Made by a program: the position numbers and the translations under genes. A DNA stretch of 64,000 bases, taken from positions 30,549-94,548 of IMG/VR virus record IMGVR_UViG_3300028840_004626. One strand, given 5' to 3'. Numbering within the stretch: the first letter of the stretch is position 1; the number at the start of each line of letters is the position of its first letter. Below the pieces are notes generated by a model. That model worked only from the letters and a program-made list of their open reading frames with translations, had not been told where the DNA came from and made no database searches. Below are positions 1-64,000 of this stretch, in pieces. The stretch comes from a virus.

Positions 1-167
1 GGGATCTAGAGGAGCTGATTTGTGACACGGCTGTGCTCTGGAAGTCCAAAGATGTTGATTGGAAAACCGGAAAAGCTGGCACCCCACAGAGCCTTTCAGA
101 ACAGATTATGTCTAACTCGAACTTTATGTCGCCTCAAGCTGCCAGCATGTTGGTTGCAAAACTGTAA
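1..167 (+). CDS. C-terminal end of an upstream gene (cut by window edge)
   Basis: An open frame enters from the left edge (first full codon at base 3) and ends at TAA 165-167. The 54 visible residues read DLEELICDTAVLWKS at the start and MLVAKL at the end. They are polar and probably helical, and carry no family motif I recognise. The gene lies immediately before a possible tail-assembly protein and could belong to the tail-tube, chaperone or tape-measure group, but that rests on position only. The stop is followed directly by TGA and then by the next start (TTG 171 / ATG 174), so the two genes are probably translationally coupled. Confidence 0.6.
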   Translation, partial: DLEELICDTAVLWKSKDVDWKTGKAGTPQSLSEQIMSNSNFMSPQAASMLVAKL

Positions 168-173
168 TGATTG

Positions 174-1061
174 ATGTCATATCGTCAACTAGTCGATACG
201 CGCCGTCACTACGGCGGTGTTTATACTACATCTTTTGAGGATGGGTTAATAGTTCCTTGGAAACCCCTATCCCTAGGGGATTATATTCAATATGATGTAG
301 ATATTCAGCGCAAGTTTATCCCTCCATCTGTAATTGAGGATGAGATCTTTCGCAAATGTGTCCTCGACCCGAGGATCGTAGAAGACATTCATACCTATCG
401 AGCTGGACTAGTATCCACAGTCGTTCAGACTATCTGGCAGTTTTCTGGTCCTACTAGTGGGCCTAGTTTTCAAGAAGATATTGAACAAACGCGTCTCCTT
501 ATGGCTGGTGGCAATTCAGCTATCTTGCATCAGTGTAGCGAAATTATAGCTACAGCTTTTCCGTATAAGCCAGAAGAGATCTATGCCATGGACTATCGTA
601 CATTTTTGACCAGACTCGTACAGGCTGAATCCAAAATGTTAAAAGTTGGTCTACTTAAAGAGCCCGTATCTATCACACAGCTTGACCAGGAGCCCCAAAC
701 AAAACAGGCTCCGAAATTTGCCAATCTTAATAAGCCAGACATTGATGCCAAGAGACTATGGGAGCAGCAGCAGCCAAAGCCTGTAGTCCAGAAACCCAAG
801 AGTGAGCCTAAAGCTGCAGGCGGCAAATGGTGGAAGGTATCCCCTATCTTAGAAGCTAAAAAGAAACACAATGTGAATTTTGGGGCAGAAACCAAGATGA
901 CAGAACAATTCTTGTTAGATAGCCACGAAGCCCGTGAGCCTGAAGAAATGCGTCGTTACCTCATAGACTCCAAAATTGGCAAAGTTCGTGATAAGATGAT
1001 AAAACAGGCTCAGGATATGTATTCTGATGTCATCAAGCAGCTGGAATCTAAAAAGAAGTAG
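174..1061 (+). CDS. Possible tail-assembly / baseplate-associated protein
   Basis: A 295-aa protein. I start it at ATG 174; an in-frame TTG at 171 would add one residue, and no strong ribosome site separates them. Residues about 1-165 look folded and mixed alpha/beta, with FIPPSVIEDEIFRKCVLDP followed by a helical stretch. Residues about 170-225 are rich in Pro, Gln and Lys, as in a linker. The C-terminus is charged and helical and ends in ESKKK. The position just before a very large hydrophobic-patch protein and the baseplate hub resembles that of tail-assembly chaperones or hub-assembly proteins in contractile-tailed phages. This functional guess comes from gene order and general make-up, not a diagnostic motif. 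The next gene follows 9 bases later. Confidence 0.45.
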   Translation: MSYRQLVDTRRHYGGVYTTSFEDGLIVPWKPLSLGDYIQYDVDIQRKFIPPSVIEDEIFRKCVLDPRIVEDIHTYRAGLVSTVVQTIWQFSGPTSGPSFQEDIEQTRLLMAGGNSAILHQCSEIIATAFPYKPEEIYAMDYRTFLTRLVQAESKMLKVGLLKEPVSITQLDQEPQTKQAPKFANLNKPDIDAKRLWEQQQPKPVVQKPKSEPKAAGGKWWKVSPILEAKKKHNVNFGAETKMTEQFLLDSHEAREPEEMRRYLIDSKIGKVRDKMIKQAQDMYSDVIKQLESKKK

Positions 1062-1070
1062 GTGTCGTGA

Positions 1071-4000
1071 TTGCCTCCATTTCAGCCCTATACATATGGA
1101 CTCAGTTCCAACCAGCCGGTAGCGCTGGCTGAGGACAGTTTAACTAGGGCTGAGGCAAGTACGCGTACGTATTGGGATGCCGGCCCGCAGCCACTATCTA
1201 ACCCTCTAGAAGACCAACTATCTGGCTTAGCTTCTTTTGGTCTGGGCGTTGGGGCATTAGCTGCCGCTGGTCGTATGCAGTTCGGCCAGCAGCGTGGATG
1301 GGACTTTTATGCCCGTTTTATTCGGACAGTTGAAGAGTTTTCTCCTGGTCGCGTTTTACGAACCTTTCAGCTAAGCCACCTAATTTCTCCCCTTGAGACG
1401 GCCTCAAGGCAACAAAGGTATATTTCTGGCGCAGTTTTACAAGACCTGGCTCAGCGCAAGGGAGGGAAAGACTTCCTGCGTTATATTGCCAGGTTGACAG
1501 GCAGAGATCCGCAATTCCTTGATGATATTCTAAGCTACGGTATCCGATTTGAGGGCGGCAAGCTTTTTCTAGGCAAAACGAATAAGGTCATTCTGAAACA
1601 TGCTGCTGTTATCAGATCTCCTGCATTTGCAGCTCCTGCGTTCCAGATGGGTTATGTGAGATCTGCATTAGGTGGCCCTGCCGCTGACGATATTTTCAAG
1701 AGCATGATTAAGTTTCGGGGGGTCACGGGCCGACCCGAGCACGAGTCATTTCTCTTTATTGGAGGCAAAACAAGAGCACAGGCATGGCGTCGTTATCTTT
1801 TTGGATATGGCACAACTCTAGTTGAGAGAATGAACCAGTTGGCACGAGCACCCTTCGAGCTCGAGCCCTTTGCTACCATCATGCACAAGGTGCCTATTTT
1901 GCGTAGTTTGCGCCTGGGTGTGGTTCCGTCGAGTGGCCTCAAGACACTTGGTAAACTAACTGGAAAACTGGGCATCCTTGGTTTTGCCGCAATGCTGGCC
2001 TATAAGGAACTCGATTATCAGGCTAGAAAGTCTGAATTTCTTGACAAGACTCTTCTTGGGGAAGGTATCACAGCTGGCATTGGTAAGCTAGTAACGCAAT
2101 CTAATCTTGCTGCTTCGCGCATCGCAGAATACACGGGACTACAAGATTATCGGGAATGGCAAGAAAAGATTGCTCCTGGCAGTACCAGCCTAACTAAATT
2201 GGCCGCTTTTCCGATTATGGGTGCATTGGGTGCCTCCTGGATGGGGTATGGAAGGCGCATACATGAACAATTGAAGTTTCAGCGCATGGGCCTGTCCATG
2301 AATGAAGCCGCTATGGCCACAGCAGCCCAAAGCGATGCCTTTATGGCTGCTATTTATGGAAGGAAAAAGAAGCGTCCATCATATCTACCCTCTCAGGCAC
2401 AGCAGATCATACATCAACAAACAGAGAAGCGAGTAGCTGGCTGGGAAGGCAAGATGGCCAAGTTGGTTGCAAGTATGCAGGATGGGCGACGAAAGGGCCT
2501 GACCGGTACTTTAGCCCGTATGATGGGACAAATGACCCCTAGCAAAGTTCATGCGATCTTGGGCATAGGTGTGGGTTTTGGACTTATACTTCCATTTTTG
2601 CCTGGAGCATTGTTGCCATCAGAAAGACCAGAAGAACTAGAGGCCCTTTACGCTGGCCGCAAGAGGGTTCCGGTTCGCAAGGGTCGATGGTGGGAATTTG
2701 GACGTTCCCCGTATGAAGGTAAACGGGTCCAATACTATAGGCAGCACTGGTATCCGCGCATGCTTACCCGGGCTAGAGAAAAAGCTATTTATGGCGAAGA
2801 TATGTCGCCGTTTGAGAGATTTTTTCACGAGAATTTCACCTATGAGCTTGAAAAGAAACATTATTATGAAAGGCCCTATCCGGTAACGGGAACAGCATTT
2901 GAGGATATTCCATTCATAGGGCCGGTATTGGCAGCCACCATTGGGCGTTTCTTTAAGCCCCCTAAGTTAATGCATACAGAGGACTGGATGCGCGTAGGGG
3001 CAGAAGGTGAAGAATTAACCGTTAGAATGCCTGAAAAATATGGTTATGAGCCTGTTGCTGAAGAGGTCGGCGGAGAGCTACCCCAGGGATCTCCTATCTC
3101 TCCCTACGGGGCCAAGGGGGTTGTCGGCGAGCAGATTTACCGTATGACAGAAATGATTGGTTTGCCTGGTTTTACCATGACAGCCATAAAAGAGGCCATC
3201 ACAGGAGAATCTGATACTTTTGCCCAGGAGATGCAATTAGAGTCTGCTCGTAGACTGTACGGCGCAGAGAGGGCTTATTGGGATCTTGAATTAGGTGGCG
3301 GGATAGGCACCACAGAGCTTGTGCGACGCCTGTATCCACATAGGCGACGTCAGATACCCATGTATAATCCGATCCGGAACCGTATGCCAGAATGGCTCCC
3401 AGGGGCCGGAGAACGCGCTCCAGACTTCTTAAAGGGTGATCCGTATGCGAAGGTCCAAGAAGGGGAATTAAGGCTTCCTGGGCCGGGCTACGCAGCCCTA
3501 TACCCAGAGTTGGAAGGGGTTGCATATGAGGATTATCCTCTGATCCATAGATTTGCTATTTTGGCAGACGTGGCCCCATATACAGAACGATTCAAACAGA
3601 TTGAGCGTCAAGTAAGGGCAAGCATCAAAAGGAATGAGCTTTCTGAGCAAGAAATTGCTATATATCGCGAGCGGATGGAAGAAGTTAAGGCTCGCAAAGT
3701 AAGAAAACAATTTTCCCCCTACAAGTACAGGGAGAGAAAACTGAGTGTTCCCGAGATGATACTGGCTGAAGCCAATGAATTAGAGAAGGAGAAGGCTGAG
3801 GAGGTTTCACTAATGGAAGAGGTCTTTGGTAGTTATTGGGAGACCTTGGCTCATGAATCTGAAACCCCACTTGAATACCTGACTCCAATTAGTCCAGGAG
3901 CAAAGCTAATTCATATGAGGACTGCGGTCGAAGATTATGAAAGAACAGTAGCATACGGAACAGAAAATGCATTCTGGGGACATCCCATCAGAGACTTCTT

Positions 4001-4949
4001 TAAGCCGTTTGCTGACACCATGAAGCATGCTCTTGGCTGGGAGGGCGAGCCCAGTCAAGTATCGCAAATGCGTGAATTAGAAGAGTATTTTGACATTTTA
4101 GAATATGTGAAGTACACCGCCCTCAAGCGACAGGCTGCGCGCCAACAGGATGAGGAAACTGTTGCCGACATGGAGCAAAAACGTCGCGAAACTCTATTTG
4201 GGATTAATCCATATACGTATAAGTTTTCCCAAATTTTTCGAGCACTTCCAAGACGCGAGCGAGACTATTTCAATGCTTTTGTAGAAGCAGATATGGAGGA
4301 GCGTGCCCAGATTATTGGCATGGTCCCGGAAAATGAACAGGCACTTTATATAGCGCGGTGGCAATTGCGTGATGCAGATAACCTACGCAAGGCTATTAAA
4401 AAGGGCCTTTTGACTGAAGATCAGGTTGAACAGGCCAGGCAGACACTCAACGAATTATATCGCAGTCGCGATGTTGAGGGAATGCCAACCAGCAAAGAAC
4501 TATGGGTGGAGTATCTGGCGACGCGCTTAGACGGAGAGAGTTATGCTGACTGGTATAGGCGCCGATATTTGTTGGCTGAAAAGTTGGATGGACGCATGCT
4601 TCCAGGGCCCGATTGGAAAGGATGGCATCCATCAGTTGACCTTGAGGATATCAAGTTAAAGATTGTTCAAGATGAAGGACGCAATATGTTTGAATACGAT
4701 TTATGGCCAGATCGTGCCAGGATGGTTGCAAGGCGCCCAGCAGTAGAAGAGGCCGCAGAAGAATTACGTGGTACACTGAGTGAATCTGATGTGCGCTCTC
4801 GTATGCAGAATATCTTAGAAGCACACGGACTTGGCACGTCGCATGTGTCAGTATTACCGACACTTGGAGAATCTGTGGTAGATTTAGATATTACAGAGAA
4901 CAGAGATGCGGAGCTTATTAGTATTGCAAGAAAGCAATTACTAAATTAG
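1071..4949 (+). CDS. Large virion protein with hydrophobic patches (tape measure or internal virion protein?)
   Basis: A 1292-aa protein starting at TTG 1071, with a weak purine-rich site (TAGGTG) over the previous stop. Hydrophobic segments are visible near residues 52-66 (LASFGLGVGALAAAG), 300-311 (LGILGFAAMLAY), 497-518 (GIGVGFGLILPFLPGALLP) and 612-627. The C-terminal half is highly charged, rich in Arg, Glu and Tyr, and probably helical. Long proteins with a few membrane-like patches just upstream of the hub gene are usually tape-measure proteins, which set tail length and may help DNA cross the inner membrane. However, the Pro/Tyr/Arg-rich middle is not typical of a coiled-coil tape measure, so an ejected internal virion protein is an alternative. 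I see no lysozyme or peptidase motif. Gene reality is certain; function is inferred from size and place. Confidence 0.5.
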   Translation: MPPFQPYTYGLSSNQPVALAEDSLTRAEASTRTYWDAGPQPLSNPLEDQLSGLASFGLGVGALAAAGRMQFGQQRGWDFYARFIRTVEEFSPGRVLRTFQLSHLISPLETASRQQRYISGAVLQDLAQRKGGKDFLRYIARLTGRDPQFLDDILSYGIRFEGGKLFLGKTNKVILKHAAVIRSPAFAAPAFQMGYVRSALGGPAADDIFKSMIKFRGVTGRPEHESFLFIGGKTRAQAWRRYLFGYGTTLVERMNQLARAPFELEPFATIMHKVPILRSLRLGVVPSSGLKTLGKLTGKLGILGFAAMLAYKELDYQARKSEFLDKTLLGEGITAGIGKLVTQSNLAASRIAEYTGLQDYREWQEKIAPGSTSLTKLAAFPIMGALGASWMGYGRRIHEQLKFQRMGLSMNEAAMATAAQSDAFMAAIYGRKKKRPSYLPSQAQQIIHQQTEKRVAGWEGKMAKLVASMQDGRRKGLTGTLARMMGQMTPSKVHAILGIGVGFGLILPFLPGALLPSERPEELEALYAGRKRVPVRKGRWWEFGRSPYEGKRVQYYRQHWYPRMLTRAREKAIYGEDMSPFERFFHENFTYELEKKHYYERPYPVTGTAFEDIPFIGPVLAATIGRFFKPPKLMHTEDWMRVGAEGEELTVRMPEKYGYEPVAEEVGGELPQGSPISPYGAKGVVGEQIYRMTEMIGLPGFTMTAIKEAITGESDTFAQEMQLESARRLYGAERAYWDLELGGGIGTTELVRRLYPHRRRQIPMYNPIRNRMPEWLPGAGERAPDFLKGDPYAKVQEGELRLPGPGYAALYPELEGVAYEDYPLIHRFAILADVAPYTERFKQIERQVRASIKRNELSEQEIAIYRERMEEVKARKVRKQFSPYKYRERKLSVPEMILAEANELEKEKAEEVSLMEEVFGSYWETLAHESETPLEYLTPISPGAKLIHMRTAVEDYERTVAYGTENAFWGHPIRDFFKPFADTMKHALGWEGEPSQVSQMRELEEYFDILEYVKYTALKRQAARQQDEETVADMEQKRRETLFGINPYTYKFSQIFRALPRRERDYFNAFVEADMEERAQIIGMVPENEQALYIARWQLRDADNLRKAIKKGLLTEDQVEQARQTLNELYRSRDVEGMPTSKELWVEYLATRLDGESYADWYRRRYLLAEKLDGRMLPGPDWKGWHPSVDLEDIKLKIVQDEGRNMFEYDLWPDRARMVARRPAVEEAAEELRGTLSESDVRSRMQNILEAHGLGTSHVSVLPTLGESVVDLDITENRDAELISIARKQLLN

Positions 4950-4959
4950 GGGGATCATT

Positions 4960-5541
4960 ATGAATGTTATGGACCATGTATTTGGAAAACATGCTTCAGA
5001 TATCTCCAGATACTTTTCAGAGTCGCGTAATTGGTTCTCTGAGGTTACAGACAAGACTTTAACTGCAGCGAATAAGGCAGTCCAGATGGGCAAGTCTCCC
5101 ATTTTGGGAGTAAAACCAGTAGCATTAGGCGGCGCAGCAGCTGTAGCGCTAGCTGTCGCTTTGAGCGATCCTCCAGTAACGGCTGGTTCTGCTCCACGCG
5201 TGCAACCAGACCTTAAGAGTGGCACTGGTGGTTCTAGCCTAAAGCTGAATATGGGTGTTCATCCAGGTTCAGCCAACTCGCCCAGGGCACCAATTCCTCC
5301 AAATCCAGCTCGCATGGGCAATACGGCTCGTATAGCTGGTCCGGATACTGCTGGTCGAATGCGCGATGAACGGTACCGGGTTAATGTGCGTGGAACTTCA
5401 GAGGGCAGCGTAAACTATAATGTCTTGGCAAACGATATTAACAACTCTTTGGGCGGCAATGTCACCGTTAATACTAGGATTTCTGATTCAAGAAGGTCTT
5501 TGACCGCACAGAACATCAGTGATATTCTAGCAAGAGGATAA
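4960..5541 (+). CDS. Small virion-associated protein with one hydrophobic stretch
   Basis: A 193-aa protein with ATG 4960 and a G-rich ribosome site (AGGGGGATC) just upstream. Residues about 1-45 are helical and charged. An Ala/Val-rich stretch at about 54-70 (LGGAAAVALAVALSDPP) could be a membrane-interacting segment or a signal anchor. Residues about 75-130 are low-complexity Pro/Gly/Ala/Arg, probably disordered. The C-terminus (YRVNVRGTSEGSVNYNVLAN onward) looks like a small folded beta/alpha unit. It lies between the 1292-aa protein and the hub, so a role in the tail-tip or ejection complex is reasonable. No family was recognised. Confidence 0.5.
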   Translation: MNVMDHVFGKHASDISRYFSESRNWFSEVTDKTLTAANKAVQMGKSPILGVKPVALGGAAAVALAVALSDPPVTAGSAPRVQPDLKSGTGGSSLKLNMGVHPGSANSPRAPIPPNPARMGNTARIAGPDTAGRMRDERYRVNVRGTSEGSVNYNVLANDINNSLGGNVTVNTRISDSRRSLTAQNISDILARG

Positions 5542-5554
5542 TCGAGGGGTCTAG

Positions 5555-8500
5555 TTGGCTAATCCTAAAGAAGTATCACAAGTTACTGACTTAATGGTTC
5601 CGGCATCACGACCTGGTGTGGTTGCGGGAGAACAAGATACCTGCATCATTAACGACGTTATGCTACAGATTCCCCCTCAGAGAATCAGGGTTAGCAAACA
5701 ATCGTTGAACTATGAATGGCATACCCTTCGGACCACATTTGCCCAGAAAGCCAAATCGGGTCACGGCAAGGTATTGATTACGCTAGATCTAATTTTTGAG
5801 GGCAATGCTGCAATTAACGGGCAAATGCGTCCGTTAATCGCCGGCCTGAGGGCCACGCCCTTTTGTGTCTGTTATAACAAATATCTACAAGATTCTCTTA
5901 TGGGTATGGAGAATGCGAAATACCTTTCAGAAAGCAAAACTCAATATAAGCACCTGAGACCGTTAGCATTGGCTGTCACCGGGATGCATGTCCAGACTAT
6001 TGAAGGGCATCCCGAAAGTGTCCGCGTAGTATTAGAGTTTATATGGTTTAATTACTCTCCTTATATGCCAGTGTGGGCGTATAAAGTAGGAGAGCTGCAT
6101 GATAGGCCAGGTACTGCGAATAAGTCTAGTCTCTGGAAGAAATTTTATGAGCCTTTTATGTACTCACGCCATAAAATTGACTGGCCTCATCAGCCCGGAT
6201 CTCGGAATAGCAAGACATCTATTTTCTTTCGCGAATTCGCTACATTTCCACGAGTTAATGCATCAGGCTATCGTGCCGTAAGACAGCTTCTTGAATTACT
6301 CAAGAACAATCCGACTGTAGTTATTCAAACACTTAACAAGGTATTGGCTGATGAAGAGATTGAGTGGACTGATCAGAATATTTTTGATGTTGTATATCGA
6401 GAACTAGCTAACAACAAAAATGTCAACGAGGAAATTCGCAAACGAATGAAACAAAGTTCGCTGCGCAACGGGATGATCACTCGTGCTGCAGAGGGCAAGG
6501 CCAAAGATGCCCTGAGCGCTATCGCAAGAGACACATACAACGATTCTGTTACCGGACAACACTCTTGGTCTCAGATGAGAGAAAAAGAAGTTGAGGATGC
6601 TATTCGCGAGCTCACAAAGAGACAGGAGGATGCTGCTCAGCAGGAAAAGATGTTGCAGTATCTTGGAGTTAGCAGCGAGAACTCGAGCGAATATAAAAAA
6701 CTAGATACCTTTAGTTTATCTGGAGAGGTGCCCCATCGTGGAAGCCAGCTATTCATTGGAGGGTTTGATGTATATGGGCGCAAGAACAAGCTAGACATTG
6801 TCCCTGAAACCGGCTTTATTATTGAATCTATTGCTGTGACATTTTCTAATGCTTTGGCTGTAATTCCGATGATGGCCTATAGATATCCTACAGCCCAACA
6901 TATTGGCAGTAATGACGTAGAAGTATCGATGGTACTTAATTGCACTAATGATGCTGCGCGTAGGCTGCAGGCATTATATGATGTCATAGAGGCTACGTCA
7001 CTCAAGTATAAGATGATCCCGCAGGGATTTTTAAATCCGTGGATTTATAACGACCTTATTAATTTCTTTGGCCTAAAAGAGTTCTTGACCAAAAATTTAG
7101 TTATCGAAACTTACCCAGGTCAGCCCGGGCGCAGTCGTGCTATCTTAACCCTTTCTCATGCCGGAGTACTCAGTTCCTCTGGCCTTAGGGACCCAGAAGC
7201 TTTAGTGCAGGAATACATTTCTACCTCTAGTACAGTTCAGGGGCGCATGAATAAAGTATTCAGTTCCCTGATTCGAGAAAAGGGCCAGACCGATAGTTTG
7301 CTGACACCTGCTTCTTTAAAATACTACTTTATTGAACCCAAGATCAATAAGTTCAATCCTCGTTATGCTGCAATAGGCAATTTATTGCAAGACTATTGTG
7401 ATGAGTATAACGGGTTTCTAAAGAGGGTTCACGGCGTGATGTGGGAAATGCCAGAAGAGGGCACTGGTGCTGGATCTTATGCTCCAGTGGAAGCTGAAGC
7501 TGAGGGCCTGGATCAAGCTAATTATAATGCACTCATGGATCTGGTTGAGTTTTCTTCAGAGCATGGTTTTATTGCCAATATCAATAGAATTCAAAATTCA
7601 GTTACTGATCGAGATTCAGCTATGAACGCTGAGGCTCAGTCTAGGGCTCGTACACGAAGGGCTCAAAGCGTAGACCAGATTACGAAACAGAGACGTCGAT
7701 ATCGGTCACTTAAAAGAGTATTCGGTATTGATGACAAGGGTCGGAAGGATTGGATTGAGCTTAATAAGCAGGCATATAATGTTGCTGATCCGAATTTTGA
7801 TTTTCTCAAGAAGGTCTATCTCAACAAGTATCAGGAAGGCATCCAGCGTGCATTTGATACCATTATGAAGCAATATCCGGATCATCCAGATTTTGCTTCT
7901 GTGTTTCAGGTTATTGAAGATTCTCCTTTACGCAAGGGAACGATGACATATATGGATTTTCGTCCACAGATCAAATCTGTATATGGATATGTTAATCCAT
8001 CAGAAGGGATTACCCCCTCAAAAAATAGGCGTGGCGGCACTGTCAAAGAAGAGGAACTGATCCAGTTTAATCCAGATCTATATTTGTACTACCCCGTATT
8101 TGATGGGGGGATTGTTAATCTATCTGAAGGCAAGATTATTGATTCTGATGTCATCAACAAAGCTAGAAAACTTAGTTTAAAGACATTTGACGAGGCGCAG
8201 CAATCTACCAATGATTGGTTTAAGGGTAACTACTTATCTAGCTTACGTAATGCATCGATTTCTCAGCCATACGATAATCTCGAAAAGCGACTAAAGAATG
8301 GAGAGTTGCAGGCTCCTTTTTATGAGGGGGAGTCTTGGAAGAACTCAACAAGAACCACAGATATCCAGAAGACTGTTGTTGTAGATGATCTTAAGCAGGG
8401 GCATATCAACTATCCTCGACCCGGTATCATGCGTGGTCAAAACGAGATCAGCGTAGCCAATACGATGTCAGCATTGTGGCAAGGCGCGGATGCTGGAGCT

Positions 8501-11500
8501 AAACCCTATAAGCCAAGCGATAGACAACGTTCATCGCCACCAGTCTCCGGAACAACTAAAGAGAGAGCGAAACGCATCTTTCCTTATGTAAAGCAAGCAG
8601 CACAGAAATGGGATTTAGATCCTGGGCTTATTTATGCTGTTATCGAAAAAGAAAGTGGCGTTGGTCGCAATATGGGACCTAACCAGGTAACCGCTACTGG
8701 GTATATGCAGTTATTGCAATATGAGATCAATCCGCGAACCAGGAAACGAGATGTTCCAAGTGAAGCACAGCAATTTGCTACGCAAAGAGGACAGACCCTA
8801 TTGGATCCTGGAACCAATATAGATCGAGGCTGTTTTCTCTTGAATCGCTATTCTAAGAGGGCCTCCAAGAAGGGATTGCGCAGAGGTAGTAACGAGCATA
8901 CAGAGCTGTTATTGGCATATTATAATATGGGTCCCGGTATCGTTGACCAATGGCAAAGCGCAAAAAAGAAAACAGCTCGTGGACAATCTTTGTCTAGCAA
9001 AGAAGAGCGTCGCATTGGCGAACCCCCCGAGACTGGTGGACAATCAGGTGGTTTCGGATCTGTAGCATCCCCTACGGGGCTTATTCCGCTGCGCACATAC
9101 AAGCGCTACACAAACAAGATTATGTCTAATGTGCCTAAGTGGCGCAAGTTTGTAGCTGAGCAGAATGCGAAGTCTGGGACCCCGTCTGCGTCACAACAAG
9201 CACGCATAGATCGTGGTAGGGAACAGGCGCTTAATACAGATGTCACCTCTAGTACCCTGTCTCCTATTACTGAGGCCATTAAATCATTCGAAGAAGACCT
9301 CTATCATGGTCAGGCTCAGAGCCTGATACGTGCCTATCCAGCATTTAAGTTATATTTTATCGAAGATGATAGCCAGGAAAAGCGTTTAGCCTTCGATGAT
9401 TTTTTCAGCTATAACGCTGTGCAGTCTATTCGTGTAGTGAGAAGTCGCAATATCCCCGCCGACATGTGCGAGATCGTATTAACTAATATATCTGGCACCC
9501 TTACCAATCGTAAATTTCGCCAGGGCCGCGATGGTGGCTCCGCCCCAAGGGATTCTTCTGGTCGTATCGTACAAGAAAGTATTAACCCTAGTCTTTCTGG
9601 AACCTCCATGGAGAATCCGATTGCATCCCTATTGCTTCGCGAGGGAACACATATTTCTTTAAGGTTGGGTTATTCTAATGATCCAGATAGGCTTGAACTA
9701 GTCTTTACTGGCGTTATTACAGAAATCGAATTCTTGGGCTCAGAAGATTTGATTCGCATTTTAGCTCAAAGTTACGCCATTGAGCTCGTACAAGATATCA
9801 AGGGCTTTGAAAAGCCGAAAAAGGTAGGCTCTTGGGAAATACTCGGCTGGGGACCTGCTGGACTTCAGGATGCATCGACATCTAAAGTTCTAGAAGAGAT
9901 GATTACACAGCCAGAGGTTGTCCACTTTGGGCGATGGAAAGCATTGGCACAAAATGCGACGCCTCTACGCGAGTTGCTTACGAACAAATATCACTATGTG
10001 CCCACACCACAGGACGATAATATTTTCGCACCACCTCCAGAAATGGAGTCTGAGGTGCTTTTGAATGAGGGCTGGTTTATTGATTCAACTAGTTATGTAA
10101 TCTACCGAACAACCATTTGGGATATCTTTCAGGAAATGACGCTCCGTCATCCCAATTTTGTTGCTTTGCCTGTTCCTTACAAGGGTAGGGATACAGAGCG
10201 AATGACTATGTTTTATGGTTTACCTAATCAGTTGTATTTTGCACGTGATGCCGACTATAAAGAAGAGAGCGCATCTAATGTCCTTAGGGACCGCATCTCA
10301 TATCTTGAGCGTAAACAGAAAGAGGCAAAGGCTGTTTCTAGTGGACTCTATAGGATGGAGGGATCTAACTGGGGCCCTGGCAAGCGCAAGGCTACCGATG
10401 ATGAAGAGGCACGCGAATTAGCGGCGAAGTTTACAGCTGAATCTATCGGGCGTACCATAGATCGTATTAAAAATCAGAGATTGAGACTTGCCAAGAGGTC
10501 TGGGTATATTAAGCCATTTAGAAACTACCATTTATTAACCAGCGACTATCATATTATCTCTAACAATATTCAGGCTAATGCTCGTGATGTGGCCAATACG
10601 ATTGTTGTTCAATATGGTGCAGACGCCGATCCTTCTGAGATAACCAGCAGTATTGGTGGAGGGGAAGTTGCTGTGGCGGGTGCAGACGAAAACGTAACTG
10701 TTAAACTGGATTCTGCTCTGCCAACAGAGGAGATTCGGACGCAAATCGCCCACTTTCTTAACGTGACAACGGAGGATATGGCCAAGCGCTATGGGCTTGG
10801 AATGCTGCTCAGGAATGTGCGCGATATCTATAAGGGCGAAATTGCGCTAATTGGCAATCCCAAGATTAAGCCTTGTGATATCTGCTATCTTTTTGATCAA
10901 TACAACGACATGATTGGTCCAGTGGAAGTTGAGCAGGTTACACACGTGTTTGATTTTCAACACGGATTTCGCACAGAGGTCAAGCCAGATATGTTTGCCC
11001 AAGTAGGAGAATGGGCCCTATTAAGTACAGCTGATGCAATGGGTGTAGTTATGGAAGGGGCCCTCAAGCATGTCTTTGGAAGTAGTGTGCTAGGAAGTGG
11101 GGCTGGTCGCGCTGTTTTATCTGGGCTCAAATATGGCTCTCGGGCGGCAGCATTCTTTGGTCCAGCGGGCCTTATTGCTGCTGGTGCGGTACACTATATA
11201 GGCGGGTTTATGAGCCAGGCCATTGTAAACTTTACACAAATGGGTTATCCGCTGGTACTCAGTCCACTACAACATCGCGGACGCGTATTTGCGGGTGGCG
11301 TGCCTACTAGTAAGTTGCCAAAATCTATGTGGAATCGTATGTTTGGCGAATGGACGCCAATGGCAGAACAGGGTTTTGCGATGTGGGCAGAAGATAAAGT
11401 TGATGAAGTCATGGTTGGACTCAAAAAGCTGGGTGGTCTTTGGGGTGGTGGCTATTCTGAGGGCGATTTCTGGAATGATGGGAATACTTTAAAAGTTAAG

Positions 11501-11503
11501 TAG
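5555..11503 (+). CDS. Baseplate hub protein with embedded SLT lytic transglycosylase domain
   Basis: A 1982-aa protein starting at TTG 5555 behind GAGGGGT. Residues about 25-200 and 393-545 look like two copies of a beta-rich tail adaptor domain. Residues about 1010-1140 form a soluble lytic transglycosylase (SLT/goose-lysozyme-like) domain: AVIEKESGVG gives the likely catalytic Glu1033, then GYMQLL, then AYYNMGPG, which matches the family's AYNxGPG. Residues about 1250-1480 resemble the gpD/VgrG/gp27 hub fold (ISLRLGYSNDPD, ELVFTGVITEIEFLG). The C-terminus at about 1838-1885 is Ala/Gly-rich and hydrophobic. The likely role is the central tail hub, which threads the tube tip and cuts peptidoglycan during injection. 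Small T4-type phages split these roles between gp27 and gp5; here they are fused. The SLT call is strong and the D-like call moderately strong. Confidence 0.8.
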   Translation: MANPKEVSQVTDLMVPASRPGVVAGEQDTCIINDVMLQIPPQRIRVSKQSLNYEWHTLRTTFAQKAKSGHGKVLITLDLIFEGNAAINGQMRPLIAGLRATPFCVCYNKYLQDSLMGMENAKYLSESKTQYKHLRPLALAVTGMHVQTIEGHPESVRVVLEFIWFNYSPYMPVWAYKVGELHDRPGTANKSSLWKKFYEPFMYSRHKIDWPHQPGSRNSKTSIFFREFATFPRVNASGYRAVRQLLELLKNNPTVVIQTLNKVLADEEIEWTDQNIFDVVYRELANNKNVNEEIRKRMKQSSLRNGMITRAAEGKAKDALSAIARDTYNDSVTGQHSWSQMREKEVEDAIRELTKRQEDAAQQEKMLQYLGVSSENSSEYKKLDTFSLSGEVPHRGSQLFIGGFDVYGRKNKLDIVPETGFIIESIAVTFSNALAVIPMMAYRYPTAQHIGSNDVEVSMVLNCTNDAARRLQALYDVIEATSLKYKMIPQGFLNPWIYNDLINFFGLKEFLTKNLVIETYPGQPGRSRAILTLSHAGVLSSSGLRDPEALVQEYISTSSTVQGRMNKVFSSLIREKGQTDSLLTPASLKYYFIEPKINKFNPRYAAIGNLLQDYCDEYNGFLKRVHGVMWEMPEEGTGAGSYAPVEAEAEGLDQANYNALMDLVEFSSEHGFIANINRIQNSVTDRDSAMNAEAQSRARTRRAQSVDQITKQRRRYRSLKRVFGIDDKGRKDWIELNKQAYNVADPNFDFLKKVYLNKYQEGIQRAFDTIMKQYPDHPDFASVFQVIEDSPLRKGTMTYMDFRPQIKSVYGYVNPSEGITPSKNRRGGTVKEEELIQFNPDLYLYYPVFDGGIVNLSEGKIIDSDVINKARKLSLKTFDEAQQSTNDWFKGNYLSSLRNASISQPYDNLEKRLKNGELQAPFYEGESWKNSTRTTDIQKTVVVDDLKQGHINYPRPGIMRGQNEISVANTMSALWQGADAGAKPYKPSDRQRSSPPVSGTTKERAKRIFPYVKQAAQKWDLDPGLIYAVIEKESGVGRNMGPNQVTATGYMQLLQYEINPRTRKRDVPSEAQQFATQRGQTLLDPGTNIDRGCFLLNRYSKRASKKGLRRGSNEHTELLLAYYNMGPGIVDQWQSAKKKTARGQSLSSKEERRIGEPPETGGQSGGFGSVASPTGLIPLRTYKRYTNKIMSNVPKWRKFVAEQNAKSGTPSASQQARIDRGREQALNTDVTSSTLSPITEAIKSFEEDLYHGQAQSLIRAYPAFKLYFIEDDSQEKRLAFDDFFSYNAVQSIRVVRSRNIPADMCEIVLTNISGTLTNRKFRQGRDGGSAPRDSSGRIVQESINPSLSGTSMENPIASLLLREGTHISLRLGYSNDPDRLELVFTGVITEIEFLGSEDLIRILAQSYAIELVQDIKGFEKPKKVGSWEILGWGPAGLQDASTSKVLEEMITQPEVVHFGRWKALAQNATPLRELLTNKYHYVPTPQDDNIFAPPPEMESEVLLNEGWFIDSTSYVIYRTTIWDIFQEMTLRHPNFVALPVPYKGRDTERMTMFYGLPNQLYFARDADYKEESASNVLRDRISYLERKQKEAKAVSSGLYRMEGSNWGPGKRKATDDEEARELAAKFTAESIGRTIDRIKNQRLRLAKRSGYIKPFRNYHLLTSDYHIISNNIQANARDVANTIVVQYGADADPSEITSSIGGGEVAVAGADENVTVKLDSALPTEEIRTQIAHFLNVTTEDMAKRYGLGMLLRNVRDIYKGEIALIGNPKIKPCDICYLFDQYNDMIGPVEVEQVTHVFDFQHGFRTEVKPDMFAQVGEWALLSTADAMGVVMEGALKHVFGSSVLGSGAGRAVLSGLKYGSRAAAFFGPAGLIAAGAVHYIGGFMSQAIVNFTQMGYPLVLSPLQHRGRVFAGGVPTSKLPKSMWNRMFGEWTPMAEQGFAMWAEDKVDEVMVGLKKLGGLWGGGYSEGDFWNDGNTLKVK

Positions 11504-11511
11504 GTGACAAA

Positions 11512-11943
11512 ATGTCTAGTACTGGTACAGTAAATAGAAGGGTAATTGCCGGCACAACGCTGATGAGTGAGCGTCAGCGCAGCGTGGACGGAGAGATGGT
11601 TTCTAATCCAGCGATGCTGGAGGGGCTACACGCTCAATTTGGAAATATCTCAGAAGTGCATCCGGCAATGTCGTGGGTGAAAGCGAAAGATAATAAAGGC
11701 ATTCCAATTGGGGATCCTCGCAAATGGATTCCCCTTAATCATTCGGCCAAAGAATTGGCGGAGAGATTTGGCAAAGTAACTATTGGGATGAGGGTGCTAG
11801 TTATCTACAAGGGACCCAATGTAAAAGACGCGAGCGCATTTATTGTTGCCGAAACTGCTATCAAGAAACCGGTGGCCAATTTTGTGCCCAACGTCGCAAG
11901 TATTGGAATTCAAAAGATTTTTCCACCAGGAAGTGGAATATAG
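11512..11943 (+). CDS. Probable small baseplate protein (gpV/OB-fold-like?)
   Basis: A 143-aa protein, ATG 11512, with AGGTGACAAA just upstream. The central part (residues about 85-122: GKVTIGMRVLVIYKGPN, then ASAFIVAETA) alternates short strands as in OB-fold domains of gpV/gp5-type spike-base proteins. These follow the hub gene in many contractile systems. No catalytic motif is visible. It sits between the hub and the gp25-like gene, which is where gpV is normally found. The fold is inferred from strand pattern plus gene order; a generic small baseplate protein is the fallback. Confidence 0.45.
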   Translation: MSSTGTVNRRVIAGTTLMSERQRSVDGEMVSNPAMLEGLHAQFGNISEVHPAMSWVKAKDNKGIPIGDPRKWIPLNHSAKELAERFGKVTIGMRVLVIYKGPNVKDASAFIVAETAIKKPVANFVPNVASIGIQKIFPPGSGI

Positions 11944-11952
11944 GAGGCTGTT

Positions 11953-12291
11953 ATGGCTTTAGTCCCGTCGCCAACTACTCGATTATTTAGAGCGTCTGAG
12001 CTATCTCCTGCGTCAATTGAGATTCAAGAGACCCAGGTAACTATTTCAAGCGATCCGAGCAAATTCATTGCTATCGATGAAAAGGGCATTTATGTCAGGG
12101 GGCCAACAAGTGAGATTAATCTGGGTCCCCAAAGACGCAGAGCGGGACTATTTATTGAGGAATTTGACCTATTAAGGATTATTCCCAAGACCATTGTGAC
12201 TCCATTTCCCTTAAATTATTTATCGCCACCCTTACATGTGGCGCCTAATTTCCAAATGGACATGGCTCTGTTTGCAGCCAATCTAAGGTAG
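11953..12291 (+). CDS. Small baseplate-region protein, unknown
   Basis: A 112-aa protein with a clear ribosome site (TAGGAGG) before ATG 11953. Residues about 20-50 are strand-rich (SIEIQETQVTIS, FIAIDEKGIYVRG). They resemble a short beta element that could cap or extend a spike trimer. The C-terminal half is Pro-rich (PFPLNYLSPPLHVAP). I recognise no family. The location between a possible gpV-like gene and the gp25-like gene argues for a baseplate or spike role, but this is context only. Confidence 0.4.
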   Translation: MALVPSPTTRLFRASELSPASIEIQETQVTISSDPSKFIAIDEKGIYVRGPTSEINLGPQRRRAGLFIEEFDLLRIIPKTIVTPFPLNYLSPPLHVAPNFQMDMALFAANLR

Positions 12292-12306
12292 TGTGGGTGA
12301 TTTAGA

Positions 12307-12780
12307 ATGGCAGGACTTTATGATGACATCGATATTAGGTTCTACTGGAATGGTGATTTTGGTCTGGGACATGATGGCGATTTCGCTGATACCCTAGAAG
12401 ATGGACTACTATCGTTGCGTCAGGAATTACATGATATATGTGCTAGTGCTTTAGGCGACTGGGAACTATATCCGAATCGGGGAGCCGGATTAGAGGACTA
12501 TATCGGAGAGCCCAATACACGCAGCGTTTCTGAGTCGATCCACGATAGGGTACGTATGGCCATTATTGCTGCTGCTTTGGTAGCTGAAGATGACCTAGAG
12601 GTTCGGGTTGTTCCGGTACATCGTCACAAGGTGCTAATTTTACTCAGTGTCCATGTTATGCCGAGTGCTTTTAATAAAATGAATGCAGAATCAAGTTATC
12701 TGAAAACTGCATTATTATTTGATTTTGTCGAGCAAGGAATGCTATTTTTTGATAAAATTCCAGAGTTGACTAATATTTAA
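12307..12780 (+). CDS. Baseplate wedge protein, gp25/gpW-like
   Basis: A 157-aa protein, ATG 12307. The order fits the gp25-like family of T4 gp25 and P2 gpW: an acidic start, DGLLSLRQELHDICASALGD, then WELYPNRGAGLEDYIGEP with the usual W-x-x-x-P-x-x-G-x-x-L pattern, and a C-terminal strand region (VRVVPVHRHKVLILLSVHV). In contractile tails this protein joins the wedge to the hub and starts sheath polymerisation. The length is typical of the family (about 110-160 aa). The J-like gene follows, as in most contractile phages and injection systems. This is one of the two clearest markers of contractile morphology here. Confidence 0.75.
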   Translation: MAGLYDDIDIRFYWNGDFGLGHDGDFADTLEDGLLSLRQELHDICASALGDWELYPNRGAGLEDYIGEPNTRSVSESIHDRVRMAIIAAALVAEDDLEVRVVPVHRHKVLILLSVHVMPSAFNKMNAESSYLKTALLFDFVEQGMLFFDKIPELTNI

Positions 12781-12794
12781 CTGGAGGTAGCTTA

Positions 12795-14024
12795 ATGCCC
12801 CTTTTCTCTCGCAACCTTACGGACCTGACAGCAGACACCCTTGAAGAGCTGTCAACCACCACCAATATTACCAGGCTATCTGCCGGATCTAAGGCCAGAG
12901 CTCTTCTGGACGCTGTTAATAAGCGTCTTGAGGAAGCCTATGAGAGTTTTGATCTCAATATGGCGCGCGCGTTTGTGTCGGCAGCGCCTGGCCAATACTT
13001 AGATCTCATTGGAGATCTGTTGGGTGTAACCAGAACTTCTTCAGTAGCTGCAACTATTGATGGCGACCTGGAAATCGTAAAGTTTTATGTAGATACGGGT
13101 ACTTTTGGAGATATCAACGGGGGCAATGCAATTGTAGTCAATGAAGGCAGCGTTATTTCAACTCAGCCTAATCAGAATGGAATCACTTATCGTGTTACTT
13201 CTACAGAAACCCTGCTTGCTAGCGCCAGTGCGGGGTTTGTGTCAGCTGAGGCAATTCAGCCTGGCACGGCAGGCAACGTGGGTGCGGATTCTTTAGTTTA
13301 TCATAATGTTATTGATTATAGCGACGTAGATAATGGCACCTTAAAGGTTACGAATGTTCACCCAATTGCCAACGGGGCGAACCTAGAATCCGATGCCAAC
13401 TTTAGGTATAGGATTTCCAATAGGGTTCTTGAGGCACAGGCTGCGAATGAAACTTCTATACGCCTATCGGTATTGTCGACTCCAGGAGTATCAGATGTTT
13501 TAATTGTTCCACGTTATCGTGGCATTGGTACTTTTGGGCTGATTATTGAATCAGTGACTCCGACTGTAACCCAAAATCTACTAGACGATGTAACGGCTCG
13601 AGTTGAGCTAATGCAGGGTCTCGGTACTATTGCCTATATTCGTGGCCCCAAAGAAGCTGGATTGACTATTCGCACCACTGTCGAATACGGGCAACAATAT
13701 GATCAGGATGCGCTTGATGATATTGAAGATGAGCTGGATAATACCATTCGTAGCTTTGTATCAGATCTCGGTATTGGTGACGAGTGGTCAGTTAATAGGA
13801 TGGTATCGGAAATGTTCAGAGTATCCTCCAAAATCAAGAATTTTGGAATTGCAGGCACTCCGCTTGAAGAGGTGTATGTCTATACCGAATCCAAGGTTCA
13901 GGATAACCGTGTCAAAGAACGCTTGTTAGGAGACTATTCTCCCGATAGTGACGAGAGGGTTATTATTGAGCCGTCAGTAACCAATGCAATTACATTTGAT
14001 CGAAAATTCTCTAGGCGGTTATAA
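12795..14024 (+). CDS. Baseplate wedge protein, gpJ/gp6-like
   Basis: A 409-aa protein, ATG 12795 behind CTGGAGGTAG. It has the standard Baseplate_J layout. The helical N-terminus (SAGSKARALLDAVNKRLEEA) is followed by FVSAAPGQYLDLIGDLLGVTR. A beta domain then carries the family-like AIQPGTAGNVGADSL, and a core follows with DANFRYRISNRVLEAQAANE and TPGVSDVLIVPRYRGIGT. The C-terminal alpha/beta part runs from about residue 285. In P2 (gpJ) and T4 (gp6) this protein forms the ring that holds the wedges together. Length and order agree with the family. Confidence 0.85.
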   Translation: MPLFSRNLTDLTADTLEELSTTTNITRLSAGSKARALLDAVNKRLEEAYESFDLNMARAFVSAAPGQYLDLIGDLLGVTRTSSVAATIDGDLEIVKFYVDTGTFGDINGGNAIVVNEGSVISTQPNQNGITYRVTSTETLLASASAGFVSAEAIQPGTAGNVGADSLVYHNVIDYSDVDNGTLKVTNVHPIANGANLESDANFRYRISNRVLEAQAANETSIRLSVLSTPGVSDVLIVPRYRGIGTFGLIIESVTPTVTQNLLDDVTARVELMQGLGTIAYIRGPKEAGLTIRTTVEYGQQYDQDALDDIEDELDNTIRSFVSDLGIGDEWSVNRMVSEMFRVSSKIKNFGIAGTPLEEVYVYTESKVQDNRVKERLLGDYSPDSDERVIIEPSVTNAITFDRKFSRRL

Positions 14025-14026
14025 TC

Positions 14027-15655
14027 GTGGCAACCAAGGCTCTTAGCGCACAGCGTATCGTCAATGCTTTTCCTATGTGGTCTGAAACCCGTATGAACGA
14101 GCAAAGTCTTGGTTATCAGTTTGCCAACGTCATTGGCAATCGCATGGACGATATGCTGAAGCAAATTCAGAAGATTCGAGATAGCTATTATATAGCGTTA
14201 GCTAATGTGGCCGATATCGATCTGTATTACTATATGAGGTTGCCAGATACCTATGAGTTTACCAAGGATGATGATGATACCACTGAGTGGATATATACTC
14301 CACCAACAGCAAGCGGACTCGTTGATGGCACTTATTTTTCAGTTTCGGCGCCAACAGAAAATACAGTTGAGAACTTTTGGTATTTGACTCCACCGAGTCG
14401 CATTTCTCTTGGCACTACAGCGTCTGGCGCTTATCTTATGGCTAGCGGATACGCATGGCAATCACCACTTTCTCCGGTCGTGGTATCTGGGACTATTGAT
14501 GTTCCCAATCGTCTCTATGTAACTGTTTCGGGCGGTTCACAATACCTATATGTTGATGATTACAATATTACGTCTCGCACTATTGTGCAGCTTGATGGGG
14601 AGGATCGACCTGGGGGCGAGCTTATTGAAGAGATGTATTATGTCTATGATGAGATTCAGCGCAGTATCCATGAGTTTAGCCAGCTTGATAAAGTTAATAT
14701 ATATACTCCCAACAATAATAGTGACATTTTTGTGACTGTTCAATCGGCCAGCTACAATCTTCCCGAGCTGCCTCACGCATGGAGAGACATGACCCAGACA
14801 TCTTATCGAGATGACATGGAACTGTTTTGGGGCATTGGGCAGGGTGATGTCGATGGCCAGTGTACGTTAGAATTGCGAAAATATAATGCTGACGATCCAA
14901 CAATTCGCTTAGGAGGATTTACGGCGACCAGTGCTTTTCAGAGTTATGAATTGTTAAATACCAGCAGTCAGCGCATCCAGGCTAGAGACTTTGCAGTTGA
15001 GCCGCATTCTGACAATATATGGGTGGTTGATTCTGGGGTGCTTTACCTCTATGACGGAAATCTATATTACCCGAATATGCAAGGTATGACTGGGAGAAAT
15101 TATGATGCACCGTCAGTTATTGAACCCAGCAGCTATTGGGTAGTCCAAAACGAAGAAGTCAAACTGTATTACACCTGGAAAAGGCCAACAAGCGAAATCA
15201 CCCAATATCGTATTTGGGTAGAGAAGCCTGATGGCAACAAATATAGTATTGTTGGTGGTGTTGAGGGCGCATATCAAACAGGGGCCGGTTCCTGGAATGC
15301 TGCGTCGTTTATGACTAATAGAAGAATTCAGCAACCTGACACCTTTACGATGGATCAGCGGGGCGACTATGTATATGCGCTCGAGGTCCAGTATGCTGAC
15401 GAGACGTCGTCGATAGACAAGAGGGTTATTTCGGTGCTGTCGAAAACGCCTGAGGCCCAATTTGGTTTAGCTTCAGCCATAGGTAGCCATAATGAGATTA
15501 TAGGAATTGATATTGACAGCGAACAGAAACTATGGGTCCTAGATACTTTGGGCTATAAGTATCAAGTCAATCTGCATTACGATGTGATGATTGTTGATTT
15601 TGATCAAAAGATTGTCTATTTCCGGGAGCCATACGAACAGGTCAGGGTATATTAA
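14027..15655 (+). CDS. Baseplate/tail structural protein with Ig-like region
   Basis: A 542-aa protein, GTG 14027, two bases after the J-like stop. The N-terminal helical part (residues about 1-70, MNEQSLGYQFANVIGNRMDD) resembles the attachment helices of gpI- or gp7-type proteins that follow J. The rest is beta-rich. Residues about 360-475 look like an Ig- or FN3-type sandwich (KLYYTWKRPTSEITQYRIWV, YALEVQYADETSSIDKR). The extreme C-terminus has WVLDTLGYKYQVNLHYDV, and a similar WVVDSGVLYLYDGN occurs near residue 328. These could be strands of a propeller or repeat. A wedge-to-fibre connector is plausible from position; no enzyme motif is seen. Confidence 0.5.
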   Translation: MATKALSAQRIVNAFPMWSETRMNEQSLGYQFANVIGNRMDDMLKQIQKIRDSYYIALANVADIDLYYYMRLPDTYEFTKDDDDTTEWIYTPPTASGLVDGTYFSVSAPTENTVENFWYLTPPSRISLGTTASGAYLMASGYAWQSPLSPVVVSGTIDVPNRLYVTVSGGSQYLYVDDYNITSRTIVQLDGEDRPGGELIEEMYYVYDEIQRSIHEFSQLDKVNIYTPNNNSDIFVTVQSASYNLPELPHAWRDMTQTSYRDDMELFWGIGQGDVDGQCTLELRKYNADDPTIRLGGFTATSAFQSYELLNTSSQRIQARDFAVEPHSDNIWVVDSGVLYLYDGNLYYPNMQGMTGRNYDAPSVIEPSSYWVVQNEEVKLYYTWKRPTSEITQYRIWVEKPDGNKYSIVGGVEGAYQTGAGSWNAASFMTNRRIQQPDTFTMDQRGDYVYALEVQYADETSSIDKRVISVLSKTPEAQFGLASAIGSHNEIIGIDIDSEQKLWVLDTLGYKYQVNLHYDVMIVDFDQKIVYFREPYEQVRVY

Positions 15656-15676
15656 CGCACATGAGGGGTTTCTTGG

Positions 15677-16621
15677 ATGGCAGCAACGATATCTGGATTC
15701 GGACATAAGTTCAACGTCCACGAGATAGCTACGGTTGCTGTTCCTTCTGCACGTACTACTTGGAACCAATTTGACGAACACGGCCTAGTCTTATCTCTAG
15801 AACGCCTAAGAGGGGAAACCAACTGGGAATACAAGCGTCGTCTCCAGGATGTTTTTGTCAATATGGCAAATTCATCCTATCGCGGAATGGTGAATGGCAT
15901 AACCCGCGAGTTGGGCCTGGCTCTTTTTGAGCCCCTGGTCATTAATCCTAAGGTTGACCATGCAGGCAACTTCCTAGCCCCAGATCCATATATCAGATTT
16001 GATGGAGCATATCTGTACCTTTACTCAGATTATGGCAACGATATGCTTGATTGGGCTATCGACCGATACGAACCAGGTGGCAATTATGAGCATCTTTATC
16101 GGCTTGCTGAATTCGTCAATACAACTGCATTTTTCGAAGCCCATATTATTGAGGGCATTGATCCATATACGCGTTCCATGACGATAGTAAATCAGTCTAA
16201 TCGAACAATGGTAATCAGCGAAGATGCCCAGGAAAGCACACGATTTAATCTAGAAAATGATAAGATCGTTCCGGGATCCATATCATTTTCGGATACAAAA
16301 ACGTTTCGTCGAGAGATGTCTTCGGCATCTAGTGTTGCGGCAGCTGGACAGTACCATATTAACTATAAATCTGGCATGGTTACCGTTGGCAGCGTTCCGC
16401 CCCCAGGAGTCACTATTAGATATCAACATAGCGAATATCCGTTTTTGCCCAAGGCAAGCCCTGTAATTGTTCACGATATTACGAGCGAGGGGTTTAGGTC
16501 TAAGATGTTTGCTCAAGAATTACAGGAAGATGGAACGTATGAATTAGCGCTACCAACTGAGGTTGGCGTTGATATAATGAATGAATTATTGTCAGTAATT
16601 CCAATGTATTGGGGAGTCTAG
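15677..16621 (+). CDS. Tail structural protein, copy 1 of a tandem paralogous pair
   Basis: A 314-aa protein, ATG 15677. It is closely similar along its whole length to the next gene. Shared landmarks are GHxFxVH near the start, TNWEYKRRLQDVFVNMANSS followed by YRGMVNGITRELGL, APDPYIRFDGAYLYLYSDY, DWAIDRYEPGGNYEH, and the C-terminal NELLSVIPMYWGV. Residues about 224-258 carry the short beta module seen in several neighbours (QYHINYKSGMVTV, then TIRYQHSEYPF). The amphipathic N-terminal region and beta-rich C-terminus suggest a baseplate arm or fibre-attachment adaptor. I know no named family for it. The pair clearly arose by duplication. Confidence 0.6.
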   Translation: MAATISGFGHKFNVHEIATVAVPSARTTWNQFDEHGLVLSLERLRGETNWEYKRRLQDVFVNMANSSYRGMVNGITRELGLALFEPLVINPKVDHAGNFLAPDPYIRFDGAYLYLYSDYGNDMLDWAIDRYEPGGNYEHLYRLAEFVNTTAFFEAHIIEGIDPYTRSMTIVNQSNRTMVISEDAQESTRFNLENDKIVPGSISFSDTKTFRREMSSASSVAAAGQYHINYKSGMVTVGSVPPPGVTIRYQHSEYPFLPKASPVIVHDITSEGFRSKMFAQELQEDGTYELALPTEVGVDIMNELLSVIPMYWGV

Positions 16622-16622
16622 T

Positions 16623-17591
16623 GTGGCAAGTAGCCTAGTACAGACAGGACATCAGTTTCATGTTCATTCTGTTGAGATAGTTGCTGGTCCTATTGGCAGC
16701 ACAGATGGCTTGCGTCGAGTCAAATTTCCCAATCAATTCGACGAGTTCGGATCCCTGGTATCACTGGAGCGTTTGCAAGATGAGACTAATTGGGAGTATC
16801 GCAGACGAATCCAGGACGTCATGGTTAATCTGGCTAATGCGAGCTATCGTGGAATGGTTAACGGCATTACTCGTGAGCTTGGCTTAAGCCTATATGATTC
16901 TCTAATTATCAATCCCAAAATCAATATGAATACGGGGCGATTTCTGGCCCCAGACCCCTATATTAAGTTTGATGGGGTGTATTTGTATCTGTATTCTGAT
17001 TATGCTAATGGCGTTCTAGACTGGGCTATTGATCGCTATGAACCGGGAGGAAACTATGAACACGTTGGCAGACTGGCTTCAATGGTGAATACCACCTCAT
17101 TTTTTGAGGCACATGTAGTAGAAGGTATTGATTTATATGACAAATCTATGACAATATTAAATCAATCTAATCGCAATATTGTTAGATTTGAAAGAATCCC
17201 CAGTAGCACGAAGTTCGCACTCAAGAATACGAGGATTGTTCCCGGAACTCTATTTTTTGCTAATCGCACCACATTTAAAACAGAGGTAGAATCTGCAGAC
17301 TTAGTTTTACAAAAGGGACAGTACTATGTAGACTATCATAAGGGGATTGTTGTTGTATTCAGTGTGCCTACGTCGGGCGAAATTGCCCGCTATCAATATG
17401 TAAAATATCCTTTTTCTGCAACGGCAAGTCCTGTTATACTACACGATATCAATAAAGACAGTTTCAAAGTTAAGATGTTTTCACAGGTATTACAAGACGA
17501 TGGAGGATATGAGCACGGGAAGGTTACAGAATTAGGGGTAGATATAATTAATGAGCTAATGTCGGTTATCCCTATGTATTGGGGAACATAG
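16623..17591 (+). CDS. Tail structural protein, copy 2 of a tandem paralogous pair
   Basis: A 322-aa protein, GTG 16623, one base after the stop of its paralogue. The two align end to end, with a small insertion near residues 22-32 and near-identical blocks such as YRGMVNGITRELGLSLYDSL, LDWAIDRYEPGGNYEH and IPMYWGT. Divergence is greatest at residues about 185-255, which suggests that the N-terminal and extreme C-terminal parts are fixed by a common partner while the middle varies. The 'QYYVDYHKGIVVVF' module lies near residue 230. The two products could form a heteromeric collar or alternate around the baseplate. This is inference from the pairing. Confidence 0.6.
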   Translation: MASSLVQTGHQFHVHSVEIVAGPIGSTDGLRRVKFPNQFDEFGSLVSLERLQDETNWEYRRRIQDVMVNLANASYRGMVNGITRELGLSLYDSLIINPKINMNTGRFLAPDPYIKFDGVYLYLYSDYANGVLDWAIDRYEPGGNYEHVGRLASMVNTTSFFEAHVVEGIDLYDKSMTILNQSNRNIVRFERIPSSTKFALKNTRIVPGTLFFANRTTFKTEVESADLVLQKGQYYVDYHKGIVVVFSVPTSGEIARYQYVKYPFSATASPVILHDINKDSFKVKMFSQVLQDDGGYEHGKVTELGVDIINELMSVIPMYWGT

Positions 17592-17607
17592 TAGAAACAA
17601 AAAATAG

Positions 17608-17616
17608 TGCTACTAT
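17608..17616 (+). promoter_or_regulatory. Possible extended -10 promoter element (weak)
   Basis: TG at 17608-17609 with TACTAT at 17611-17616 resembles an extended -10 element. It lies in the widest intergenic gap of the structural region (17592-17638). No -35 match is seen 16-18 bases upstream. The predicted start would give a leader of only about 15 bases containing the ribosome site at 17626-17632. A chance match in an AT-rich gap is quite possible. Confidence 0.2.
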
Positions 17617-17638
17617 AAGACATTAGCGGAGGTTGTCT

Positions 17639-20095
17639 TTGGCTTTATTAGCGTCCACAGCATCTGGTGTTTTAAGTTTGAATATACCCGTTACCTCAGC
17701 TCGTACTGAGGCTTATGGGCCTGCTGCGCCTGCCGCTATTGGCACCCTATCTCACTATGTGTCCACCGAGCATCCCAATACGGGCAACTTTATCAAGGGT
17801 TTCCAGTGGGATGCCAGGGTATGGTATAGCGAAGAACAGGAAAACATCGATCAGGTTGTTCCCGTCCTTTGGGACCCAACAATCTCTGGCATCACCAGTA
17901 CTCGTTTTCAGTCTGGCATCGGCTCTAATCGGGATCTCGAATACCAGAGATCGGTATTTATTCCATCGTCCGGTCTTGCGTCCGCAGGAATGTACCGTGT
18001 CTGGGCTCCTGAAATTCGTCATGGATATTATTATGACTATGCTACAGAGGGGTATCTCTACAGCGATGACTCAGAGGTAGTATATCCAACCTATAGCGGC
18101 GTTGTGCCGGGAATGGCCCTAACATCAGCAGCCGATGGGTTTAATCAGGTTGAATTATTGTCTGTTCCTAAGGTTGGTGTTCCAGTTACAGCTCAACGTT
18201 ATCGGTGGAACAGTGCGCAGGGTAAGTATGAAGTCGATTTAGATATTCAAAAGAAGGTTAATTTCACAGGATTGCGTGATGCTGATAATGTGCGCCAAAA
18301 TACCTGGAGCACGCAGAAAAATACTGTTTTATGGGATTTGGTTGATCCCGAGGAGCCAGAATTTATTGTCGTGGACAGTGGGATTTATCCGACTATCCCT
18401 ACTGCGCTATTTAATAAGCAGTTCGTAGATCAATATCCCTCCACTAGTGCCCTGGAAGAATTGGGCACTATGACTGGCGGGTCTGCCGAACAGTTTCATC
18501 TTAGCTATGCTCCCATTGATAATAGTATGCCCGTGGACGTTTATGCTTATCTGGTCGCATCAGGCACCCAGACCAAGTATGAGGCTATTCCTTTCAGTCA
18601 GACTATCGCCACAGGAGTTAATCAAGCTAAGATTGATTATGACATGGGCATTGTCGAATTTGGGGATCCGACTACTTCAGGCGTTGTGGTGCCGGCAGCT
18701 GGGTATACTGTAGCTGCACGCTACTGGAGAACAGTGCGCGTTGAATATGAACCAGAAGAGTCTACAGATTTGGTCCTAGCAACAGAGGCTAATACGAACC
18801 CCATATATAGAACTTCTGGTCGCGGATTTGTATATCTCTCGACAACGGCTGATGATCCTGCTTCCATTACCCTATCAGCAGAGGCACCGTCGTTACAGCT
18901 TAATGTTTTTGGCCCAGTATATGTTGGCAACGCTTATGTTCCGGTGGTAGCTACGGTCAAAGATGCGTTGGGTCGTCCGCTAGAGGGACAAACTGTTCAG
19001 ATTTTTACAACTAGTGAGCCTGTGATAGGGAGCTTTGGTGCATTTGGTGATACGGCCACGACTATTACAGACCATCTTGGCGAGGGCCGCACCTATTATA
19101 CTCCGCCCCGTAGCGTTGCAGATCTCGGGGAATACATTACAGCTTCTGGTTATCGTATTGACGATTCGCCTACATATACGGGGGTAAACCGCACAACGAT
19201 CTTAAGCTCAGAGGATTTACTTCTTGAGGGCAATCTCGATGATATCTTTTTATACGAAGTGCATACCGATGATCCGTCTCAAGGATACAAGCGCAATGAG
19301 TTAGCTGATAGTTCTGAGGTTCAACTCAATGAATACTACAGGGATTATTTTGATAGCGAAGATATCCAAGGGCCAACAGGATTAACCAGTGGTGTTTTAT
19401 CTACTGTGCTCGATAATCTAACTTCTAGAGACTGGGAATATAACTATCGTGAAACATGGGGCATGTTACAACCTACGTTATTTAATGCATCGACTAGCAA
19501 TGGTCGAAAAGTGTTAGTAACAACTTATGATTCGGACATTTATAATCCCCATACTTTCAATCAGGGGGCTGTCGCGCCATTTCAGCCCATTGATGTTCTG
19601 TCAACGGATGCAGGTTATGATGTTGTATTTGATACAACCCAGTACAATCTGACATATCCAAGCGGAACAGCTGGAATTGCTCCTAGTGGAACCCTTCATT
19701 CATATTTCCTCGTAGCTCCCACGGCCGTTACGATGCAAGCGTCAGTGTACAATCAGAGACTCAATCAAAGCATTTTGAGCAACACAATTCAGATAAAACT
19801 GGATATTCCGCCATATCTTAGCGGCATGTGGACAGTAGATTCAATCAATCAAACACACATTGATGAAATTAATAGTGTGCTAGCTACAGGCATTGCGTCT
19901 GGTGCGCGCGTGGCACTGGGCTATAGGCTTAGGTCATCGAATGTGACTTTGGCTGGCGCGCTTAATGGAGTGACTTTCCTGGATGTGAATCCAGAATATA
20001 ATGCGCCTATATGGACAGCAGTGGAGCCAGAGGTGCCTGGATCTGGAGTATTGGCATCTGGCACTTATGCGCAACATAGTTTTACTATTACCTAA
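17639..20095 (+). CDS. Large tail protein with bacterial Ig-like domain
   Basis: An 818-aa protein. I choose TTG 17639 because the ribosome site GCGGAGG (17626-17632) directly abuts the earlier in-frame TTG 17633 but is correctly spaced for 17639. Residues about 425-515 look like a Big_1/invasin-type Ig-like domain (YVPVVATVKDALGRPLEGQT, then VQIFTTSEPVIGSFG and ITDHLGEGRTYYTPP). Such domains often decorate phage tails and may bind carbohydrate weakly. The 'AKIDYDMGIVEFGDP' stretch near residue 330 is another copy of the short beta module shared with neighbours. The C-terminus has a further beta region and ends in YAQHSFTIT. The likely location is the outer baseplate or a fibre. No catalytic site is visible. 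Confidence 0.55.
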   Translation: MALLASTASGVLSLNIPVTSARTEAYGPAAPAAIGTLSHYVSTEHPNTGNFIKGFQWDARVWYSEEQENIDQVVPVLWDPTISGITSTRFQSGIGSNRDLEYQRSVFIPSSGLASAGMYRVWAPEIRHGYYYDYATEGYLYSDDSEVVYPTYSGVVPGMALTSAADGFNQVELLSVPKVGVPVTAQRYRWNSAQGKYEVDLDIQKKVNFTGLRDADNVRQNTWSTQKNTVLWDLVDPEEPEFIVVDSGIYPTIPTALFNKQFVDQYPSTSALEELGTMTGGSAEQFHLSYAPIDNSMPVDVYAYLVASGTQTKYEAIPFSQTIATGVNQAKIDYDMGIVEFGDPTTSGVVVPAAGYTVAARYWRTVRVEYEPEESTDLVLATEANTNPIYRTSGRGFVYLSTTADDPASITLSAEAPSLQLNVFGPVYVGNAYVPVVATVKDALGRPLEGQTVQIFTTSEPVIGSFGAFGDTATTITDHLGEGRTYYTPPRSVADLGEYITASGYRIDDSPTYTGVNRTTILSSEDLLLEGNLDDIFLYEVHTDDPSQGYKRNELADSSEVQLNEYYRDYFDSEDIQGPTGLTSGVLSTVLDNLTSRDWEYNYRETWGMLQPTLFNASTSNGRKVLVTTYDSDIYNPHTFNQGAVAPFQPIDVLSTDAGYDVVFDTTQYNLTYPSGTAGIAPSGTLHSYFLVAPTAVTMQASVYNQRLNQSILSNTIQIKLDIPPYLSGMWTVDSINQTHIDEINSVLATGIASGARVALGYRLRSSNVTLAGALNGVTFLDVNPEYNAPIWTAVEPEVPGSGVLASGTYAQHSFTIT

Positions 20096-20110
20096 TTAGG
20101 AGGAACCCTT

Positions 20111-22741
20111 ATGGCTGACAAGTTTAGGCAAACCTTTCCAATTTCCATTTCGTTTTCGGAGGGTGAGCTACCAACAGCTAGCAAGATGAATGGTCTTGCA
20201 ACCCAGGCTCGCAATGGGCAGGGCGTCATTCAATACGCGCTAGGAGATTTATGGAATCAGGGCGGAGATAGTCTGTTGTCTTCTACCTCTACCTCTGAAA
20301 ATGCGTTAATGATTCCGAGTTTGGCCAGGTATATTGGCGGAGCTCGTTACACAAGTCCGCGCATACCATACCTTGCCAATATTCAGGAGTATACCTATGC
20401 ATTTACTTCTGATGCTGGCGCCTATGAGGCCACGCTTACTTTTCCTCCTGATAGCGGTGCGCCTGCTTATACATGGTCTGCCGTAGGTGGAGAACCCAAT
20501 AATTCAGTTGCTAGTCGCGGATTGGTAGTGGCAGCCGGAGACTATTATGTAGATACCGATACTGGGCAAATTTATACCTATGATGCTATTAATGCCAACT
20601 GGACCTTAACATATAAGCCTGTGGTAGCTGGCGATATAAGTGCAACAGCCACCTATAATATTATTCCTGACTTAGACACCAATAGCTCATATGCATTTCA
20701 GGGAGTCAAAATTAGATATGCGAATGGCGTTGATAATAGTCAGGGCTATGAAATTTGGCTTCCTCCTCGTGGCCCACTCAACACTCGTCGAACAGACAGG
20801 GCCCCACATGATATTTCAGGCAACTATCAAACTAATCCTTCGGGTGGCTCAAGAACATTTTGGCAATCTGGTGCTGTTGCGGCTCCGTCAACCGACGCAA
20901 CAAATGCGGCACATTATAGGTATGTGCTTCCGGATGCTATCACGGGTGCTGCCGGATGGGGTTCTGGAACACAGTTACCTCGCGGCTTTGCATATCTATG
21001 GGATTCAAATAATACGGGAACCGTTATTGAGGGCGTAACTCTAGCTGCAGAATCAGCGGCTAGTCCGCGAACCTATCTTTTAATCGCATCTGGAACTAGT
21101 TTGGATACCTGGTTAACTTCGAGCTATGGCTCTTTGCATTATCCAGATGCAAACTTGAAGAGCTCGTCTCATGCATCCGGATACTATCCTGCAGCTGGAT
21201 TGAAGCTAGTTATTGTAGGGTCTGATATCTCGCAATTCGTATCAGAGCTGATGGCGCAGTTTATTAATCACGATCACAGTGATTCGCACTCAATGCCTGC
21301 TGCGCCTATCAAGCATGGTAAGCTTGAAGACCTATTTGAGCCAAGTGGAAACACTCCAGAGCTGGTGGCCTCTAAGCTTGATAATGATGGACACCCACAA
21401 TACCTGCATCGTGGCGGGTTTGGCGCCGGGACTCTTCGTGACACATATCGCAATGGCATGATGCGCGATATGTTGATGATGAGCTCCAACAGTACGAGCA
21501 ACTACTACAATGTTGACGACGATAGTCGCACTCTATTTTTTGGTCAGGAAAGTCGAACTGCTGGTGGTGTAGTATATTTTAGTCCATACGATGCAGCGAC
21601 TAATGCCGATGGTCTTGACCGCCTAGTAGTTTATGGAAATAATAGCGGCAATACTGCTGGCGGAATTCGTGTTGGTGATGCGGGCTACACCAATAATACA
21701 TATCTAGATATTGGTTACGATACTTCGACTAAGTATATTACGGTCAAAACTGAGCAAAACAATTCAAATCTATATTTTCAGACTGATGGTGGTAGCGCTC
21801 CGTTATATGTAAAAACTACCGGTTCATCAAGCGATATTTTTGTTACTACCGAAGGTGAAGATTCAGATATTTATATTAGCACCGAAGGTGTCAATGAGAC
21901 GATCTTTATTACGGCCGGCAGTAGTGCTGTTGCGCCTCCCACCACTGGTGGAGGATATGATTCTGTGGTTATTCGTGCTGGAGAAGACATCTATGGAAGA
22001 GCTTTTGACGATATCGTTTTTCAGTGCGCCTATGACATTCCAGGAGGTGCAGGAACTGCAGGTACTGCTTTGTCACTAGGTGGCGGGGCACAGATTGCTT
22101 GTGCGGGTGAAATCGACCTAACAACAACGGGTAGCGATATTGATATCAATGCGGACGACGATATCTACATAAACGCCTATGATAAATTTCATCTCGACAG
22201 CGATACGGAAGATATTGTTATGTATATCGGTGCGGTCGACCGCGAATATATGATGCCCCTCATTCCGTTGCCACATGGTACCTATAGGGGCGGAAATTCA
22301 AGGGAGTTCTTGGAATCCGGATGGTATGCATGGGATCCATCAGAATATAATTTCTATGGTGCCACACGCGTACTGAAGACAGGCCCAGGTATGTTTTATG
22401 CCGCAGGTCAACTTCCATGGAACTGTGAAATTGATGGAGCATATCTAGGAATCAGACAATTCGACTCAGGCACCAATCAGCGAATTGAATTTGGTATACG
22501 CTATATTGATTACTATAATGCAGAGTTGACAGCCGAAACTTCTCGCGATAGTGGTCTATTTAATTATGGTGATGTAGTTTGGCATTGGCACTATTTCAAC
22601 CTTAATGGTGGAAATATGTATAACCCGGCATGCCTTTGCAGAATTGCACTGACGGCAGGCGAAATTGAATTTCGTCACGCCATACGGCTCGAAGTAGAAG
22701 ATTGTCGTAATTTTGGAGAATGGTATAGTGCATATATTTAA
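20111..22741 (+). CDS. Tail fibre-like protein with HPQYL motif and short repeats
   Basis: An 876-aa protein, ATG 20111 behind TTAGGAGGAA. The N-terminus (FPISISFSEGELPTASKMNG) is a possible attachment segment. Residues about 380-440 contain a histidine-rich region (NHDHSDSHSMPAAPIKHGKL) followed by DNDGHPQYLHRGG, a form of the 'DxHPQYL' motif common in phage fibre and collar proteins. Residues 551-605 are about five copies of a roughly 10-residue beta repeat of the form SDIFVTTEGE, which may form a narrow triple-stranded shaft. A related stretch, GSDIDINADDDIYINA, lies near 673. The C-terminal 150 residues (from about 725) are rich in Tyr, Trp and Cys and look like a globular tip. A structural fibre is likely; the receptor is unknown. 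Confidence 0.6.
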   Translation: MADKFRQTFPISISFSEGELPTASKMNGLATQARNGQGVIQYALGDLWNQGGDSLLSSTSTSENALMIPSLARYIGGARYTSPRIPYLANIQEYTYAFTSDAGAYEATLTFPPDSGAPAYTWSAVGGEPNNSVASRGLVVAAGDYYVDTDTGQIYTYDAINANWTLTYKPVVAGDISATATYNIIPDLDTNSSYAFQGVKIRYANGVDNSQGYEIWLPPRGPLNTRRTDRAPHDISGNYQTNPSGGSRTFWQSGAVAAPSTDATNAAHYRYVLPDAITGAAGWGSGTQLPRGFAYLWDSNNTGTVIEGVTLAAESAASPRTYLLIASGTSLDTWLTSSYGSLHYPDANLKSSSHASGYYPAAGLKLVIVGSDISQFVSELMAQFINHDHSDSHSMPAAPIKHGKLEDLFEPSGNTPELVASKLDNDGHPQYLHRGGFGAGTLRDTYRNGMMRDMLMMSSNSTSNYYNVDDDSRTLFFGQESRTAGGVVYFSPYDAATNADGLDRLVVYGNNSGNTAGGIRVGDAGYTNNTYLDIGYDTSTKYITVKTEQNNSNLYFQTDGGSAPLYVKTTGSSSDIFVTTEGEDSDIYISTEGVNETIFITAGSSAVAPPTTGGGYDSVVIRAGEDIYGRAFDDIVFQCAYDIPGGAGTAGTALSLGGGAQIACAGEIDLTTTGSDIDINADDDIYINAYDKFHLDSDTEDIVMYIGAVDREYMMPLIPLPHGTYRGGNSREFLESGWYAWDPSEYNFYGATRVLKTGPGMFYAAGQLPWNCEIDGAYLGIRQFDSGTNQRIEFGIRYIDYYNAELTAETSRDSGLFNYGDVVWHWHYFNLNGGNMYNPACLCRIALTAGEIEFRHAIRLEVEDCRNFGEWYSAYI
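21761..21925 (+). repeat. About five copies of a ~10-residue beta repeat in a tail fibre gene
   Basis: Codons 551-605 of the 876-aa fibre protein read as successive units: NLYFQTDGGS, APLYVKTTGS, SDIFVTTEGE, SDIYISTEGV, ETIFITAGSS. The pattern is acidic/small, then I/L-F/Y-V/I-x-T, then a Gly turn. The periodicity suggests stacked strands with turns, as in thin fibre shafts. The repeat is at protein level; the DNA units have diverged. Confidence 0.65.
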
Positions 22742-22758
22742 TTGATTGAGGAATTAAC

Positions 22759-25038
22759 GTGTCATTATCTGTAGGTGGACATAAATTTAAAGTTAGCCAA
22801 GTTCCCTTCTCGGCCGAGGTTCCTTGTCGTGTTAATGTCAAGAAACGTCGAGAGAAGGTAGTATATCGCGCACTGAGTGACAACGACAATATAAATATTG
22901 AATATCTGATTGGAAATACAATTTCGCCAGATGATAATGTATATATTTCTGATCGCAGCACCTCTCTTGTTCAAAATCGTGTTCCTTCAGCTGATGATAT
23001 TACTACAGAGACGACATCTTCATTTACTCTGAACGTTGACCAATTTTTAGTTACAGATATCTTTACTTCACCAACACCGACACAGCCATCCCAGCCATTG
23101 TTCTACGTACATACACTAGAAAACTTTAACAGCACAGTAGATAACTTTGCGTATAAAGAGTTGATCTCTATTGAGTTTGCTAACTACGATCTGCAATCCA
23201 CTGAGCTGTCAGCGTACGTCTTAGATTCAACCACCGGAGAGTTCTTTAATAACTTAGAAAATTCGTATAATGAAGATACCGGCGAAGCCAATGTAACGTT
23301 TATTAAATATGCTGTTCGCACCACTCTAACAAATTCATCTACTATTGAGGTATTCCATGAGTTGTTGGATAATGAGCCCATATATCAAGAGGCATCTTTT
23401 GACGACATTGATGAGTTTGGTATTTTGCTTCCAAGCGTTAAGCGCTACCTGATTGATGAGCTTTTGGGGGGCACACAGTTTCTTATTACCATGCCGTCTA
23501 AACAGGTATACGCCTACAAGGAATTGCCAGAATCTCGTATTCGTCTGTTGCCGCCGACTGCCACAAGTGTGTCTGATCTATGGAATGTTCGAGTTACAAA
23601 TGGCAAGTTTATTACTTCGCTCAATTATACCTCTACTGTATTTCGCAATTATAAGTATCAGATTGCTGAGTTCGATTCACAAACATTTACCCCATATCCG
23701 CCTTATAAATCACAGGTAGAAGAAACAGCAACATGGATTACCCCTGGGCTATGTCAAGTAGCCAAGAATGTTGTTGATGACGTAAACTTGAATTTCTATG
23801 TTGACGTTATTGTGCTGAGTCGTACCGGAACAGTCAAATATGCCTACAGCACTGATCCACAAAAAATAGGAACCCTATACGGGATTAGTTCGGTATCCTA
23901 TACTGCCGGCATACTAAGTGTTGATCAGCCTAATGGATTTATTGAATTATCTGGAACTACGCGCGACGATGACGAGATTTTAGTCAGTTACGTGACGAAA
24001 GAAGAGGAGTATGAGTTCACCTCTTTAGACTTTAATCCTGTTAGTAACCTCGATATCCTTAATCAGCGTATTGTTCTTTATATTTCTCCCGAGAGTGTGG
24101 GAACTGGTAGCTTAGATAGGAGTTTGTATTATCTGGTTGTTGATCCCCTAGGCAAGATTATCTATTCAAGTCAGGCGGACGAGAATGCTGCTGGGCTCGA
24201 TCCAGCGACCCAGAAGCTTCTAGCAGAGGACTTTGATACCACTGGCACCCCAACCCACACATTTTATTATGATAAGACATCTACTACTGCGGGGTTAGCT
24301 AGTAGGGCCAGTGGTGTTAATCCAAGCAGTGTTGAGGATTTTTCGTTTATCGATAAATATACTGTTGAAAGTCAACTGTTTAGTTCTCTTACAACGGTCT
24401 CTGGTACTACCCTTGAGAACCTGACCGAGAACGGTCGTTTCCTGGTTCTCGGAGATGTATATGTCGGAGAAAGTCAACGACCAACTGCTTTTACTGAATT
24501 TGATGTTCGCATAGAAGGCGGCGGGATTAAAGATGACCAGGTCACAGATGCCTTGGCAGAGCAGCCAGAGGCTGCGTGGTATTGGGATTTCATTGCCAGG
24601 AGGCCCTATCCTGCTACAACGGCATTTTATGTTGAGGTTCCACAAACTCTTTTATCAACTCATGGTGGAAGATTTACACGTAGCGAAATCAAAACTCTAA
24701 TTGATAAACATATGCAGCTAGGTGGATATGCTGCGTTAAATACCTATGGGGTAGATCCAACAGTTACTGGTGTATCAACCTCGTCTGGCTCAGCACTGAT
24801 TGCATGGCCGAGCTATGGATCATCAACTACGTACGCTATTTTCCAGTCAAAAAATATTGATGGCCCATTTAGCCAGTACAATAATGTTACCTATAATGAT
24901 AGGTCTGCGGGCAATTGCGTGCTGATGACTGGTTTCATTCCGAATACCAAGTACTATTTAGAAGTAAGGGCAACAAAGGATAGCGATGTATCGGCTGGTC
25001 CTCTAGTAGCCATTACTACGACAGCCTTAGGGGGATAA
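22759..25038 (+). CDS. Large tail protein with C-terminal fibronectin III-like domain
   Basis: A 759-aa protein, GTG 22759 behind TGAGGAATT. The first residues (VGGHKFKVSQVPFSAEVP) match the 'GHxFxVxxV' start of the paralogous pair at 15677 and 16623, which suggests a shared docking tag. The middle is beta-rich and acidic with a copy of the 'LSVDQPNGFIELSG...VSY' module near residue 390. Residues about 665-757 resemble a fibronectin type III domain: VTGVSTSSGSALIAWPSYGS, YAIFQSKNIDGPF, then FIPNTKYYLEVRATKDSD. FN3 domains on virions are usually surface-exposed and dispensable adhesion modules. A peripheral baseplate role is likely. Confidence 0.55.
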   Translation: MSLSVGGHKFKVSQVPFSAEVPCRVNVKKRREKVVYRALSDNDNINIEYLIGNTISPDDNVYISDRSTSLVQNRVPSADDITTETTSSFTLNVDQFLVTDIFTSPTPTQPSQPLFYVHTLENFNSTVDNFAYKELISIEFANYDLQSTELSAYVLDSTTGEFFNNLENSYNEDTGEANVTFIKYAVRTTLTNSSTIEVFHELLDNEPIYQEASFDDIDEFGILLPSVKRYLIDELLGGTQFLITMPSKQVYAYKELPESRIRLLPPTATSVSDLWNVRVTNGKFITSLNYTSTVFRNYKYQIAEFDSQTFTPYPPYKSQVEETATWITPGLCQVAKNVVDDVNLNFYVDVIVLSRTGTVKYAYSTDPQKIGTLYGISSVSYTAGILSVDQPNGFIELSGTTRDDDEILVSYVTKEEEYEFTSLDFNPVSNLDILNQRIVLYISPESVGTGSLDRSLYYLVVDPLGKIIYSSQADENAAGLDPATQKLLAEDFDTTGTPTHTFYYDKTSTTAGLASRASGVNPSSVEDFSFIDKYTVESQLFSSLTTVSGTTLENLTENGRFLVLGDVYVGESQRPTAFTEFDVRIEGGGIKDDQVTDALAEQPEAAWYWDFIARRPYPATTAFYVEVPQTLLSTHGGRFTRSEIKTLIDKHMQLGGYAALNTYGVDPTVTGVSTSSGSALIAWPSYGSSTTYAIFQSKNIDGPFSQYNNVTYNDRSAGNCVLMTGFIPNTKYYLEVRATKDSDVSAGPLVAITTTALGG

Positions 25039-25041
25039 GCA

Positions 25042-25587
25042 ATGTCAGTTAATGTAATTTGGTCTTATACAAATGGAGGTACCGCAATTAGCGACTTGAT
25101 TAATCATGGGAATATCGCTAATGGGAATACGTCGACTGCTAAAACGATTTATTTACGTCATGATGGCGCAAGTGAGATTACTAATGTTGGCGTATATATT
25201 AGGCAATATTCTGGTACATATAATGGGGATGCTACTGCAGCTTCCGATTTTGCTGAAATAATTGCCTGGGGAGATAATAGTGCCTCAAATACATTTGGGG
25301 GTATACATATTAATTGGGATGCAGTAGGAGCATTTCCTGCGGCATCATGGCCCCTATATAATGACAAAGATCCCTCGAATGGTTTTACTCATCGGACGGG
25401 CGTGGGTGATAGCGAAGGCAATGCGGTTACTATACCTACAGCTACTGGAGCTACGACGGCTGGTGAAATTGAGGCTGGCGCTTCCCCTAACGTACGGTTT
25501 CAACTACGGGTTCAGGTTCCAACAGCCGAAGATACGACCGGAACACGGCAATTTGACCAGGTGATACGATATAGCTTTACAAGCTAA
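25042..25587 (+). CDS. Small beta-rich virion protein, unknown
   Basis: A 181-aa protein, ATG 25042, three bases after the previous stop. It is rich in Gly, Ser, Thr and Asn, with strand-like segments (VNVIWSYTNGGTAISDL, TIYLRHDGASEITNVGVYIR, VRFQLRVQVP). The make-up is that of a jelly-roll or Ig-like structural unit. No transmembrane or catalytic pattern is seen. It lies within the tail gene block, so a tail accessory or decoration role is probable, but I do not recognise the family. Confidence 0.45.
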   Translation: MSVNVIWSYTNGGTAISDLINHGNIANGNTSTAKTIYLRHDGASEITNVGVYIRQYSGTYNGDATAASDFAEIIAWGDNSASNTFGGIHINWDAVGAFPAASWPLYNDKDPSNGFTHRTGVGDSEGNAVTIPTATGATTAGEIEAGASPNVRFQLRVQVPTAEDTTGTRQFDQVIRYSFTS

Positions 25588-25597
25588 AGGAGAACTT

Positions 25598-26026
25598 ATG
25601 AACGGCTGGACCAAATATTATGCAGATGGCAGAACATATATTGGAACTGACCAGGATGTTCAGGCTGGGACCGCAAGTTGGCGCAAAAGTCCACAGAGGG
25701 GCATGATTGCAGCCTCTATGCAGCATGGCAACTGTTGTGTCCGTATCAATGGCATGGGCACATTCTGGCAGTCAGATGGTTATGAGTCGTCTTATCCTGG
25801 GACAACTAAGCTTATTAAGCGAAGCATCATGAAGCAGATTGCTCCTGGGGATAAATTCTATAGAATGGCTCGTAGTGATTACAGGTTAGAAATCACTTTC
25901 AATGGCGAGCTAGCTAACGGAAAGTTTATTAAGGTGCCACAGTCATATCAGGGTAAATGGCTTGTAGCAGAAATAGACCTGTTGATCAATAAAGTGAAAA
26001 TTTTTATATCGGATATCAGAGTATAA
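25598..26026 (+). CDS. Small protein in tail block, unknown
   Basis: A 142-aa protein with an AAAGGAGAA ribosome site before ATG 25598. It begins NGWTKYYADGRTYIGTDQDV, contains WRKSPQRGMIAASMQHGNCC with two adjacent Cys, and ends in a strand-rich region (WLVAEIDLLINKVKIFI). It is basic in the middle. No family was recognised. The stop overlaps the next start by one base (TAATG), so it is translated together with the three discoidin-like genes that follow and may act with them. Confidence 0.45.
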   Translation: MNGWTKYYADGRTYIGTDQDVQAGTASWRKSPQRGMIAASMQHGNCCVRINGMGTFWQSDGYESSYPGTTKLIKRSIMKQIAPGDKFYRMARSDYRLEITFNGELANGKFIKVPQSYQGKWLVAEIDLLINKVKIFISDIRV

Positions 26027-28083
26027 TGGCAAGTAATTATCTGGATAAATTTCGCAGCACACTGCCCGTTACACAGGGCAACCAATTGCTCAAGCGCCTT
26101 CTGGCCAAGAGAGACTCGGGCGAGATACGTACTGTCGACGAGTTTAAGGCTCGCTTGCGAGAATTGACTGCTGAGCTTCTCGAAAAGAGAATTAAGCCTA
26201 CTTTTAAGTTATTCGAGGCAGTAGCAGGAGAAGACATTAGCTCCGAGCAATACAACGAGATGCTTGAGCGCATTCACGATGATCTTGAGGCCGCATTTTC
26301 TGAAGCTGACAATATTGATGAAATTGTCTCAGCACATCGCAACCTTATTGATGATGTGGCATTGAAAGCAATTGAATTTGGGGTCAACGAACTAGAATCT
26401 AGAATTAATCTTTACGAATTTCTCAATCGCAGCGGAGATGGATTTGACAGCGCCCTTTTCAACACCTTTAGGGAATCTGAAACATTTGCTTTATCCCGGT
26501 CTTCTGATGATGCCACTCTAGTCTATATTGATCCTCGTGCTACCGAAAGCATTGGTCCAACCGAAGAGGCGTTAATTGATCTGGTGGGAGAACGATTGAC
26601 CATGGGAACCTCTTCAGCTGCTTATGTATCTGTGCGAGAAGCCGAGTGGCTTTTCAATCGCAACAGTGTTCAGAGTGAGCTGGATGTGAGGTTTGATGGG
26701 TCCGACGTTAATAATATTATTGATGGTACAAGCAACACATACTGGGTTGTACCAGTATTAAGTAGCACCATTCGTACGGGGGGTATGCCCATGGAGGTTG
26801 CCCTCAAGACTAATGCGTCTCAGGATATCAACTTTATTGATATTGAGCCTGCCACTGAATTTCCTATGTATCTGGCACAGATTGATTATTTAGATAGCAA
26901 TTATACGAGACAAACAGTTAGTAGTGACCTGATAACCTTGTCTGGGCCCACGCGAGTTAACTTTGAGCGCATTACCACTAAAACACTTATCTTGCGTTTT
27001 CGACAAGATAACTATAAAGAGGTACAGTTTAAACCAAAGCTTGGCACTTCTAATTTCCATCGGGCAGTTTTGAGCAAAAACAATTTCACGGTGGATATGG
27101 AATCGGTAAGTGACGATTTGTACGAGATGTTATCGTCTGATTTCATGCTGAGCGACATCATGAATGTGCCCACCAACACCAATACGGTACAGAAGTATTT
27201 TGAATACGTATTGGGATTTGATAACATTCGACCAGGATTTAATAGGTATAACAATAGGGCGATCTTCGTGAGCGTCAAAAAAGAAGTAGATTATCCTGGA
27301 CAGTTTGGACTGCGTGTAGACGAGCAGAGGCCCGTACAAGTCGGAGGGTCAACCTCCGTTACTATCGCAGATCATTCTTATCCATCCCGTTCGACAGACG
27401 AAGACAATCGTTTTTACCATAGCGTGCCAGAGTATTGGTTGACTCTTAAATTTTATAGTGATGATGATTATCTTATTGCCACTGATACTGTCCCTATCCT
27501 CCCCATTGGGGCTAAACGGATATATCACGAGCAACTAATCTTTACACATAAAAGCGCACCAACCGAACTCAATCCAAATCAGGGTTCGTTACGTTTTTAT
27601 TGTGACGAAGATTCATCGGATGTAAGGGTTTATCGAAATAACACACTTCTAACTTATGGCGACACTGAGCAGTGGAGATTTGTTCCTGCTACAGGAGCAG
27701 ATGCTAACAGTGATCTGACACTGGAAGTTGCTGCAGGTGGTAGCAGAATGAAGAGAGGCATTTGGATTGTGGGCGGTGTACGCCCACTGGATATTTATAC
27801 TGTGAGCTATACCCCTAAAACATCTAATACGCGGATATTGCCCGCCGACAGTACATTATTTGATCTTGTAGATCTTGTTGGGGATCAGTCTATTCGGATG
27901 ATTAGAGACAACTTAATCACGGTTGACGGTGTTCGCAAATCGCAGGCAGTGGCTAGGGCAGATGTTTATTTAAGTATTCTAATGAGACTTAACTCGGCCA
28001 ATGATAACTTTTCTACTATCATTGAGGAATATATGTTATTGACTGGATCGCGAAATCTAGAAAAGTTTGTGAGTGATGTCTAA
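26026..28083 (+). CDS. Tail protein with helical N-terminus and discoidin-like domain (1 of 3)
   Basis: A 685-aa protein, ATG 26026, overlapping the previous stop by one base. Residues about 1-135 are charged and helical (VDEFKARLRELTAELLEKRI), consistent with a coiled coil. Residues about 220-335 have the layout of an F5/8-type (discoidin) galactose-binding-like domain: VNNIIDGTSNTYWVVPV, a middle strand region, and the closing TKTLILRFRQDNY. In these domains 'D-x-x-x-x-x-x-W' and the final strand are typical. The C-terminal 300 residues are beta-rich followed by a helical tail. The same layout occurs in the next two genes. A surface sugar-binding role is a reasonable inference. Confidence 0.5.
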   Translation: MASNYLDKFRSTLPVTQGNQLLKRLLAKRDSGEIRTVDEFKARLRELTAELLEKRIKPTFKLFEAVAGEDISSEQYNEMLERIHDDLEAAFSEADNIDEIVSAHRNLIDDVALKAIEFGVNELESRINLYEFLNRSGDGFDSALFNTFRESETFALSRSSDDATLVYIDPRATESIGPTEEALIDLVGERLTMGTSSAAYVSVREAEWLFNRNSVQSELDVRFDGSDVNNIIDGTSNTYWVVPVLSSTIRTGGMPMEVALKTNASQDINFIDIEPATEFPMYLAQIDYLDSNYTRQTVSSDLITLSGPTRVNFERITTKTLILRFRQDNYKEVQFKPKLGTSNFHRAVLSKNNFTVDMESVSDDLYEMLSSDFMLSDIMNVPTNTNTVQKYFEYVLGFDNIRPGFNRYNNRAIFVSVKKEVDYPGQFGLRVDEQRPVQVGGSTSVTIADHSYPSRSTDEDNRFYHSVPEYWLTLKFYSDDDYLIATDTVPILPIGAKRIYHEQLIFTHKSAPTELNPNQGSLRFYCDEDSSDVRVYRNNTLLTYGDTEQWRFVPATGADANSDLTLEVAAGGSRMKRGIWIVGGVRPLDIYTVSYTPKTSNTRILPADSTLFDLVDLVGDQSIRMIRDNLITVDGVRKSQAVARADVYLSILMRLNSANDNFSTIIEEYMLLTGSRNLEKFVSDV

Positions 28084-31000
28084 TGAATAAGGAACGCACT
28101 GAAGTTAAAAGCCGTATGTTGCGCAATAAGTTGGGCACTTTAGCGACTCGACTGCAACAGGCTGCTGATCCTAAGGGCGCAAATCCAGACTATCAAACGC
28201 TTGAAAAAATTATTGCTCAATCCGTAAAGATTTTGAGTGATTTTTATAAGAGACTGTCTGAGCCAATTCATAAGCCTAACGAGATTAAGGCTGATACTTT
28301 ACCTGATCCAGATGACTATAATGACAATTTTCAGGCTATCGCCGATGACCTTGAAGTCGTTTTCGCAGAGTTTGAGAACCTAGAGAGTCTTGTATTGGGC
28401 AACTTTAATTATATTGTATCGCGGCTCAATCGATTGAATCGCAAGCTGAAATCTACTTACTCTTCGCTTGGTGACTTTATTCTATATGCCGATTTGCCGC
28501 TCAAAGACGCATTCTATTTTCAGGACTCATTTACCAATCTGGCGCGAGTGGAAACCAACTCTCCACTGCTCAATGGAGAGCAATGCGAGATTAACCAGGT
28601 TGAAGGTATCGCAACGCTACCAGTTGATAGGGAGTCACAAGAAGTTATTTCTGTAACAGAACTGCCTGTTATCAATTCTAACAGCAATGGCGTGAATGGT
28701 AACAACCAAGAGGCGGGTGCAGCTACAAACTCGGATATTTCAACCATTACCGATAATAATGCGGATACCTGGTTTGAATACGAACGGGTTGTCGCTGTAG
28801 ATGATGGAGTAACTCTTGTACTGGATTTCACCATCAATCTGGGTGATATAAAGGTGATTAATTTTGTCCGCATTAATCCCAATAATTTTGGTACAAAAAC
28901 CCAGGTTAAAATTGTCAATATTGATACGTCGTCAAATGGTAATGACTTCATAAGCATTAAAGACGACATTCCCATTGCTGACTTTGTAGTGGAAGACGAA
29001 GAGAATGTTTTTACGTTGGCCCCTAGCACATCTAAGTACGCAGGACAGGGACTATATACTTTTACTGCGCGCGAAGCTAAATATATTCGTTTTACCTTAG
29101 AACAGCAGACCCCTTATACCATCGTTACTTCGGCTGGTTTAACGAAGTCTAGGTACGCTATTGGTATTCGAGATGTCGAGGTTGCTGCTTTGCCATACAA
29201 AACCAAGGCTGAATTGATTTCTACAGAATATCTCGCATATGATGATATCCGGAAAGTAGCGCTGCTAAGCAATCAGAATCCTGATGCGGCCACCACATCT
29301 GCACTAGTATCTATTGACCATTATGTGTCTCCAGACAATGGTATTACTTGGCATCAGATCCGACCACTTGTGTCTGGGGGACTAATAGCGGTAGATCAGA
29401 CTGTGCCCGAGGTGTTAGATTTTAATGGGGTGGGAGAGAATTCTATCGAGACTACTAATCCGGTTTATACCTTGCGCTACAAAGCTGTCATGGAGAGGTA
29501 TACTGAAGCCTTTGTAGATGATGCCTCTGAATTGGCCCAGCGGATTCAGGACGGCACAGAACTTCACTCGGTGCCTGGCTCCACTCCATTTGAACTTACA
29601 CTACAGCAACGTCCCATTACTGGCACAATTAAATTGATTGATCCTAATATGGGAAGTCGTGGCAAGGATGATATTCGCTATAAGATTGCAAAAGGAACAG
29701 GTTCGCAGCTTCGCATTGTGCTATCTGCATTTAAGCCGTTAGTCAAAGATAAGTCTAAGGTGTTATCTGGCGGCAAGTATTATATTCAAGAGAGTGACCC
29801 TCAAACCATTTATATCAATGGTATTGCGTGGAGTCGCGGAGCTTTATCGGGTGCTAGCACCAAAAACTACAAACTTAATTTTGAAGAGGGAACCCTTGAG
29901 TTTGGCGATGGAACTAATGGCAAGGCGGTACCCAATGATTCATTGATCGAAATGTCTTTATCAGAGGAGAGGGTTTTTCCTGGACGTGGCGAGGGGCATT
30001 ATGCGACCCTGCAATATCCTACGGCAAGAGACCAGAAGCGCGTTGCCTTGCGTGTACGCCATCCAGAAAAAACAGTTACCAAAGTTCTCAATAAGGGTGC
30101 AACCCGCAACCTGCTTGATGCAGACATTGTTTCTGGTAGCGCCCTACGTTTTAGCTCTAGTGCTGCTGCCACTAGTTTTGTGACCGAGATTGATTTTGAT
30201 AATTGGGATGAAGATAGCCAGTCAGATGGGGACTGGTCTGTAGATAGGACCAATGGGGTGCTTTACAATAAGTTGCGCACAAGCGAACAGGAGGATATGA
30301 CTGTCACATATACCTATTATCCCTCTACCGTGCTAACAGAGAACCAGTGGTCGTTTGCAGAGGGGACCGAGGGAAGCAATGTCATTTCGATATCTGCGGA
30401 TGCTTTCCAGACCTTTACAGCATCCACTATGGATGTTCCAAAAAATGCGAAGTACTTTAATCTTGCGCATATGGCTATTGTTAAAGGAACGATTGAGTTT
30501 AAGAATTCTATTACAGGCAATGTTCCAGCGACCCTGTCTCAGGAGGTCGAGTTTGTTGATGGTCGAACAGAATTGCTAGGGGCCATCTCGACAACCGAAG
30601 AACTGTCCCCCATTACATCAGTGGGGTTTCATAGCATTCCTTTTCGCATGAAGGTAATCGATAATACTAGTTATGCGGTCACTTTTTCCAATACGACTAT
30701 TTTCTCACAAGAGGTTGTGGGAGAACCTTCATCTCCTGGCGAATATCGTGTGCGCCGTGATTATGGGCTCAAGGGTTCTGTGGAAGTATATGTGGGACAA
30801 ACCTATGAGGATCCGGGAGAAATTAACTATTACTATCGAGACTACCAAATCAATCGGGCTGGGCGATATTCAGTCAACTACGAAACTGGAGAGGTTTATT
30901 GCGTTGAACGTCCTGGCATTAATGTTACAGTGGATTATGAGTACACCGACTATCGCGTCAAGTATGATATAGCGCGCCTGGTGAATGCTGATGACTGGGA

Positions 31001-31223
31001 TCATGACAATGATACCAACAAGATTACGATTAAAGATCGGGAAATCATGAAGAATTTAGCTGTGCGGCAGACTGGTGCCGAGGGGGCAGCTAAGAGATAT
31101 TATCAGGTTTCTTACCAGTATATCGAGGAGCCGAGAGATAATGTAACTAATCTGGAGCCATATTTTACTCCGGTTCTCAAGGACTATGCACTCAAGGTTG
31201 TGACTAAGAGCAGGTTAATTTAA
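28083..31223 (+). CDS. Tail protein with helical N-terminus and discoidin-like domain (2 of 3)
   Basis: A 1046-aa protein, ATG 28083, overlapping the previous stop by one base. Residues about 1-140 are helical (LEKIIAQSVKILSDFYKRL, then FENLESLVLGNFNYIVSRL). Residues about 215-345 match the discoidin-like layout (STITDNNADTWFEYE, IKVINFVRINPNNFG, AREAKYIRFTLEQQ). Further domains follow, including two copies of the short beta module near residues 720 (WSVDRTNGVLYNK) and 930 (YSVNYETGEVYCVE). It is the longest of the three paralogue-like proteins and may form the longest arm. Function is inferred from domain make-up; it could equally be a purely structural spacer. Confidence 0.5.
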   Translation: MNKERTEVKSRMLRNKLGTLATRLQQAADPKGANPDYQTLEKIIAQSVKILSDFYKRLSEPIHKPNEIKADTLPDPDDYNDNFQAIADDLEVVFAEFENLESLVLGNFNYIVSRLNRLNRKLKSTYSSLGDFILYADLPLKDAFYFQDSFTNLARVETNSPLLNGEQCEINQVEGIATLPVDRESQEVISVTELPVINSNSNGVNGNNQEAGAATNSDISTITDNNADTWFEYERVVAVDDGVTLVLDFTINLGDIKVINFVRINPNNFGTKTQVKIVNIDTSSNGNDFISIKDDIPIADFVVEDEENVFTLAPSTSKYAGQGLYTFTAREAKYIRFTLEQQTPYTIVTSAGLTKSRYAIGIRDVEVAALPYKTKAELISTEYLAYDDIRKVALLSNQNPDAATTSALVSIDHYVSPDNGITWHQIRPLVSGGLIAVDQTVPEVLDFNGVGENSIETTNPVYTLRYKAVMERYTEAFVDDASELAQRIQDGTELHSVPGSTPFELTLQQRPITGTIKLIDPNMGSRGKDDIRYKIAKGTGSQLRIVLSAFKPLVKDKSKVLSGGKYYIQESDPQTIYINGIAWSRGALSGASTKNYKLNFEEGTLEFGDGTNGKAVPNDSLIEMSLSEERVFPGRGEGHYATLQYPTARDQKRVALRVRHPEKTVTKVLNKGATRNLLDADIVSGSALRFSSSAAATSFVTEIDFDNWDEDSQSDGDWSVDRTNGVLYNKLRTSEQEDMTVTYTYYPSTVLTENQWSFAEGTEGSNVISISADAFQTFTASTMDVPKNAKYFNLAHMAIVKGTIEFKNSITGNVPATLSQEVEFVDGRTELLGAISTTEELSPITSVGFHSIPFRMKVIDNTSYAVTFSNTTIFSQEVVGEPSSPGEYRVRRDYGLKGSVEVYVGQTYEDPGEINYYYRDYQINRAGRYSVNYETGEVYCVERPGINVTVDYEYTDYRVKYDIARLVNADDWDHDNDTNKITIKDREIMKNLAVRQTGAEGAAKRYYQVSYQYIEEPRDNVTNLEPYFTPVLKDYALKVVTKSRLI

Positions 31224-33415
31224 TGTCGATTTATAATACCTACGCAGAAATTATTACTGAAGATATTATCCGGCAGCTACTGGAAGACGGCACTGCGCCC
31301 TCTGTAGGCGAAATAGCCGACCAGCTCGACACCTTTCTGGAAGATAATGATATTTCTCAGCCCCTATTTAACAATAATAGCTACAATGTGGCCTGGAATG
31401 AAAATGCTAGTGCTCTAAAGTGGAACAATTGCAATGAAGCTATCAATAAAGATATAAGAGTGTTGTATAAACATCTCATTAGCACCACTGATCAAAGCAT
31501 CCAGGACTTTGATAGATGGCGTATTGGTGCCCGGCTATTAGAGGGTCGCCTCGATGATCTCCAGGAACGCCTGACGTCATTGCTATTGATTGCCCAGGAC
31601 ACTGCTGGGTACTTTAACTTTATGCAGGACAACTTTGTTAATACAAGCAAGGTGGACCTATCGGCCACTACGGCATATGTCAATATCGATAAGGGCATTG
31701 TAACCCTGGGTACTTCTAGTACTGGAGCTACACGTATTGACACCTCTGATATTCCAGCAGAAGATATTGAATTTACAGTTTTGAGTCGCAATGAGCGGAT
31801 CACGGAGGTTCCAGCCAAACAATCCAATATCGAGAATGTTCTAAGCGATGTTACCAATTTCTGGCAGACCACCGTGTTTGCCCGCAGACCCCAGGCCGTT
31901 ACTGCTGAGCTTAAAATCAATCTTCCTAGTGCACAAAGTCTATCGCGCATTGACATAGATTTGCATCAATCAAATCAAAATAGCTCAATGCAGATTACGC
32001 CAATGTTGTCTACCGATAATTACAATTTTTCGCAGCTGGCCACCAATACCTTTACCCGGTCAGTTATGGATAAAACTACATTTTATTTCACTCCAACCTC
32101 AGCACAGTATGTCAAGCTGATCTTGACTAAGACGGGCTACGATACCTTCGAGGATAGCCAGTATGGATATGAGTTTGGTTTCGATGAAATTGCGTTATAT
32201 AATGAGGGGTTTGCTGCCAATACTGACTCTCAGGTTGTATCTGAAGCACTGTCTGTTACGGGCAATGATGGACAGCCAGAGGAATTTAGTAAGCTTGTTT
32301 TAGAGGTGTGCGAGGATGTGCCCGAGGACACCACTATTGATTACTCTGTGGCTGTTTTCAACAGCGCTACAACCGCAGTGAGCGATCTAACTTTTGTGCC
32401 AATCGATCCGCTAGACCGTTCGCAGACCAGCAAGCCAACCGTGTTGGACTTTGGCGACATTTCATCTGTAACCGTGTCTGGTATTCAGCTATCGTACAAT
32501 ACGACAGCGACCAGTGGTGTATTTTCCAATCCGGCACAAGATTATATCTATGTTCCATCTGTACAAGGAACCACTATTGCGACATCTAGCGGAACTGCTT
32601 CTGCGGTAAGATATACTTTCTCTGCCAGTAATGAACGTATTCTAGATCACACATTATCTTCGGGGATTAATATTGCCCAGGGCACCCTCGAGGTCTGGAG
32701 AAATGTAAATCGCAAGGGATATGACGATACCAAGGTGAGGGGTTATCAGAACGGCTGGGGCTTTGAGGATCCTTATTACAAAACAACGATTTACGCAGAA
32801 AACAAGTCTGGCGTGGACATTGATTTCGGGAGCAACCCTGTTATTATTGATGGAGCTGCTGTTACTGGAAAAGTTAATATTGCAGCTGGTCGCCATACAG
32901 TTATGGTGCATAAAGACAACTGGAGGGCCATCAACAGGAGTGCCGTGGTTGGTAATGGATTATCAGGACTAAAAGACAACGATCCTCTATATCCTTACAA
33001 CCATCGTTATCTTATTGAAGGATTTGCTTATCCCGGAAACTGGCCCACCGCCGAAGAAAAAGTTTATCAAGGGTTTGATATTGTTGCAGAATTCTTCATG
33101 AGCGAGGTTAGTCCATTTGATATGGCCAATAATGTAGCTTCAGATAACTATAGTGTTTATGCCATAGATCAGGACGCAGAAGATGCGACAGCCACATTAG
33201 TTGGGGTTGTAACCCAGACGGGAAAAGAGCCGTCTAGGGTTTTTGTTATGAAAGTTAATGAGAATAATTCCGATTTTATTAATGAGGAATTCTTGATAAA
33301 ATTTAAAGCAGCCAATTCGCTTTCCAAATATGTAAGACTGAAAGCGGTTTTGAGCACAGAAGATACAGCAGTGGCACCATCATTAGACAGTTATAGAATC
33401 AAAATAAGTAGCTAG
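31223..33415 (+). CDS. Tail protein with helical N-terminus and discoidin-like domain (3 of 3)
   Basis: A 730-aa protein, ATG 31223, overlapping the previous stop by one base (TTTAATG). Residues about 1-130 are helical. Residues about 205-335 fit a discoidin-like domain (ENVLSDVTNFWQTTVF, LSRIDIDLHQSNQNSS, SAQYVKLILTKTG). After a Thr/Ser-rich stretch there is a distinct beta region near 490-620 with many aromatic residues, and a C-terminal strand pair ends SLDSYRIKISS. The three consecutive genes share order of parts but are strongly diverged, so the duplication is probably old or the layout was assembled by module exchange. Confidence 0.5.
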   Translation: MSIYNTYAEIITEDIIRQLLEDGTAPSVGEIADQLDTFLEDNDISQPLFNNNSYNVAWNENASALKWNNCNEAINKDIRVLYKHLISTTDQSIQDFDRWRIGARLLEGRLDDLQERLTSLLLIAQDTAGYFNFMQDNFVNTSKVDLSATTAYVNIDKGIVTLGTSSTGATRIDTSDIPAEDIEFTVLSRNERITEVPAKQSNIENVLSDVTNFWQTTVFARRPQAVTAELKINLPSAQSLSRIDIDLHQSNQNSSMQITPMLSTDNYNFSQLATNTFTRSVMDKTTFYFTPTSAQYVKLILTKTGYDTFEDSQYGYEFGFDEIALYNEGFAANTDSQVVSEALSVTGNDGQPEEFSKLVLEVCEDVPEDTTIDYSVAVFNSATTAVSDLTFVPIDPLDRSQTSKPTVLDFGDISSVTVSGIQLSYNTTATSGVFSNPAQDYIYVPSVQGTTIATSSGTASAVRYTFSASNERILDHTLSSGINIAQGTLEVWRNVNRKGYDDTKVRGYQNGWGFEDPYYKTTIYAENKSGVDIDFGSNPVIIDGAAVTGKVNIAAGRHTVMVHKDNWRAINRSAVVGNGLSGLKDNDPLYPYNHRYLIEGFAYPGNWPTAEEKVYQGFDIVAEFFMSEVSPFDMANNVASDNYSVYAIDQDAEDATATLVGVVTQTGKEPSRVFVMKVNENNSDFINEEFLIKFKAANSLSKYVRLKAVLSTEDTAVAPSLDSYRIKISS

Positions 33416-33429
33416 CGAGGAGGAGCACC

Positions 33430-35052
33430 TTGGCTAATGACAGGCTAAATAACTTCAGTTTTTCGTTTACGGTACGAAATGCTCCCAAGAGTGGCCCCAC
33501 ATCGTCTGATGCATGGAATGATAGCTTTACTGAATTGTCTAATGATTTGGCGGCTATTGCTTCTGAGTGGAACAATAAACTGGTCACAATCATTGGGGGT
33601 TTGCCAAGAGGCGTACAGGATACAGCGGTTAATGTATTCGTAAACGGTCTTGACGGGAAGAATATGTGGGTAGATCAAGCGATCACCTCGACTTCCGATG
33701 AGACGAATTACTACAATAGTGGAAAAGATCGACCCAATACAGTTAAAGAACAGTTTGACCATATCTATACGACAATCTCCAATGAAATTGAAAGCTTAGA
33801 AGATACGATTGCATCTTCGGCAAGTGGCCTTACCACTGACCAGAAAAACCGTATTGGCGCGAATATCTTTGATCCAACTGCAACCTCCAGCTCCTCCAGC
33901 CTTGATGGCAAATCAGAGAATAACAGACTAAATATTGTTCAGGTTGCCAACGATCTCTACGGCGATGATGTTCAACTAAATAATAATGGTATTGCCATAT
34001 TGACTAATTCGGTCAAGACTATGGTAGATGCCCTTCTTCAAATTCATAATGGTGCCTGGGATAATGATGCGGTAGTTAGTCACGTCGGAGCACTTACCGG
34101 AACGCAGAACGACATTTCGTCATCGCATCCTGGCGATGACACCTTCGTTGGCGTGTGTGTGGACCTAGAGAATGACCTCAACCGAATTCGTCAGGAAATT
34201 CGCGAATTAAGAGGAACAGGGGGATGGCAGACAGGCAATACGGCGCTCTATGTTGGCGGGGCCGATTCTCTGGAAGACTTACTGGTTAGCACTCAGGGAT
34301 CTGCTGCTAAGTCGGCGACAAATCCTTGGGGCTATGATTATACTGACGTAGACGGGGTTTCAACACGCTTTGATGCCGTTCGTGATTTTACGGGTCAGAC
34401 TACACATCTAGACGCATCTCCCAGTTATTCTAGTAACAACTATGTGACCGATGCGACATCTCTGGAAACTGCTATTGGTGCTCTTGATGCAGGGGCTGCG
34501 GCAGCTGTAGCTAGCAACGCGGCCGATATTGCCGAGAACGCTACATGGATTGCAACCCATTCTGGAAACTTGTATGGGACTGTTTATCCTCAGCTGGCAG
34601 CATTAGAAACCTTTGTGGGGCAGGATAGCAATACTGATTCGACACCAGACTACAGCAGCAACAATTATGTAGTAGATGGAGAATCTCTCGAAGATGCTAT
34701 TGGTCGACTAGATGACGCCCTGGCTACAGTATCGGGCTCGTTTACAACGGCGTTTACTAGTTTGACAGATACCCCATCAGACTATTCGGGTAAATCTGGG
34801 CAGTATGCCAGAGTTAATACGGCTGAGACTGGATTGGAATTTGGATATGTGACGCTATCGGGCAATGTAACATTATCTGGAAATGTTACAGTAGAAACGC
34901 TCACAAGCCATTCACATATTGTAACCAACACGGGCTATATGATGGTGGAAAGTAGTGGCTATGGGCTTGTATTGCAGGCCCCGGATTCAACATATTACAT
35001 GGTCCAAGTAACGAACGGTGGAGCGCTGACCACAACAGCGTTTGTACCTTAA
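33430..35052 (+). CDS. Tail fibre protein with internal 34-residue repeat and shared C-terminal tag
   Basis: A 540-aa protein, TTG 33430, with a strong GAGGAGG ribosome site. The N-terminus (NNFSFSFTVRNAPKSGPT) may attach to the baseplate. A helical part (residues about 110-130) is followed by Ala/Ser-rich segments typical of trimeric fibres. Two ungapped 34-residue repeats lie at residues 320-353 and 395-428 around the core YSSNNYV-D--SLE-AIG-LD. The C-terminus (SGYGLVLQAPDSTYYMVQV, then GALTTT) matches the ends of the next two proteins and a known style of phage fibre end, 'GLVLxxxDGxxxxxxVxxxGxL'. The likely role is a fibre that joins or precedes the tailspikes. Confidence 0.6.
   Translation: MANDRLNNFSFSFTVRNAPKSGPTSSDAWNDSFTELSNDLAAIASEWNNKLVTIIGGLPRGVQDTAVNVFVNGLDGKNMWVDQAITSTSDETNYYNSGKDRPNTVKEQFDHIYTTISNEIESLEDTIASSASGLTTDQKNRIGANIFDPTATSSSSSLDGKSENNRLNIVQVANDLYGDDVQLNNNGIAILTNSVKTMVDALLQIHNGAWDNDAVVSHVGALTGTQNDISSSHPGDDTFVGVCVDLENDLNRIRQEIRELRGTGGWQTGNTALYVGGADSLEDLLVSTQGSAAKSATNPWGYDYTDVDGVSTRFDAVRDFTGQTTHLDASPSYSSNNYVTDATSLETAIGALDAGAAAAVASNAADIAENATWIATHSGNLYGTVYPQLAALETFVGQDSNTDSTPDYSSNNYVVDGESLEDAIGRLDDALATVSGSFTTAFTSLTDTPSDYSGKSGQYARVNTAETGLEFGYVTLSGNVTLSGNVTVETLTSHSHIVTNTGYMMVESSGYGLVLQAPDSTYYMVQVTNGGALTTTAFVP
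34387..34488 (+). repeat. Internal 34-residue repeat, copy 1
   Basis: Codons 320-353 of the 540-aa fibre protein. By eye, 21 of 34 residues are identical to the second copy at 34612-34713, with no gap. The conserved core is YSSNNYV-D--SLE-AIG-LD. The two copies are separated by 41 codons containing an Ala-rich helical stretch, so the unit plus spacer is probably a repeated shaft segment. Confidence 0.7.
34612..34713 (+). repeat. Internal 34-residue repeat, copy 2
   Basis: Codons 395-428 of the 540-aa fibre protein, the partner of the repeat at 34387-34488. Start and end align without gaps. DNA identity is lower than protein identity, so the duplication is not recent. Confidence 0.7.
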
Positions 35053-35067
35053 GCAGGAGTTGAGTCA

Positions 35068-37308
35068 ATGTCAGGACGACACTTAACACAGTCTGAAGTT
35101 GCTGATTCAGTCGGCGTAGAAGAATTTGCTAATTTTAACCAGGCCGTTCACTCTCATGGTTCAGCTCCCGTGCGTGTGATGGTTGGCACAGACCAGACCA
35201 TTGCATCAGATACCACTATTCCAGATAATGTCACCGTTGTTGTGGGACCGGGCGCGACTATTACTGTGAACCATAATGTTACCCTGACCGTTAAGGGTAA
35301 TATTGAAGCAGGCTCTTATCAGATTTTTGAGTGGGGTGGCGTAAGTCCAGACTGGGATTTTTCTCAGAGCCAAAGGCAAGAACGTGTTCTTGCAACATGG
35401 TGGGGGGCCAAGGGTGATGGGGTCACAAACAATCAAACTGCTCTTACTGCAGCCTTTAACTGTGGTGCCGGGAAAGTGATTCTTCCGGATGGCGTATACG
35501 CCACCAATGAAGTTATCTATATTACCACTAGCGATACGACGATTGAGGGCACCGGTAATTCGTGGCTGTTTCGCCCTACTACATGGTCAAGTGTATGGTC
35601 TGGTGCGATTGGCATTTTGTCAATTGGGAATGGATCGACTACGACTAGTCGCGTTAAGGTTAAAAACATCAAACTAGATGGAAATTACTACAATCTGACA
35701 GGCGGCAACAAGTATCCATTTAATGGAAGCGATCCAGTGTGGGGCGGACTAAATGTTCTATCTAACTGTTACGATATTGACATTGAAGACTGCTATGCCG
35801 TTCGTTGCAGCATGACTGGGTTCTTTATGTGGGGCGGCAACAATGGGGATACCAAGCGTGTTACATTCTTGCGTTGCACTACCGAAGATAGCGCTCTGGC
35901 TATGGCCGAGGAGCGCGGTGGCGCAGTAGGACATAACCATGAATTCCACGCAATAGGATGTCGCGGTTTTGACAATACTTTTGGAATCCAGGTTGGATGC
36001 CGCAAATTTAAGGTTACCAATTGCCACTTTGAAGCTACAGATCAATATGCCTTATCATGCGGAACATCAGACTGGGGAGACCTTGAGTCTTCTGGAACAT
36101 TTACGAACTCAACTTTTGTTTTAAAGAGTACGGCGCGCAATATTCTAGGTCGCGTTATGGGCACTCCTATCAATCCAGTTGTTCCACTGTATGTTGGCAA
36201 GCATACTGATATGAATATTCAGTTCACTGGATGTACCTTTATCTGTGAAGCCGACAAACAGAACTTCAAGGTATTTCAGCCCGTAAATTGTTCGTTTACT
36301 AATTGTGAGTTTATCGGGGGATCGCATCCGTTTAATATTGATATTAACGAATATGCTGAAGATTACGGAAGAACGCCCGTGCCTCTTGTTGGATGTAAAT
36401 TTTTGGCGGCACGCGATATGCATCTCAACCTTGAGGGTCCAGTATATGCTTCTAATTGTATTATTGCCTCAGGCATTAACGATGGAGACGCAGTATGGGC
36501 AGCAGTCTGGTTGGCGGATGACAAATGTAGTGGATCGGTATTCCGAGATTGTCAAATTGGAGCGGTAGACGGTACCCGCGAGGATATGACTAGGGGATTT
36601 AGAATGCCTGGCAACCCCCAACTTTATGGATGGGGAAGTGTTCCGCAGGACATTACTATTGATAATTGTAGATTTGGGCCTACCATAACAACACCATTTG
36701 TTGTGCGAGGAAGAGATGTACGCAACTGGAGGATCTTAAATTCTCAAGAAGTGCTAGAAAATGCAAATTTGGGCTATTTGGCTACTGATCATCGCGTTTG
36801 GACAACTACCGGTTCTCCATATAGTGTGCGACTCGATGTTAGCGAGATGGTTTACAATAAGTATGACCCCGAGAATAATAGTCGACCATATGCTTGGGTG
36901 TGCACAGAGTCTGGACTAGTTCATATTGCCAATACTGGTGACACGACTAGTGGAGACTACTATGTTCGCAATCTATCGTCAGTTAGTTCCTGGGAAGCGG
37001 GAGACCCCATTAAGGGAACTGGCATCCCCGCTGCTACTACGGTAACTGGTGTAGATCTTGTTGGTTTACAGGCGGGCATGGACAATGCTGCGACAGCAAC
37101 CAATACGGGCATTTCCTTATATGAGGGAGTCCTGCAAGAACTGGATGCTGCTGGCGATGAAGCGCCAATAAGTGTTGGCGGAGTCACAGCATCTGGTAAC
37201 ATTGAGGTTACCGCTAGTGGCTTTGGACTAGTTTTAAAAGCCGATAATGGCACGCGATATTTGCTAGAAGTGGCTAATGACGGATCGTTAACCACATCAG
37301 TAGTGTAA
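35068..37308 (+). CDS. Tailspike with pectate-lyase-type beta-helix (1 of 4)
   Basis: A 746-aa protein, ATG 35068 behind CAGGAGTTG. Residues about 30-95 form a beta cap (IPDNVTVVVGPGATITVNH, IEAGSYQIFEWGG). At about 110 the helix begins with WWGAKGDGVTNNQTALTAAF, then KVILPDGVYATNEVI, the usual start of a pectate-lyase_3/GH28-type right-handed beta-helix. The helix runs to about residue 560 with short Cys- and Asn-rich coils. Residues about 625-680 (TTSGDYYVRNLSSVSSWEAG) and the final GLVL tag resemble the ends of the next protein. Such spikes bind and often cut capsule, exopolysaccharide or O-antigen. Catalytic residues cannot be assigned by eye. Confidence 0.75.
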   Translation: MSGRHLTQSEVADSVGVEEFANFNQAVHSHGSAPVRVMVGTDQTIASDTTIPDNVTVVVGPGATITVNHNVTLTVKGNIEAGSYQIFEWGGVSPDWDFSQSQRQERVLATWWGAKGDGVTNNQTALTAAFNCGAGKVILPDGVYATNEVIYITTSDTTIEGTGNSWLFRPTTWSSVWSGAIGILSIGNGSTTTSRVKVKNIKLDGNYYNLTGGNKYPFNGSDPVWGGLNVLSNCYDIDIEDCYAVRCSMTGFFMWGGNNGDTKRVTFLRCTTEDSALAMAEERGGAVGHNHEFHAIGCRGFDNTFGIQVGCRKFKVTNCHFEATDQYALSCGTSDWGDLESSGTFTNSTFVLKSTARNILGRVMGTPINPVVPLYVGKHTDMNIQFTGCTFICEADKQNFKVFQPVNCSFTNCEFIGGSHPFNIDINEYAEDYGRTPVPLVGCKFLAARDMHLNLEGPVYASNCIIASGINDGDAVWAAVWLADDKCSGSVFRDCQIGAVDGTREDMTRGFRMPGNPQLYGWGSVPQDITIDNCRFGPTITTPFVVRGRDVRNWRILNSQEVLENANLGYLATDHRVWTTTGSPYSVRLDVSEMVYNKYDPENNSRPYAWVCTESGLVHIANTGDTTSGDYYVRNLSSVSSWEAGDPIKGTGIPAATTVTGVDLVGLQAGMDNAATATNTGISLYEGVLQELDAAGDEAPISVGGVTASGNIEVTASGFGLVLKADNGTRYLLEVANDGSLTTSVV

Positions 37309-37320
37309 GGAGTCAATAAT

Positions 37321-39486
37321 ATGCCTCGACATTTACATCGTGATGAAATAAGTATTCGTAGCATCGGGGAGTTTGATGGCGCTTCTGCAGCTACTCTGGA
37401 GAATGCGATCCATAACCTGAAAACGACTGGCGACGAGGCTATTCTTGCCATCGGCGAAGACCTAACTATTGCTAGTAATTTAACTATTCCAGCTAATGTT
37501 ACGCTACGGGTTTATCGCGGTGCTACGATTACCATAAACAATGGTGTTGCAGTTACAATCCTTGGTGGCGTAGAGGCAGGAGATTATCAAATATTTTCGT
37601 TTGGTGGGGGCAGCGCTAGTGTCGATTTCTCTTCTGCCAAGCAGAGGGAAGTTAACGTATTATGGTGGGGCGCAGTAGCTGATGATTCAACCGATAACTA
37701 TGCGCCTTTTCAATATGCAATTAATTCTTCTGCGGCTGTTATCCACGTACCAGGAGAGGGCACATATAGATTTGATGACAAGCCTCTTATTAATTTGCCA
37801 GGCATCAGGTTGCAGGGCCAAGGGGCCACACTTAAAGCGGGAAACAACTTTTCTCCTAGCCGCATTCTAGAAATTTTAGGCGGAGCATCGGATATTATCA
37901 TTGATGGTTTGGTGTTTGATACCAATGTTAGCGAAAATGGCGGGTCTGTTTATGAGGCTGCAGCTGGCGACAGAATTTACGGGATCATGCTTAACGACAC
38001 TGGCGGCCAATCACCGTCTAATGTTGTGATCTCGAATTGTCAATTCAATAATATGACGGGTGGCCCGATATATGTATTTTGTGACGGGCTAGATTACCTA
38101 ACAATCAGGGACTGTAATGTAGATACTTCTCGCCTGGCTATGTTTATTAGCCCCAACAGCGTGAACTGGAAGTTTGTTCCACAGATTACGATTGACAATT
38201 TTCACGCCAAGGCCTGCAATGAAGGCTTTTATATTTATTATGGAAATTTAAATGTCACCAATAGCTCAGTAGAGGTTAGGTGGAGGTATGGCATTTACCA
38301 GGGCCCACCTACATACCTTGGCGATAGTGATACAAGGTGGACCAATTGCAGATTTTACCATAATGGAGAATATAGCTCTCGCGACAAAATGATTTGGATT
38401 TTCGGTGGAACTGGTGGAGTTGTTACAACCATTAATACTGCACAGTTTACTAATTGTTTATTCTATATTGGGTATTATTGGACAGCTGCGACATCCGTGG
38501 ACGTGGACTTACCAGCTCGCGCTACGTTTGATAACTGTACTTGGGAGGGCGGAACCTACGGGCTAGGTTGCGGTCCAGATATTGCGGCAGCAGTATATGA
38601 AAAGCCTCCGGTTAAAGTCAATAACTGTAATATGTTCTTAAATCGGTATGCAATCTATGCATCTGCGCCGATTCAGGTTTTCAATACAACTATTGCATCA
38701 GGATATGATGGCGGCGGATCGTGTATCTATTTGGCGACAGCTAATGCAAATACGTCAACCTTCGTGGGGTGTCACTTAGGCTGGGATCAAAATGAAAATT
38801 ATAGCAGTGGCTACAGAACTGCTGGCGCCATTTGTTCTGGGGTTAGGGCGATTGCCACTACATTCGGTGCTGGTATTACCAACCAATTTAATATTGCTGG
38901 TTCTGGAACCAAGCAGACTAGATGGGACATTCGAGCTAGCCAGCCGCCTCACAATAAAGACGGCAAGGCCTGGAGGCAGAGTAGCAGTAGGCCGTTTGAC
39001 GACTCAGTTCTTACCCAGGGAGTTTTTCAGTGGAGAGCAGCTCCCACGTCGGCCGGAACAGCAGGATGGGCAATAACTAAAACCGGAAAAGGCCACCAAG
39101 AATCTTATGGTGTTACTACATCAGGAAGCTACATAATCACATCAGTATCTCAGGCTGTTACGTGGAGTGTCGGAGACCGATTAATTAGCGACCGCGCATT
39201 TCCTAATGCCTACGGGGTCACGGTTACTGGGGTTGACTATTCGACAGCACAGGTTGGATTGGATAAGCCAGCCCTATATACTTGTGATTCTGAAGAGCTA
39301 TATGAGGGTCGCATTAGTCACTGGGGGCACATTGAGCCAATCACTACAGCTCGCGACATTACCATTAGCTCTGATGACTCTGGATTGGTTTTGACTGATA
39401 GCGACGCCAAGAAATGGAAATTCCGCGTCAACACTAAGGGATCTCTTTATGCCGAAAGACAGCTTGACGTGCCGGAGGATTACTAA
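37321..39486 (+). CDS. Tailspike with pectate-lyase-type beta-helix (2 of 4)
   Basis: A 721-aa protein, ATG 37321 behind AAGGAGTC. The cap (IPANVTLRVYRGATITINN, VEAGDYQIFSFGGG) and the helix start (VLWWGAVADDSTDNYAPFQY) match tailspike 1. The helix continues through N-x-x-F/V coils such as VISNCQFNNMTGGPIYVFCD. The end, TTSGSYIITSVSQAVTWSVG and then SGLVLTDSDAKKWKFRVNT, is also shared with tailspike 1. The middle of the helix differs, as expected if receptor specificity has diverged while the attachment and trimerisation ends are kept. The stop overlaps the next start by one base (TAATG). Confidence 0.72.
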   Translation: MPRHLHRDEISIRSIGEFDGASAATLENAIHNLKTTGDEAILAIGEDLTIASNLTIPANVTLRVYRGATITINNGVAVTILGGVEAGDYQIFSFGGGSASVDFSSAKQREVNVLWWGAVADDSTDNYAPFQYAINSSAAVIHVPGEGTYRFDDKPLINLPGIRLQGQGATLKAGNNFSPSRILEILGGASDIIIDGLVFDTNVSENGGSVYEAAAGDRIYGIMLNDTGGQSPSNVVISNCQFNNMTGGPIYVFCDGLDYLTIRDCNVDTSRLAMFISPNSVNWKFVPQITIDNFHAKACNEGFYIYYGNLNVTNSSVEVRWRYGIYQGPPTYLGDSDTRWTNCRFYHNGEYSSRDKMIWIFGGTGGVVTTINTAQFTNCLFYIGYYWTAATSVDVDLPARATFDNCTWEGGTYGLGCGPDIAAAVYEKPPVKVNNCNMFLNRYAIYASAPIQVFNTTIASGYDGGGSCIYLATANANTSTFVGCHLGWDQNENYSSGYRTAGAICSGVRAIATTFGAGITNQFNIAGSGTKQTRWDIRASQPPHNKDGKAWRQSSSRPFDDSVLTQGVFQWRAAPTSAGTAGWAITKTGKGHQESYGVTTSGSYIITSVSQAVTWSVGDRLISDRAFPNAYGVTVTGVDYSTAQVGLDKPALYTCDSEELYEGRISHWGHIEPITTARDITISSDDSGLVLTDSDAKKWKFRVNTKGSLYAERQLDVPEDY

Positions 39487-41891
39487 TGAGCTACGATTTA
39501 CAACGGGTCTATCTGAGTGATTTTTCGACCAATACGAAAACATTGGCTAATTATACTAACTTGTCCAATGCGATATCATTGCTGGGCTCAACAGAATGCG
39601 TCCTAATATACAATGAGACTGAAGCGACCAAGCTGAATTACACTTTGATTATTCCAGAGAACATCGTGTTGCGTTTTGAAAAGGGCGCTTACATTCCTTT
39701 GGATCAGAGTGGCAACCTACGCTGCTATGGAAGAATCGATGCTGATCGAGAGAAAATCTTTGATTTTCCTAGTAACCGTACTCAACCTGTTGTATTTTAT
39801 CACGCCCAGCCCGTTTATCCGGAGTGGTTTGGTGCTGTTGGTGATGGAGTTACTGATGATGCGGCAGCGCTGAGATGTGCTCTTGCTGCAGTACATACTG
39901 ATGCTGAGCTAACTATTGATAATAGATTTGGAACCCTTGACTGGGGATGGAGGCACTTCTATACAACAGAGGGCCTAACAACAGTCTATGGCTGCCATAT
40001 GAAAACCAGTGGCGCTCGCATTACGGTGCCCAATACTTTCGAGGGGACAGTTATCAATATCGATGGGCCCCGTGCAAATGAGATTTATAGCCTAGATTTA
40101 CATTTTCCAGAAATACATAAAGCCCCAAGTGGCGGCAATGCTACGTGGGCGCAGGATGCGATTGGCATCCAAATGACCAACGTGCGCAATTCTAAGATTC
40201 GCATCGACAAGGTTAGTGGTTTTTGGAAAGGCATTGTCGCACGGGGCAATCAGCAGGGTTTTGTATACAATCAGATTTGGCTTGGCAATATTGTCAATTG
40301 TCAGTATGGATTACAGTTTGAGTTTGCGGCTTCTGGCTGGGTGAATGAGAACACCTGGTATGGTGGCAAGTTTAGTGATGCGACAGGAGCATCTACTGAA
40401 AACCTCGAATGTGTATCTATTAATGCTGGAGACGAAACATCAGTCATCCTCAATGATCACAATATGTTTATTCGGCCTTGTCTTGAAAGCACTAACCCAA
40501 GGCGAACTGCCGTTATCATGGGTGGTACCAATAATCAGTTTATGCAACCTCGTCTTGAGGGTATTCGGAACGCTGGTTTTCGGTTTACGACAAGTGCTAT
40601 TGCGAACAAGATTGAGCGTGCAGAACGCATGTTGATAGACCCTGTTATTTTAGACTCAGGATCGATCAATACTGTTATCAGCGCAGAAATGCTTAATGTT
40701 ACTACGCGCGATAACACTCGTGGAAATGATGCTCTAGTTATTGGCGCCAACAAAAAGGAACAGATAGAGAACGCGATGACGGTTGGGTCCTTGCCTCAAT
40801 CGGGGTGGTATCGTGGATGTGTGGGCTTTACTCAAGGAAGTTCTATTCGGTGGCCCGCATTTTCAATTGATGTAGATTCGGTAGCTGGGGTCAATGTCAA
40901 TACTGATACGTTACATACATTGTTGCCAACAATCGATACCGGCCTAACTACAGCTAGGGGGCTTTACTACAATACTAGTGGAGATGCTGCAATTGGTGGT
41001 TTAACCAATGGCACTTGGTATTATGCGATTCCGGTGGCTTCTAGTGGATTCAAATTGGCTAGCAGCTCAACCAATGCTGCTGCGGGCACCTGCATTAATA
41101 TTACGGGTGTTGGTGGCGGAGGAACCCATAACTTTTCTAACTCGGCCAAACAGCTAGAGCTGCAAAGCTGGGGAAGCTATTCTGCCATTAATCTGGACGA
41201 CGATATTTATAACCTGTATTTCGTGCCAGGCAAGGGCCTCTGGTTCACTGGGATGCAGCTCAATAGCGAGGAAAGTTCCACGGCTCGCTATCGCATGCTG
41301 TATGTAGATCAACAATATAAGACCTTTAATCCTTCTACTGATATTACGGGCAATGCCTATCATTGGTACGTAACTGAAGCTTCCCATGGTTTTTATACTG
41401 GAGAGCGAGTTTATTACACTGGGTCTACATCAATTAGTAGCGAGCTAACCTCGGGCGAACCAGCTTATGTTATTAATAGGTCAACCAATACTTTTAGACT
41501 GGCCAAGAATATTCATCTGGCAGGCATTGGTACGCCAGCCTTGCTAACTGCTACTCCAAATGAAACACACAATATTCAGAAAGTTCGATTAAAGTTCGTA
41601 ACTGGCGATGATGTTCGCCATCGCGAAGTAGGTATTGCGAGAAAGTACTATGGTGCCTGGAATCCTGGCAATATCGCTCCTGGTAATAGTGTAACTAGAG
41701 AGATCAATGTAGACTTTGCAGTTCCTGGGGACCTGGTCTTAGCGAACCTATCGTCTATTCAACATCAGCAATGTATTATTACGGGAACTGTAGTACGTGA
41801 CCATTATGCAAATATTGTACTTGCAAATGTGGCTGCTAGTGGTGTGACTATTGGTTCTGGCGTATTGACTGTTGCCGCATTCGAACAATAA
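39486..41891 (+). CDS. Tailspike with pectate-lyase-type beta-helix and exchangeable C-terminal domain (3 of 4)
   Basis: An 801-aa protein, ATG 39486, overlapping the previous stop by one base. The cap is recognisable but diverged (IPENIVLRFEKGAYIPLDQ). The helix starts at YPEWFGAVGDGVTDDAAALR. Residues about 470-555 and 620-700 each contain a unit of the form 'G-LxxGxxYY/AY-I...FxLA' (IGGLTNGTWYYAIPV; LTSGEPAYVINRSTNTFRLA), so it seems duplicated. The final 90 residues (YYGAWNPGNIAPGNSVTREI, AVPGDLVLANLSS) match a C-terminal domain widely used in phage fibres and spikes. The end therefore differs from tailspikes 1 and 2, which suggests domain exchange. Confidence 0.72.
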   Translation: MSYDLQRVYLSDFSTNTKTLANYTNLSNAISLLGSTECVLIYNETEATKLNYTLIIPENIVLRFEKGAYIPLDQSGNLRCYGRIDADREKIFDFPSNRTQPVVFYHAQPVYPEWFGAVGDGVTDDAAALRCALAAVHTDAELTIDNRFGTLDWGWRHFYTTEGLTTVYGCHMKTSGARITVPNTFEGTVINIDGPRANEIYSLDLHFPEIHKAPSGGNATWAQDAIGIQMTNVRNSKIRIDKVSGFWKGIVARGNQQGFVYNQIWLGNIVNCQYGLQFEFAASGWVNENTWYGGKFSDATGASTENLECVSINAGDETSVILNDHNMFIRPCLESTNPRRTAVIMGGTNNQFMQPRLEGIRNAGFRFTTSAIANKIERAERMLIDPVILDSGSINTVISAEMLNVTTRDNTRGNDALVIGANKKEQIENAMTVGSLPQSGWYRGCVGFTQGSSIRWPAFSIDVDSVAGVNVNTDTLHTLLPTIDTGLTTARGLYYNTSGDAAIGGLTNGTWYYAIPVASSGFKLASSSTNAAAGTCINITGVGGGGTHNFSNSAKQLELQSWGSYSAINLDDDIYNLYFVPGKGLWFTGMQLNSEESSTARYRMLYVDQQYKTFNPSTDITGNAYHWYVTEASHGFYTGERVYYTGSTSISSELTSGEPAYVINRSTNTFRLAKNIHLAGIGTPALLTATPNETHNIQKVRLKFVTGDDVRHREVGIARKYYGAWNPGNIAPGNSVTREINVDFAVPGDLVLANLSSIQHQQCIITGTVVRDHYANIVLANVAASGVTIGSGVLTVAAFEQ

Positions 41892-41908
41892 ATGTAGGAG
41901 AAATAAGA

Positions 41909-43978
41909 ATGTCCTCATTGCAAAAAACGTTTACTCCGCTCTATAGCTTGCACGCATATAGCAATCAGAGTCTCAGTGGGCTCATAGCTAGTATTGGTAG
42001 CGAAGAGGCAACGATTCTGATTGATACCCCGTGTCAAATTACTACCAATCTTATTCCGCCCTCCAATATTTCTTTTAAGTTTGTAAAGGGTGTCACTATG
42101 ACTATTGATGACACCAAGTGGATTGAGATATTGGGCAGCGTTGACGCGGGGCCATGGCAGATCTTTGAGTTCGGTGGTACTAACGCATGGGTGAAATTTG
42201 GAGATGGTTCGCGGCAAACCTATTCCCATGTTGATTGGTTTGGTGCTGATCCAACTGGAGTAAGTGACAGTTACTGGGCTATATGGAGGGCCATTATTTC
42301 TCGCGCTGGCCAGGCCGAATTGGGAGAACAGCTCAATGCAGTTGGTGGAGAAGTTCGTTTTGGCAAGGGTACATATCGCTACGGAACACCAATTGTAATC
42401 GAAGATCTTGCTAATATCCGATTCCAGGGTGCTGGCAATAGGCTCTATCAGGATTTTAAACGTGCAGAAACAAGGCTAATCTACACTGGAACTGGTGGCC
42501 GGTATCATGGGGGCGCCGCTGGCACTGCGGGCACCGACAGCATTCCTTCGTCCAGTCAATGTGGGATTTATAATACAACCAATTATGGTCGAGGCTTTCA
42601 GATTAAAGATATGGCCATCTTGTATGATCAGATTGATTTTCAGGGCTGCTTAGTTTATTCGGATACTCCCGGGTTTTATTGTGAGAACGTTACTTTTGGT
42701 GATGATTCAACCGATGCTGGGTATGGGGTTGGTGGAGTTAGAAAGTATACCGCATTTGCCCTTGTGTGTTTAGGTGGCACAGAATGGCCCCATTTCTATC
42801 GTTGCTCTTTTGACTGTGCGCAGCGTGCTGTTTATGTTCCAAGACTCGGCGGAATGAAGTGCAACGGGCTTTTTATGGACCAGTGTGTTGTATATACGGT
42901 CAATACAGCTGGGATTGACTATGCTGGTGTTGGTAACCTGGGAGCAACATTTCATAGGGTAACTATCGATCCGGTACGCTATGCTCTTGCCGCCCAGGGT
43001 GCGACCAACATGGCTTATGGCATGAGAATAGCCAGCAACTCTTTTGAGGTTTCCAACTGTGTATTTGCGGGATCGAGTTCAGACTATATGCCAACCGAGT
43101 GGGCCTTCTATCCATATGGTCGAGGCAGCATGAGAGATTGTTTATTCTTCACTAACTGGGGTGGTGTTCTGGTAAGTGGCAGCACCCTGGATGTAGCTAG
43201 TAACGAAATTTGGGCACAAAACCCTGTTAATATAATGTCCGGAGGATGGTTCGGGGGTAATAATCGATATCGCCAGGTTAATGATCATGCTAACGTGAGC
43301 TGTAGGCGAGCGATAACGATTGCTTCCGGGCAGGACGTTGGGGTCTACGGGGGTTCTATTGATTTTGTCCAAACATCTCCGGACGACTTTTATGGCACTG
43401 GCGGAACCAATCCTTTTCATTGGGATATTTACGTAGGTCGTATCGCCAGCAGTAATCTCGATAATATCAATGGCAAGATTACATACAATCCTAAGTTGAG
43501 TAACTCATACTTTGGGGTTAATGATGTAACTGGAGCCATGGAGATTGTTCCTATTAACGCCAATCGGTTTCAGGAGATTGAGGGAGATACCGTGCTGACT
43601 AGCGGCGATATCTATAGGTTTAATGGTGGTATATGGCGTATCAATGTTGCGGCTTCGGGACATTGTTTTGTTCAGTTGCCATCTGGAAAGGCTGGATACG
43701 AATTATCGTTTTTTAACCTAAATGGATGTAATGTAACCCTCTTGGCAAGTGGATGGAACCGGGGCGGCTTTGATGACCGTATTTGGGCTTCTGGCACCAA
43801 TACAACGGTTGGCAACCCAGCACTAGTACATAGGCCTGGGACTAGAATGTCGACTTGTCACCTGAGGTGTCACGGGGCATCTGATTATTACCCGAGATGG
43901 GTATTAACGAGTGCTATTGGTGGCTGGGCTCCTAGTGAGAAAACTGCTTTTAATGGGAACCTTACGCCAGGCTATTAA
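41909..43978 (+). CDS. Tailspike with pectate-lyase-type beta-helix (4 of 4)
   Basis: A 689-aa protein, ATG 41909 behind TAGGAGAAA. It has the shared cap (VDAGPWQIFEFGGTNAWVKF) and helix start (VDWFGADPTGVSDSYWAIWR, then GGEVRFGKGTYRYG). Coils of the helix follow (FYRCSFDCAQRAVYV, FEVSNCVFAGSS). The end is again different. From about residue 550, GDIYRFNGGIWRINVAAS is followed by FVQLPSGKAGYELSFFNLNG, a small beta domain of its own. It is the last structural gene before the junction at 44 kb. Four spikes in one phage imply a branched adhesin or several capsule types as targets. Confidence 0.72.
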   Translation: MSSLQKTFTPLYSLHAYSNQSLSGLIASIGSEEATILIDTPCQITTNLIPPSNISFKFVKGVTMTIDDTKWIEILGSVDAGPWQIFEFGGTNAWVKFGDGSRQTYSHVDWFGADPTGVSDSYWAIWRAIISRAGQAELGEQLNAVGGEVRFGKGTYRYGTPIVIEDLANIRFQGAGNRLYQDFKRAETRLIYTGTGGRYHGGAAGTAGTDSIPSSSQCGIYNTTNYGRGFQIKDMAILYDQIDFQGCLVYSDTPGFYCENVTFGDDSTDAGYGVGGVRKYTAFALVCLGGTEWPHFYRCSFDCAQRAVYVPRLGGMKCNGLFMDQCVVYTVNTAGIDYAGVGNLGATFHRVTIDPVRYALAAQGATNMAYGMRIASNSFEVSNCVFAGSSSDYMPTEWAFYPYGRGSMRDCLFFTNWGGVLVSGSTLDVASNEIWAQNPVNIMSGGWFGGNNRYRQVNDHANVSCRRAITIASGQDVGVYGGSIDFVQTSPDDFYGTGGTNPFHWDIYVGRIASSNLDNINGKITYNPKLSNSYFGVNDVTGAMEIVPINANRFQEIEGDTVLTSGDIYRFNGGIWRINVAASGHCFVQLPSGKAGYELSFFNLNGCNVTLLASGWNRGGFDDRIWASGTNTTVGNPALVHRPGTRMSTCHLRCHGASDYYPRWVLTSAIGGWAPSEKTAFNGNLTPGY

Positions 43979-43980
43979 TC

Positions 43981-43989
43981 TGGTATAAT
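43981..43989 (+). promoter_or_regulatory. Possible extended -10 promoter at the tail / glycan-region junction
   Basis: TGGTATAAT at 43981-43989 is a full match to the extended -10 consensus TG-n-TATAAT. It lies in the 30-base gap after the last tailspike. A -35 hexamer is weak at best (TTAC around 43962). The predicted transcript would start near 43996, right at the ribosome site TTGGAGG (43994-44000), giving a leader of only about 13 bases. That is unusual and lowers confidence. If real, it would start transcription of the small genes, the actin-like gene and possibly the glycan operon. Confidence 0.3.
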
Positions 43990-44008
43990 AACCTTGGAGG
44001 TCAATTGA

Positions 44009-44464
44009 ATGGCTGTTACTAAAAACATTTTGCAGGTCAGGGACTACCAGGTATGGACCTCTGCCAATATGGTTGATGGCGATATCCTAGGAGTCTACGA
44101 ATCCCTGGGGCGCAGATGCGCTGATACGGTAACCCTGGAAAGCGCTGGGGGTGCCTCCCGGGTCAGGTTTAACGTTGCGCGTACTACGTATCGTGAACAG
44201 GGGGCCGTTTACAGCGGAACCTATCATGGCAATAGTCCGAACGGGCCATGGAGTCAAGCGTTGTTTCATAATGTTCACAATAATTTCGCAGGCTTGGGTG
44301 CTGGTGGATCAAGAAGCCCCGAGCTGGTTTACGAACATGAGGACGACCAGCAGCCCGATATTATTGTGGCTAATGGTACTACCCAGACCTGGACTAGAAC
44401 TGAAATTGCTGTTAATGACATTAAAATTGTCAATGCTTCAGGATTGCGCGTTACGGTGACCTAA
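44009..44464 (+). CDS. Small beta-rich protein at the junction, unknown
   Basis: A 151-aa protein, ATG 44009, with ribosome site TTGGAGG at 43994-44000. The sequence is strand-rich and aromatic (ILQVRDYQVWTSANMVDGDI, REQGAVYSGTYHGNSPNGPW) and ends in a strand pair (VNDIKIVNASGLRVTVT). The composition suits a small virion decoration or fibre-tip protein. No family was recognised and no membrane segment is seen. It could be the last structural gene or the first gene of the next unit, because a possible promoter lies directly before it. Confidence 0.45.
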   Translation: MAVTKNILQVRDYQVWTSANMVDGDILGVYESLGRRCADTVTLESAGGASRVRFNVARTTYREQGAVYSGTYHGNSPNGPWSQALFHNVHNNFAGLGAGGSRSPELVYEHEDDQQPDIIVANGTTQTWTRTEIAVNDIKIVNASGLRVTVT

Positions 44465-44471
44465 TAATGCT

Positions 44472-44960
44472 ATGGGATCACTCAAGATTTGCCCACGTAC
44501 TGGTATGATTATCAGGGGGCCGGCACCGCTCCGGCTCCCTGCTTTCCCTCCTGTAGCTCGTAGGAATAAAAGGCCGCCCAAGAAATCGGGGAATATGTTT
44601 CCTGCTAAACTTGCCGGAAAAGATGTTCATATCCCAATCCCAGCTCCAATCCCCCAGGCCGGGCCGACCTTTGAACAACTCCAGGAGCTTGCGGAAAGCA
44701 TAGGGAGGGCTATCGCTGAGAATATTACCCTCAAGGTACCAGCGGCACAAACATACCAAGCGAAGGGTCAGATTACTTCAGTGCGAGAAGCACCCACAGA
44801 TATCCATATCGATATTGATGAATCGATTATTGATGTTGGTATAGGAGAGACGAAACAGTTGGCTAAAGGGAAACATTCTGCTAAGATCAAAAAAGAGAAG
44901 GCCGAATCTGATAACATCGCAGCTTCTCTGGCAAAATTGAAAAAACATAAACAAAAATAG
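44472..44960 (+). CDS. Small Pro-rich / Lys-tailed protein upstream of the actin-like gene, unknown
   Basis: A 162-aa protein, ATG 44472, seven bases after the previous stop and with no clear ribosome site. The first 60 residues are basic and rich in Pro (RGPAPLRLPAFPPVARR, VHIPIPAPIPQAGP). A short helix follows (TFEQLQELAESIGRAIAENI), then acidic strands (PTDIHIDIDESIIDVGIGE) and a Lys-rich helical tail (AASLAKLKKHKQK). It looks like an adaptor with charged ends. It lies immediately upstream of the actin-fold ATPase, so it may be a filament partner, by analogy with ParR-ParM pairs, but I see no ribbon-helix-helix motif to support that. Confidence 0.4.
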   Translation: MGSLKICPRTGMIIRGPAPLRLPAFPPVARRNKRPPKKSGNMFPAKLAGKDVHIPIPAPIPQAGPTFEQLQELAESIGRAIAENITLKVPAAQTYQAKGQITSVREAPTDIHIDIDESIIDVGIGETKQLAKGKHSAKIKKEKAESDNIAASLAKLKKHKQK

Positions 44961-44969
44961 GAGGCTATC

Positions 44970-46010
44970 ATGGCCGGACAATTTGAAAGCGGAAGAGGCC
45001 TGGACATCGGAACCAGCTTCATTATTAGCTCCAGGGCTTTTAAGGAGGGTGGCAAGACCCAGTATACAGAGTTCCGTGATGCGTTTTATGTAATGAAGCC
45101 GACCTCTCCTATTGCCAAGAAGATGATGGAAAAGGGCCTTAAGGGTCAACAATATTTCAATGACGTTGACGGATCCTTTATTGTTGTAGGCCAGGACGCC
45201 ATAGAGCGCGCCATAGAGCGCAATCAAAGTGCTAGGCGCCCCCTCCAGAGGGGAGTAATTGCACCCCGTGAGAAGCAAGCTAGGCGCATTCTACGCCATA
45301 TTTTTAAGGAGATCCTAGACAAGCCTCTCGAAGAGGGAGAGAAGCTCGTATATTCAGTTCCTTCTCAGCCCGTGGATCAGCCCGCAGAGAATTTTGATGT
45401 GGGATTTCATATAGATGCACTTAATAATGATCTAGCTGCTCTGGGCTATAGTCCGCAGCCCCTTAGTGAGGCCGAAGCCATTTGTTATTCAGAGCTCGAG
45501 GCTGACGATTATACGGGTTTGGCATTTTCATTTGGCGCAGGCATGGTTAATGTCTGCCTGATGAGCTCTGGCGAGGGAATCCTCCATTGGAGCACCACCA
45601 GAAGCGGGGATTGGGTAGACAGAATGGCAGCCCAGGCTACCGCTACACCCGATACCGTAGTGCAGGTAGAAAAAGAGGGTACAAAATTTAAAATTGGTGA
45701 AGAAAACACTAGCAATCCAATTTTGAGTGCGGTATCCTTGTATTACATTCGATTAATAGACTATACAGTACAATACATGATTAAGAGACTTCTTCAGGCA
45801 GACAATCTACCAAAGTTTACATCTCCGATTCCAATTGTTTTGTCTGGAGGAACAAGCCGAGCGCAGGGTTTTGTTGAACAATTTGATCGGCTGTTAAAAG
45901 AACACAACAAAGATGACAACACCTTACCATTCGAAATCAAAGAAGTTCGTTCTGCTAAAGACCCTCTTCGCGCGGTATCGCGAGGATGCTTACTTGCATC
46001 CCAGATTTAG
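44970..46010 (+). CDS. Actin-fold ATPase (ParM/MreB-like)
   Basis: A 346-aa protein, ATG 44970 with ribosome site TAGGAGG. It has the three nucleotide-site signatures of the actin/Hsp70 ATPase fold in the right order: phosphate-1 loop GLDIGTSF (residues about 10-17), phosphate-2 loop LAFSFGAGMVNVCLMSSGEG (about 184-203) and adenosine motif LSGGTSRAQGF (about 291-301). TRSGDWVDRMAA after phosphate-2 resembles the SGD-x-x-D/E region of MreB-type proteins. The length matches MreB (about 345) and ParM (320) and is far shorter than Hsp70. Members assemble ATP-dependent filaments for cell shape or for moving DNA. Here it could position phage DNA or organise surface synthesis. A non-polymerising relative cannot be excluded. 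Confidence 0.8.
   Translation: MAGQFESGRGLDIGTSFIISSRAFKEGGKTQYTEFRDAFYVMKPTSPIAKKMMEKGLKGQQYFNDVDGSFIVVGQDAIERAIERNQSARRPLQRGVIAPREKQARRILRHIFKEILDKPLEEGEKLVYSVPSQPVDQPAENFDVGFHIDALNNDLAALGYSPQPLSEAEAICYSELEADDYTGLAFSFGAGMVNVCLMSSGEGILHWSTTRSGDWVDRMAAQATATPDTVVQVEKEGTKFKIGEENTSNPILSAVSLYYIRLIDYTVQYMIKRLLQADNLPKFTSPIPIVLSGGTSRAQGFVEQFDRLLKEHNKDDNTLPFEIKEVRSAKDPLRAVSRGCLLASQI
45198..45221 (+). repeat. 12-base tandem duplication inside the actin-like gene
   Basis: GCCATAGAGCGC occurs twice in direct succession (45198-45209 and 45210-45221). It encodes AIER-AIER in a helical region of the actin-like protein, and the reading frame is kept. It looks like a recent slip duplication or an extended charged helix. 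Confidence 0.8.
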
Positions 46011-46019
46011 GGAGAAGGC

Positions 46020-47117
46020 ATGAGGCCTTTAAAACCAAATAGTCGTGGGGCATTCGTTCCCACACCCATGGCACTTCGACCAAGACGAAAAGAATCGCCA
46101 TTTTCAAAACCTTGCCAGGCTCTTGGCCACCTAGATAGAGTAATCAAGGGTGAGCCTCCCAGGATTTGTATTGTGCGCAGCAGGGGTGGTATTGGCGACG
46201 TACTAATGACAACTCCAACCGTCAAAGCTATTTCAAAAAAGTATAACTGCAAGGTTGACTATGCTACAGATTTTGAATATCTTGACGGAGCACTTCTCAA
46301 GGTGATGACGGGAAACCCATATGTGGGTCACATCTTTGAGCATCGAGAGCTAGACTTTCGCAAAGATGACTATAATGCAATTATTAATTTGACTTGCCCG
46401 TGTACCTCTCACGAGAAACCCTTGGCTCCGCCAGTTAATCGTATAGATCTGTTTGCCCGCCATGCAACTATTCCTCTTGAAGATACGTCAATGGATTTTG
46501 TTCTGAGCTCAGATGAGTTAGAGTGGGCCAGAAACTATATTTCTTCCCAGGGATTAAGCTCATATAAATTAATCATGGTGCAACCATCTTCTAGCAATAC
46601 AAGACGAGATGCGCCTGTTGCTACGATGAAGAATGCACTCACTGAAATCTTGGCTCACCACAAAGATATAAGGGCCTTGATTATTACCCATAGCAGTGAC
46701 AATACGCGTACAGAATGGAAATTTGCGGAGACTCATGTTTTACAAAATTTTGATGTTCGCCAGCTTGCCGCTCTTATGCATTATTGCGATCTGGTTTTGT
46801 GTCCAGATAGTGCGATTTTGCATGTCGCGTCAGCGTTCCATAAACCAACCGTCACCCTCTTCGGACCAACCGACCCGAGGGCACGAGTTAATTATCATCC
46901 CGAAGCCGTGGCTATTTGGCCCGGCAAAGAATTACACAACTACCCTTGCTGGTATGAAGACCCAAAAGATGGATATCTTTGTTGGAAGAGATTGGAGCCA
47001 AATGTTATAGCCGCTGCTTGCCTGGCGGTAATGAACAAAACCGATTTGCCCCCTTCTCGCGACCTGGTCACCTTTGGCCAATACAAGACATCTAATGAAT
47101 TCTATGAAATTTTATAG
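46020..47117 (+). CDS. Family 9 glycosyltransferase (heptosyltransferase-like)
   Basis: A 365-aa protein, ATG 46020 behind AGGGAGAAGG. After a basic leader of about 45 residues, the GT9 N-terminal motif appears: VRSRGGIGDVLMTTPTVKAI (compare 'R..aiGDvll..P' in ADP-heptose transferases). The C-terminal half has the donor-site signature: QLAALMHYCDLVLCPDSAIL, HVASAFHKPTVTLFGPTDP, which is typical of WaaC/WaaF/RfaF-like enzymes. A C-terminal Trp/Cys-rich part (YPCWYEDPKDGYLCWKRLE) is additional. It probably adds a sugar to an LPS-like or protein-linked acceptor in the cytoplasm. It is the first gene of the glycosyltransferase block. Confidence 0.85.
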   Translation: MRPLKPNSRGAFVPTPMALRPRRKESPFSKPCQALGHLDRVIKGEPPRICIVRSRGGIGDVLMTTPTVKAISKKYNCKVDYATDFEYLDGALLKVMTGNPYVGHIFEHRELDFRKDDYNAIINLTCPCTSHEKPLAPPVNRIDLFARHATIPLEDTSMDFVLSSDELEWARNYISSQGLSSYKLIMVQPSSSNTRRDAPVATMKNALTEILAHHKDIRALIITHSSDNTRTEWKFAETHVLQNFDVRQLAALMHYCDLVLCPDSAILHVASAFHKPTVTLFGPTDPRARVNYHPEAVAIWPGKELHNYPCWYEDPKDGYLCWKRLEPNVIAAACLAVMNKTDLPPSRDLVTFGQYKTSNEFYEIL

Positions 47118-47125
47118 GAGAATAC

Positions 47126-48511
47126 ATGGACAACAAATTTGCCTTTGGCACCAACAAGCTGGTGATGCCCACCGGTTTATCTCAAAGCTTTAATTCTGTC
47201 AGCCAGCCCGTCACTAGTCAGCCCGCTAATATTCAGCCCCCTCGCAAGAAAAAGGTTCTGGTATGGTCAGACGCAGTTATTGCTACTACCGGATTTGGGG
47301 TAGTTTCAAAACACATTCTGAAAGCTCTACATGAGACAGGTCTATATGATATCGATCAGTTGGCAATTAATTACTTTGGCGATTTTGTAGACAAGTCGGA
47401 AGTCCCATATAGCATGGTGCCTGCCCGCCTCAACAATCCGAACGACCCGTATGGCAATCAGATGTTTTTGGATGCTATCGGCGCTAAGCCATATGATATT
47501 GTATTTGTTGTTAATGACACGTTTGTGGTCGAGGGGGTTTCTGCCCATATCAGCGAGATTAAGTCTAACAAGCTAAACTCGGGGCAACCAGTATTTGATT
47601 TGGTATATTATTTCCCTGTAGATTGTCGCTTCTTGCAGCGTGCTTCAACAATGGCCAAAGCGGCCGACCGCGCCGTGGCCTACACAGAGTTTGCGAAGCG
47701 CTCAGCAGAAGAGGCAGAGGTCAATGTAACGGACGTTATCTATCATGGCACTGATATAAAGAATTTTTTTCCAGTTCCTCCAGAGGTGAGGAACTTATGC
47801 CGGAAACGTTTCTTTAACATTGAGGACCCAGATCGCTTCATTCTCGTCAACGTCAATCGCAACAATAGTCGCAAAGACATCGCCAGAAGCATACTGGCCT
47901 TTAAGGAATTTAGAAAGCGTGTTCCTAATTCTGCCTACTATCTTCACACTAAAATGGTAGACTCCCCTGGGCATGGGCATGAAATTGACCTGGGTGTCTG
48001 CATTGAAGAGCTGGGACTTAGCACCCAGACGGATGTAATTTTTCCCAACGCTTTGCATCCGGCCAAGGGGTTTCCGATCGAGGTACTCAACCAGCTCTAT
48101 AACGCTGGTGATGCTTATTTCACAACCACCCTGGGAGAGGGATGGGGTTTAACTATCACTGAAGCGATGGCTGCAGGTATCCCAGTTATTGCTCCTAATA
48201 ACACGAGTATCCCAGAAATCCTGGGAGAAAATCTTGACCGGGGCTATGTATATCCATGCAAAGAACAGGTATATGTAGATAATAGCGGTTACCGTCCGTA
48301 TGGTTCGATGGAAGATATCGTCAATAGCATGATGCAATGTTATGAAGACTGGAAAACTCAGGCTCCGCGTCGACAAGAGATCGTCAGTCGCGCCAAAGAG
48401 TTTGTACACAAATATTCTTGGGAGCATATATGCAAACAATGGGTAACATTATTTGGAGAGCTTGGAAATGGCAACAATGCTAATTACCAGATGGAAGGGG
48501 AGATGATGTAA
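47126..48511 (+). CDS. Family 4 glycosyltransferase (GT-B fold)
   Basis: A 461-aa protein, ATG 47126 behind TAGGAGAAT. A Pro/Gln-rich leader of about 40 residues precedes the GT-B N-domain (KKVLVWSDAVIATTGFG). The C-domain has VIYHGTDIKNFFPVP, an N-N-S-R-K region typical of GT4, and the E-x7-E donor motif TLGEGWGLTITEAMAAGIPV, with the two Glu near residues 338 and 346. It uses a nucleotide-sugar donor; the acceptor is unknown. The stop overlaps the next start by one base, so the two GT4 genes are translated together. Confidence 0.88.
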   Translation: MDNKFAFGTNKLVMPTGLSQSFNSVSQPVTSQPANIQPPRKKKVLVWSDAVIATTGFGVVSKHILKALHETGLYDIDQLAINYFGDFVDKSEVPYSMVPARLNNPNDPYGNQMFLDAIGAKPYDIVFVVNDTFVVEGVSAHISEIKSNKLNSGQPVFDLVYYFPVDCRFLQRASTMAKAADRAVAYTEFAKRSAEEAEVNVTDVIYHGTDIKNFFPVPPEVRNLCRKRFFNIEDPDRFILVNVNRNNSRKDIARSILAFKEFRKRVPNSAYYLHTKMVDSPGHGHEIDLGVCIEELGLSTQTDVIFPNALHPAKGFPIEVLNQLYNAGDAYFTTTLGEGWGLTITEAMAAGIPVIAPNNTSIPEILGENLDRGYVYPCKEQVYVDNSGYRPYGSMEDIVNSMMQCYEDWKTQAPRRQEIVSRAKEFVHKYSWEHICKQWVTLFGELGNGNNANYQMEGEMM

Positions 48512-49644
48512 TGTCAGACCATCCCATAAAACTGAAATACGTCGGTGCAGTTGGCGATACTAGTGGATATGCAAATGCATGTCGCAACTATATCTGTGCG
48601 CTACTTGATACTAACGAGATAGACTTGTCGGTGGGTATCGCAAGTTTTGAGAAGACCAAAACGAGTCATGGTCCAGCCATGGAGCGTATTGCACCATATG
48701 TCAACCGCCCAATAAAGCCCAAGATTCAGATTACTCATCTTACCCCAGAGAATTATCCAGCATTTAAAACGCCTGGTGCATACAACATTGCATATACGGT
48801 ATGGGAAACTGAAATGCTGCCACATGGATGGGTTGACCTAATTAATAGTATGGATGAGGTATGGGTTCCTTCCGACTGGAATATTGAGATATTTAAGAAG
48901 AGCGGAATTAGGAAGCCCATGTTTAAGGTGCCTCATGTAATTCCTATCCCCTCTGGTGGTCACGCAAAACATGTGACGGTTCCTACTCAAGATAACGAAA
49001 CCTATGTGTTTTATTCAATCTTTCAGTGGATAGAAAGAAAAAATCCACTAGCTCTTTTAAGAGCCTATTTTACGGAGTTCGGCCCTAAGGACAATGTGTG
49101 TTTGGCCCTGAAGAGTTATCGACTAGATAGTTCTGCGCAAGAGAAGGCTATTGTTAAAGGCGATATCAAGACTTGCAAGCAGTCTTTGAACTTGCCGTAT
49201 TATCCTCCGGTAATTTTCTTTGGAGATCTGATGCCGGCTGAATATATTCATGGATTACATGAACGTGGTGATTGTTTTGTAATGGCCCAGCGTGGCGAGG
49301 GGTTTGGTATTCCTCATGCAGAAGCTATGGCTCATGGCAATCCTGTTATTGCTACTGGATATGGTGGCAATATGGAATTCATGAACAAAGAAACAGCTTT
49401 TCCAGTAGACTGTCAGCGAACACCAGTGGCCGGCATGATCTTTGCCAACTATCATGGCCATATGGTTTGGGCTGAACCCAATATTATGCATATGCGAGAG
49501 CATATGAGGTTTTGCTACGAGAATCGAGATAGGGCAAAAGATGTTGGTAAAACTGGCAGAGAATTTATTGAACACAATTACAGCTCTAAGGCGATTGGCA
49601 AACTCATGCTAGATCGTCTGAGAGAGATCGAGAAAGGACTATAG
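48511..49644 (+). CDS. Family 4 glycosyltransferase (GT-B fold)
   Basis: A 377-aa protein, ATG 48511, overlapping the previous stop by one base. The N-domain begins LKYVGAVGDTSGYANACRNY, a glycine loop often seen in GT4 relatives that use mannose-type donors. It continues with IAYTVWETEMLPHGWVDLIN and DEVWVPSDWNIEIFKKSGI. The C-domain has the E-x7-E motif RGEGFGIPHAEAMAHGNPV (Glu263 and Glu271). The protein is shorter than its upstream neighbour and not closely similar to it. The likely role is sugar transfer in the same glycan pathway. Confidence 0.85.
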   Translation: MSDHPIKLKYVGAVGDTSGYANACRNYICALLDTNEIDLSVGIASFEKTKTSHGPAMERIAPYVNRPIKPKIQITHLTPENYPAFKTPGAYNIAYTVWETEMLPHGWVDLINSMDEVWVPSDWNIEIFKKSGIRKPMFKVPHVIPIPSGGHAKHVTVPTQDNETYVFYSIFQWIERKNPLALLRAYFTEFGPKDNVCLALKSYRLDSSAQEKAIVKGDIKTCKQSLNLPYYPPVIFFGDLMPAEYIHGLHERGDCFVMAQRGEGFGIPHAEAMAHGNPVIATGYGGNMEFMNKETAFPVDCQRTPVAGMIFANYHGHMVWAEPNIMHMREHMRFCYENRDRAKDVGKTGREFIEHNYSSKAIGKLMLDRLREIEKGL

Positions 49645-49645
49645 C

Positions 49646-51226
49646 ATGGATACTGGACTAATATATACAGGCGAAGACCACGAAGGTAACTGGTTTTATA
49701 ATCGATATTACTATGGTGGTTCTAATTCTCGGTATTATACGTTTCAGTTGGCCATGAATTTACTTAATCAACGTCATGATTGTCCTACCATTATTGAGAC
49801 CGGGTGCCAGAGGCAAGAAGAAGATGTGGGCGCAGGGATGTCTACCAGTATTTTTGCTGAATATGTTGATAGATATGGTGGGCATTTAATTGCTGTTGAT
49901 AACGATACTACTCATCTGGCTCGTGCCGCAACCTTTGTTCAAAAGTGGCCTAATGCCAGCGTTAAATTAGTGCCATCTGACTCTGTTAAATTTCTCGAAT
50001 GGTATGATGGTCCATGCAACCTTCTTTACCTAGATAGCCTTGATTATCCTATTGCAGAGAATCTTGGCAATCAACAGATGCAGCAAGATGCCCAACAACA
50101 TTGTCTGAAGGAATTTAAGGCTATCGAGGACAAGCTAGACCCCAAAGCTATTCTGCTTATTGACGATAACCAGCTAGGTGGCGGCGGCAAGCCCCGAGCC
50201 CTAAAGGAATATATCGTCGAAAAGGGCTGGATATACGAAGTAAAGATGTTCCATGAGCTTGGACACGAGGTGTTCTCTCCTGGGGCCTATGTGGAACCAG
50301 CGAATCCTGGAGACGCCACATTGCGACCAGCTATACCTGGACTTATATATGATCCAGATATCGTCAAACAATTTCATGAAATCGGAGCGCGGCACCCAGG
50401 GGAAGATGCTAAAAATTATCTCACCAAAGAATTTGTGGATAATTTTGACTGCATTATCGTAATGCACATGCCCAGGTGGATTGCTGGCAATTGGCCTGAA
50501 ATCAAGCATAAAAGAGTAATCTGGAGAACTATCGGCCAGTCTGTTTCTACTACCGAACAAGAGTTGGCCCCTTACCGAAAGAGGGGTATGGAGATTGTTC
50601 GTTATTCGCCCAAAGAGCGAAATATTCCGGGGTATATAGGGCAGGATGCGCTGATTCGTTTCTATAAAGACCCGGCTGATTATGGGCCCTGGAATGGTAA
50701 TAATAAAAGAGTCATTACATTTGCTCAGAGCATGAAACAGCGCGGGCCCGCATGTAGTTTCGATTTCTTTGAGGAAGTAACGCGCAAATTTCCTCGACAT
50801 CTTTATGGTCCGGGCAACGAGGGCATAGGCCCATGGGCTAGTGGCAAAGTGTCCTATGACCAACTCAAAGAGGAGATGCGCTGCAACAGGGTATACTTCT
50901 ATACGGGAACACATCCCGCCAGCTATACGCTCAACTTTATTGAGGCGTGGATGACCGGCATCCCGATTGTTGCGCTTGGTCCAGAACACGGCAATGCCTC
51001 ATATTTCCCCGGCCATGATCTTTATGAAGTTACAGACCTGATTCAAACGCATTACAGTGGGTTTGTATCTGATAACCCGTATGAGCTCCAGGGATATATC
51101 CAAATGCTACTCGACAATGATGATATCGCTAGTTTAATCAGTACACAGGGTCGCCAGATGGCTATCCACCACTTTGGCAAGGACAGGATCTACAAATCTT
51201 GGCAAGAGTACCTGGGAGAATCATAA
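49646..51226 (+). CDS. Methyltransferase-glycosyltransferase fusion
   Basis: A 526-aa protein, ATG 49646. The first ~200 residues resemble the class I SAM-dependent Methyltransf_24 group: TIIETGCQRQEEDVGAGMST in the cofactor-loop position, HLIAVDNDTTHLARAATF, NLLYLDSLDY and AILLIDDNQLGGGG. Residues about 260-520 form a GT-B-like domain with TIGQSVSTTEQELAPYRKRG and a GT4-style C-domain (SYTLNFIEAWMTGIPIVALG, then an HGNASYFPGHDLY segment). The fusion suggests that methylation and sugar transfer act on the same glycan, perhaps as a chain-ending step. The stop overlaps the next start by one base (TAATG). Confidence 0.7.
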   Translation: MDTGLIYTGEDHEGNWFYNRYYYGGSNSRYYTFQLAMNLLNQRHDCPTIIETGCQRQEEDVGAGMSTSIFAEYVDRYGGHLIAVDNDTTHLARAATFVQKWPNASVKLVPSDSVKFLEWYDGPCNLLYLDSLDYPIAENLGNQQMQQDAQQHCLKEFKAIEDKLDPKAILLIDDNQLGGGGKPRALKEYIVEKGWIYEVKMFHELGHEVFSPGAYVEPANPGDATLRPAIPGLIYDPDIVKQFHEIGARHPGEDAKNYLTKEFVDNFDCIIVMHMPRWIAGNWPEIKHKRVIWRTIGQSVSTTEQELAPYRKRGMEIVRYSPKERNIPGYIGQDALIRFYKDPADYGPWNGNNKRVITFAQSMKQRGPACSFDFFEEVTRKFPRHLYGPGNEGIGPWASGKVSYDQLKEEMRCNRVYFYTGTHPASYTLNFIEAWMTGIPIVALGPEHGNASYFPGHDLYEVTDLIQTHYSGFVSDNPYELQGYIQMLLDNDDIASLISTQGRQMAIHHFGKDRIYKSWQEYLGES

Positions 51227-51957
51227 TGAAAGGCATTGTTTTGGCAGGTGGAATGGGTACACGCCTAGCCCCATTAACAAGAAATGACAACAAACATCTC
51301 TTGCCGGTCTATAACAAGCGTATGGTAGAGTATCCCGTTAATACACTGGTTGAGGCAGGTATTGATGAGATCGTATTAATCACTGGGGGTAAACGCCCTG
51401 GCGCATTTCTTGAGCTATTTCGTAACGGGCAAGACCATGGTGTCAAGAAGTTCTATTATGCTTACCAAACAGGCAATGGTGGCATTGCTGATGCGTTAAA
51501 GCTAGCTGAGCCTTTCTGTGACAAAGAGCCGTGCGTAGTTATCTTAGGGGATAATTATTTTGAGGATGGCATTGAAGACCAGGTGGCGCTTTGGTGGCGC
51601 GCTGAGGCATGTATGGGGGCCGGATGCATACTGAAGCCCACAGAGACACCATGGCATTTCGGTATTGCGGAAACAGATGGGGGCAAGATAGTCTCCATTG
51701 AAGAGAAGCCCAGTGAGCCCAAATCCGACCAGGCCATTTTGGGATGCTACTTTTTTGATCGCACAGTATGGGATATCCTCCCATCGATTAAGCCTTCCGC
51801 GCGTGGCGAGCTAGAAATTACTCATGTCCTCGAAGAGTACATGAAGCAAGACAAGCTAGAAGCCTATGGTTATGACGGTTACTGGTCTGATATGGGCACG
51901 TTTGAGACATGGACAGAAGTTTCTCAGAGGATTGCAGATCGATGTCAAAAGTCCTAA
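51226..51957 (+). CDS. rmlA: Glucose-1-phosphate thymidylyltransferase-like nucleotidyltransferase
   Basis: A 243-aa protein. The start is ATG 51226, overlapping the previous stop by one base. An upstream in-frame ATG would run 27 bases into the preceding gene and break the standard N-terminus. The NTP-transferase signature MKGIVLAGGMGTRLAPLTRN is followed by KHLLPVYNKRMVEYPV (compare RmlA 'K.LLPVYDKPM'), VVILGDNYFEDGI, and EEKPSEPKSDQAILGCYFFD. It would make dTDP-glucose from glucose-1-phosphate and dTTP. It is shorter than housekeeping RmlA (about 290 aa) and lacks its C-terminal part, so the exact nucleotide and sugar are not certain. The rmlB homologue lies two genes downstream. Confidence 0.8.
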   Translation: MKGIVLAGGMGTRLAPLTRNDNKHLLPVYNKRMVEYPVNTLVEAGIDEIVLITGGKRPGAFLELFRNGQDHGVKKFYYAYQTGNGGIADALKLAEPFCDKEPCVVILGDNYFEDGIEDQVALWWRAEACMGAGCILKPTETPWHFGIAETDGGKIVSIEEKPSEPKSDQAILGCYFFDRTVWDILPSIKPSARGELEITHVLEEYMKQDKLEAYGYDGYWSDMGTFETWTEVSQRIADRCQKS

Positions 51958-52919
51958 TTACAGGCGTAGCTGGATTTATTGGATATAATCTGGCCAAACT
52001 AATGATGGCTCGTGGATACGAGGTTGTCGGTATTGACAATTTTGACCCATATTATGATCCCACGATTAAACATCGACGAATCAAGAATCTAACAAACAAG
52101 AAATATTATTTTACGGATGGTTGTTATTTCCACTTTTACAGAATTGATATTAGAAATCAGGAATCGATTAGCTGGTTAATGAATGAGTATAAATTTGATG
52201 GAGTTATTCATTTGGCAGCCCTGGCGGGGGTTCGACCTTCATTACAAAGACCAGCCGATTACATGGATGTTAATGTTAGGGGCTCCACTATTCTTCTGGA
52301 GCAATGCCGGCTTCACGGCATCAAGAATGTGGTAGTTGCCTCATCTTCATCCGTTTATGGAGACAGAGTGACAGGGGCTTGTCTTGAGTCTCTTATCTGT
52401 ACGCATCCAGAATCTCCTTATGCGGCCAGCAAAAGAGCCATGGAGCTAATCTGCGATAATTTTAGTCGCTTATACGATATGGACATCAAGGCCTTGAGAT
52501 ATTTCACGGTATATGGTCCTGGCCAGAGGCCAGAGATGGCTATCCATCAATTTATTCGCAAGGCCATGTTAGGTGAGGAAATTACACTGTTTGGAAGCAT
52601 GGAGTCTAAAAGGGATTACACATATATTGATGATATCTGTGAGGGTACTTTAGCTGCCTATAGGCATACTCCCGGCGGGTTTTCAATTTTTAATTTAGGG
52701 AATAATAGGCCTATTGAACTGATCGATTTAGTTTTTGCAGTGCACCATCATACAGGCAAGGAGCTTAATCTAAAGTGTCTTCCTAAGCAGCCGGGTGATG
52801 TTCATGCAACGTGGGCTCATCCAGGCTTGGCCCTCAAGGAGCTTAATTGGGAGGCCACTACCCCATTTGAAGAGGGCATGCGTCTTACGTCCGAGTGGGC
52901 GAAGGAGAAATACCAATGA
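51942..52919 (+). CDS. NAD-dependent sugar epimerase (UDP-glucuronate/glucose 4-epimerase-like)
   Basis: A 325-aa protein. I start at ATG 51942 (MSKVLITGVAGFIGYNLAKL), 16 bases inside the end of the upstream gene; a further upstream ATG would add 11 residues before the Rossmann fold. It has the GxxGxxG cofactor loop (GVAGFIG), VVGIDNFDPYYDPTIKHRRI, which is typical of UDP-glucuronate 4-epimerases, VVASSSSVYGD, and the catalytic Y-x-x-x-K in SPYAASKRAME (Tyr160, Lys164). LRYFTVYGPGQRPEMAI and RDYTYIDDICEGT complete the short-chain epimerase pattern. The substrate is inferred only from family resemblance. The stop overlaps the next start as ATGA. Confidence 0.85.
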   Translation: MSKVLITGVAGFIGYNLAKLMMARGYEVVGIDNFDPYYDPTIKHRRIKNLTNKKYYFTDGCYFHFYRIDIRNQESISWLMNEYKFDGVIHLAALAGVRPSLQRPADYMDVNVRGSTILLEQCRLHGIKNVVVASSSSVYGDRVTGACLESLICTHPESPYAASKRAMELICDNFSRLYDMDIKALRYFTVYGPGQRPEMAIHQFIRKAMLGEEITLFGSMESKRDYTYIDDICEGTLAAYRHTPGGFSIFNLGNNRPIELIDLVFAVHHHTGKELNLKCLPKQPGDVHATWAHPGLALKELNWEATTPFEEGMRLTSEWAKEKYQ

Positions 52920-53857
52920 TTCTTGTAACTGGATCTGCAGGATTTATCGGATCAAACCTCTGTTACCACCTTGTTAATGATCTTGGGGCCGATGTGATCG
53001 GCATCGATAAGCTAGGCCCCGAGTCCAATAGGGGTTGGACTGAGCCCCTTGAGGCTGGACCTGGTGGCAAAAGAATGATATTTCGCCCAGTGAACTTGTG
53101 CGAGTATCATCCAGTAAAGAGATTATTCGAAGAATATCCTATTGAGCATGTAATTCACTTGGCTGCTGAGTCTCATGTGGATCGGAGCATCACCAACCCA
53201 TCCTCTTTTTGGATGTCTAACGTGATTGGCACAGAGCACCTACTGCATGCGTGCCATAAGTTTGGGGTCAAAACAGTCATCAACCAAATTACGGACGAGG
53301 TATATGGAGAACGCCCAGATGATCCAGCATGTGAAGGGGATGCGTTTGCTCCCACTTCACCCTATCCATGTTCCAAGATGGCCCAGTACTATGTAGGGAA
53401 AAGTTATCATACGACCTATGGACTACCCGTAATGTCAACTTTTCCTGTCAACTGTTATGGGCCACGCCAGTTTCACGAGAAGCTGATTCCCAAGTTCATC
53501 ACCAAGTTGATGGAAGGTGAGAAGGTACCCCTAATGGCCTCAACGCATTTTGAACGTGACTGGCTGCCAGTGGAGGACATGTGTAAGGCGCATTCCACAC
53601 TAATCAGTAAGGGTGTCCCAGGAGAAGATTATAATGTAGGGGCTTTTAATCATCACACCAATATGCAGATTACCCACAAGTTATTAGATCTGTGTGGGCG
53701 AGATGAAAATGCCATTGAAATTGTACCGGATCGCAAAGCACACGACTCGAGGTATGCGGTGACCAATCAGAAAATGAAGGATCTTGGGTGGGCCGTGACA
53801 TATGATTTCGATGACTATTTGGAATATACAGTGGAGTGGTATCGTGAACAACTTTAA
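52916..53857 (+). CDS. rmlB: dTDP-glucose 4,6-dehydratase-like enzyme
   Basis: A 313-aa protein, ATG 52916, overlapping the upstream stop (ATGA). Family marks in order are MILVTGSAGFIGSNLCYHL (GxxGxxG), HLAAESHVDRSI, ITDEVYGE with Asp127 and Glu128 as the likely dehydration pair, SPYPCSKMAQYY (Tyr150, Lys154), NCYGPRQFHEKLIPKFI, and RDWLPVEDMCKA. The 'ESHVDRSI' and 'TDEVYG' strings are hallmarks of RmlB rather than of simple epimerases. The product, dTDP-4-keto-6-deoxyglucose, is the branch point for rhamnose and amino sugars. No rmlC or rmlD is seen here, while an aminotransferase and an acetyltransferase are. RmlB proteins of cells are usually slightly longer (about 340-360 aa). Confidence 0.88.
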   Translation: MILVTGSAGFIGSNLCYHLVNDLGADVIGIDKLGPESNRGWTEPLEAGPGGKRMIFRPVNLCEYHPVKRLFEEYPIEHVIHLAAESHVDRSITNPSSFWMSNVIGTEHLLHACHKFGVKTVINQITDEVYGERPDDPACEGDAFAPTSPYPCSKMAQYYVGKSYHTTYGLPVMSTFPVNCYGPRQFHEKLIPKFITKLMEGEKVPLMASTHFERDWLPVEDMCKAHSTLISKGVPGEDYNVGAFNHHTNMQITHKLLDLCGRDENAIEIVPDRKAHDSRYAVTNQKMKDLGWAVTYDFDDYLEYTVEWYREQL

Positions 53858-54272
53858 TATTGATCATGTAGGATGGATTACCGGCGACGTTGAACTGTTT
53901 GAGAAGTTTTGGGTTGGTGTTCTGGGCTATGCGTTTGTTCGAGAAACCTATATTGAGGAAGAAGCCTGCTTCAACCTGTTTGAGCGTACGTCGGGCGCTC
54001 GTATTAGGCGTTATCGACGTGATGGCGCTGGACCCGATATTGAGATTCATTGCTTTGATCAGGGTCCGCGTCCCAGGCTGCAGGCCTTTGACGCATTCGG
54101 TATCAACCATATCTGTTTGCATACGGGTGGTCCAGGCAGTCGCAGAGAGCTTGTGTCTGAGCTTCCTGGCGACGTGAAGGTCCACATCTACGATAATCCT
54201 AAGGGTTGGGAAAATATTTTTATTCAAGACTATGAGGGTAATTGGGTCGAGCTGAGAGAGAACTTTGCCTAA
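53844..54272 (+). CDS. VOC-fold (glyoxalase/dioxygenase superfamily) protein
   Basis: A 142-aa protein. GTG 53844 is chosen because it gives the normal VOC start NNFNIDHVGWITGDVELFEK, with GGAGTG 9-14 bases upstream; it overlaps the rmlB end by 14 bases. The two beta-alpha-beta-beta-beta halves are visible: IDHVG-F-FW--LGY, then INHICLHTGG and NWVELREN. Putative metal ligands are His (IDHVG), Glu (DIEIHCF), His (INHIC) and Glu (WVELRE). VOC members include epimerases, isomerases and lyases. In this setting an epimerisation or isomerisation of a sugar intermediate is conceivable, but the substrate is not indicated by sequence. Confidence 0.75.
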   Translation: MNNFNIDHVGWITGDVELFEKFWVGVLGYAFVRETYIEEEACFNLFERTSGARIRRYRRDGAGPDIEIHCFDQGPRPRLQAFDAFGINHICLHTGGPGSRRELVSELPGDVKVHIYDNPKGWENIFIQDYEGNWVELRENFA

Positions 54273-55011
54273 GCCAACAGTATCACGTAGATTTATTTCA
54301 CTACCCAAGTGTGGTCGCACCTGGCAAGAGGTACGCATGCAGCTTTTTTTGGACCATATTATGCAGTGTCCGTCTCCAGAAAAGGAGATGAGGGCTCGCA
54401 TAGCCCTAGATCACTTTGGGTTTGGGAAGCCCGGCATCGAACAATATAATCCAAACCTCGCTAAGTTTGCGCCTGGTGCCCACTTGTTCGTGGCTCTACG
54501 TGATGCAAAAGAAGTAATTAATTCTACCTATTGGCGTCTTCGTGGGCGCCCAAACATTGTGTTGCCCAAGTCTATTGACGAGTTTGCAGTAGGGTCTAGG
54601 GGCATGGCCAGGTTTTGCGCTTATCTTGAGAAGCTATGTCGCCTTCTCAAGAAAAGTACATACCAGTTTACCTGGATTTATTATGAGGATTTGTTCATGC
54701 CACAGTCACTCCACTTAGTGCCCGAGATGTTGGGGATGGACTATTCTTTATCTGAAACTGAAGTAGGCTTTCTTCACCAATATAGTTCTATAGACACCAT
54801 TTATCGTATCGTGAAACAGAGACAGGGTACCCGGGAGGAAAAAGGCATTTATCGCAACCTACAGCTGCCCATAGATCCAAAGCACGGGCATATTCGCCGG
54901 GGTGTACGCGAGGATTATAAGCAGCACATGTCTCCCAAGACCCAGCAGGCCATTGACGACTATCTAGACTCAGAATGTAAACTACAACAGTATAGGGAAA
55001 GATATTTATAA
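54265..55011 (+). CDS. Sulfotransferase-fold protein (copy 1)
   Basis: A 248-aa protein, TTG 54265, overlapping the upstream gene by 8 bases. Residues about 10-23 (FISLPKCGRTWQEVRM) fit the 5'-phosphosulfate loop of sulfotransferases (compare 'YPKSGTTW'). LFVALRDAKEVINSTYWRLR fits the 3'-phosphate-binding 'RdPkDvxxSxy' region, and FTWIYYEDLFM the 'YEDL' strand. It would move sulfate from PAPS to a hydroxyl or amino group, here probably of a sugar. It is clearly related to the protein at 61510-62214 (shared SGRxWQExRM...LFL and the C-terminal Q/EYRERY). A kinase or other enzyme on the same fold is less likely. The stop overlaps the next start by one base. Confidence 0.75.
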   Translation: MPKPTVSRRFISLPKCGRTWQEVRMQLFLDHIMQCPSPEKEMRARIALDHFGFGKPGIEQYNPNLAKFAPGAHLFVALRDAKEVINSTYWRLRGRPNIVLPKSIDEFAVGSRGMARFCAYLEKLCRLLKKSTYQFTWIYYEDLFMPQSLHLVPEMLGMDYSLSETEVGFLHQYSSIDTIYRIVKQRQGTREEKGIYRNLQLPIDPKHGHIRRGVREDYKQHMSPKTQQAIDDYLDSECKLQQYRERYL

Positions 55012-55598
55012 TGTCTAATCCGGTATTTACTACGTCCTATATGAATGACGCAGCAGATAACTTTTTAACATCATTTGCGCGACTTATTGATCCTAATTTA
55101 GCTATTGAATTAGGAGCTCAACAGGGACATAGCGCTGTCAATATCAGTATGGGCATGAGGGTAGATGCTACTTTTGTAACCTACGATTTGTTTGACCCAC
55201 AGTATGCACAGCCTCCGCACGGACCAACACATGCCAGCATGGAAGGAGTTCAGAACAACCTAAGGCGCGCACAACCCGTGTGTGACTGGGAAGTTAGGCG
55301 CGGCAGCATAGAGGAAATCATTGTCGATTATCCAGATGGTTTTGATCTTTTTCATTTAGATATCTGCAATCACTATGAGAATGCCAAGCCAGTTCTGGAA
55401 CAGATTGCGCCATTAGTTTCAACAGCCATGATTATAGAGGGTGGCATTTATAATCAGTGGCAAAAGCAGTGTGGGTTTAAGCCATGGCACCCGATTCTCG
55501 ATGAAGCCTGGTTTCGTAAACACTGGAAAAGTATTACGATTGCTCTCAATGATCACAATGCTATTACGCTCGCCACAAGGAAGCGTCAAGGAGATTAA
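55011..55598 (+). CDS. SAM-dependent methyltransferase-like protein (copy 1)
   Basis: A 195-aa protein, ATG 55011. The cofactor-loop region LAIELGAQQGHSAVNI (residues about 30-45), VTYDLFDPQYAQPPHG with the acidic residue after strand 2, and GFDLFHLDICNHYENAKPVL resemble Methyltransf_24-type class I enzymes. These often act on sugars or cephalosporin-like substrates. It is related to the 180-aa protein at 60971 (shared 'Y-DxFDxxQY', 'DLFHxDxxN', 'xLLEGG / IIEGG'). In both places the gene adjoins a sulfotransferase-like gene, so methylation and sulfation probably act on the same glycan. Confidence 0.65.
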   Translation: MSNPVFTTSYMNDAADNFLTSFARLIDPNLAIELGAQQGHSAVNISMGMRVDATFVTYDLFDPQYAQPPHGPTHASMEGVQNNLRRAQPVCDWEVRRGSIEEIIVDYPDGFDLFHLDICNHYENAKPVLEQIAPLVSTAMIIEGGIYNQWQKQCGFKPWHPILDEAWFRKHWKSITIALNDHNAITLATRKRQGD

Positions 55599-55600
55599 GG

Positions 55601-56779
55601 ATGATTAGCGTATGTTGTTGTATTTTTAATGCTAAATGGGATGTGCAGACTCTCATTGAGGCGTGTGAATATCATAACGACCCGGCAGAATTTGAGATTG
55701 TGGTAACCCTGGATGACCGGGTAGAAGATGGCTCTCTAGAATTATTGCGCGACCTGCAGACGAGATATGATAACCTAAAGGTAGTCGTTCACACTGACGA
55801 GGATACTATCGAATATATGTCGGCTGCTCTGGATTATTATCATCGACGACAATTTTTCAATGAGGAGATTCGCGTTGGTATGCGTGATGCGTTAGAGAGA
55901 TACAAGAAAGGCGAGCTGCTTAATAAGAGCAAGGCTTTTCTGTGGCAAAGCTCAGGGATCTTGTATAACAAAGCCGTAGAGGCATCTAGTGGCGATGTCA
56001 TTCTCGTTACCCCGGGAGACTTCCTGTATCTTTTTGGATTGGGCAACCTAGAAAGGTTCGTGAGAAAACATGCCATAGGGGATATATTTTATGCATCGCC
56101 CCCTGCCATATGGGCAAGAGTTAATAATATGGACCCGGAGTGGCTCAGGAGGCATATTAACGAGGTGCACAATGATGCTCAAAAGGCACGCCCAGGTTTT
56201 CGCTGGGATAGTCGAGAAACCTTTAGAGATTACTTGCGATATCCTCCACAATTATCCGATTTCAATTTGCCAGATTTTCGTAATAACCGTATGATCAACT
56301 TTACAGATCCTGATTTTCTCGACAAATCTCGCCAGTTCTGTATCGAATCTATGACTCAGGGCGGGGTTCAGTGCAATCCTAAGTTTCATGGGTGTCATGT
56401 GATGACGCGAAAGACCTTCGAGATGATTGGTGGATTTACTGAGGAGTGGATTCATCGCGCCTTTCCAGATGACAAGATGACTTACCTGGGTTCTAGGATC
56501 GGTGGACATACAGAACTTCCCCCACAATTTGCTTTTGCCTGGCTTGGCAATGGAGAGTTGTTGCCTGGCCACGGGCCGGGATATGAAGATGCCTGGAAGG
56601 TGGAGCTGCCAAAGGTAGATCCATTATGGGATAAACATCCAATACCCCCTCGGGTTCACAAAGTATATTTACACGACAAGATTGTAAAAGAGAAACATAT
56701 GAATGACCTGGTGCGCAAAAGCTTTGGTACTAATACTCCACCGATAAGGATAGGAACATGCAAAAGGATCGACTCTTAA
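55601..56779 (+). CDS. GT2-like (GT-A fold) glycosyltransferase
   Basis: A 392-aa protein, ATG 55601 behind AAGGAGATTAAGG. It begins ISVCCCIFNAKWDVQTLIEA, followed by FEIVVTLDDRVEDGSLELLR, the usual GT2 start. Residues 85-140 hold an inserted charged helix. GDVILVTPGDFLYLFGLGNL is where a DxD motif would sit, but it reads 'TPGD', so the metal site may differ or the enzyme may use another acidic pair. The C-terminal half includes FEMIGGFTEEWIHRAFPDD, like the 'GGFdE....eD' acceptor-site motif of GT2. Its last 22 bases overlap the next gene. Confidence 0.7.
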   Translation: MISVCCCIFNAKWDVQTLIEACEYHNDPAEFEIVVTLDDRVEDGSLELLRDLQTRYDNLKVVVHTDEDTIEYMSAALDYYHRRQFFNEEIRVGMRDALERYKKGELLNKSKAFLWQSSGILYNKAVEASSGDVILVTPGDFLYLFGLGNLERFVRKHAIGDIFYASPPAIWARVNNMDPEWLRRHINEVHNDAQKARPGFRWDSRETFRDYLRYPPQLSDFNLPDFRNNRMINFTDPDFLDKSRQFCIESMTQGGVQCNPKFHGCHVMTRKTFEMIGGFTEEWIHRAFPDDKMTYLGSRIGGHTELPPQFAFAWLGNGELLPGHGPGYEDAWKVELPKVDPLWDKHPIPPRVHKVYLHDKIVKEKHMNDLVRKSFGTNTPPIRIGTCKRIDS

Positions 56780-57660
56780 TTCTATCTAATCACTATAGGC
56801 GCAGTGCGTTTTTTGAGGATACAATACGGCTGCTATATGATGCCGGATACCAGAATGTCTGGATTCAGGATACTGGCCATGAGACATGGGGGCCCTATCA
56901 GGGGCCCAGTCGGATATATGATAAGCCAGGACATTATACGTATGACTCTGGCATGGTTAATTTGAAAAACCAGATCCCGCGAGGGTCTGGCCCATGCGAC
57001 GTAATTCTATTTATTGACAACGACTGTTTCCTAAATAATCTAGATAATTTTCAAACCTATTTGCAAGAATTTTTGGATGGAGGATATGATTATGCATGCC
57101 ATTTTGCCCATCCCTGTTATTACAAAAATTATAGGTTTGAAGGCAAAGAAATCTTGCCCGTTAACAACCAGACTTTTCATCCGTCTGATGACAAGCCGGG
57201 TTTTGCTCCAGATCCACACTGGGAAAATGCGTATATGCTTATCGCCAAGTCAACATGGGATGCCCTAACCCCACAGGAAATGTCACATGGTAGACTATGG
57301 ACTAGGGGATTGGTTCGGACAGGGGCGCGATTGGGTACACATAGCTGCAAATATAAGTTATCGTTTAGTCACTTTGGGCCTGGATGGTTCCATGTGGGCA
57401 ACCTGATGGGCACCCATATTGCTTTGGAAAAGATGATTAAGGTGGAACGAAAATTTAATCCTGAGTCGCGCATGAATATGGCTCGCTTAGGCTATTTTAT
57501 TGTTCAAAGGGACATATATGGCAAAGACATATATCCCAAGTACATTAATGGCAACCTTAATCAGATTATCAAAATGGTTGGGGGCAGGCAGATAGCAATA
57601 GACGCATGGGAACAGCTAGTATCTGGAACTTGTATGGAACACTGGGAGAAATTGTCATGA
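56758..57660 (+). CDS. Predicted GT-A-like glycosyltransferase (pair A, copy 1)
   Basis: A 300-aa protein, ATG 56758, 22 bases inside the end of the previous gene. It opens with LLILSNHYRRSAFFEDTIRL and then YQNVWIQDTGHETWGPYQG. A DND motif in DVILFIDNDCFLNN fits the metal-binding DxD of GT-A enzymes. Further conserved parts are PHWENAYMLIAKSTWDAL, GPGWFHVGNLMG and the ending SGTCMEHWEKLS. It aligns along its length with 62198-63097, so these are paralogues. I do not know a named family. The glycosyltransferase call rests on the DxD-like motif and context. Confidence 0.55.
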   Translation: MQKDRLLILSNHYRRSAFFEDTIRLLYDAGYQNVWIQDTGHETWGPYQGPSRIYDKPGHYTYDSGMVNLKNQIPRGSGPCDVILFIDNDCFLNNLDNFQTYLQEFLDGGYDYACHFAHPCYYKNYRFEGKEILPVNNQTFHPSDDKPGFAPDPHWENAYMLIAKSTWDALTPQEMSHGRLWTRGLVRTGARLGTHSCKYKLSFSHFGPGWFHVGNLMGTHIALEKMIKVERKFNPESRMNMARLGYFIVQRDIYGKDIYPKYINGNLNQIIKMVGGRQIAIDAWEQLVSGTCMEHWEKLS

Positions 57661-58775
57661 AACAGAATATTCCCCTTTTTAAAGTTAGAATGACTGGTGG
57701 TGCAGCGGAAGCCGTGAAGGCGACAGTAGAGTCTGGCTGGATTGGGCAGGGGCCTCGAGTAGAGGAGTTCGAAAGGGGCTTGGTGGACTATATTCAATAC
57801 CCCCATCTGGTTACGTTAAACAGCGCCACATCTGCATTGCAGCTAGGGCTCAGATTGGCTGGCGTGAGGCCGTATGACCAAGTTCTAAGCTCACCCCTGA
57901 CTTGTTTCGCAACCAACACTCCGATATTAGCTAGCCATGCAACAATTAAATGGGCCGATGTGGACCCGCAGACCTGTAATATTGACATCGACGATGTGGT
58001 CAAGAAAGTGTCAGATGATACAGCGGCCATATTGTTTGTTCATTGGGGTGGTGTGCCCGTGGACGTAGAACAATTGGTTAGTAGAGTAACTGATAAATTG
58101 GGCAAGTGTCCTCCTATCATTGAGGATTGTGCTCATAGCATGGGCAGTTATTATAAGGGCGGCACTCATCACGTAGGCACCAATGGTAATTTTGGGGCTT
58201 TTTCTTTCCAGGCCATCAAACACCTGACAACAGCAGATGGAGGGATGTTGACTATGGCCCCCGAATTTCATAGACGGGCTAAGCTAATGCGCTGGTACGG
58301 AATTGATCGCGATAACCCTAATAAAAAGGATTTCCGCAGCGAACTGCCTGTTGAGGAATGGGGATATAAATTTCATATGAATGATGTCGCTGCGGTAATG
58401 GGCATCGAAAATCTTAAAACTCTCGATGAGGCCGTAGATCGACATCGTGACAATGCAGCATATTATGATCAGGAGCTCAGGGGTTTAGATGGGTTGGGCT
58501 TTTTTGATATTCCAGAAGGCTCGCGTCCCGCATATTGGTTATATACGATGAAGGTAGAACGTCGCGAAGACTTCATGAGGCATCTTAGGGACCATGGCAT
58601 TGTTGCAAGCAGAACACATGAACGCAATGATATTCATCCATGTGTAGAAAGATTCCAGGTTGAGCTGCCCAAATTAGATTCCTTTAATACGAAGGTGTGT
58701 TGTATCCCGGTGGGGTGGTGGGTATCTGATGAAGACCGCGAATATATTGTTGAGGTAATCAAACAAGGATGGTAA
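57657..58775 (+). CDS. DegT/DnrJ/EryC1 sugar aminotransferase
   Basis: A 372-aa protein. ATG 57657 overlaps the upstream stop (ATGA); an earlier in-frame start would add residues foreign to the family. Family marks are SGWIGQGPRVEEFERGLVDY, LNSATSALQLGLRLAGVRPYD, WADVDPQTCNIDIDDV, IIEDCAHSMGSYYKG, and FGAFSFQAIKHLTTADGGML, where Lys188 is the likely PLP lysine. EEWGYKFHMNDVAAVMGIEN completes the pattern. Such enzymes aminate keto-sugar nucleotides. With RmlB upstream and a GNAT enzyme downstream, amination of dTDP-4-keto-6-deoxyglucose at C4 (as by WecE/RffA or VioA) is the simplest reading. A C3 enzyme would need a ketoisomerase that I do not see. Confidence 0.88.
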   Translation: MKQNIPLFKVRMTGGAAEAVKATVESGWIGQGPRVEEFERGLVDYIQYPHLVTLNSATSALQLGLRLAGVRPYDQVLSSPLTCFATNTPILASHATIKWADVDPQTCNIDIDDVVKKVSDDTAAILFVHWGGVPVDVEQLVSRVTDKLGKCPPIIEDCAHSMGSYYKGGTHHVGTNGNFGAFSFQAIKHLTTADGGMLTMAPEFHRRAKLMRWYGIDRDNPNKKDFRSELPVEEWGYKFHMNDVAAVMGIENLKTLDEAVDRHRDNAAYYDQELRGLDGLGFFDIPEGSRPAYWLYTMKVERREDFMRHLRDHGIVASRTHERNDIHPCVERFQVELPKLDSFNTKVCCIPVGWWVSDEDREYIVEVIKQGW

Positions 58776-59611
58776 TGAAGCGGTTTGATTATGTATATAT
58801 TCTGTGTATTTGGCCAGGACGCAACCGCGTATTACATACAGCGCGTGCCCACATGAACTTCTTGCGCCAATATGAATATCTCAAGGACCGGGTCTACCCA
58901 AGATTCGTAGACGCAAGAGTCAAGACCACGGGAGACAAGAGTGTTTTGCTAGTTGTAGCCATACGTGGAGACTTGTGTCCAGATTACGAGAGGCAGGTCC
59001 AGGAAGCTTTCGATGGCCTATGTATGCCAAGCAATATTCATCTCAAAGTTGTACGTCATACCAATTGGGGAGGCACCATAGGTAGTCTCTGGGATGTATG
59101 GAAGGATGTGCTCAAGGGTAAAATTGTTTCTCAATATGTGAGTGTGTCTGAAGACGACTACATAAGCAGCAACTGGTCTTTGCGGGAACGATTATTAGAA
59201 CTGGGGTATATCTATGTGGGCATGATTTTATCACAGAAACATTGTGGCCACCTATATTGGGTTAGCAAGCATGGCTATCGGACTTTGCATCGGAATGATC
59301 GACCTGTTATTGGCAATGCCCTGAATTTTATACACGCAAAATACGGGTATGAGAACCTGGACTGGACAGACGGGGGTTTTTATTTTATGAAATATGAGTC
59401 TCTTCAGGCGATTGAGAACAAGATTGGCATATTTACCAAGGCCCCAAAGGACAAACCCTATAACCATACTCGTGATGGGATGTATTTTGGCGAAGCAGGT
59501 TTTCCAACAGAATTACAGGCTGCCGGATTTAAGATTATAGGTCTGGGCCCGGAATCACATCGCCCTTATCGCAATTTGGGCAGGGCTCCAGAGCTATTTT
59601 TTAGGATTTAA
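58775..59611 (+). CDS. Predicted GT-A-like glycosyltransferase (pair B, copy 1)
   Basis: A 278-aa protein. ATG 58775 is preferred to ATG 58769 because AAGGA at 58765-58769 is then correctly spaced and it overlaps the aminotransferase stop by one base. It begins MKRFDYVYILCIWPGRNRVL. SVLLVVAIRGDLCPDYERQV, then NWGGTIGSLWDVWKDVLKG, and VSEDDYISSNWSLRERLLEL, in which EDD may be the metal-binding motif. The C-terminus has WTDGGFYFMKYESLQ and FGEAGFPTELQAAGFKI. The protein at 60148 is the same length and shares all these blocks. The family is not known to me; a glycosyltransferase or related sugar-handling role is inferred. Confidence 0.5.
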   Translation: MKRFDYVYILCIWPGRNRVLHTARAHMNFLRQYEYLKDRVYPRFVDARVKTTGDKSVLLVVAIRGDLCPDYERQVQEAFDGLCMPSNIHLKVVRHTNWGGTIGSLWDVWKDVLKGKIVSQYVSVSEDDYISSNWSLRERLLELGYIYVGMILSQKHCGHLYWVSKHGYRTLHRNDRPVIGNALNFIHAKYGYENLDWTDGGFYFMKYESLQAIENKIGIFTKAPKDKPYNHTRDGMYFGEAGFPTELQAAGFKIIGLGPESHRPYRNLGRAPELFFRI

Positions 59612-59612
59612 A

Positions 59613-60161
59613 ATGTTCCATGATGGAGACCTATACATACGACCAGTGGTTCGAGATGACCTAGATTTCTTAAGGTATCTACGCAGTGATCCCGCTGTAT
59701 GGAGTCAACTAGGAACCCTTGTGGCCCCTACCGAGGCTAGCCAAGAGGCATGGCTGTCATCACTTAAGGATTCGAGGAAGCAATATCACATCATTGCATC
59801 GGACAAATTTGTCTATCCGGTAGGCTTAGCGCGCATGGATGAAATTGATCACCAGAATCGATCTATACGAATTGGTGCTGATATTGCTAAGGAATTTCGT
59901 GGCCAGGGCCTTGGGACCCAGACCTACAATCTGCTTTTGAGATATTGCTTTGATTTTCTCAACATGCATCGTGTCTGGCTAGCCGTAATGAACACGAATG
60001 CTATTGCGTTGGGACTATACAAGAAGATGGGTTTTCGAGAAGAGGGACGACAAAGGGATGCCATTTTCCGTAATGGTATTTATAATGACTATATCCTTAT
60101 GTCGATACTCGAGGATGAATATCGAGCAGAAATTCAACAGGAAAAAGATGCTAAGGCGTAA
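59613..60161 (+). CDS. GNAT-family N-acetyltransferase
   Basis: A 182-aa protein, ATG 59613. It has the RimJ/PseH/WecD-type GNAT layout: LYIRPVVRDDLDFLRYLRSD at the start, then YPVGLARMDEIDHQNRSIRI, and the acetyl-CoA loop KEFRGQGLGTQTYNLLLRYC (R96-G97-Q98-G99-L100-G101). VWLAVMNTNAIALGLYKKMG, followed by FREEGRQRDAIFRNGIYND, is the usual C-terminal motif. Between an amino-sugar aminotransferase and a glycosyltransferase-like gene, it probably acetylates the new amino group of the dTDP-sugar, as WecD or PseH does. It could instead modify a protein or ribosome, but context argues against that. It overlaps the next gene by 14 bases. Confidence 0.85.
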   Translation: MFHDGDLYIRPVVRDDLDFLRYLRSDPAVWSQLGTLVAPTEASQEAWLSSLKDSRKQYHIIASDKFVYPVGLARMDEIDHQNRSIRIGADIAKEFRGQGLGTQTYNLLLRYCFDFLNMHRVWLAVMNTNAIALGLYKKMGFREEGRQRDAIFRNGIYNDYILMSILEDEYRAEIQQEKDAKA

Positions 60162-60984
60162 ATATCATTATGTTTATATGACATGTATATTTGCAGGATC
60201 TCGCCGGGGGGCAGGCAATGTGCGTCGCCACCTGCAGTTTGTATGCAATTACAACCATCTTCAGGATGGCAAGAAGCGGGTGTTGTTCGTGGTGTCAGTT
60301 CGTGGTGATCACGAAGAATATGAGAGGCAGGTTACCCAGGCTTTGTTTGAAGAAAATACTCGTCCCGACTACGTAGATATTGTTTGCCTCAAGGATGAAA
60401 ACTGGGGTATGCTAGTTGGTGCACTATGGGATACATGGAGATTTCTCAAGAAAGAAAATATCAAGTCTAAGTACGTGCTGGCATGTGAGGATGATTGGCT
60501 GTTTAGTCACTGGCCCCACAGGGCACGCCTTCTCAAGCGCAAGGGATATATATATGTAGGCATGTTTAGTTACATTAACATGAAGAGGGAACCACTGAAA
60601 TATGCGCGCTACCTACAAAACGGGGTTAAGGAAAGTCGGTGTGATGGCGGTTGGGGTCGCGTTGTTACTCACTTTAAGCCCAACAAGAGGATATGGACGG
60701 ATGGCGGATTGTATTTCATGAAGTACGACGCCCTACAAAAAATGGAAGATGCCATGGGGGTATTTACGAAAGCGCCACGTCACTTTGACAAGGGAATACA
60801 CGGAGTGGACTTTGGGGAAGTTGGTTTCCCAACCGAGCTCCATCACTTAGGATTCAGATTTCGTGCCTTTACGGAGGCGTATGAGGTATTTGATGGCTTT
60901 AGGTGGGTGGACATGTCTAGTTGGCGAATTAAAGGCCAGATCCCATCCTATCTTTTAGAGGACAGAACCAATGAACTTATGTAG
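60148..60984 (+). CDS. Predicted GT-A-like glycosyltransferase (pair B, copy 2)
   Basis: A 278-aa protein. ATG 60148 is chosen because AGGA (60139-60142) is well spaced and the start then aligns with its paralogue; earlier ATGs lie well inside the acetyltransferase gene. It shares with 58775-59611 the blocks YHYVYMTCIFAGSRRG, RVLFVVSVRGDHEEYERQV, ENWGMLVGALWDTW, CEDDWLFSHWPHRARLLKRK and GYIYVGM, WTDGGLYFMKYDALQ and FGEVGFPTELHHLGF. The EDD motif is kept in both. The protein length is identical (278 aa), which supports both chosen starts. The function is inferred as for copy 1. Confidence 0.5.
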   Translation: MLRRKYHYVYMTCIFAGSRRGAGNVRRHLQFVCNYNHLQDGKKRVLFVVSVRGDHEEYERQVTQALFEENTRPDYVDIVCLKDENWGMLVGALWDTWRFLKKENIKSKYVLACEDDWLFSHWPHRARLLKRKGYIYVGMFSYINMKREPLKYARYLQNGVKESRCDGGWGRVVTHFKPNKRIWTDGGLYFMKYDALQKMEDAMGVFTKAPRHFDKGIHGVDFGEVGFPTELHHLGFRFRAFTEAYEVFDGFRWVDMSSWRIKGQIPSYLLEDRTNELM

Positions 60985-61513
60985 TTCATACCGAGAGAAT
61001 AACTACGGCCAACTGATTCAAAGTCTGGTGGCCCTTTATAATCCAGAGATGGTAGTTGAGTTTGGCATCTTGGGGGGATACAGTCTAAACTGCATTCTTG
61101 ATGCAGTAGAGCCAGAAACCATTGTAAGGGCATATGATATCTTTGACGATTATCAGTATAGGCACGCCGACTATAAATATCTTTATGATAGATATGGCGA
61201 AATCATCCAGTATGGCGATTTTTATCAACACTATAAAGATATGCCCAACAATAGCGTAGACCTTTTCCATATTGATGTATCTAATGATGGTCGTACATAC
61301 CAAGTCTTTTTTGATCACTATATGGATAAGCTAACTGATAATGGAATTGCTCTATTGGAGGGCGGTACAGAAGAGAGAGATAAGGGATGGATTAAGTCAT
61401 ATGGGCACCCGCCCATTGTTCCTGTCTTGATTGAGTGCCCCTATGAGCACTTTGTATTTAATCCATTTCCAGGACTAACTGTGGTCAAGAAACAACTCAG
61501 GGAGGCAAAATGA
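60971..61513 (+). CDS. SAM-dependent methyltransferase-like protein (copy 2)
   Basis: A 180-aa protein, ATG 60971, 14 bases inside the end of the previous gene. MVVEFGILGGYSLNCIL (residues about 27-43) is in cofactor-loop position. IVRAYDIFDDYQYRHADY and VDLFHIDVSNDGRTYQVF, then GIALLEGGTEERDKGW, follow the Methyltransf_24 pattern and match the 195-aa protein at 55011. Both are short for a methyltransferase, lacking a large substrate lid, so they may work with a partner. The next gene, a sulfotransferase-like protein, overlaps by ATGA. Confidence 0.6.
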   Translation: MNLCSSYRENNYGQLIQSLVALYNPEMVVEFGILGGYSLNCILDAVEPETIVRAYDIFDDYQYRHADYKYLYDRYGEIIQYGDFYQHYKDMPNNSVDLFHIDVSNDGRTYQVFFDHYMDKLTDNGIALLEGGTEERDKGWIKSYGHPPIVPVLIECPYEHFVFNPFPGLTVVKKQLREAK

Positions 61514-62214
61514 ACTATTTTATTTCTTATCCGCGTTCGGGGCGCATTTGGCAAGAGCATCGAATGAAGCTTTTTCTGGAGAAGAATTATAATATCTTTC
61601 AGGAAACCTTTCCTGGTGTATTTCCTCCTGAGGCCCCCGTCGGGCCCAAGCATGTCTGGAATTGCCTAAGTCAGATACTTGTTGGATCGCATATTGGTTT
61701 TGCTCCAGTGGGCGGCAGCGGAGTGATGAGATTTGCTATGCCCCTTAAAAAGAACAAGGATATCGCATATGTCCTTCTTAGGGATACGCAGAAATCAGTA
61801 GTATCTCATTATTATTATCTCAAAAATCGTAAGAATGCGCTGGGCGGAAATATACCCACCGAATTGAACCAGTTTATTACGAGCGAGGAGTATGGCGTTT
61901 TACGGTTTTGTCGTTACTGCGAAAAGATTAATCAGCTTAAGCGCATGGTCAAGGAAGTCAGGTTTATTTACTACGAGGATGCTTCAGATAGAGAGTTTAT
62001 TTATAATATCCCAAAAATGATGGGCCTAGAAGATTATGTTCCTACTGACGAAGAAATAGACTATGTCTATCAAAACAGTATTGCTAAGGTGAACACCTCT
62101 GGGACCAAACACGAGTTGGGCGACGAAGTTGTGGATTACATACATCGTACCCTAAAAAAGAACTGTCAGCTTGAGGAATACAGAGAGAGGTATATTGATG
62201 TCGTCTCCAAATAA
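61510..62214 (+). CDS. Sulfotransferase-fold protein (copy 2)
   Basis: A 234-aa protein, ATG 61510, overlapping the upstream stop (ATGA) behind GGAGGCAAA. It has the phosphosulfate loop FISYPRSGRIWQEHRMKLFL at the extreme N-terminus, the 3'-phosphate region IAYVLLRDTQKSVVSHYYYL, and VRFIYYEDAS. These are the same three elements as in the protein at 54265, along with the shared C-terminal 'xLxxYRERY'. PYPRSG-like loops directly at the start are common in bacterial PAPS-dependent sulfotransferases. The acceptor is unknown; a glycan is likely from context. The last 17 bases overlap the next gene. Confidence 0.75.
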   Translation: MNYFISYPRSGRIWQEHRMKLFLEKNYNIFQETFPGVFPPEAPVGPKHVWNCLSQILVGSHIGFAPVGGSGVMRFAMPLKKNKDIAYVLLRDTQKSVVSHYYYLKNRKNALGGNIPTELNQFITSEEYGVLRFCRYCEKINQLKRMVKEVRFIYYEDASDREFIYNIPKMMGLEDYVPTDEEIDYVYQNSIAKVNTSGTKHELGDEVVDYIHRTLKKNCQLEEYRERYIDVVSK

Positions 62215-63097
62215 TGTTCTGGTGTTTTCTAATCATCATCGTCGCAGCCTATATTTCGAAGATACGTGTCAGTTACTTTGGGACAATGGCTATCGCAACC
62301 TTTGGATTCAGGATACGGGGAACAAATCATGGGGGCCATACGCTGGACCCTGTAGCCAATATATTGATATGGGTAGGCCATCAGTATCGTACGATGGCGG
62401 CATGATGAATTTTAAGGCAATTACTGATCATCATAAAAATGATCTCAACTATGATTGTCTATATTTTATTGACAATGACCTGTTCCTAACTAATGTTGAC
62501 GAGCTTCAGGGGTATATCGATGAATTTCGCGAAGGTGACTATGATCTGGTTTGTCACCTAGTATCTAAAAAGCAACAAGATGACTATTCGTTTGAAGACG
62601 GCCGTGTGATTAGTCATGTGCCAGAAATTGATTTTGTACACGGTGATGTTGTGCCTGCTCCTACTCCGCACTGGCAGACTACACACTGGCTAATGAGTCG
62701 CAGGCTCTGGGATGCCCTACAGGTCGATGAGGTAGGGCACCATCGCAAACTGGTTTATGCCGCACACAAGCTAGGGGCTAAATTTGGATCACATTATGCG
62801 AACTATAGAGACAAATTGACTGCTTGGGGCGAGGAATGGTTTCATATTGGCAATTTAATGCTGTATTATTATCATGTTGAAAACGCTTCGATTCATAGAT
62901 GTCGGACAGACAAGCCCTCTGACATGTTTAGGATTGGCTATTTTGCAGCGCAAACTAGAGCCTATGGAGATGAGATTTATCCGCAACATATCCGCAACAA
63001 TCTGAGGCAGGTATACAAACATATGGGTGGTCGCAATGCGGTGTTGGGTTTATGGGATAAGTGGACTGCAAGCACATGCATGGAGTATAAGTCATGA
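62198..63097 (+). CDS. Predicted GT-A-like glycosyltransferase (pair A, copy 2)
   Basis: A 299-aa protein. ATG 62198 is chosen for its spacing from GAGAGAGG (62183-62190) and its fit to the paralogue start; an upstream ATG at 62171 lies deeper in the previous gene. Shared blocks with 56758-57660 are LVFSNHHRRSLYFEDTCQLL, YRNLWIQDTGNKSWGPYAG, the DND motif in LYFIDNDLFL, WFHIGNLM, and the ending STCMEYKS. Divergence is stronger in the middle, as expected for different donor or acceptor use. The function is inferred from the DxD-like motif. Confidence 0.55.
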   Translation: MSSPNNVLVFSNHHRRSLYFEDTCQLLWDNGYRNLWIQDTGNKSWGPYAGPCSQYIDMGRPSVSYDGGMMNFKAITDHHKNDLNYDCLYFIDNDLFLTNVDELQGYIDEFREGDYDLVCHLVSKKQQDDYSFEDGRVISHVPEIDFVHGDVVPAPTPHWQTTHWLMSRRLWDALQVDEVGHHRKLVYAAHKLGAKFGSHYANYRDKLTAWGEEWFHIGNLMLYYYHVENASIHRCRTDKPSDMFRIGYFAAQTRAYGDEIYPQHIRNNLRQVYKHMGGRNAVLGLWDKWTASTCMEYKS

Positions 63098-63903
63098 AAT
63101 TTTCTGATGAACTATGGCAAACTAAGTGGGCGCCAAAAGGTGCTCCCATGGGCGGGCTAAAGGGGTACAAATATCCGGTTATTAATCCTGAATTTAGAGA
63201 TCATGGCTACGGGTGCGACAACTGGAGACTCGGAGCATTATGGCTAGCTTCATTATGTGAGGGTGCTGGAGATTATTTTAAAGAAGGGGTGACTATATTT
63301 GATTACGGGAGTGGCTCTGGGCGATTAGCCAATTTTGTGAGTGGCCACCTGAAAGATTTTACTTATTATGGTGCAGAACCCCAGGGGGCCGGCAAATGGA
63401 CCCCGTCTAAGCGACAACCCGCATTGCCCTGGGGACAGAGAAGCATCGAAAAGGGCCGAGAACTGCTGGGGCACGATGATCGTGTGCAATTTGGTTATAC
63501 CGACACACCCTTTGAAGATGAAGCGGTAGGAAGTGCAGATATTGCTATTCTGGGCAGTGTGTTTACCCACTTATTGCCCAATGAAGTCAGGCGGATCTGC
63601 GACAAATTATTGCCCATTATACATCGTGGCGGCGCTGTTGTTTTTTCGGTATTTTTAACCAATGGACAGGAGCAGAACATCAAGGTCAAATCTTCCGGCA
63701 GAGCGGAAGGTATATATGTTAAGGGGCAAGACGGGGCCTATGGCACTAGTGGGTGCTATGCTATGACCTGGTTTCCATATAAGTGGTTTGTGCAGTATGC
63801 TGCCCAAAATGATATTCAATTATCAAAAACGAGCACATTTTTGCACAATGAAAACTGCCCATGGTTAACCCACCATATACTACGACTGGAGAAAAAGGCA
63901 TGA
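63094..63903 (+). CDS. Class I SAM-dependent methyltransferase
   Basis: A 269-aa protein, ATG 63094, overlapping the previous stop (ATGA). It has the classical motif I, VTIFDYGSGSGRLANFV (Asp70, Gly72, Gly74, Gly76), YYGAEPQGAGKWT after strand 2, SADIAILGSVFTHLLPNEVR in motif IV/post-IV position, and RRICDKLLPIIHRGGAVVFS. This is a Methyltransf_11/25-type enzyme, better conserved than the two short methyltransferase-like proteins nearby. A sugar O- or N-methylation is plausible from context. The substrate is not indicated. The next gene starts within its stop codon. Confidence 0.8.
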   Translation: MKFSDELWQTKWAPKGAPMGGLKGYKYPVINPEFRDHGYGCDNWRLGALWLASLCEGAGDYFKEGVTIFDYGSGSGRLANFVSGHLKDFTYYGAEPQGAGKWTPSKRQPALPWGQRSIEKGRELLGHDDRVQFGYTDTPFEDEAVGSADIAILGSVFTHLLPNEVRRICDKLLPIIHRGGAVVFSVFLTNGQEQNIKVKSSGRAEGIYVKGQDGAYGTSGCYAMTWFPYKWFVQYAAQNDIQLSKTSTFLHNENCPWLTHHILRLEKKA

Positions 63904-64000
63904 AACGGATTGTTTTCTTTTTGCATTATCGCGGTGGATCTACGCTATTTCAACATCTAGTCAGCACTACTCCCTTCTTCGCATTGAGCGACGAAGAGCT
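63900..64000 (+). CDS. Start of a possible sulfotransferase-fold protein (cut by window edge)
   Basis: ATG 63900 overlaps the upstream stop (ATGA). The 33 visible residues include IVFFLHYRGGSTLFQHLVST, which resembles the phosphosulfate loop 'RSGSTLL..LL' of Sulfotransfer_3-type proteins at the very N-terminus. Only this loop is in view, so the call is tentative. If right, it is the third sulfotransferase-like gene of the island. Confidence 0.45.
   Translation, partial: MKRIVFFLHYRGGSTLFQHLVSTTPFFALSDEE

Follow-up and report, generated by a model that had tools for sequence, protein, structure and literature searches.

The locus lies in a 64,000-nt stretch of DNA (the window) from a tailed bacterial virus, whose record is a linear fragment of 94,548 bp. 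The last base of the window is also the last base of the fragment, and the sugar-gene cluster continues up to this end (window position 64000). As listed in Table 1, genes for an RmlA-like, an RmlB-like, a DegT-type and a GNAT protein, reported in an initial annotation, were confirmed there by HMM search, and motif inspection showed intact catalytic motifs in all four products. The four open reading frames are full-length, lie on the + strand and keep the coordinates first noted. They are not contiguous but span about 9 kb, with seven interspersed genes encoding SDR epimerase, VOC, sulfotransferase-like, methyltransferase and transferase-like proteins. An assembly chimera was considered and judged unlikely, since G+C is even along the window and sister phages carry sugar genes at the equivalent place.

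Table 1 Genes of the sugar locus, in window coordinates.
Feature	Position	Strand	Evidence or remark
Actin homologue (Volactin-like), left border of locus	44970..46010	+	PF25216 1.6e-57
GT9-family glycosyltransferase, conserved core	46020..47117	+	PF01075 3e-16
GT4-family glycosyltransferase, conserved core	47126..48511	+	PF00534 7e-13
GT4-family glycosyltransferase, conserved core	48511..49644	+	PF00534 5e-11
Methyltransferase + glycosyltransferase-like protein	49646..51226	+	N-terminal half PF13578 4e-7; C-terminal half by eye
RmlA-like glucose-1-phosphate thymidylyltransferase, short form	51226..51957	+	Pfam NTP_transferase 2e-51
SDR sugar 4-epimerase-like	51942..52919	+	best PDB matches 5u4q, 6zl6
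RmlB-like NDP-glucose 4,6-dehydratase, TDE class	52916..53857	+	TIGR01181 277 bits
VOC/glyoxalase-fold protein, start codon uncertain	53802..54272	+	PF13669 2e-4
Sulfotransferase-like, PAPS-loop motif PKCGRTW	54265..55011	+	PF00685 0.003; paralogue at 61510
Class I methyltransferase	55011..55598	+	PF13578 2e-6
GT2-like glycosyltransferase	55601..56779	+	PF00535 2e-4
DND-motif protein, possibly of GT-A type	56758..57660	+	40% identity to paralogue at 62198
DegT/DnrJ/EryC1/StrS sugar aminotransferase, AtmS13/CalS13 clade	57657..58775	+	PF01041 2e-75; tree
Transferase-like protein with EDD motif	58769..59611	+	37% identity to paralogue at 60148
GNAT acyltransferase, PseH/SpeG-like	59613..60161	+	Acetyltransf_3 2e-16
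Second set, truncated by contig end	60148..63903	+	five genes
Second set: paralogue of 58769 protein	60148-60984	+	
Second set: methyltransferase	60971-61513	+	
Second set: sulfotransferase-like	61510-62214	+	paralogue of 54265 protein
Second set: paralogue of 56758 protein	62198-63097	+	
Second set: methyltransferase-like	63094-63903	+	

The RmlA-like protein (243 aa) shares about 40% identity with E. coli RffH. It contains GGMGTRL at 8, KHLLP at 23, GDN at 108 and DMGT at 222, with the GGxGTRL...K..LLP loop and both metal-binding Asp positions present. Its C-terminus lacks the long extension seen in E. coli-type RmlA, which does not exclude activity, since B. anthracis RmlA (3hl3), the best PDB match, is equally short. 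The RmlB-like protein (313 aa) is 37% identical to E. coli RfbB, and its best family by far was TIGR01181 (dTDP-glucose 4,6-dehydratase; 276.8 bits, 2e-82), while its best PDB score was 208 bits with 6bi4. Both proteins scored under the curated equivalog cut-offs; since that of NCBIfam for TIGR01181 is 365 bits, the dehydratase is named here RmlB-like, a divergent member of the family at most. It carries the NAD-binding GSAGFIG at 6, TDE at 126-128 and YxxxK at Y150-K154. In a published motif table, TDE with YxxxK marks the dTDP/UDP-Glc 4,6-dehydratase class (PMC8987622), which spans dTDP- and UDP-Glc enzymes alike, so that the carrier is not distinguished by the motif. The SDR gene overlaps both the RmlA and the RmlB gene, and its product carries SSSVYG...YxxxK in place of a dehydratase motif. 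Scanning viral contigs with RmlA gave zero relatives, and with RmlB three, all distant. Judged from their sequences, RmlA and RmlB together should yield dTDP-4-keto-6-deoxyglucose.

The DegT aminotransferase (372 aa) has EDCAH at 156 and the Schiff-base Lys188 within FSFQAIK (182-188), and its active site is of the lysine type, not histidine as in 3-dehydratases. AtmS13 and CalS13 were by far its top PDB matches (333 bits for 4zwv and 305 bits for 4zas), compared with 122 bits for ArnB and 66 bits for QdtB. In the tree, the window DegT and AtmS13 fell into one clade (49 rows, support 99/99), with ArnB and WecE outside. The top-scoring NCBIfam model was PseC, yet the score was under its curated cut-off. 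To our knowledge, no residue rule settles 4-keto versus 3-keto specificity in such aminotransferases, so the choice between C-4 and C-3 was approached through the clade and the neighbouring genes. AtmS13 belongs to an aminodideoxypentose pathway, and C-4 amination of a dTDP-4-keto sugar has been postulated as its reaction (PMC10951976). Membership of a clade with other substrates, named at the outset as a finding that would speak against the chain, is thus seen in part: the solved enzymes most closely related to it act in dTDP-aminopentose pathways, but the dehydratases beside the viral members favour a hexose.

The GNAT protein (182 aa) has an acetyl-CoA loop, RGQGLG, at 96, and Tyr136 is its catalytic Tyr by analogy. 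Its NCBIfam scores were 69 bits for SpeG versus 64 bits for PseH, all under the curated cut-offs. Of two other cassette proteins, the one at 56758 had no Pfam, PHROG or PDB match and the one at 58769 no family match, and PDB profile searches returned chance hits for both. Predicted structures of the two, each based on an alignment with its own paralogue alone, were too poor to use (mean pLDDT 42 and 48), and no relatives of the 56758 protein turned up in a scan of viral contigs.

The linkage of these genes was then compared among relatives. Among 49 non-redundant viral loci, 20 had a GNAT gene at +1 of DegT, versus 12 of 877 other positions; of 48 genes following the viral DegT, Pfam assigned at least 21 to GNAT, 3 to hexapeptide transferases and 3 to formyl transferases. 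Near the viral DegT relatives, every strong RmlB homologue was TDE-type (11/11). The loci of the closest DegTs (L004, L005 and L010; 50-53%) contain RmlA and RmlB. A combination of RmlA, RmlB, a DegT of this clade and an acyltransferase occurs in three uncultivated viruses besides the present one. The majority of viral DegT-GNAT pairs occur in loci without RmlA.

An equivalent slot was found in sister phages, flanked on the left by actin/GT9/GT4/GT4 and on the right by the primase. The actin homologue has a 71% identical counterpart at this position in sister G003, the GT9 has 40-51% matches in three sister slots, the GT4 at 47126 is present in 6 of 28 sister records, and the GT4 at 48511 has 38-55% matches in four slots; these core glycosyltransferases hold their position among the sisters. 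The slots themselves contain different sugar genes and DK-type dehydratases, together with GNAT homologues of 35-40%. In G003 the dehydratase is separated from the GNAT/DegT pair by a small cupin that weakly matches FdtA and RmlC, and in G005 the homologue of the 49646 protein is split. The locus follows tail-spike genes here, and those of the sisters likewise follow tail genes. It is this context that is new, namely a slot shared with the sisters but filled with different sugar genes, and the locus is probably an exchangeable virion-glycan locus that varies the sugar coat of the virion.

With moderate confidence, we propose that the locus makes a dTDP-4-amino-4,6-dideoxyhexose (Qui4N or Fuc4N), N-acylated and most likely N-acetylated, with which the glycosyl-, sulfo- and methyltransferases of the phage modify a target that the phage itself produces, most probably a virion protein. 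RmlA would convert glucose-1-phosphate to dTDP-glucose, and RmlB would convert this to dTDP-4-keto-6-deoxyglucose; DegT would aminate the latter at C-4, GNAT would acylate the sugar amine, and a glycosyltransferase of the cassette would transfer the finished sugar. The linkage of DegT and GNAT in viral relatives and the uniform TDE type of the 11 strong RmlB homologues make dTDP-4-acylamino-4,6-dideoxyhexose the best candidate product, although not a proven one. The chain to dTDP-4-acetamido-4,6-dideoxyhexose proposed initially is supported as far as compatible activities, a TDE-type RmlB, a lysine-type aminotransferase from a clade with a proposed C-4 enzyme and the DegT-GNAT link are concerned, but its family labels do not.

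A virion protein is the most likely target in view of the gene context, that is, the position after tail-spike genes, the lack of membrane spans in any cassette protein and the fixed core glycosyltransferases of the sisters. Placement of the sugar on the host surface against superinfection, or on phage DNA, is rather unlikely. Both uses of phage glycosyltransferases are known (cited in PMC12619734), but no flippase, polymerase or lipid-carrier transferase was recognised in the cassette, the window showed no recognisable gene for DNA-base modification, and the loci follow tail genes in this phage and its sisters.

As to the product, it is unlikely that the four genes serve separate ends, with RmlA and RmlB feeding, for example, rhamnose through rmlC/rmlD past the contig end or in the host, and DegT and GNAT acting on a 4-keto sugar supplied by the host, such as UDP-4-keto-6-deoxy-GlcNAc. 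Neither rmlC nor rmlD had a detectable homologue in the contig, but the argument against rhamnose once drawn from this carries no weight, since the contig terminates within the gene cluster. The frequent absence of RmlA beside viral DegT-GNAT pairs, the SDR gene between RmlA and RmlB, and the best match of DegT with PseC and the partial match of GNAT with PseH, both UDP-sugar enzymes, also fit such a split. Against it, the DegTs closest by identity lie in RmlA + RmlB loci, the strong dehydratases near the DegT clade are all TDE-type, and AtmS13 is proposed to act on dTDP sugars. A 3-acetamido-3,6-dideoxyhexose (Fuc3NAc/Qui3NAc type), made with a sugar 3,4-ketoisomerase past the contig end or in the host, is quite improbable; the G003 cupin with its weak FdtA match is suggestive of it, but no ketoisomerase was recognised in the contig, and DegT is distant from QdtB and near AtmS13, a proposed C-4 enzyme. 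Still less probable is a 4-amino-4-deoxypentose, the type of product proposed for AtmS13 and CalS13, which was taken seriously on account of AtmS13, and which agrees with the cellular relatives L166 and L171 adjoining UXS (L166 also a UGDH-type gene), but was down-weighted after the dehydratase survey: the dehydratase of the locus is RmlB-type, neither UGDH nor UXS was found in the contig, UXS was absent from every viral relative locus examined, and L159, another cellular relative, is part of an RmlA-RmlB-RmlC operon.

If the acylamino-dideoxyhexose pathway is correct, the phage carries its own supply of a rare amino sugar, including the entry enzyme RmlA, which is in none of the sister records checked, and would thus not need the host to provide this donor. 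The locus would also be a concrete case of a donor-sugar module swapped between relatives within a phage glycan locus. More tentatively, and with the odds somewhat against it, such a glycotype locus may work like a bacterial O-antigen locus, in which fixed core glycosyltransferases between tail-spike genes and the replication primase are combined with an interchangeable module; the module would set the activated sugar (dTDP-4-acetamido-dideoxyhexose here, products of DK-type dehydratases in the sisters) and the sulfate and methyl groups on the virion, so that related phages differ in coat. A swapped donor-sugar module would make it possible to test whether virion glycans vary among phages as O-antigens do among bacteria. 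Taken by itself, the sugar pathway adds modestly to the rhamnose and glycan gene sets already known from phages.

Searches of the open literature turned up no paper dealing directly with sets of amino-sugar genes in phages. Escherichia phage phAPEC8 and its relatives are isolated phages with a complete nucleotide-sugar pathway that also starts with RmlA and RmlB, but their dTDP-L-rhamnose operon (rmlB-rmlA-rmlC-rmlD) ends in RmlC/RmlD, hence in rhamnose, and neither an aminotransferase nor a glycosyltransferase cassette is annotated beside it. Given this operon and the three further viral sets with RmlA, RmlB, DegT and an acyltransferase, the initial annotation overstated how unusual a whole chain is in phages. 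Flavobacterium phage vB_FspM_immuto, likewise isolated, carries glycosyltransferases and a DegT that is 43% identical and falls in the same clade, and its cluster also has another DegT of shorter length and an annotated pilin glycosylation protein, but no RmlA is annotated in that stretch and no GNAT was seen beside the DegT of this clade. PseC/PseH and SpeG supply the top NCBIfam models (PseC for DegT, SpeG then PseH for GNAT) at sub-cut-off scores, but PseC and PseH use UDP-linked sugars and SpeG polyamines. WecE/WecD, which form dTDP-Fuc4NAc for enterobacterial common antigen, share the proposed reaction order from RmlA through N-acetylation; WecE is only 26% identical to the window DegT and outside its clade, and WecD and the window GNAT did not match in either search direction, so the likeness to WecE/WecD drawn earlier was not upheld. 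Nor does a VioA/VioB style fit, as DegT is in the AtmS13/CalS13 clade and not with VioA, and VioB is an enzyme of left-handed beta-helix hexapeptide repeats, not a GNAT. AtmS13 and CalS13 (PDB 4zwv, 4xau, 4zas) are the closest solved relatives of DegT over its full length and share a dTDP-linked sugar and proposed C-4 amination, but they differ in their proposed 4-ketopentose substrate and in serving actinomycete natural-product pathways.

All four ORFs that the initial annotation had read as RmlA, RmlB, an aminotransferase and a GNAT acyltransferase were found at the positions it gave, and profile searches against Pfam and NCBIfam gave E-values from 2e-16 to 2e-82, which excluded chance matches. 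The four genes are part of a densely packed gene run, all on the + strand. The products encoded between RmlB and DegT, the sugar aminotransferase, are VOC-fold, sulfotransferase-like and GT2-like proteins, a methyltransferase and a DND-motif protein of no assigned family. Four paralogue pairs were also observed in 54265-63097 (two transferase-like, 40% and 37%; sulfotransferase-like, 26%; methyltransferases, 23%), which suggests that the tailoring set may have been partially duplicated.

Features of the predicted glycan locus in the window
Feature	Position	Strand	Placement	Match
Actin homologue	44970-46010		adjoining glycosyltransferases	Pfam Volactin 1.6e-57, full length
RmlA-like	51226-51957	+		Pfam NTP_transferase 2e-51
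SDR epimerase-like gene	51942-52919		between RmlA and RmlB, overlapping both	top PDB matches 5u4q, 6zl6
RmlB-like	52916-53857	+		NCBIfam TIGR01181 2e-82
VOC/glyoxalase-fold protein	53802-54272		between RmlB and sulfotransferase-like gene
Sulfotransferase-like	54265-55011
DegT	57657-58775	+		Pfam DegT_DnrJ_EryC1 2e-75
GNAT	59613-60161	+		Pfam Acetyltransf_3 2e-16
Sulfotransferase-like	61510-62214

RmlA shares about 40% identity with E. coli RffH and keeps the motifs GGMGTRL, K23, GDN, EEKP and DMGT. Its short C-terminus had raised the worry of lost activity; the B. anthracis enzyme 3hl3, its top solved relative, is just as short, which would answer that concern. RmlB carries ESHVDRS, RDWL and HDxRYA, together with TDE at 126-128 and Y150xxxK, and TDE with YxxxK is the motif of dTDP/UDP-glucose 4,6-dehydratases (PMC8987622). 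Neither protein reached its NCBIfam equivalog cut-off, indicating that both are divergent members of their families.

Among solved structures, DegT matched AtmS13 best (333 bits; the AtmS13 structures, 4zwv and 4xau, carry the PDB label 'putative aminotransferase'), then CalS13 (305 bits), with ArnB far behind at 122 bits. In a tree of 93 sequences, the clade that holds DegT (49 rows, support 99/99) consists mainly of viral sequences, joined by AtmS13 and relatives from actinomycetes; it excludes both ArnB and WecE, so the proposed WecE-style aminotransferase was not supported. AtmS13 is postulated to place the amine on C-4 of a dTDP-linked 4-ketopentose (PMC10951976), which supports dTDP and C-4 for DegT, but not a hexose. 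Cellular DegT relatives were found in both contexts, in an RmlA-RmlB-RmlC operon and beside UXS/UGDH. UXS was in none of the viral DegT-relative loci, and 11 of these, several of them mutually close relatives, carried a strong RmlB homologue (150 bits or more), with TDE and YxxxK in 11/11. The loci of the DegTs closest by identity (L004, L005 and L010; 50-53%) carry RmlA and RmlB. Taken together, these contexts favour a hexose rather than a pentose as the predicted DegT product.

The GNAT scored 69 bits against SpeG and 64 bits against PseH. PseH gave the higher score for both sister-phage GNATs and for a majority of the scanned viral GNATs linked to DegT. WecD similarity was undetectable in either search direction, which left the WecD-style acetyltransferase of the initial annotation unsupported. 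Across 51 non-redundant viral DegT loci, the gene directly downstream of DegT encoded a GNAT in 20/49 cases, compared with 12/877 for the remaining positions up to 12 genes away (Fisher p = 6e-20, only a guide because the loci are related); at that next position Pfam identified a further three hexapeptide and three formyl transferases. This enrichment lends good support to a partnership between the DegT-type aminotransferase and an N-acyltransferase. The window GNAT is the second gene downstream of DegT.

Most likely, the four enzymes would act as one chain. RmlA would convert glucose-1-phosphate to dTDP-glucose, RmlB would convert this to dTDP-4-keto-6-deoxyglucose, DegT would yield the 4-amino-4,6-dideoxyhexose, and GNAT its N-acyl form, which cassette glycosyltransferases would then transfer. 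A hydropathy scan showed no membrane span in any cassette protein, nor was a flippase, a polymerase or a lipid-carrier enzyme recognised, making a soluble target likelier than a surface polysaccharide. Upstream of the locus, proteins with weak beta-helix and galactose-binding-like matches resemble tail fibres or spikes. Our best guess, from genomic context alone, is that the glycan target would be a virion protein.

The source record is a linear virus fragment of 94,548 bp (window, bases 30549-94548); the window's last base is the record end, and the gene cluster is still continuing at 63903. PHROGs matches (tail sheath, portal, large terminase, major head protein) identified a contractile-tailed phage, whose head protein is 32-42% identical to counterparts in Moorella phage MTATph1, Acinetobacter phage ME3 and Bacillus phage KLEB27-3. 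We sampled 59 relatives from uncultivated virus contigs. In sister phages, the homologous locus, or slot, lies ~55-70 kb downstream of the head gene. On its left are, where present, the actin homologue (71% identity), the glycosyltransferases GT9 (40-51%), GT4a (41-58%) and GT4b (38-55%); on its right, where seen, is a DnaG/DnaB-type primase-helicase (42-43% among sisters). The window's right border is not visible because the record ends first. GT4a was found in 6/28 sister records, the remainder being mostly shorter contigs that may not all extend to the slot.

Slot contents were almost wholly different between sisters. RmlA, the VOC and sulfotransferase-like proteins, the small methyltransferases and the DND/EDD transferase-like proteins had no orthologue in any sister slot, and no gene of the RmlA family was detected in any part of the 28 records. 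In the G003 slot, a DegT (37%) and a GNAT (35%) are accompanied by a dehydratase, an RmlD-like protein and a cupin that weakly matches RmlC and FdtA; G032, at its contig end, has a GNAT (40%) together with a dehydratase. In G003, G011 and G032 the dehydratase motif is TDK or SDK, as listed for CDP-glucose or inverting UDP-GlcNAc dehydratases (PMC8987622). It appears from these differences that the donor-sugar module is exchanged while the core glycosyltransferases are retained.

Several other features of the slots were observed. The Volactin family, which the actin homologue of this tailed phage matches, is named from a haloarchaeal cytoskeletal actin. Besides the two sulfotransferase-like genes of the window, sulfation genes occur in G003 (APS kinase, L183:3690-4202) and G005 (sulfotransferase, L188:12710-13546). 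Hint/LAGLIDADG inteins were found in the G003 GT9 gene (L184:7353-9479), beside the G011 GT4 gene (L185:17960-19000) and in the G041 primase (L186:1423-5196). Such insertions within or next to glycosyltransferase genes seem unusual for a phage and hint at the importance of the core gene.

An archaeal-labelled contig (CABMCB010000001), perhaps a mobile element or virus, carries a DegT of the window's clade along with RmlB, an integrase and a short RmlA with 43% identity to that of the window; it also has a homologue of the methyltransferase-like gene at 63094. A whole chain had been considered unusual for a phage. This view was not sustained: phAPEC8 has a whole nucleotide-sugar pathway, rmlB-A-C-D, and three more uncultivated viral loci combine RmlA, RmlB and a DegT of the window's clade with an acyltransferase (L005 and L010 have a GNAT, L004 a hexapeptide enzyme). 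The viral contig of L005 also encodes NeuB, a nonulosonic acid synthase (L005:13821-14639). Many phage RmlA matches came from Escherichia phages similar in size to phAPEC8, and in Flavobacterium phage immuto glycosyltransferases occur together with a DegT of the window's clade and a protein annotated as a pilin glycosylation protein. Given these precedents, what is new in the window is an amino-sugar set, predicted from its genes, with its own RmlA inside an exchangeable glycan slot.
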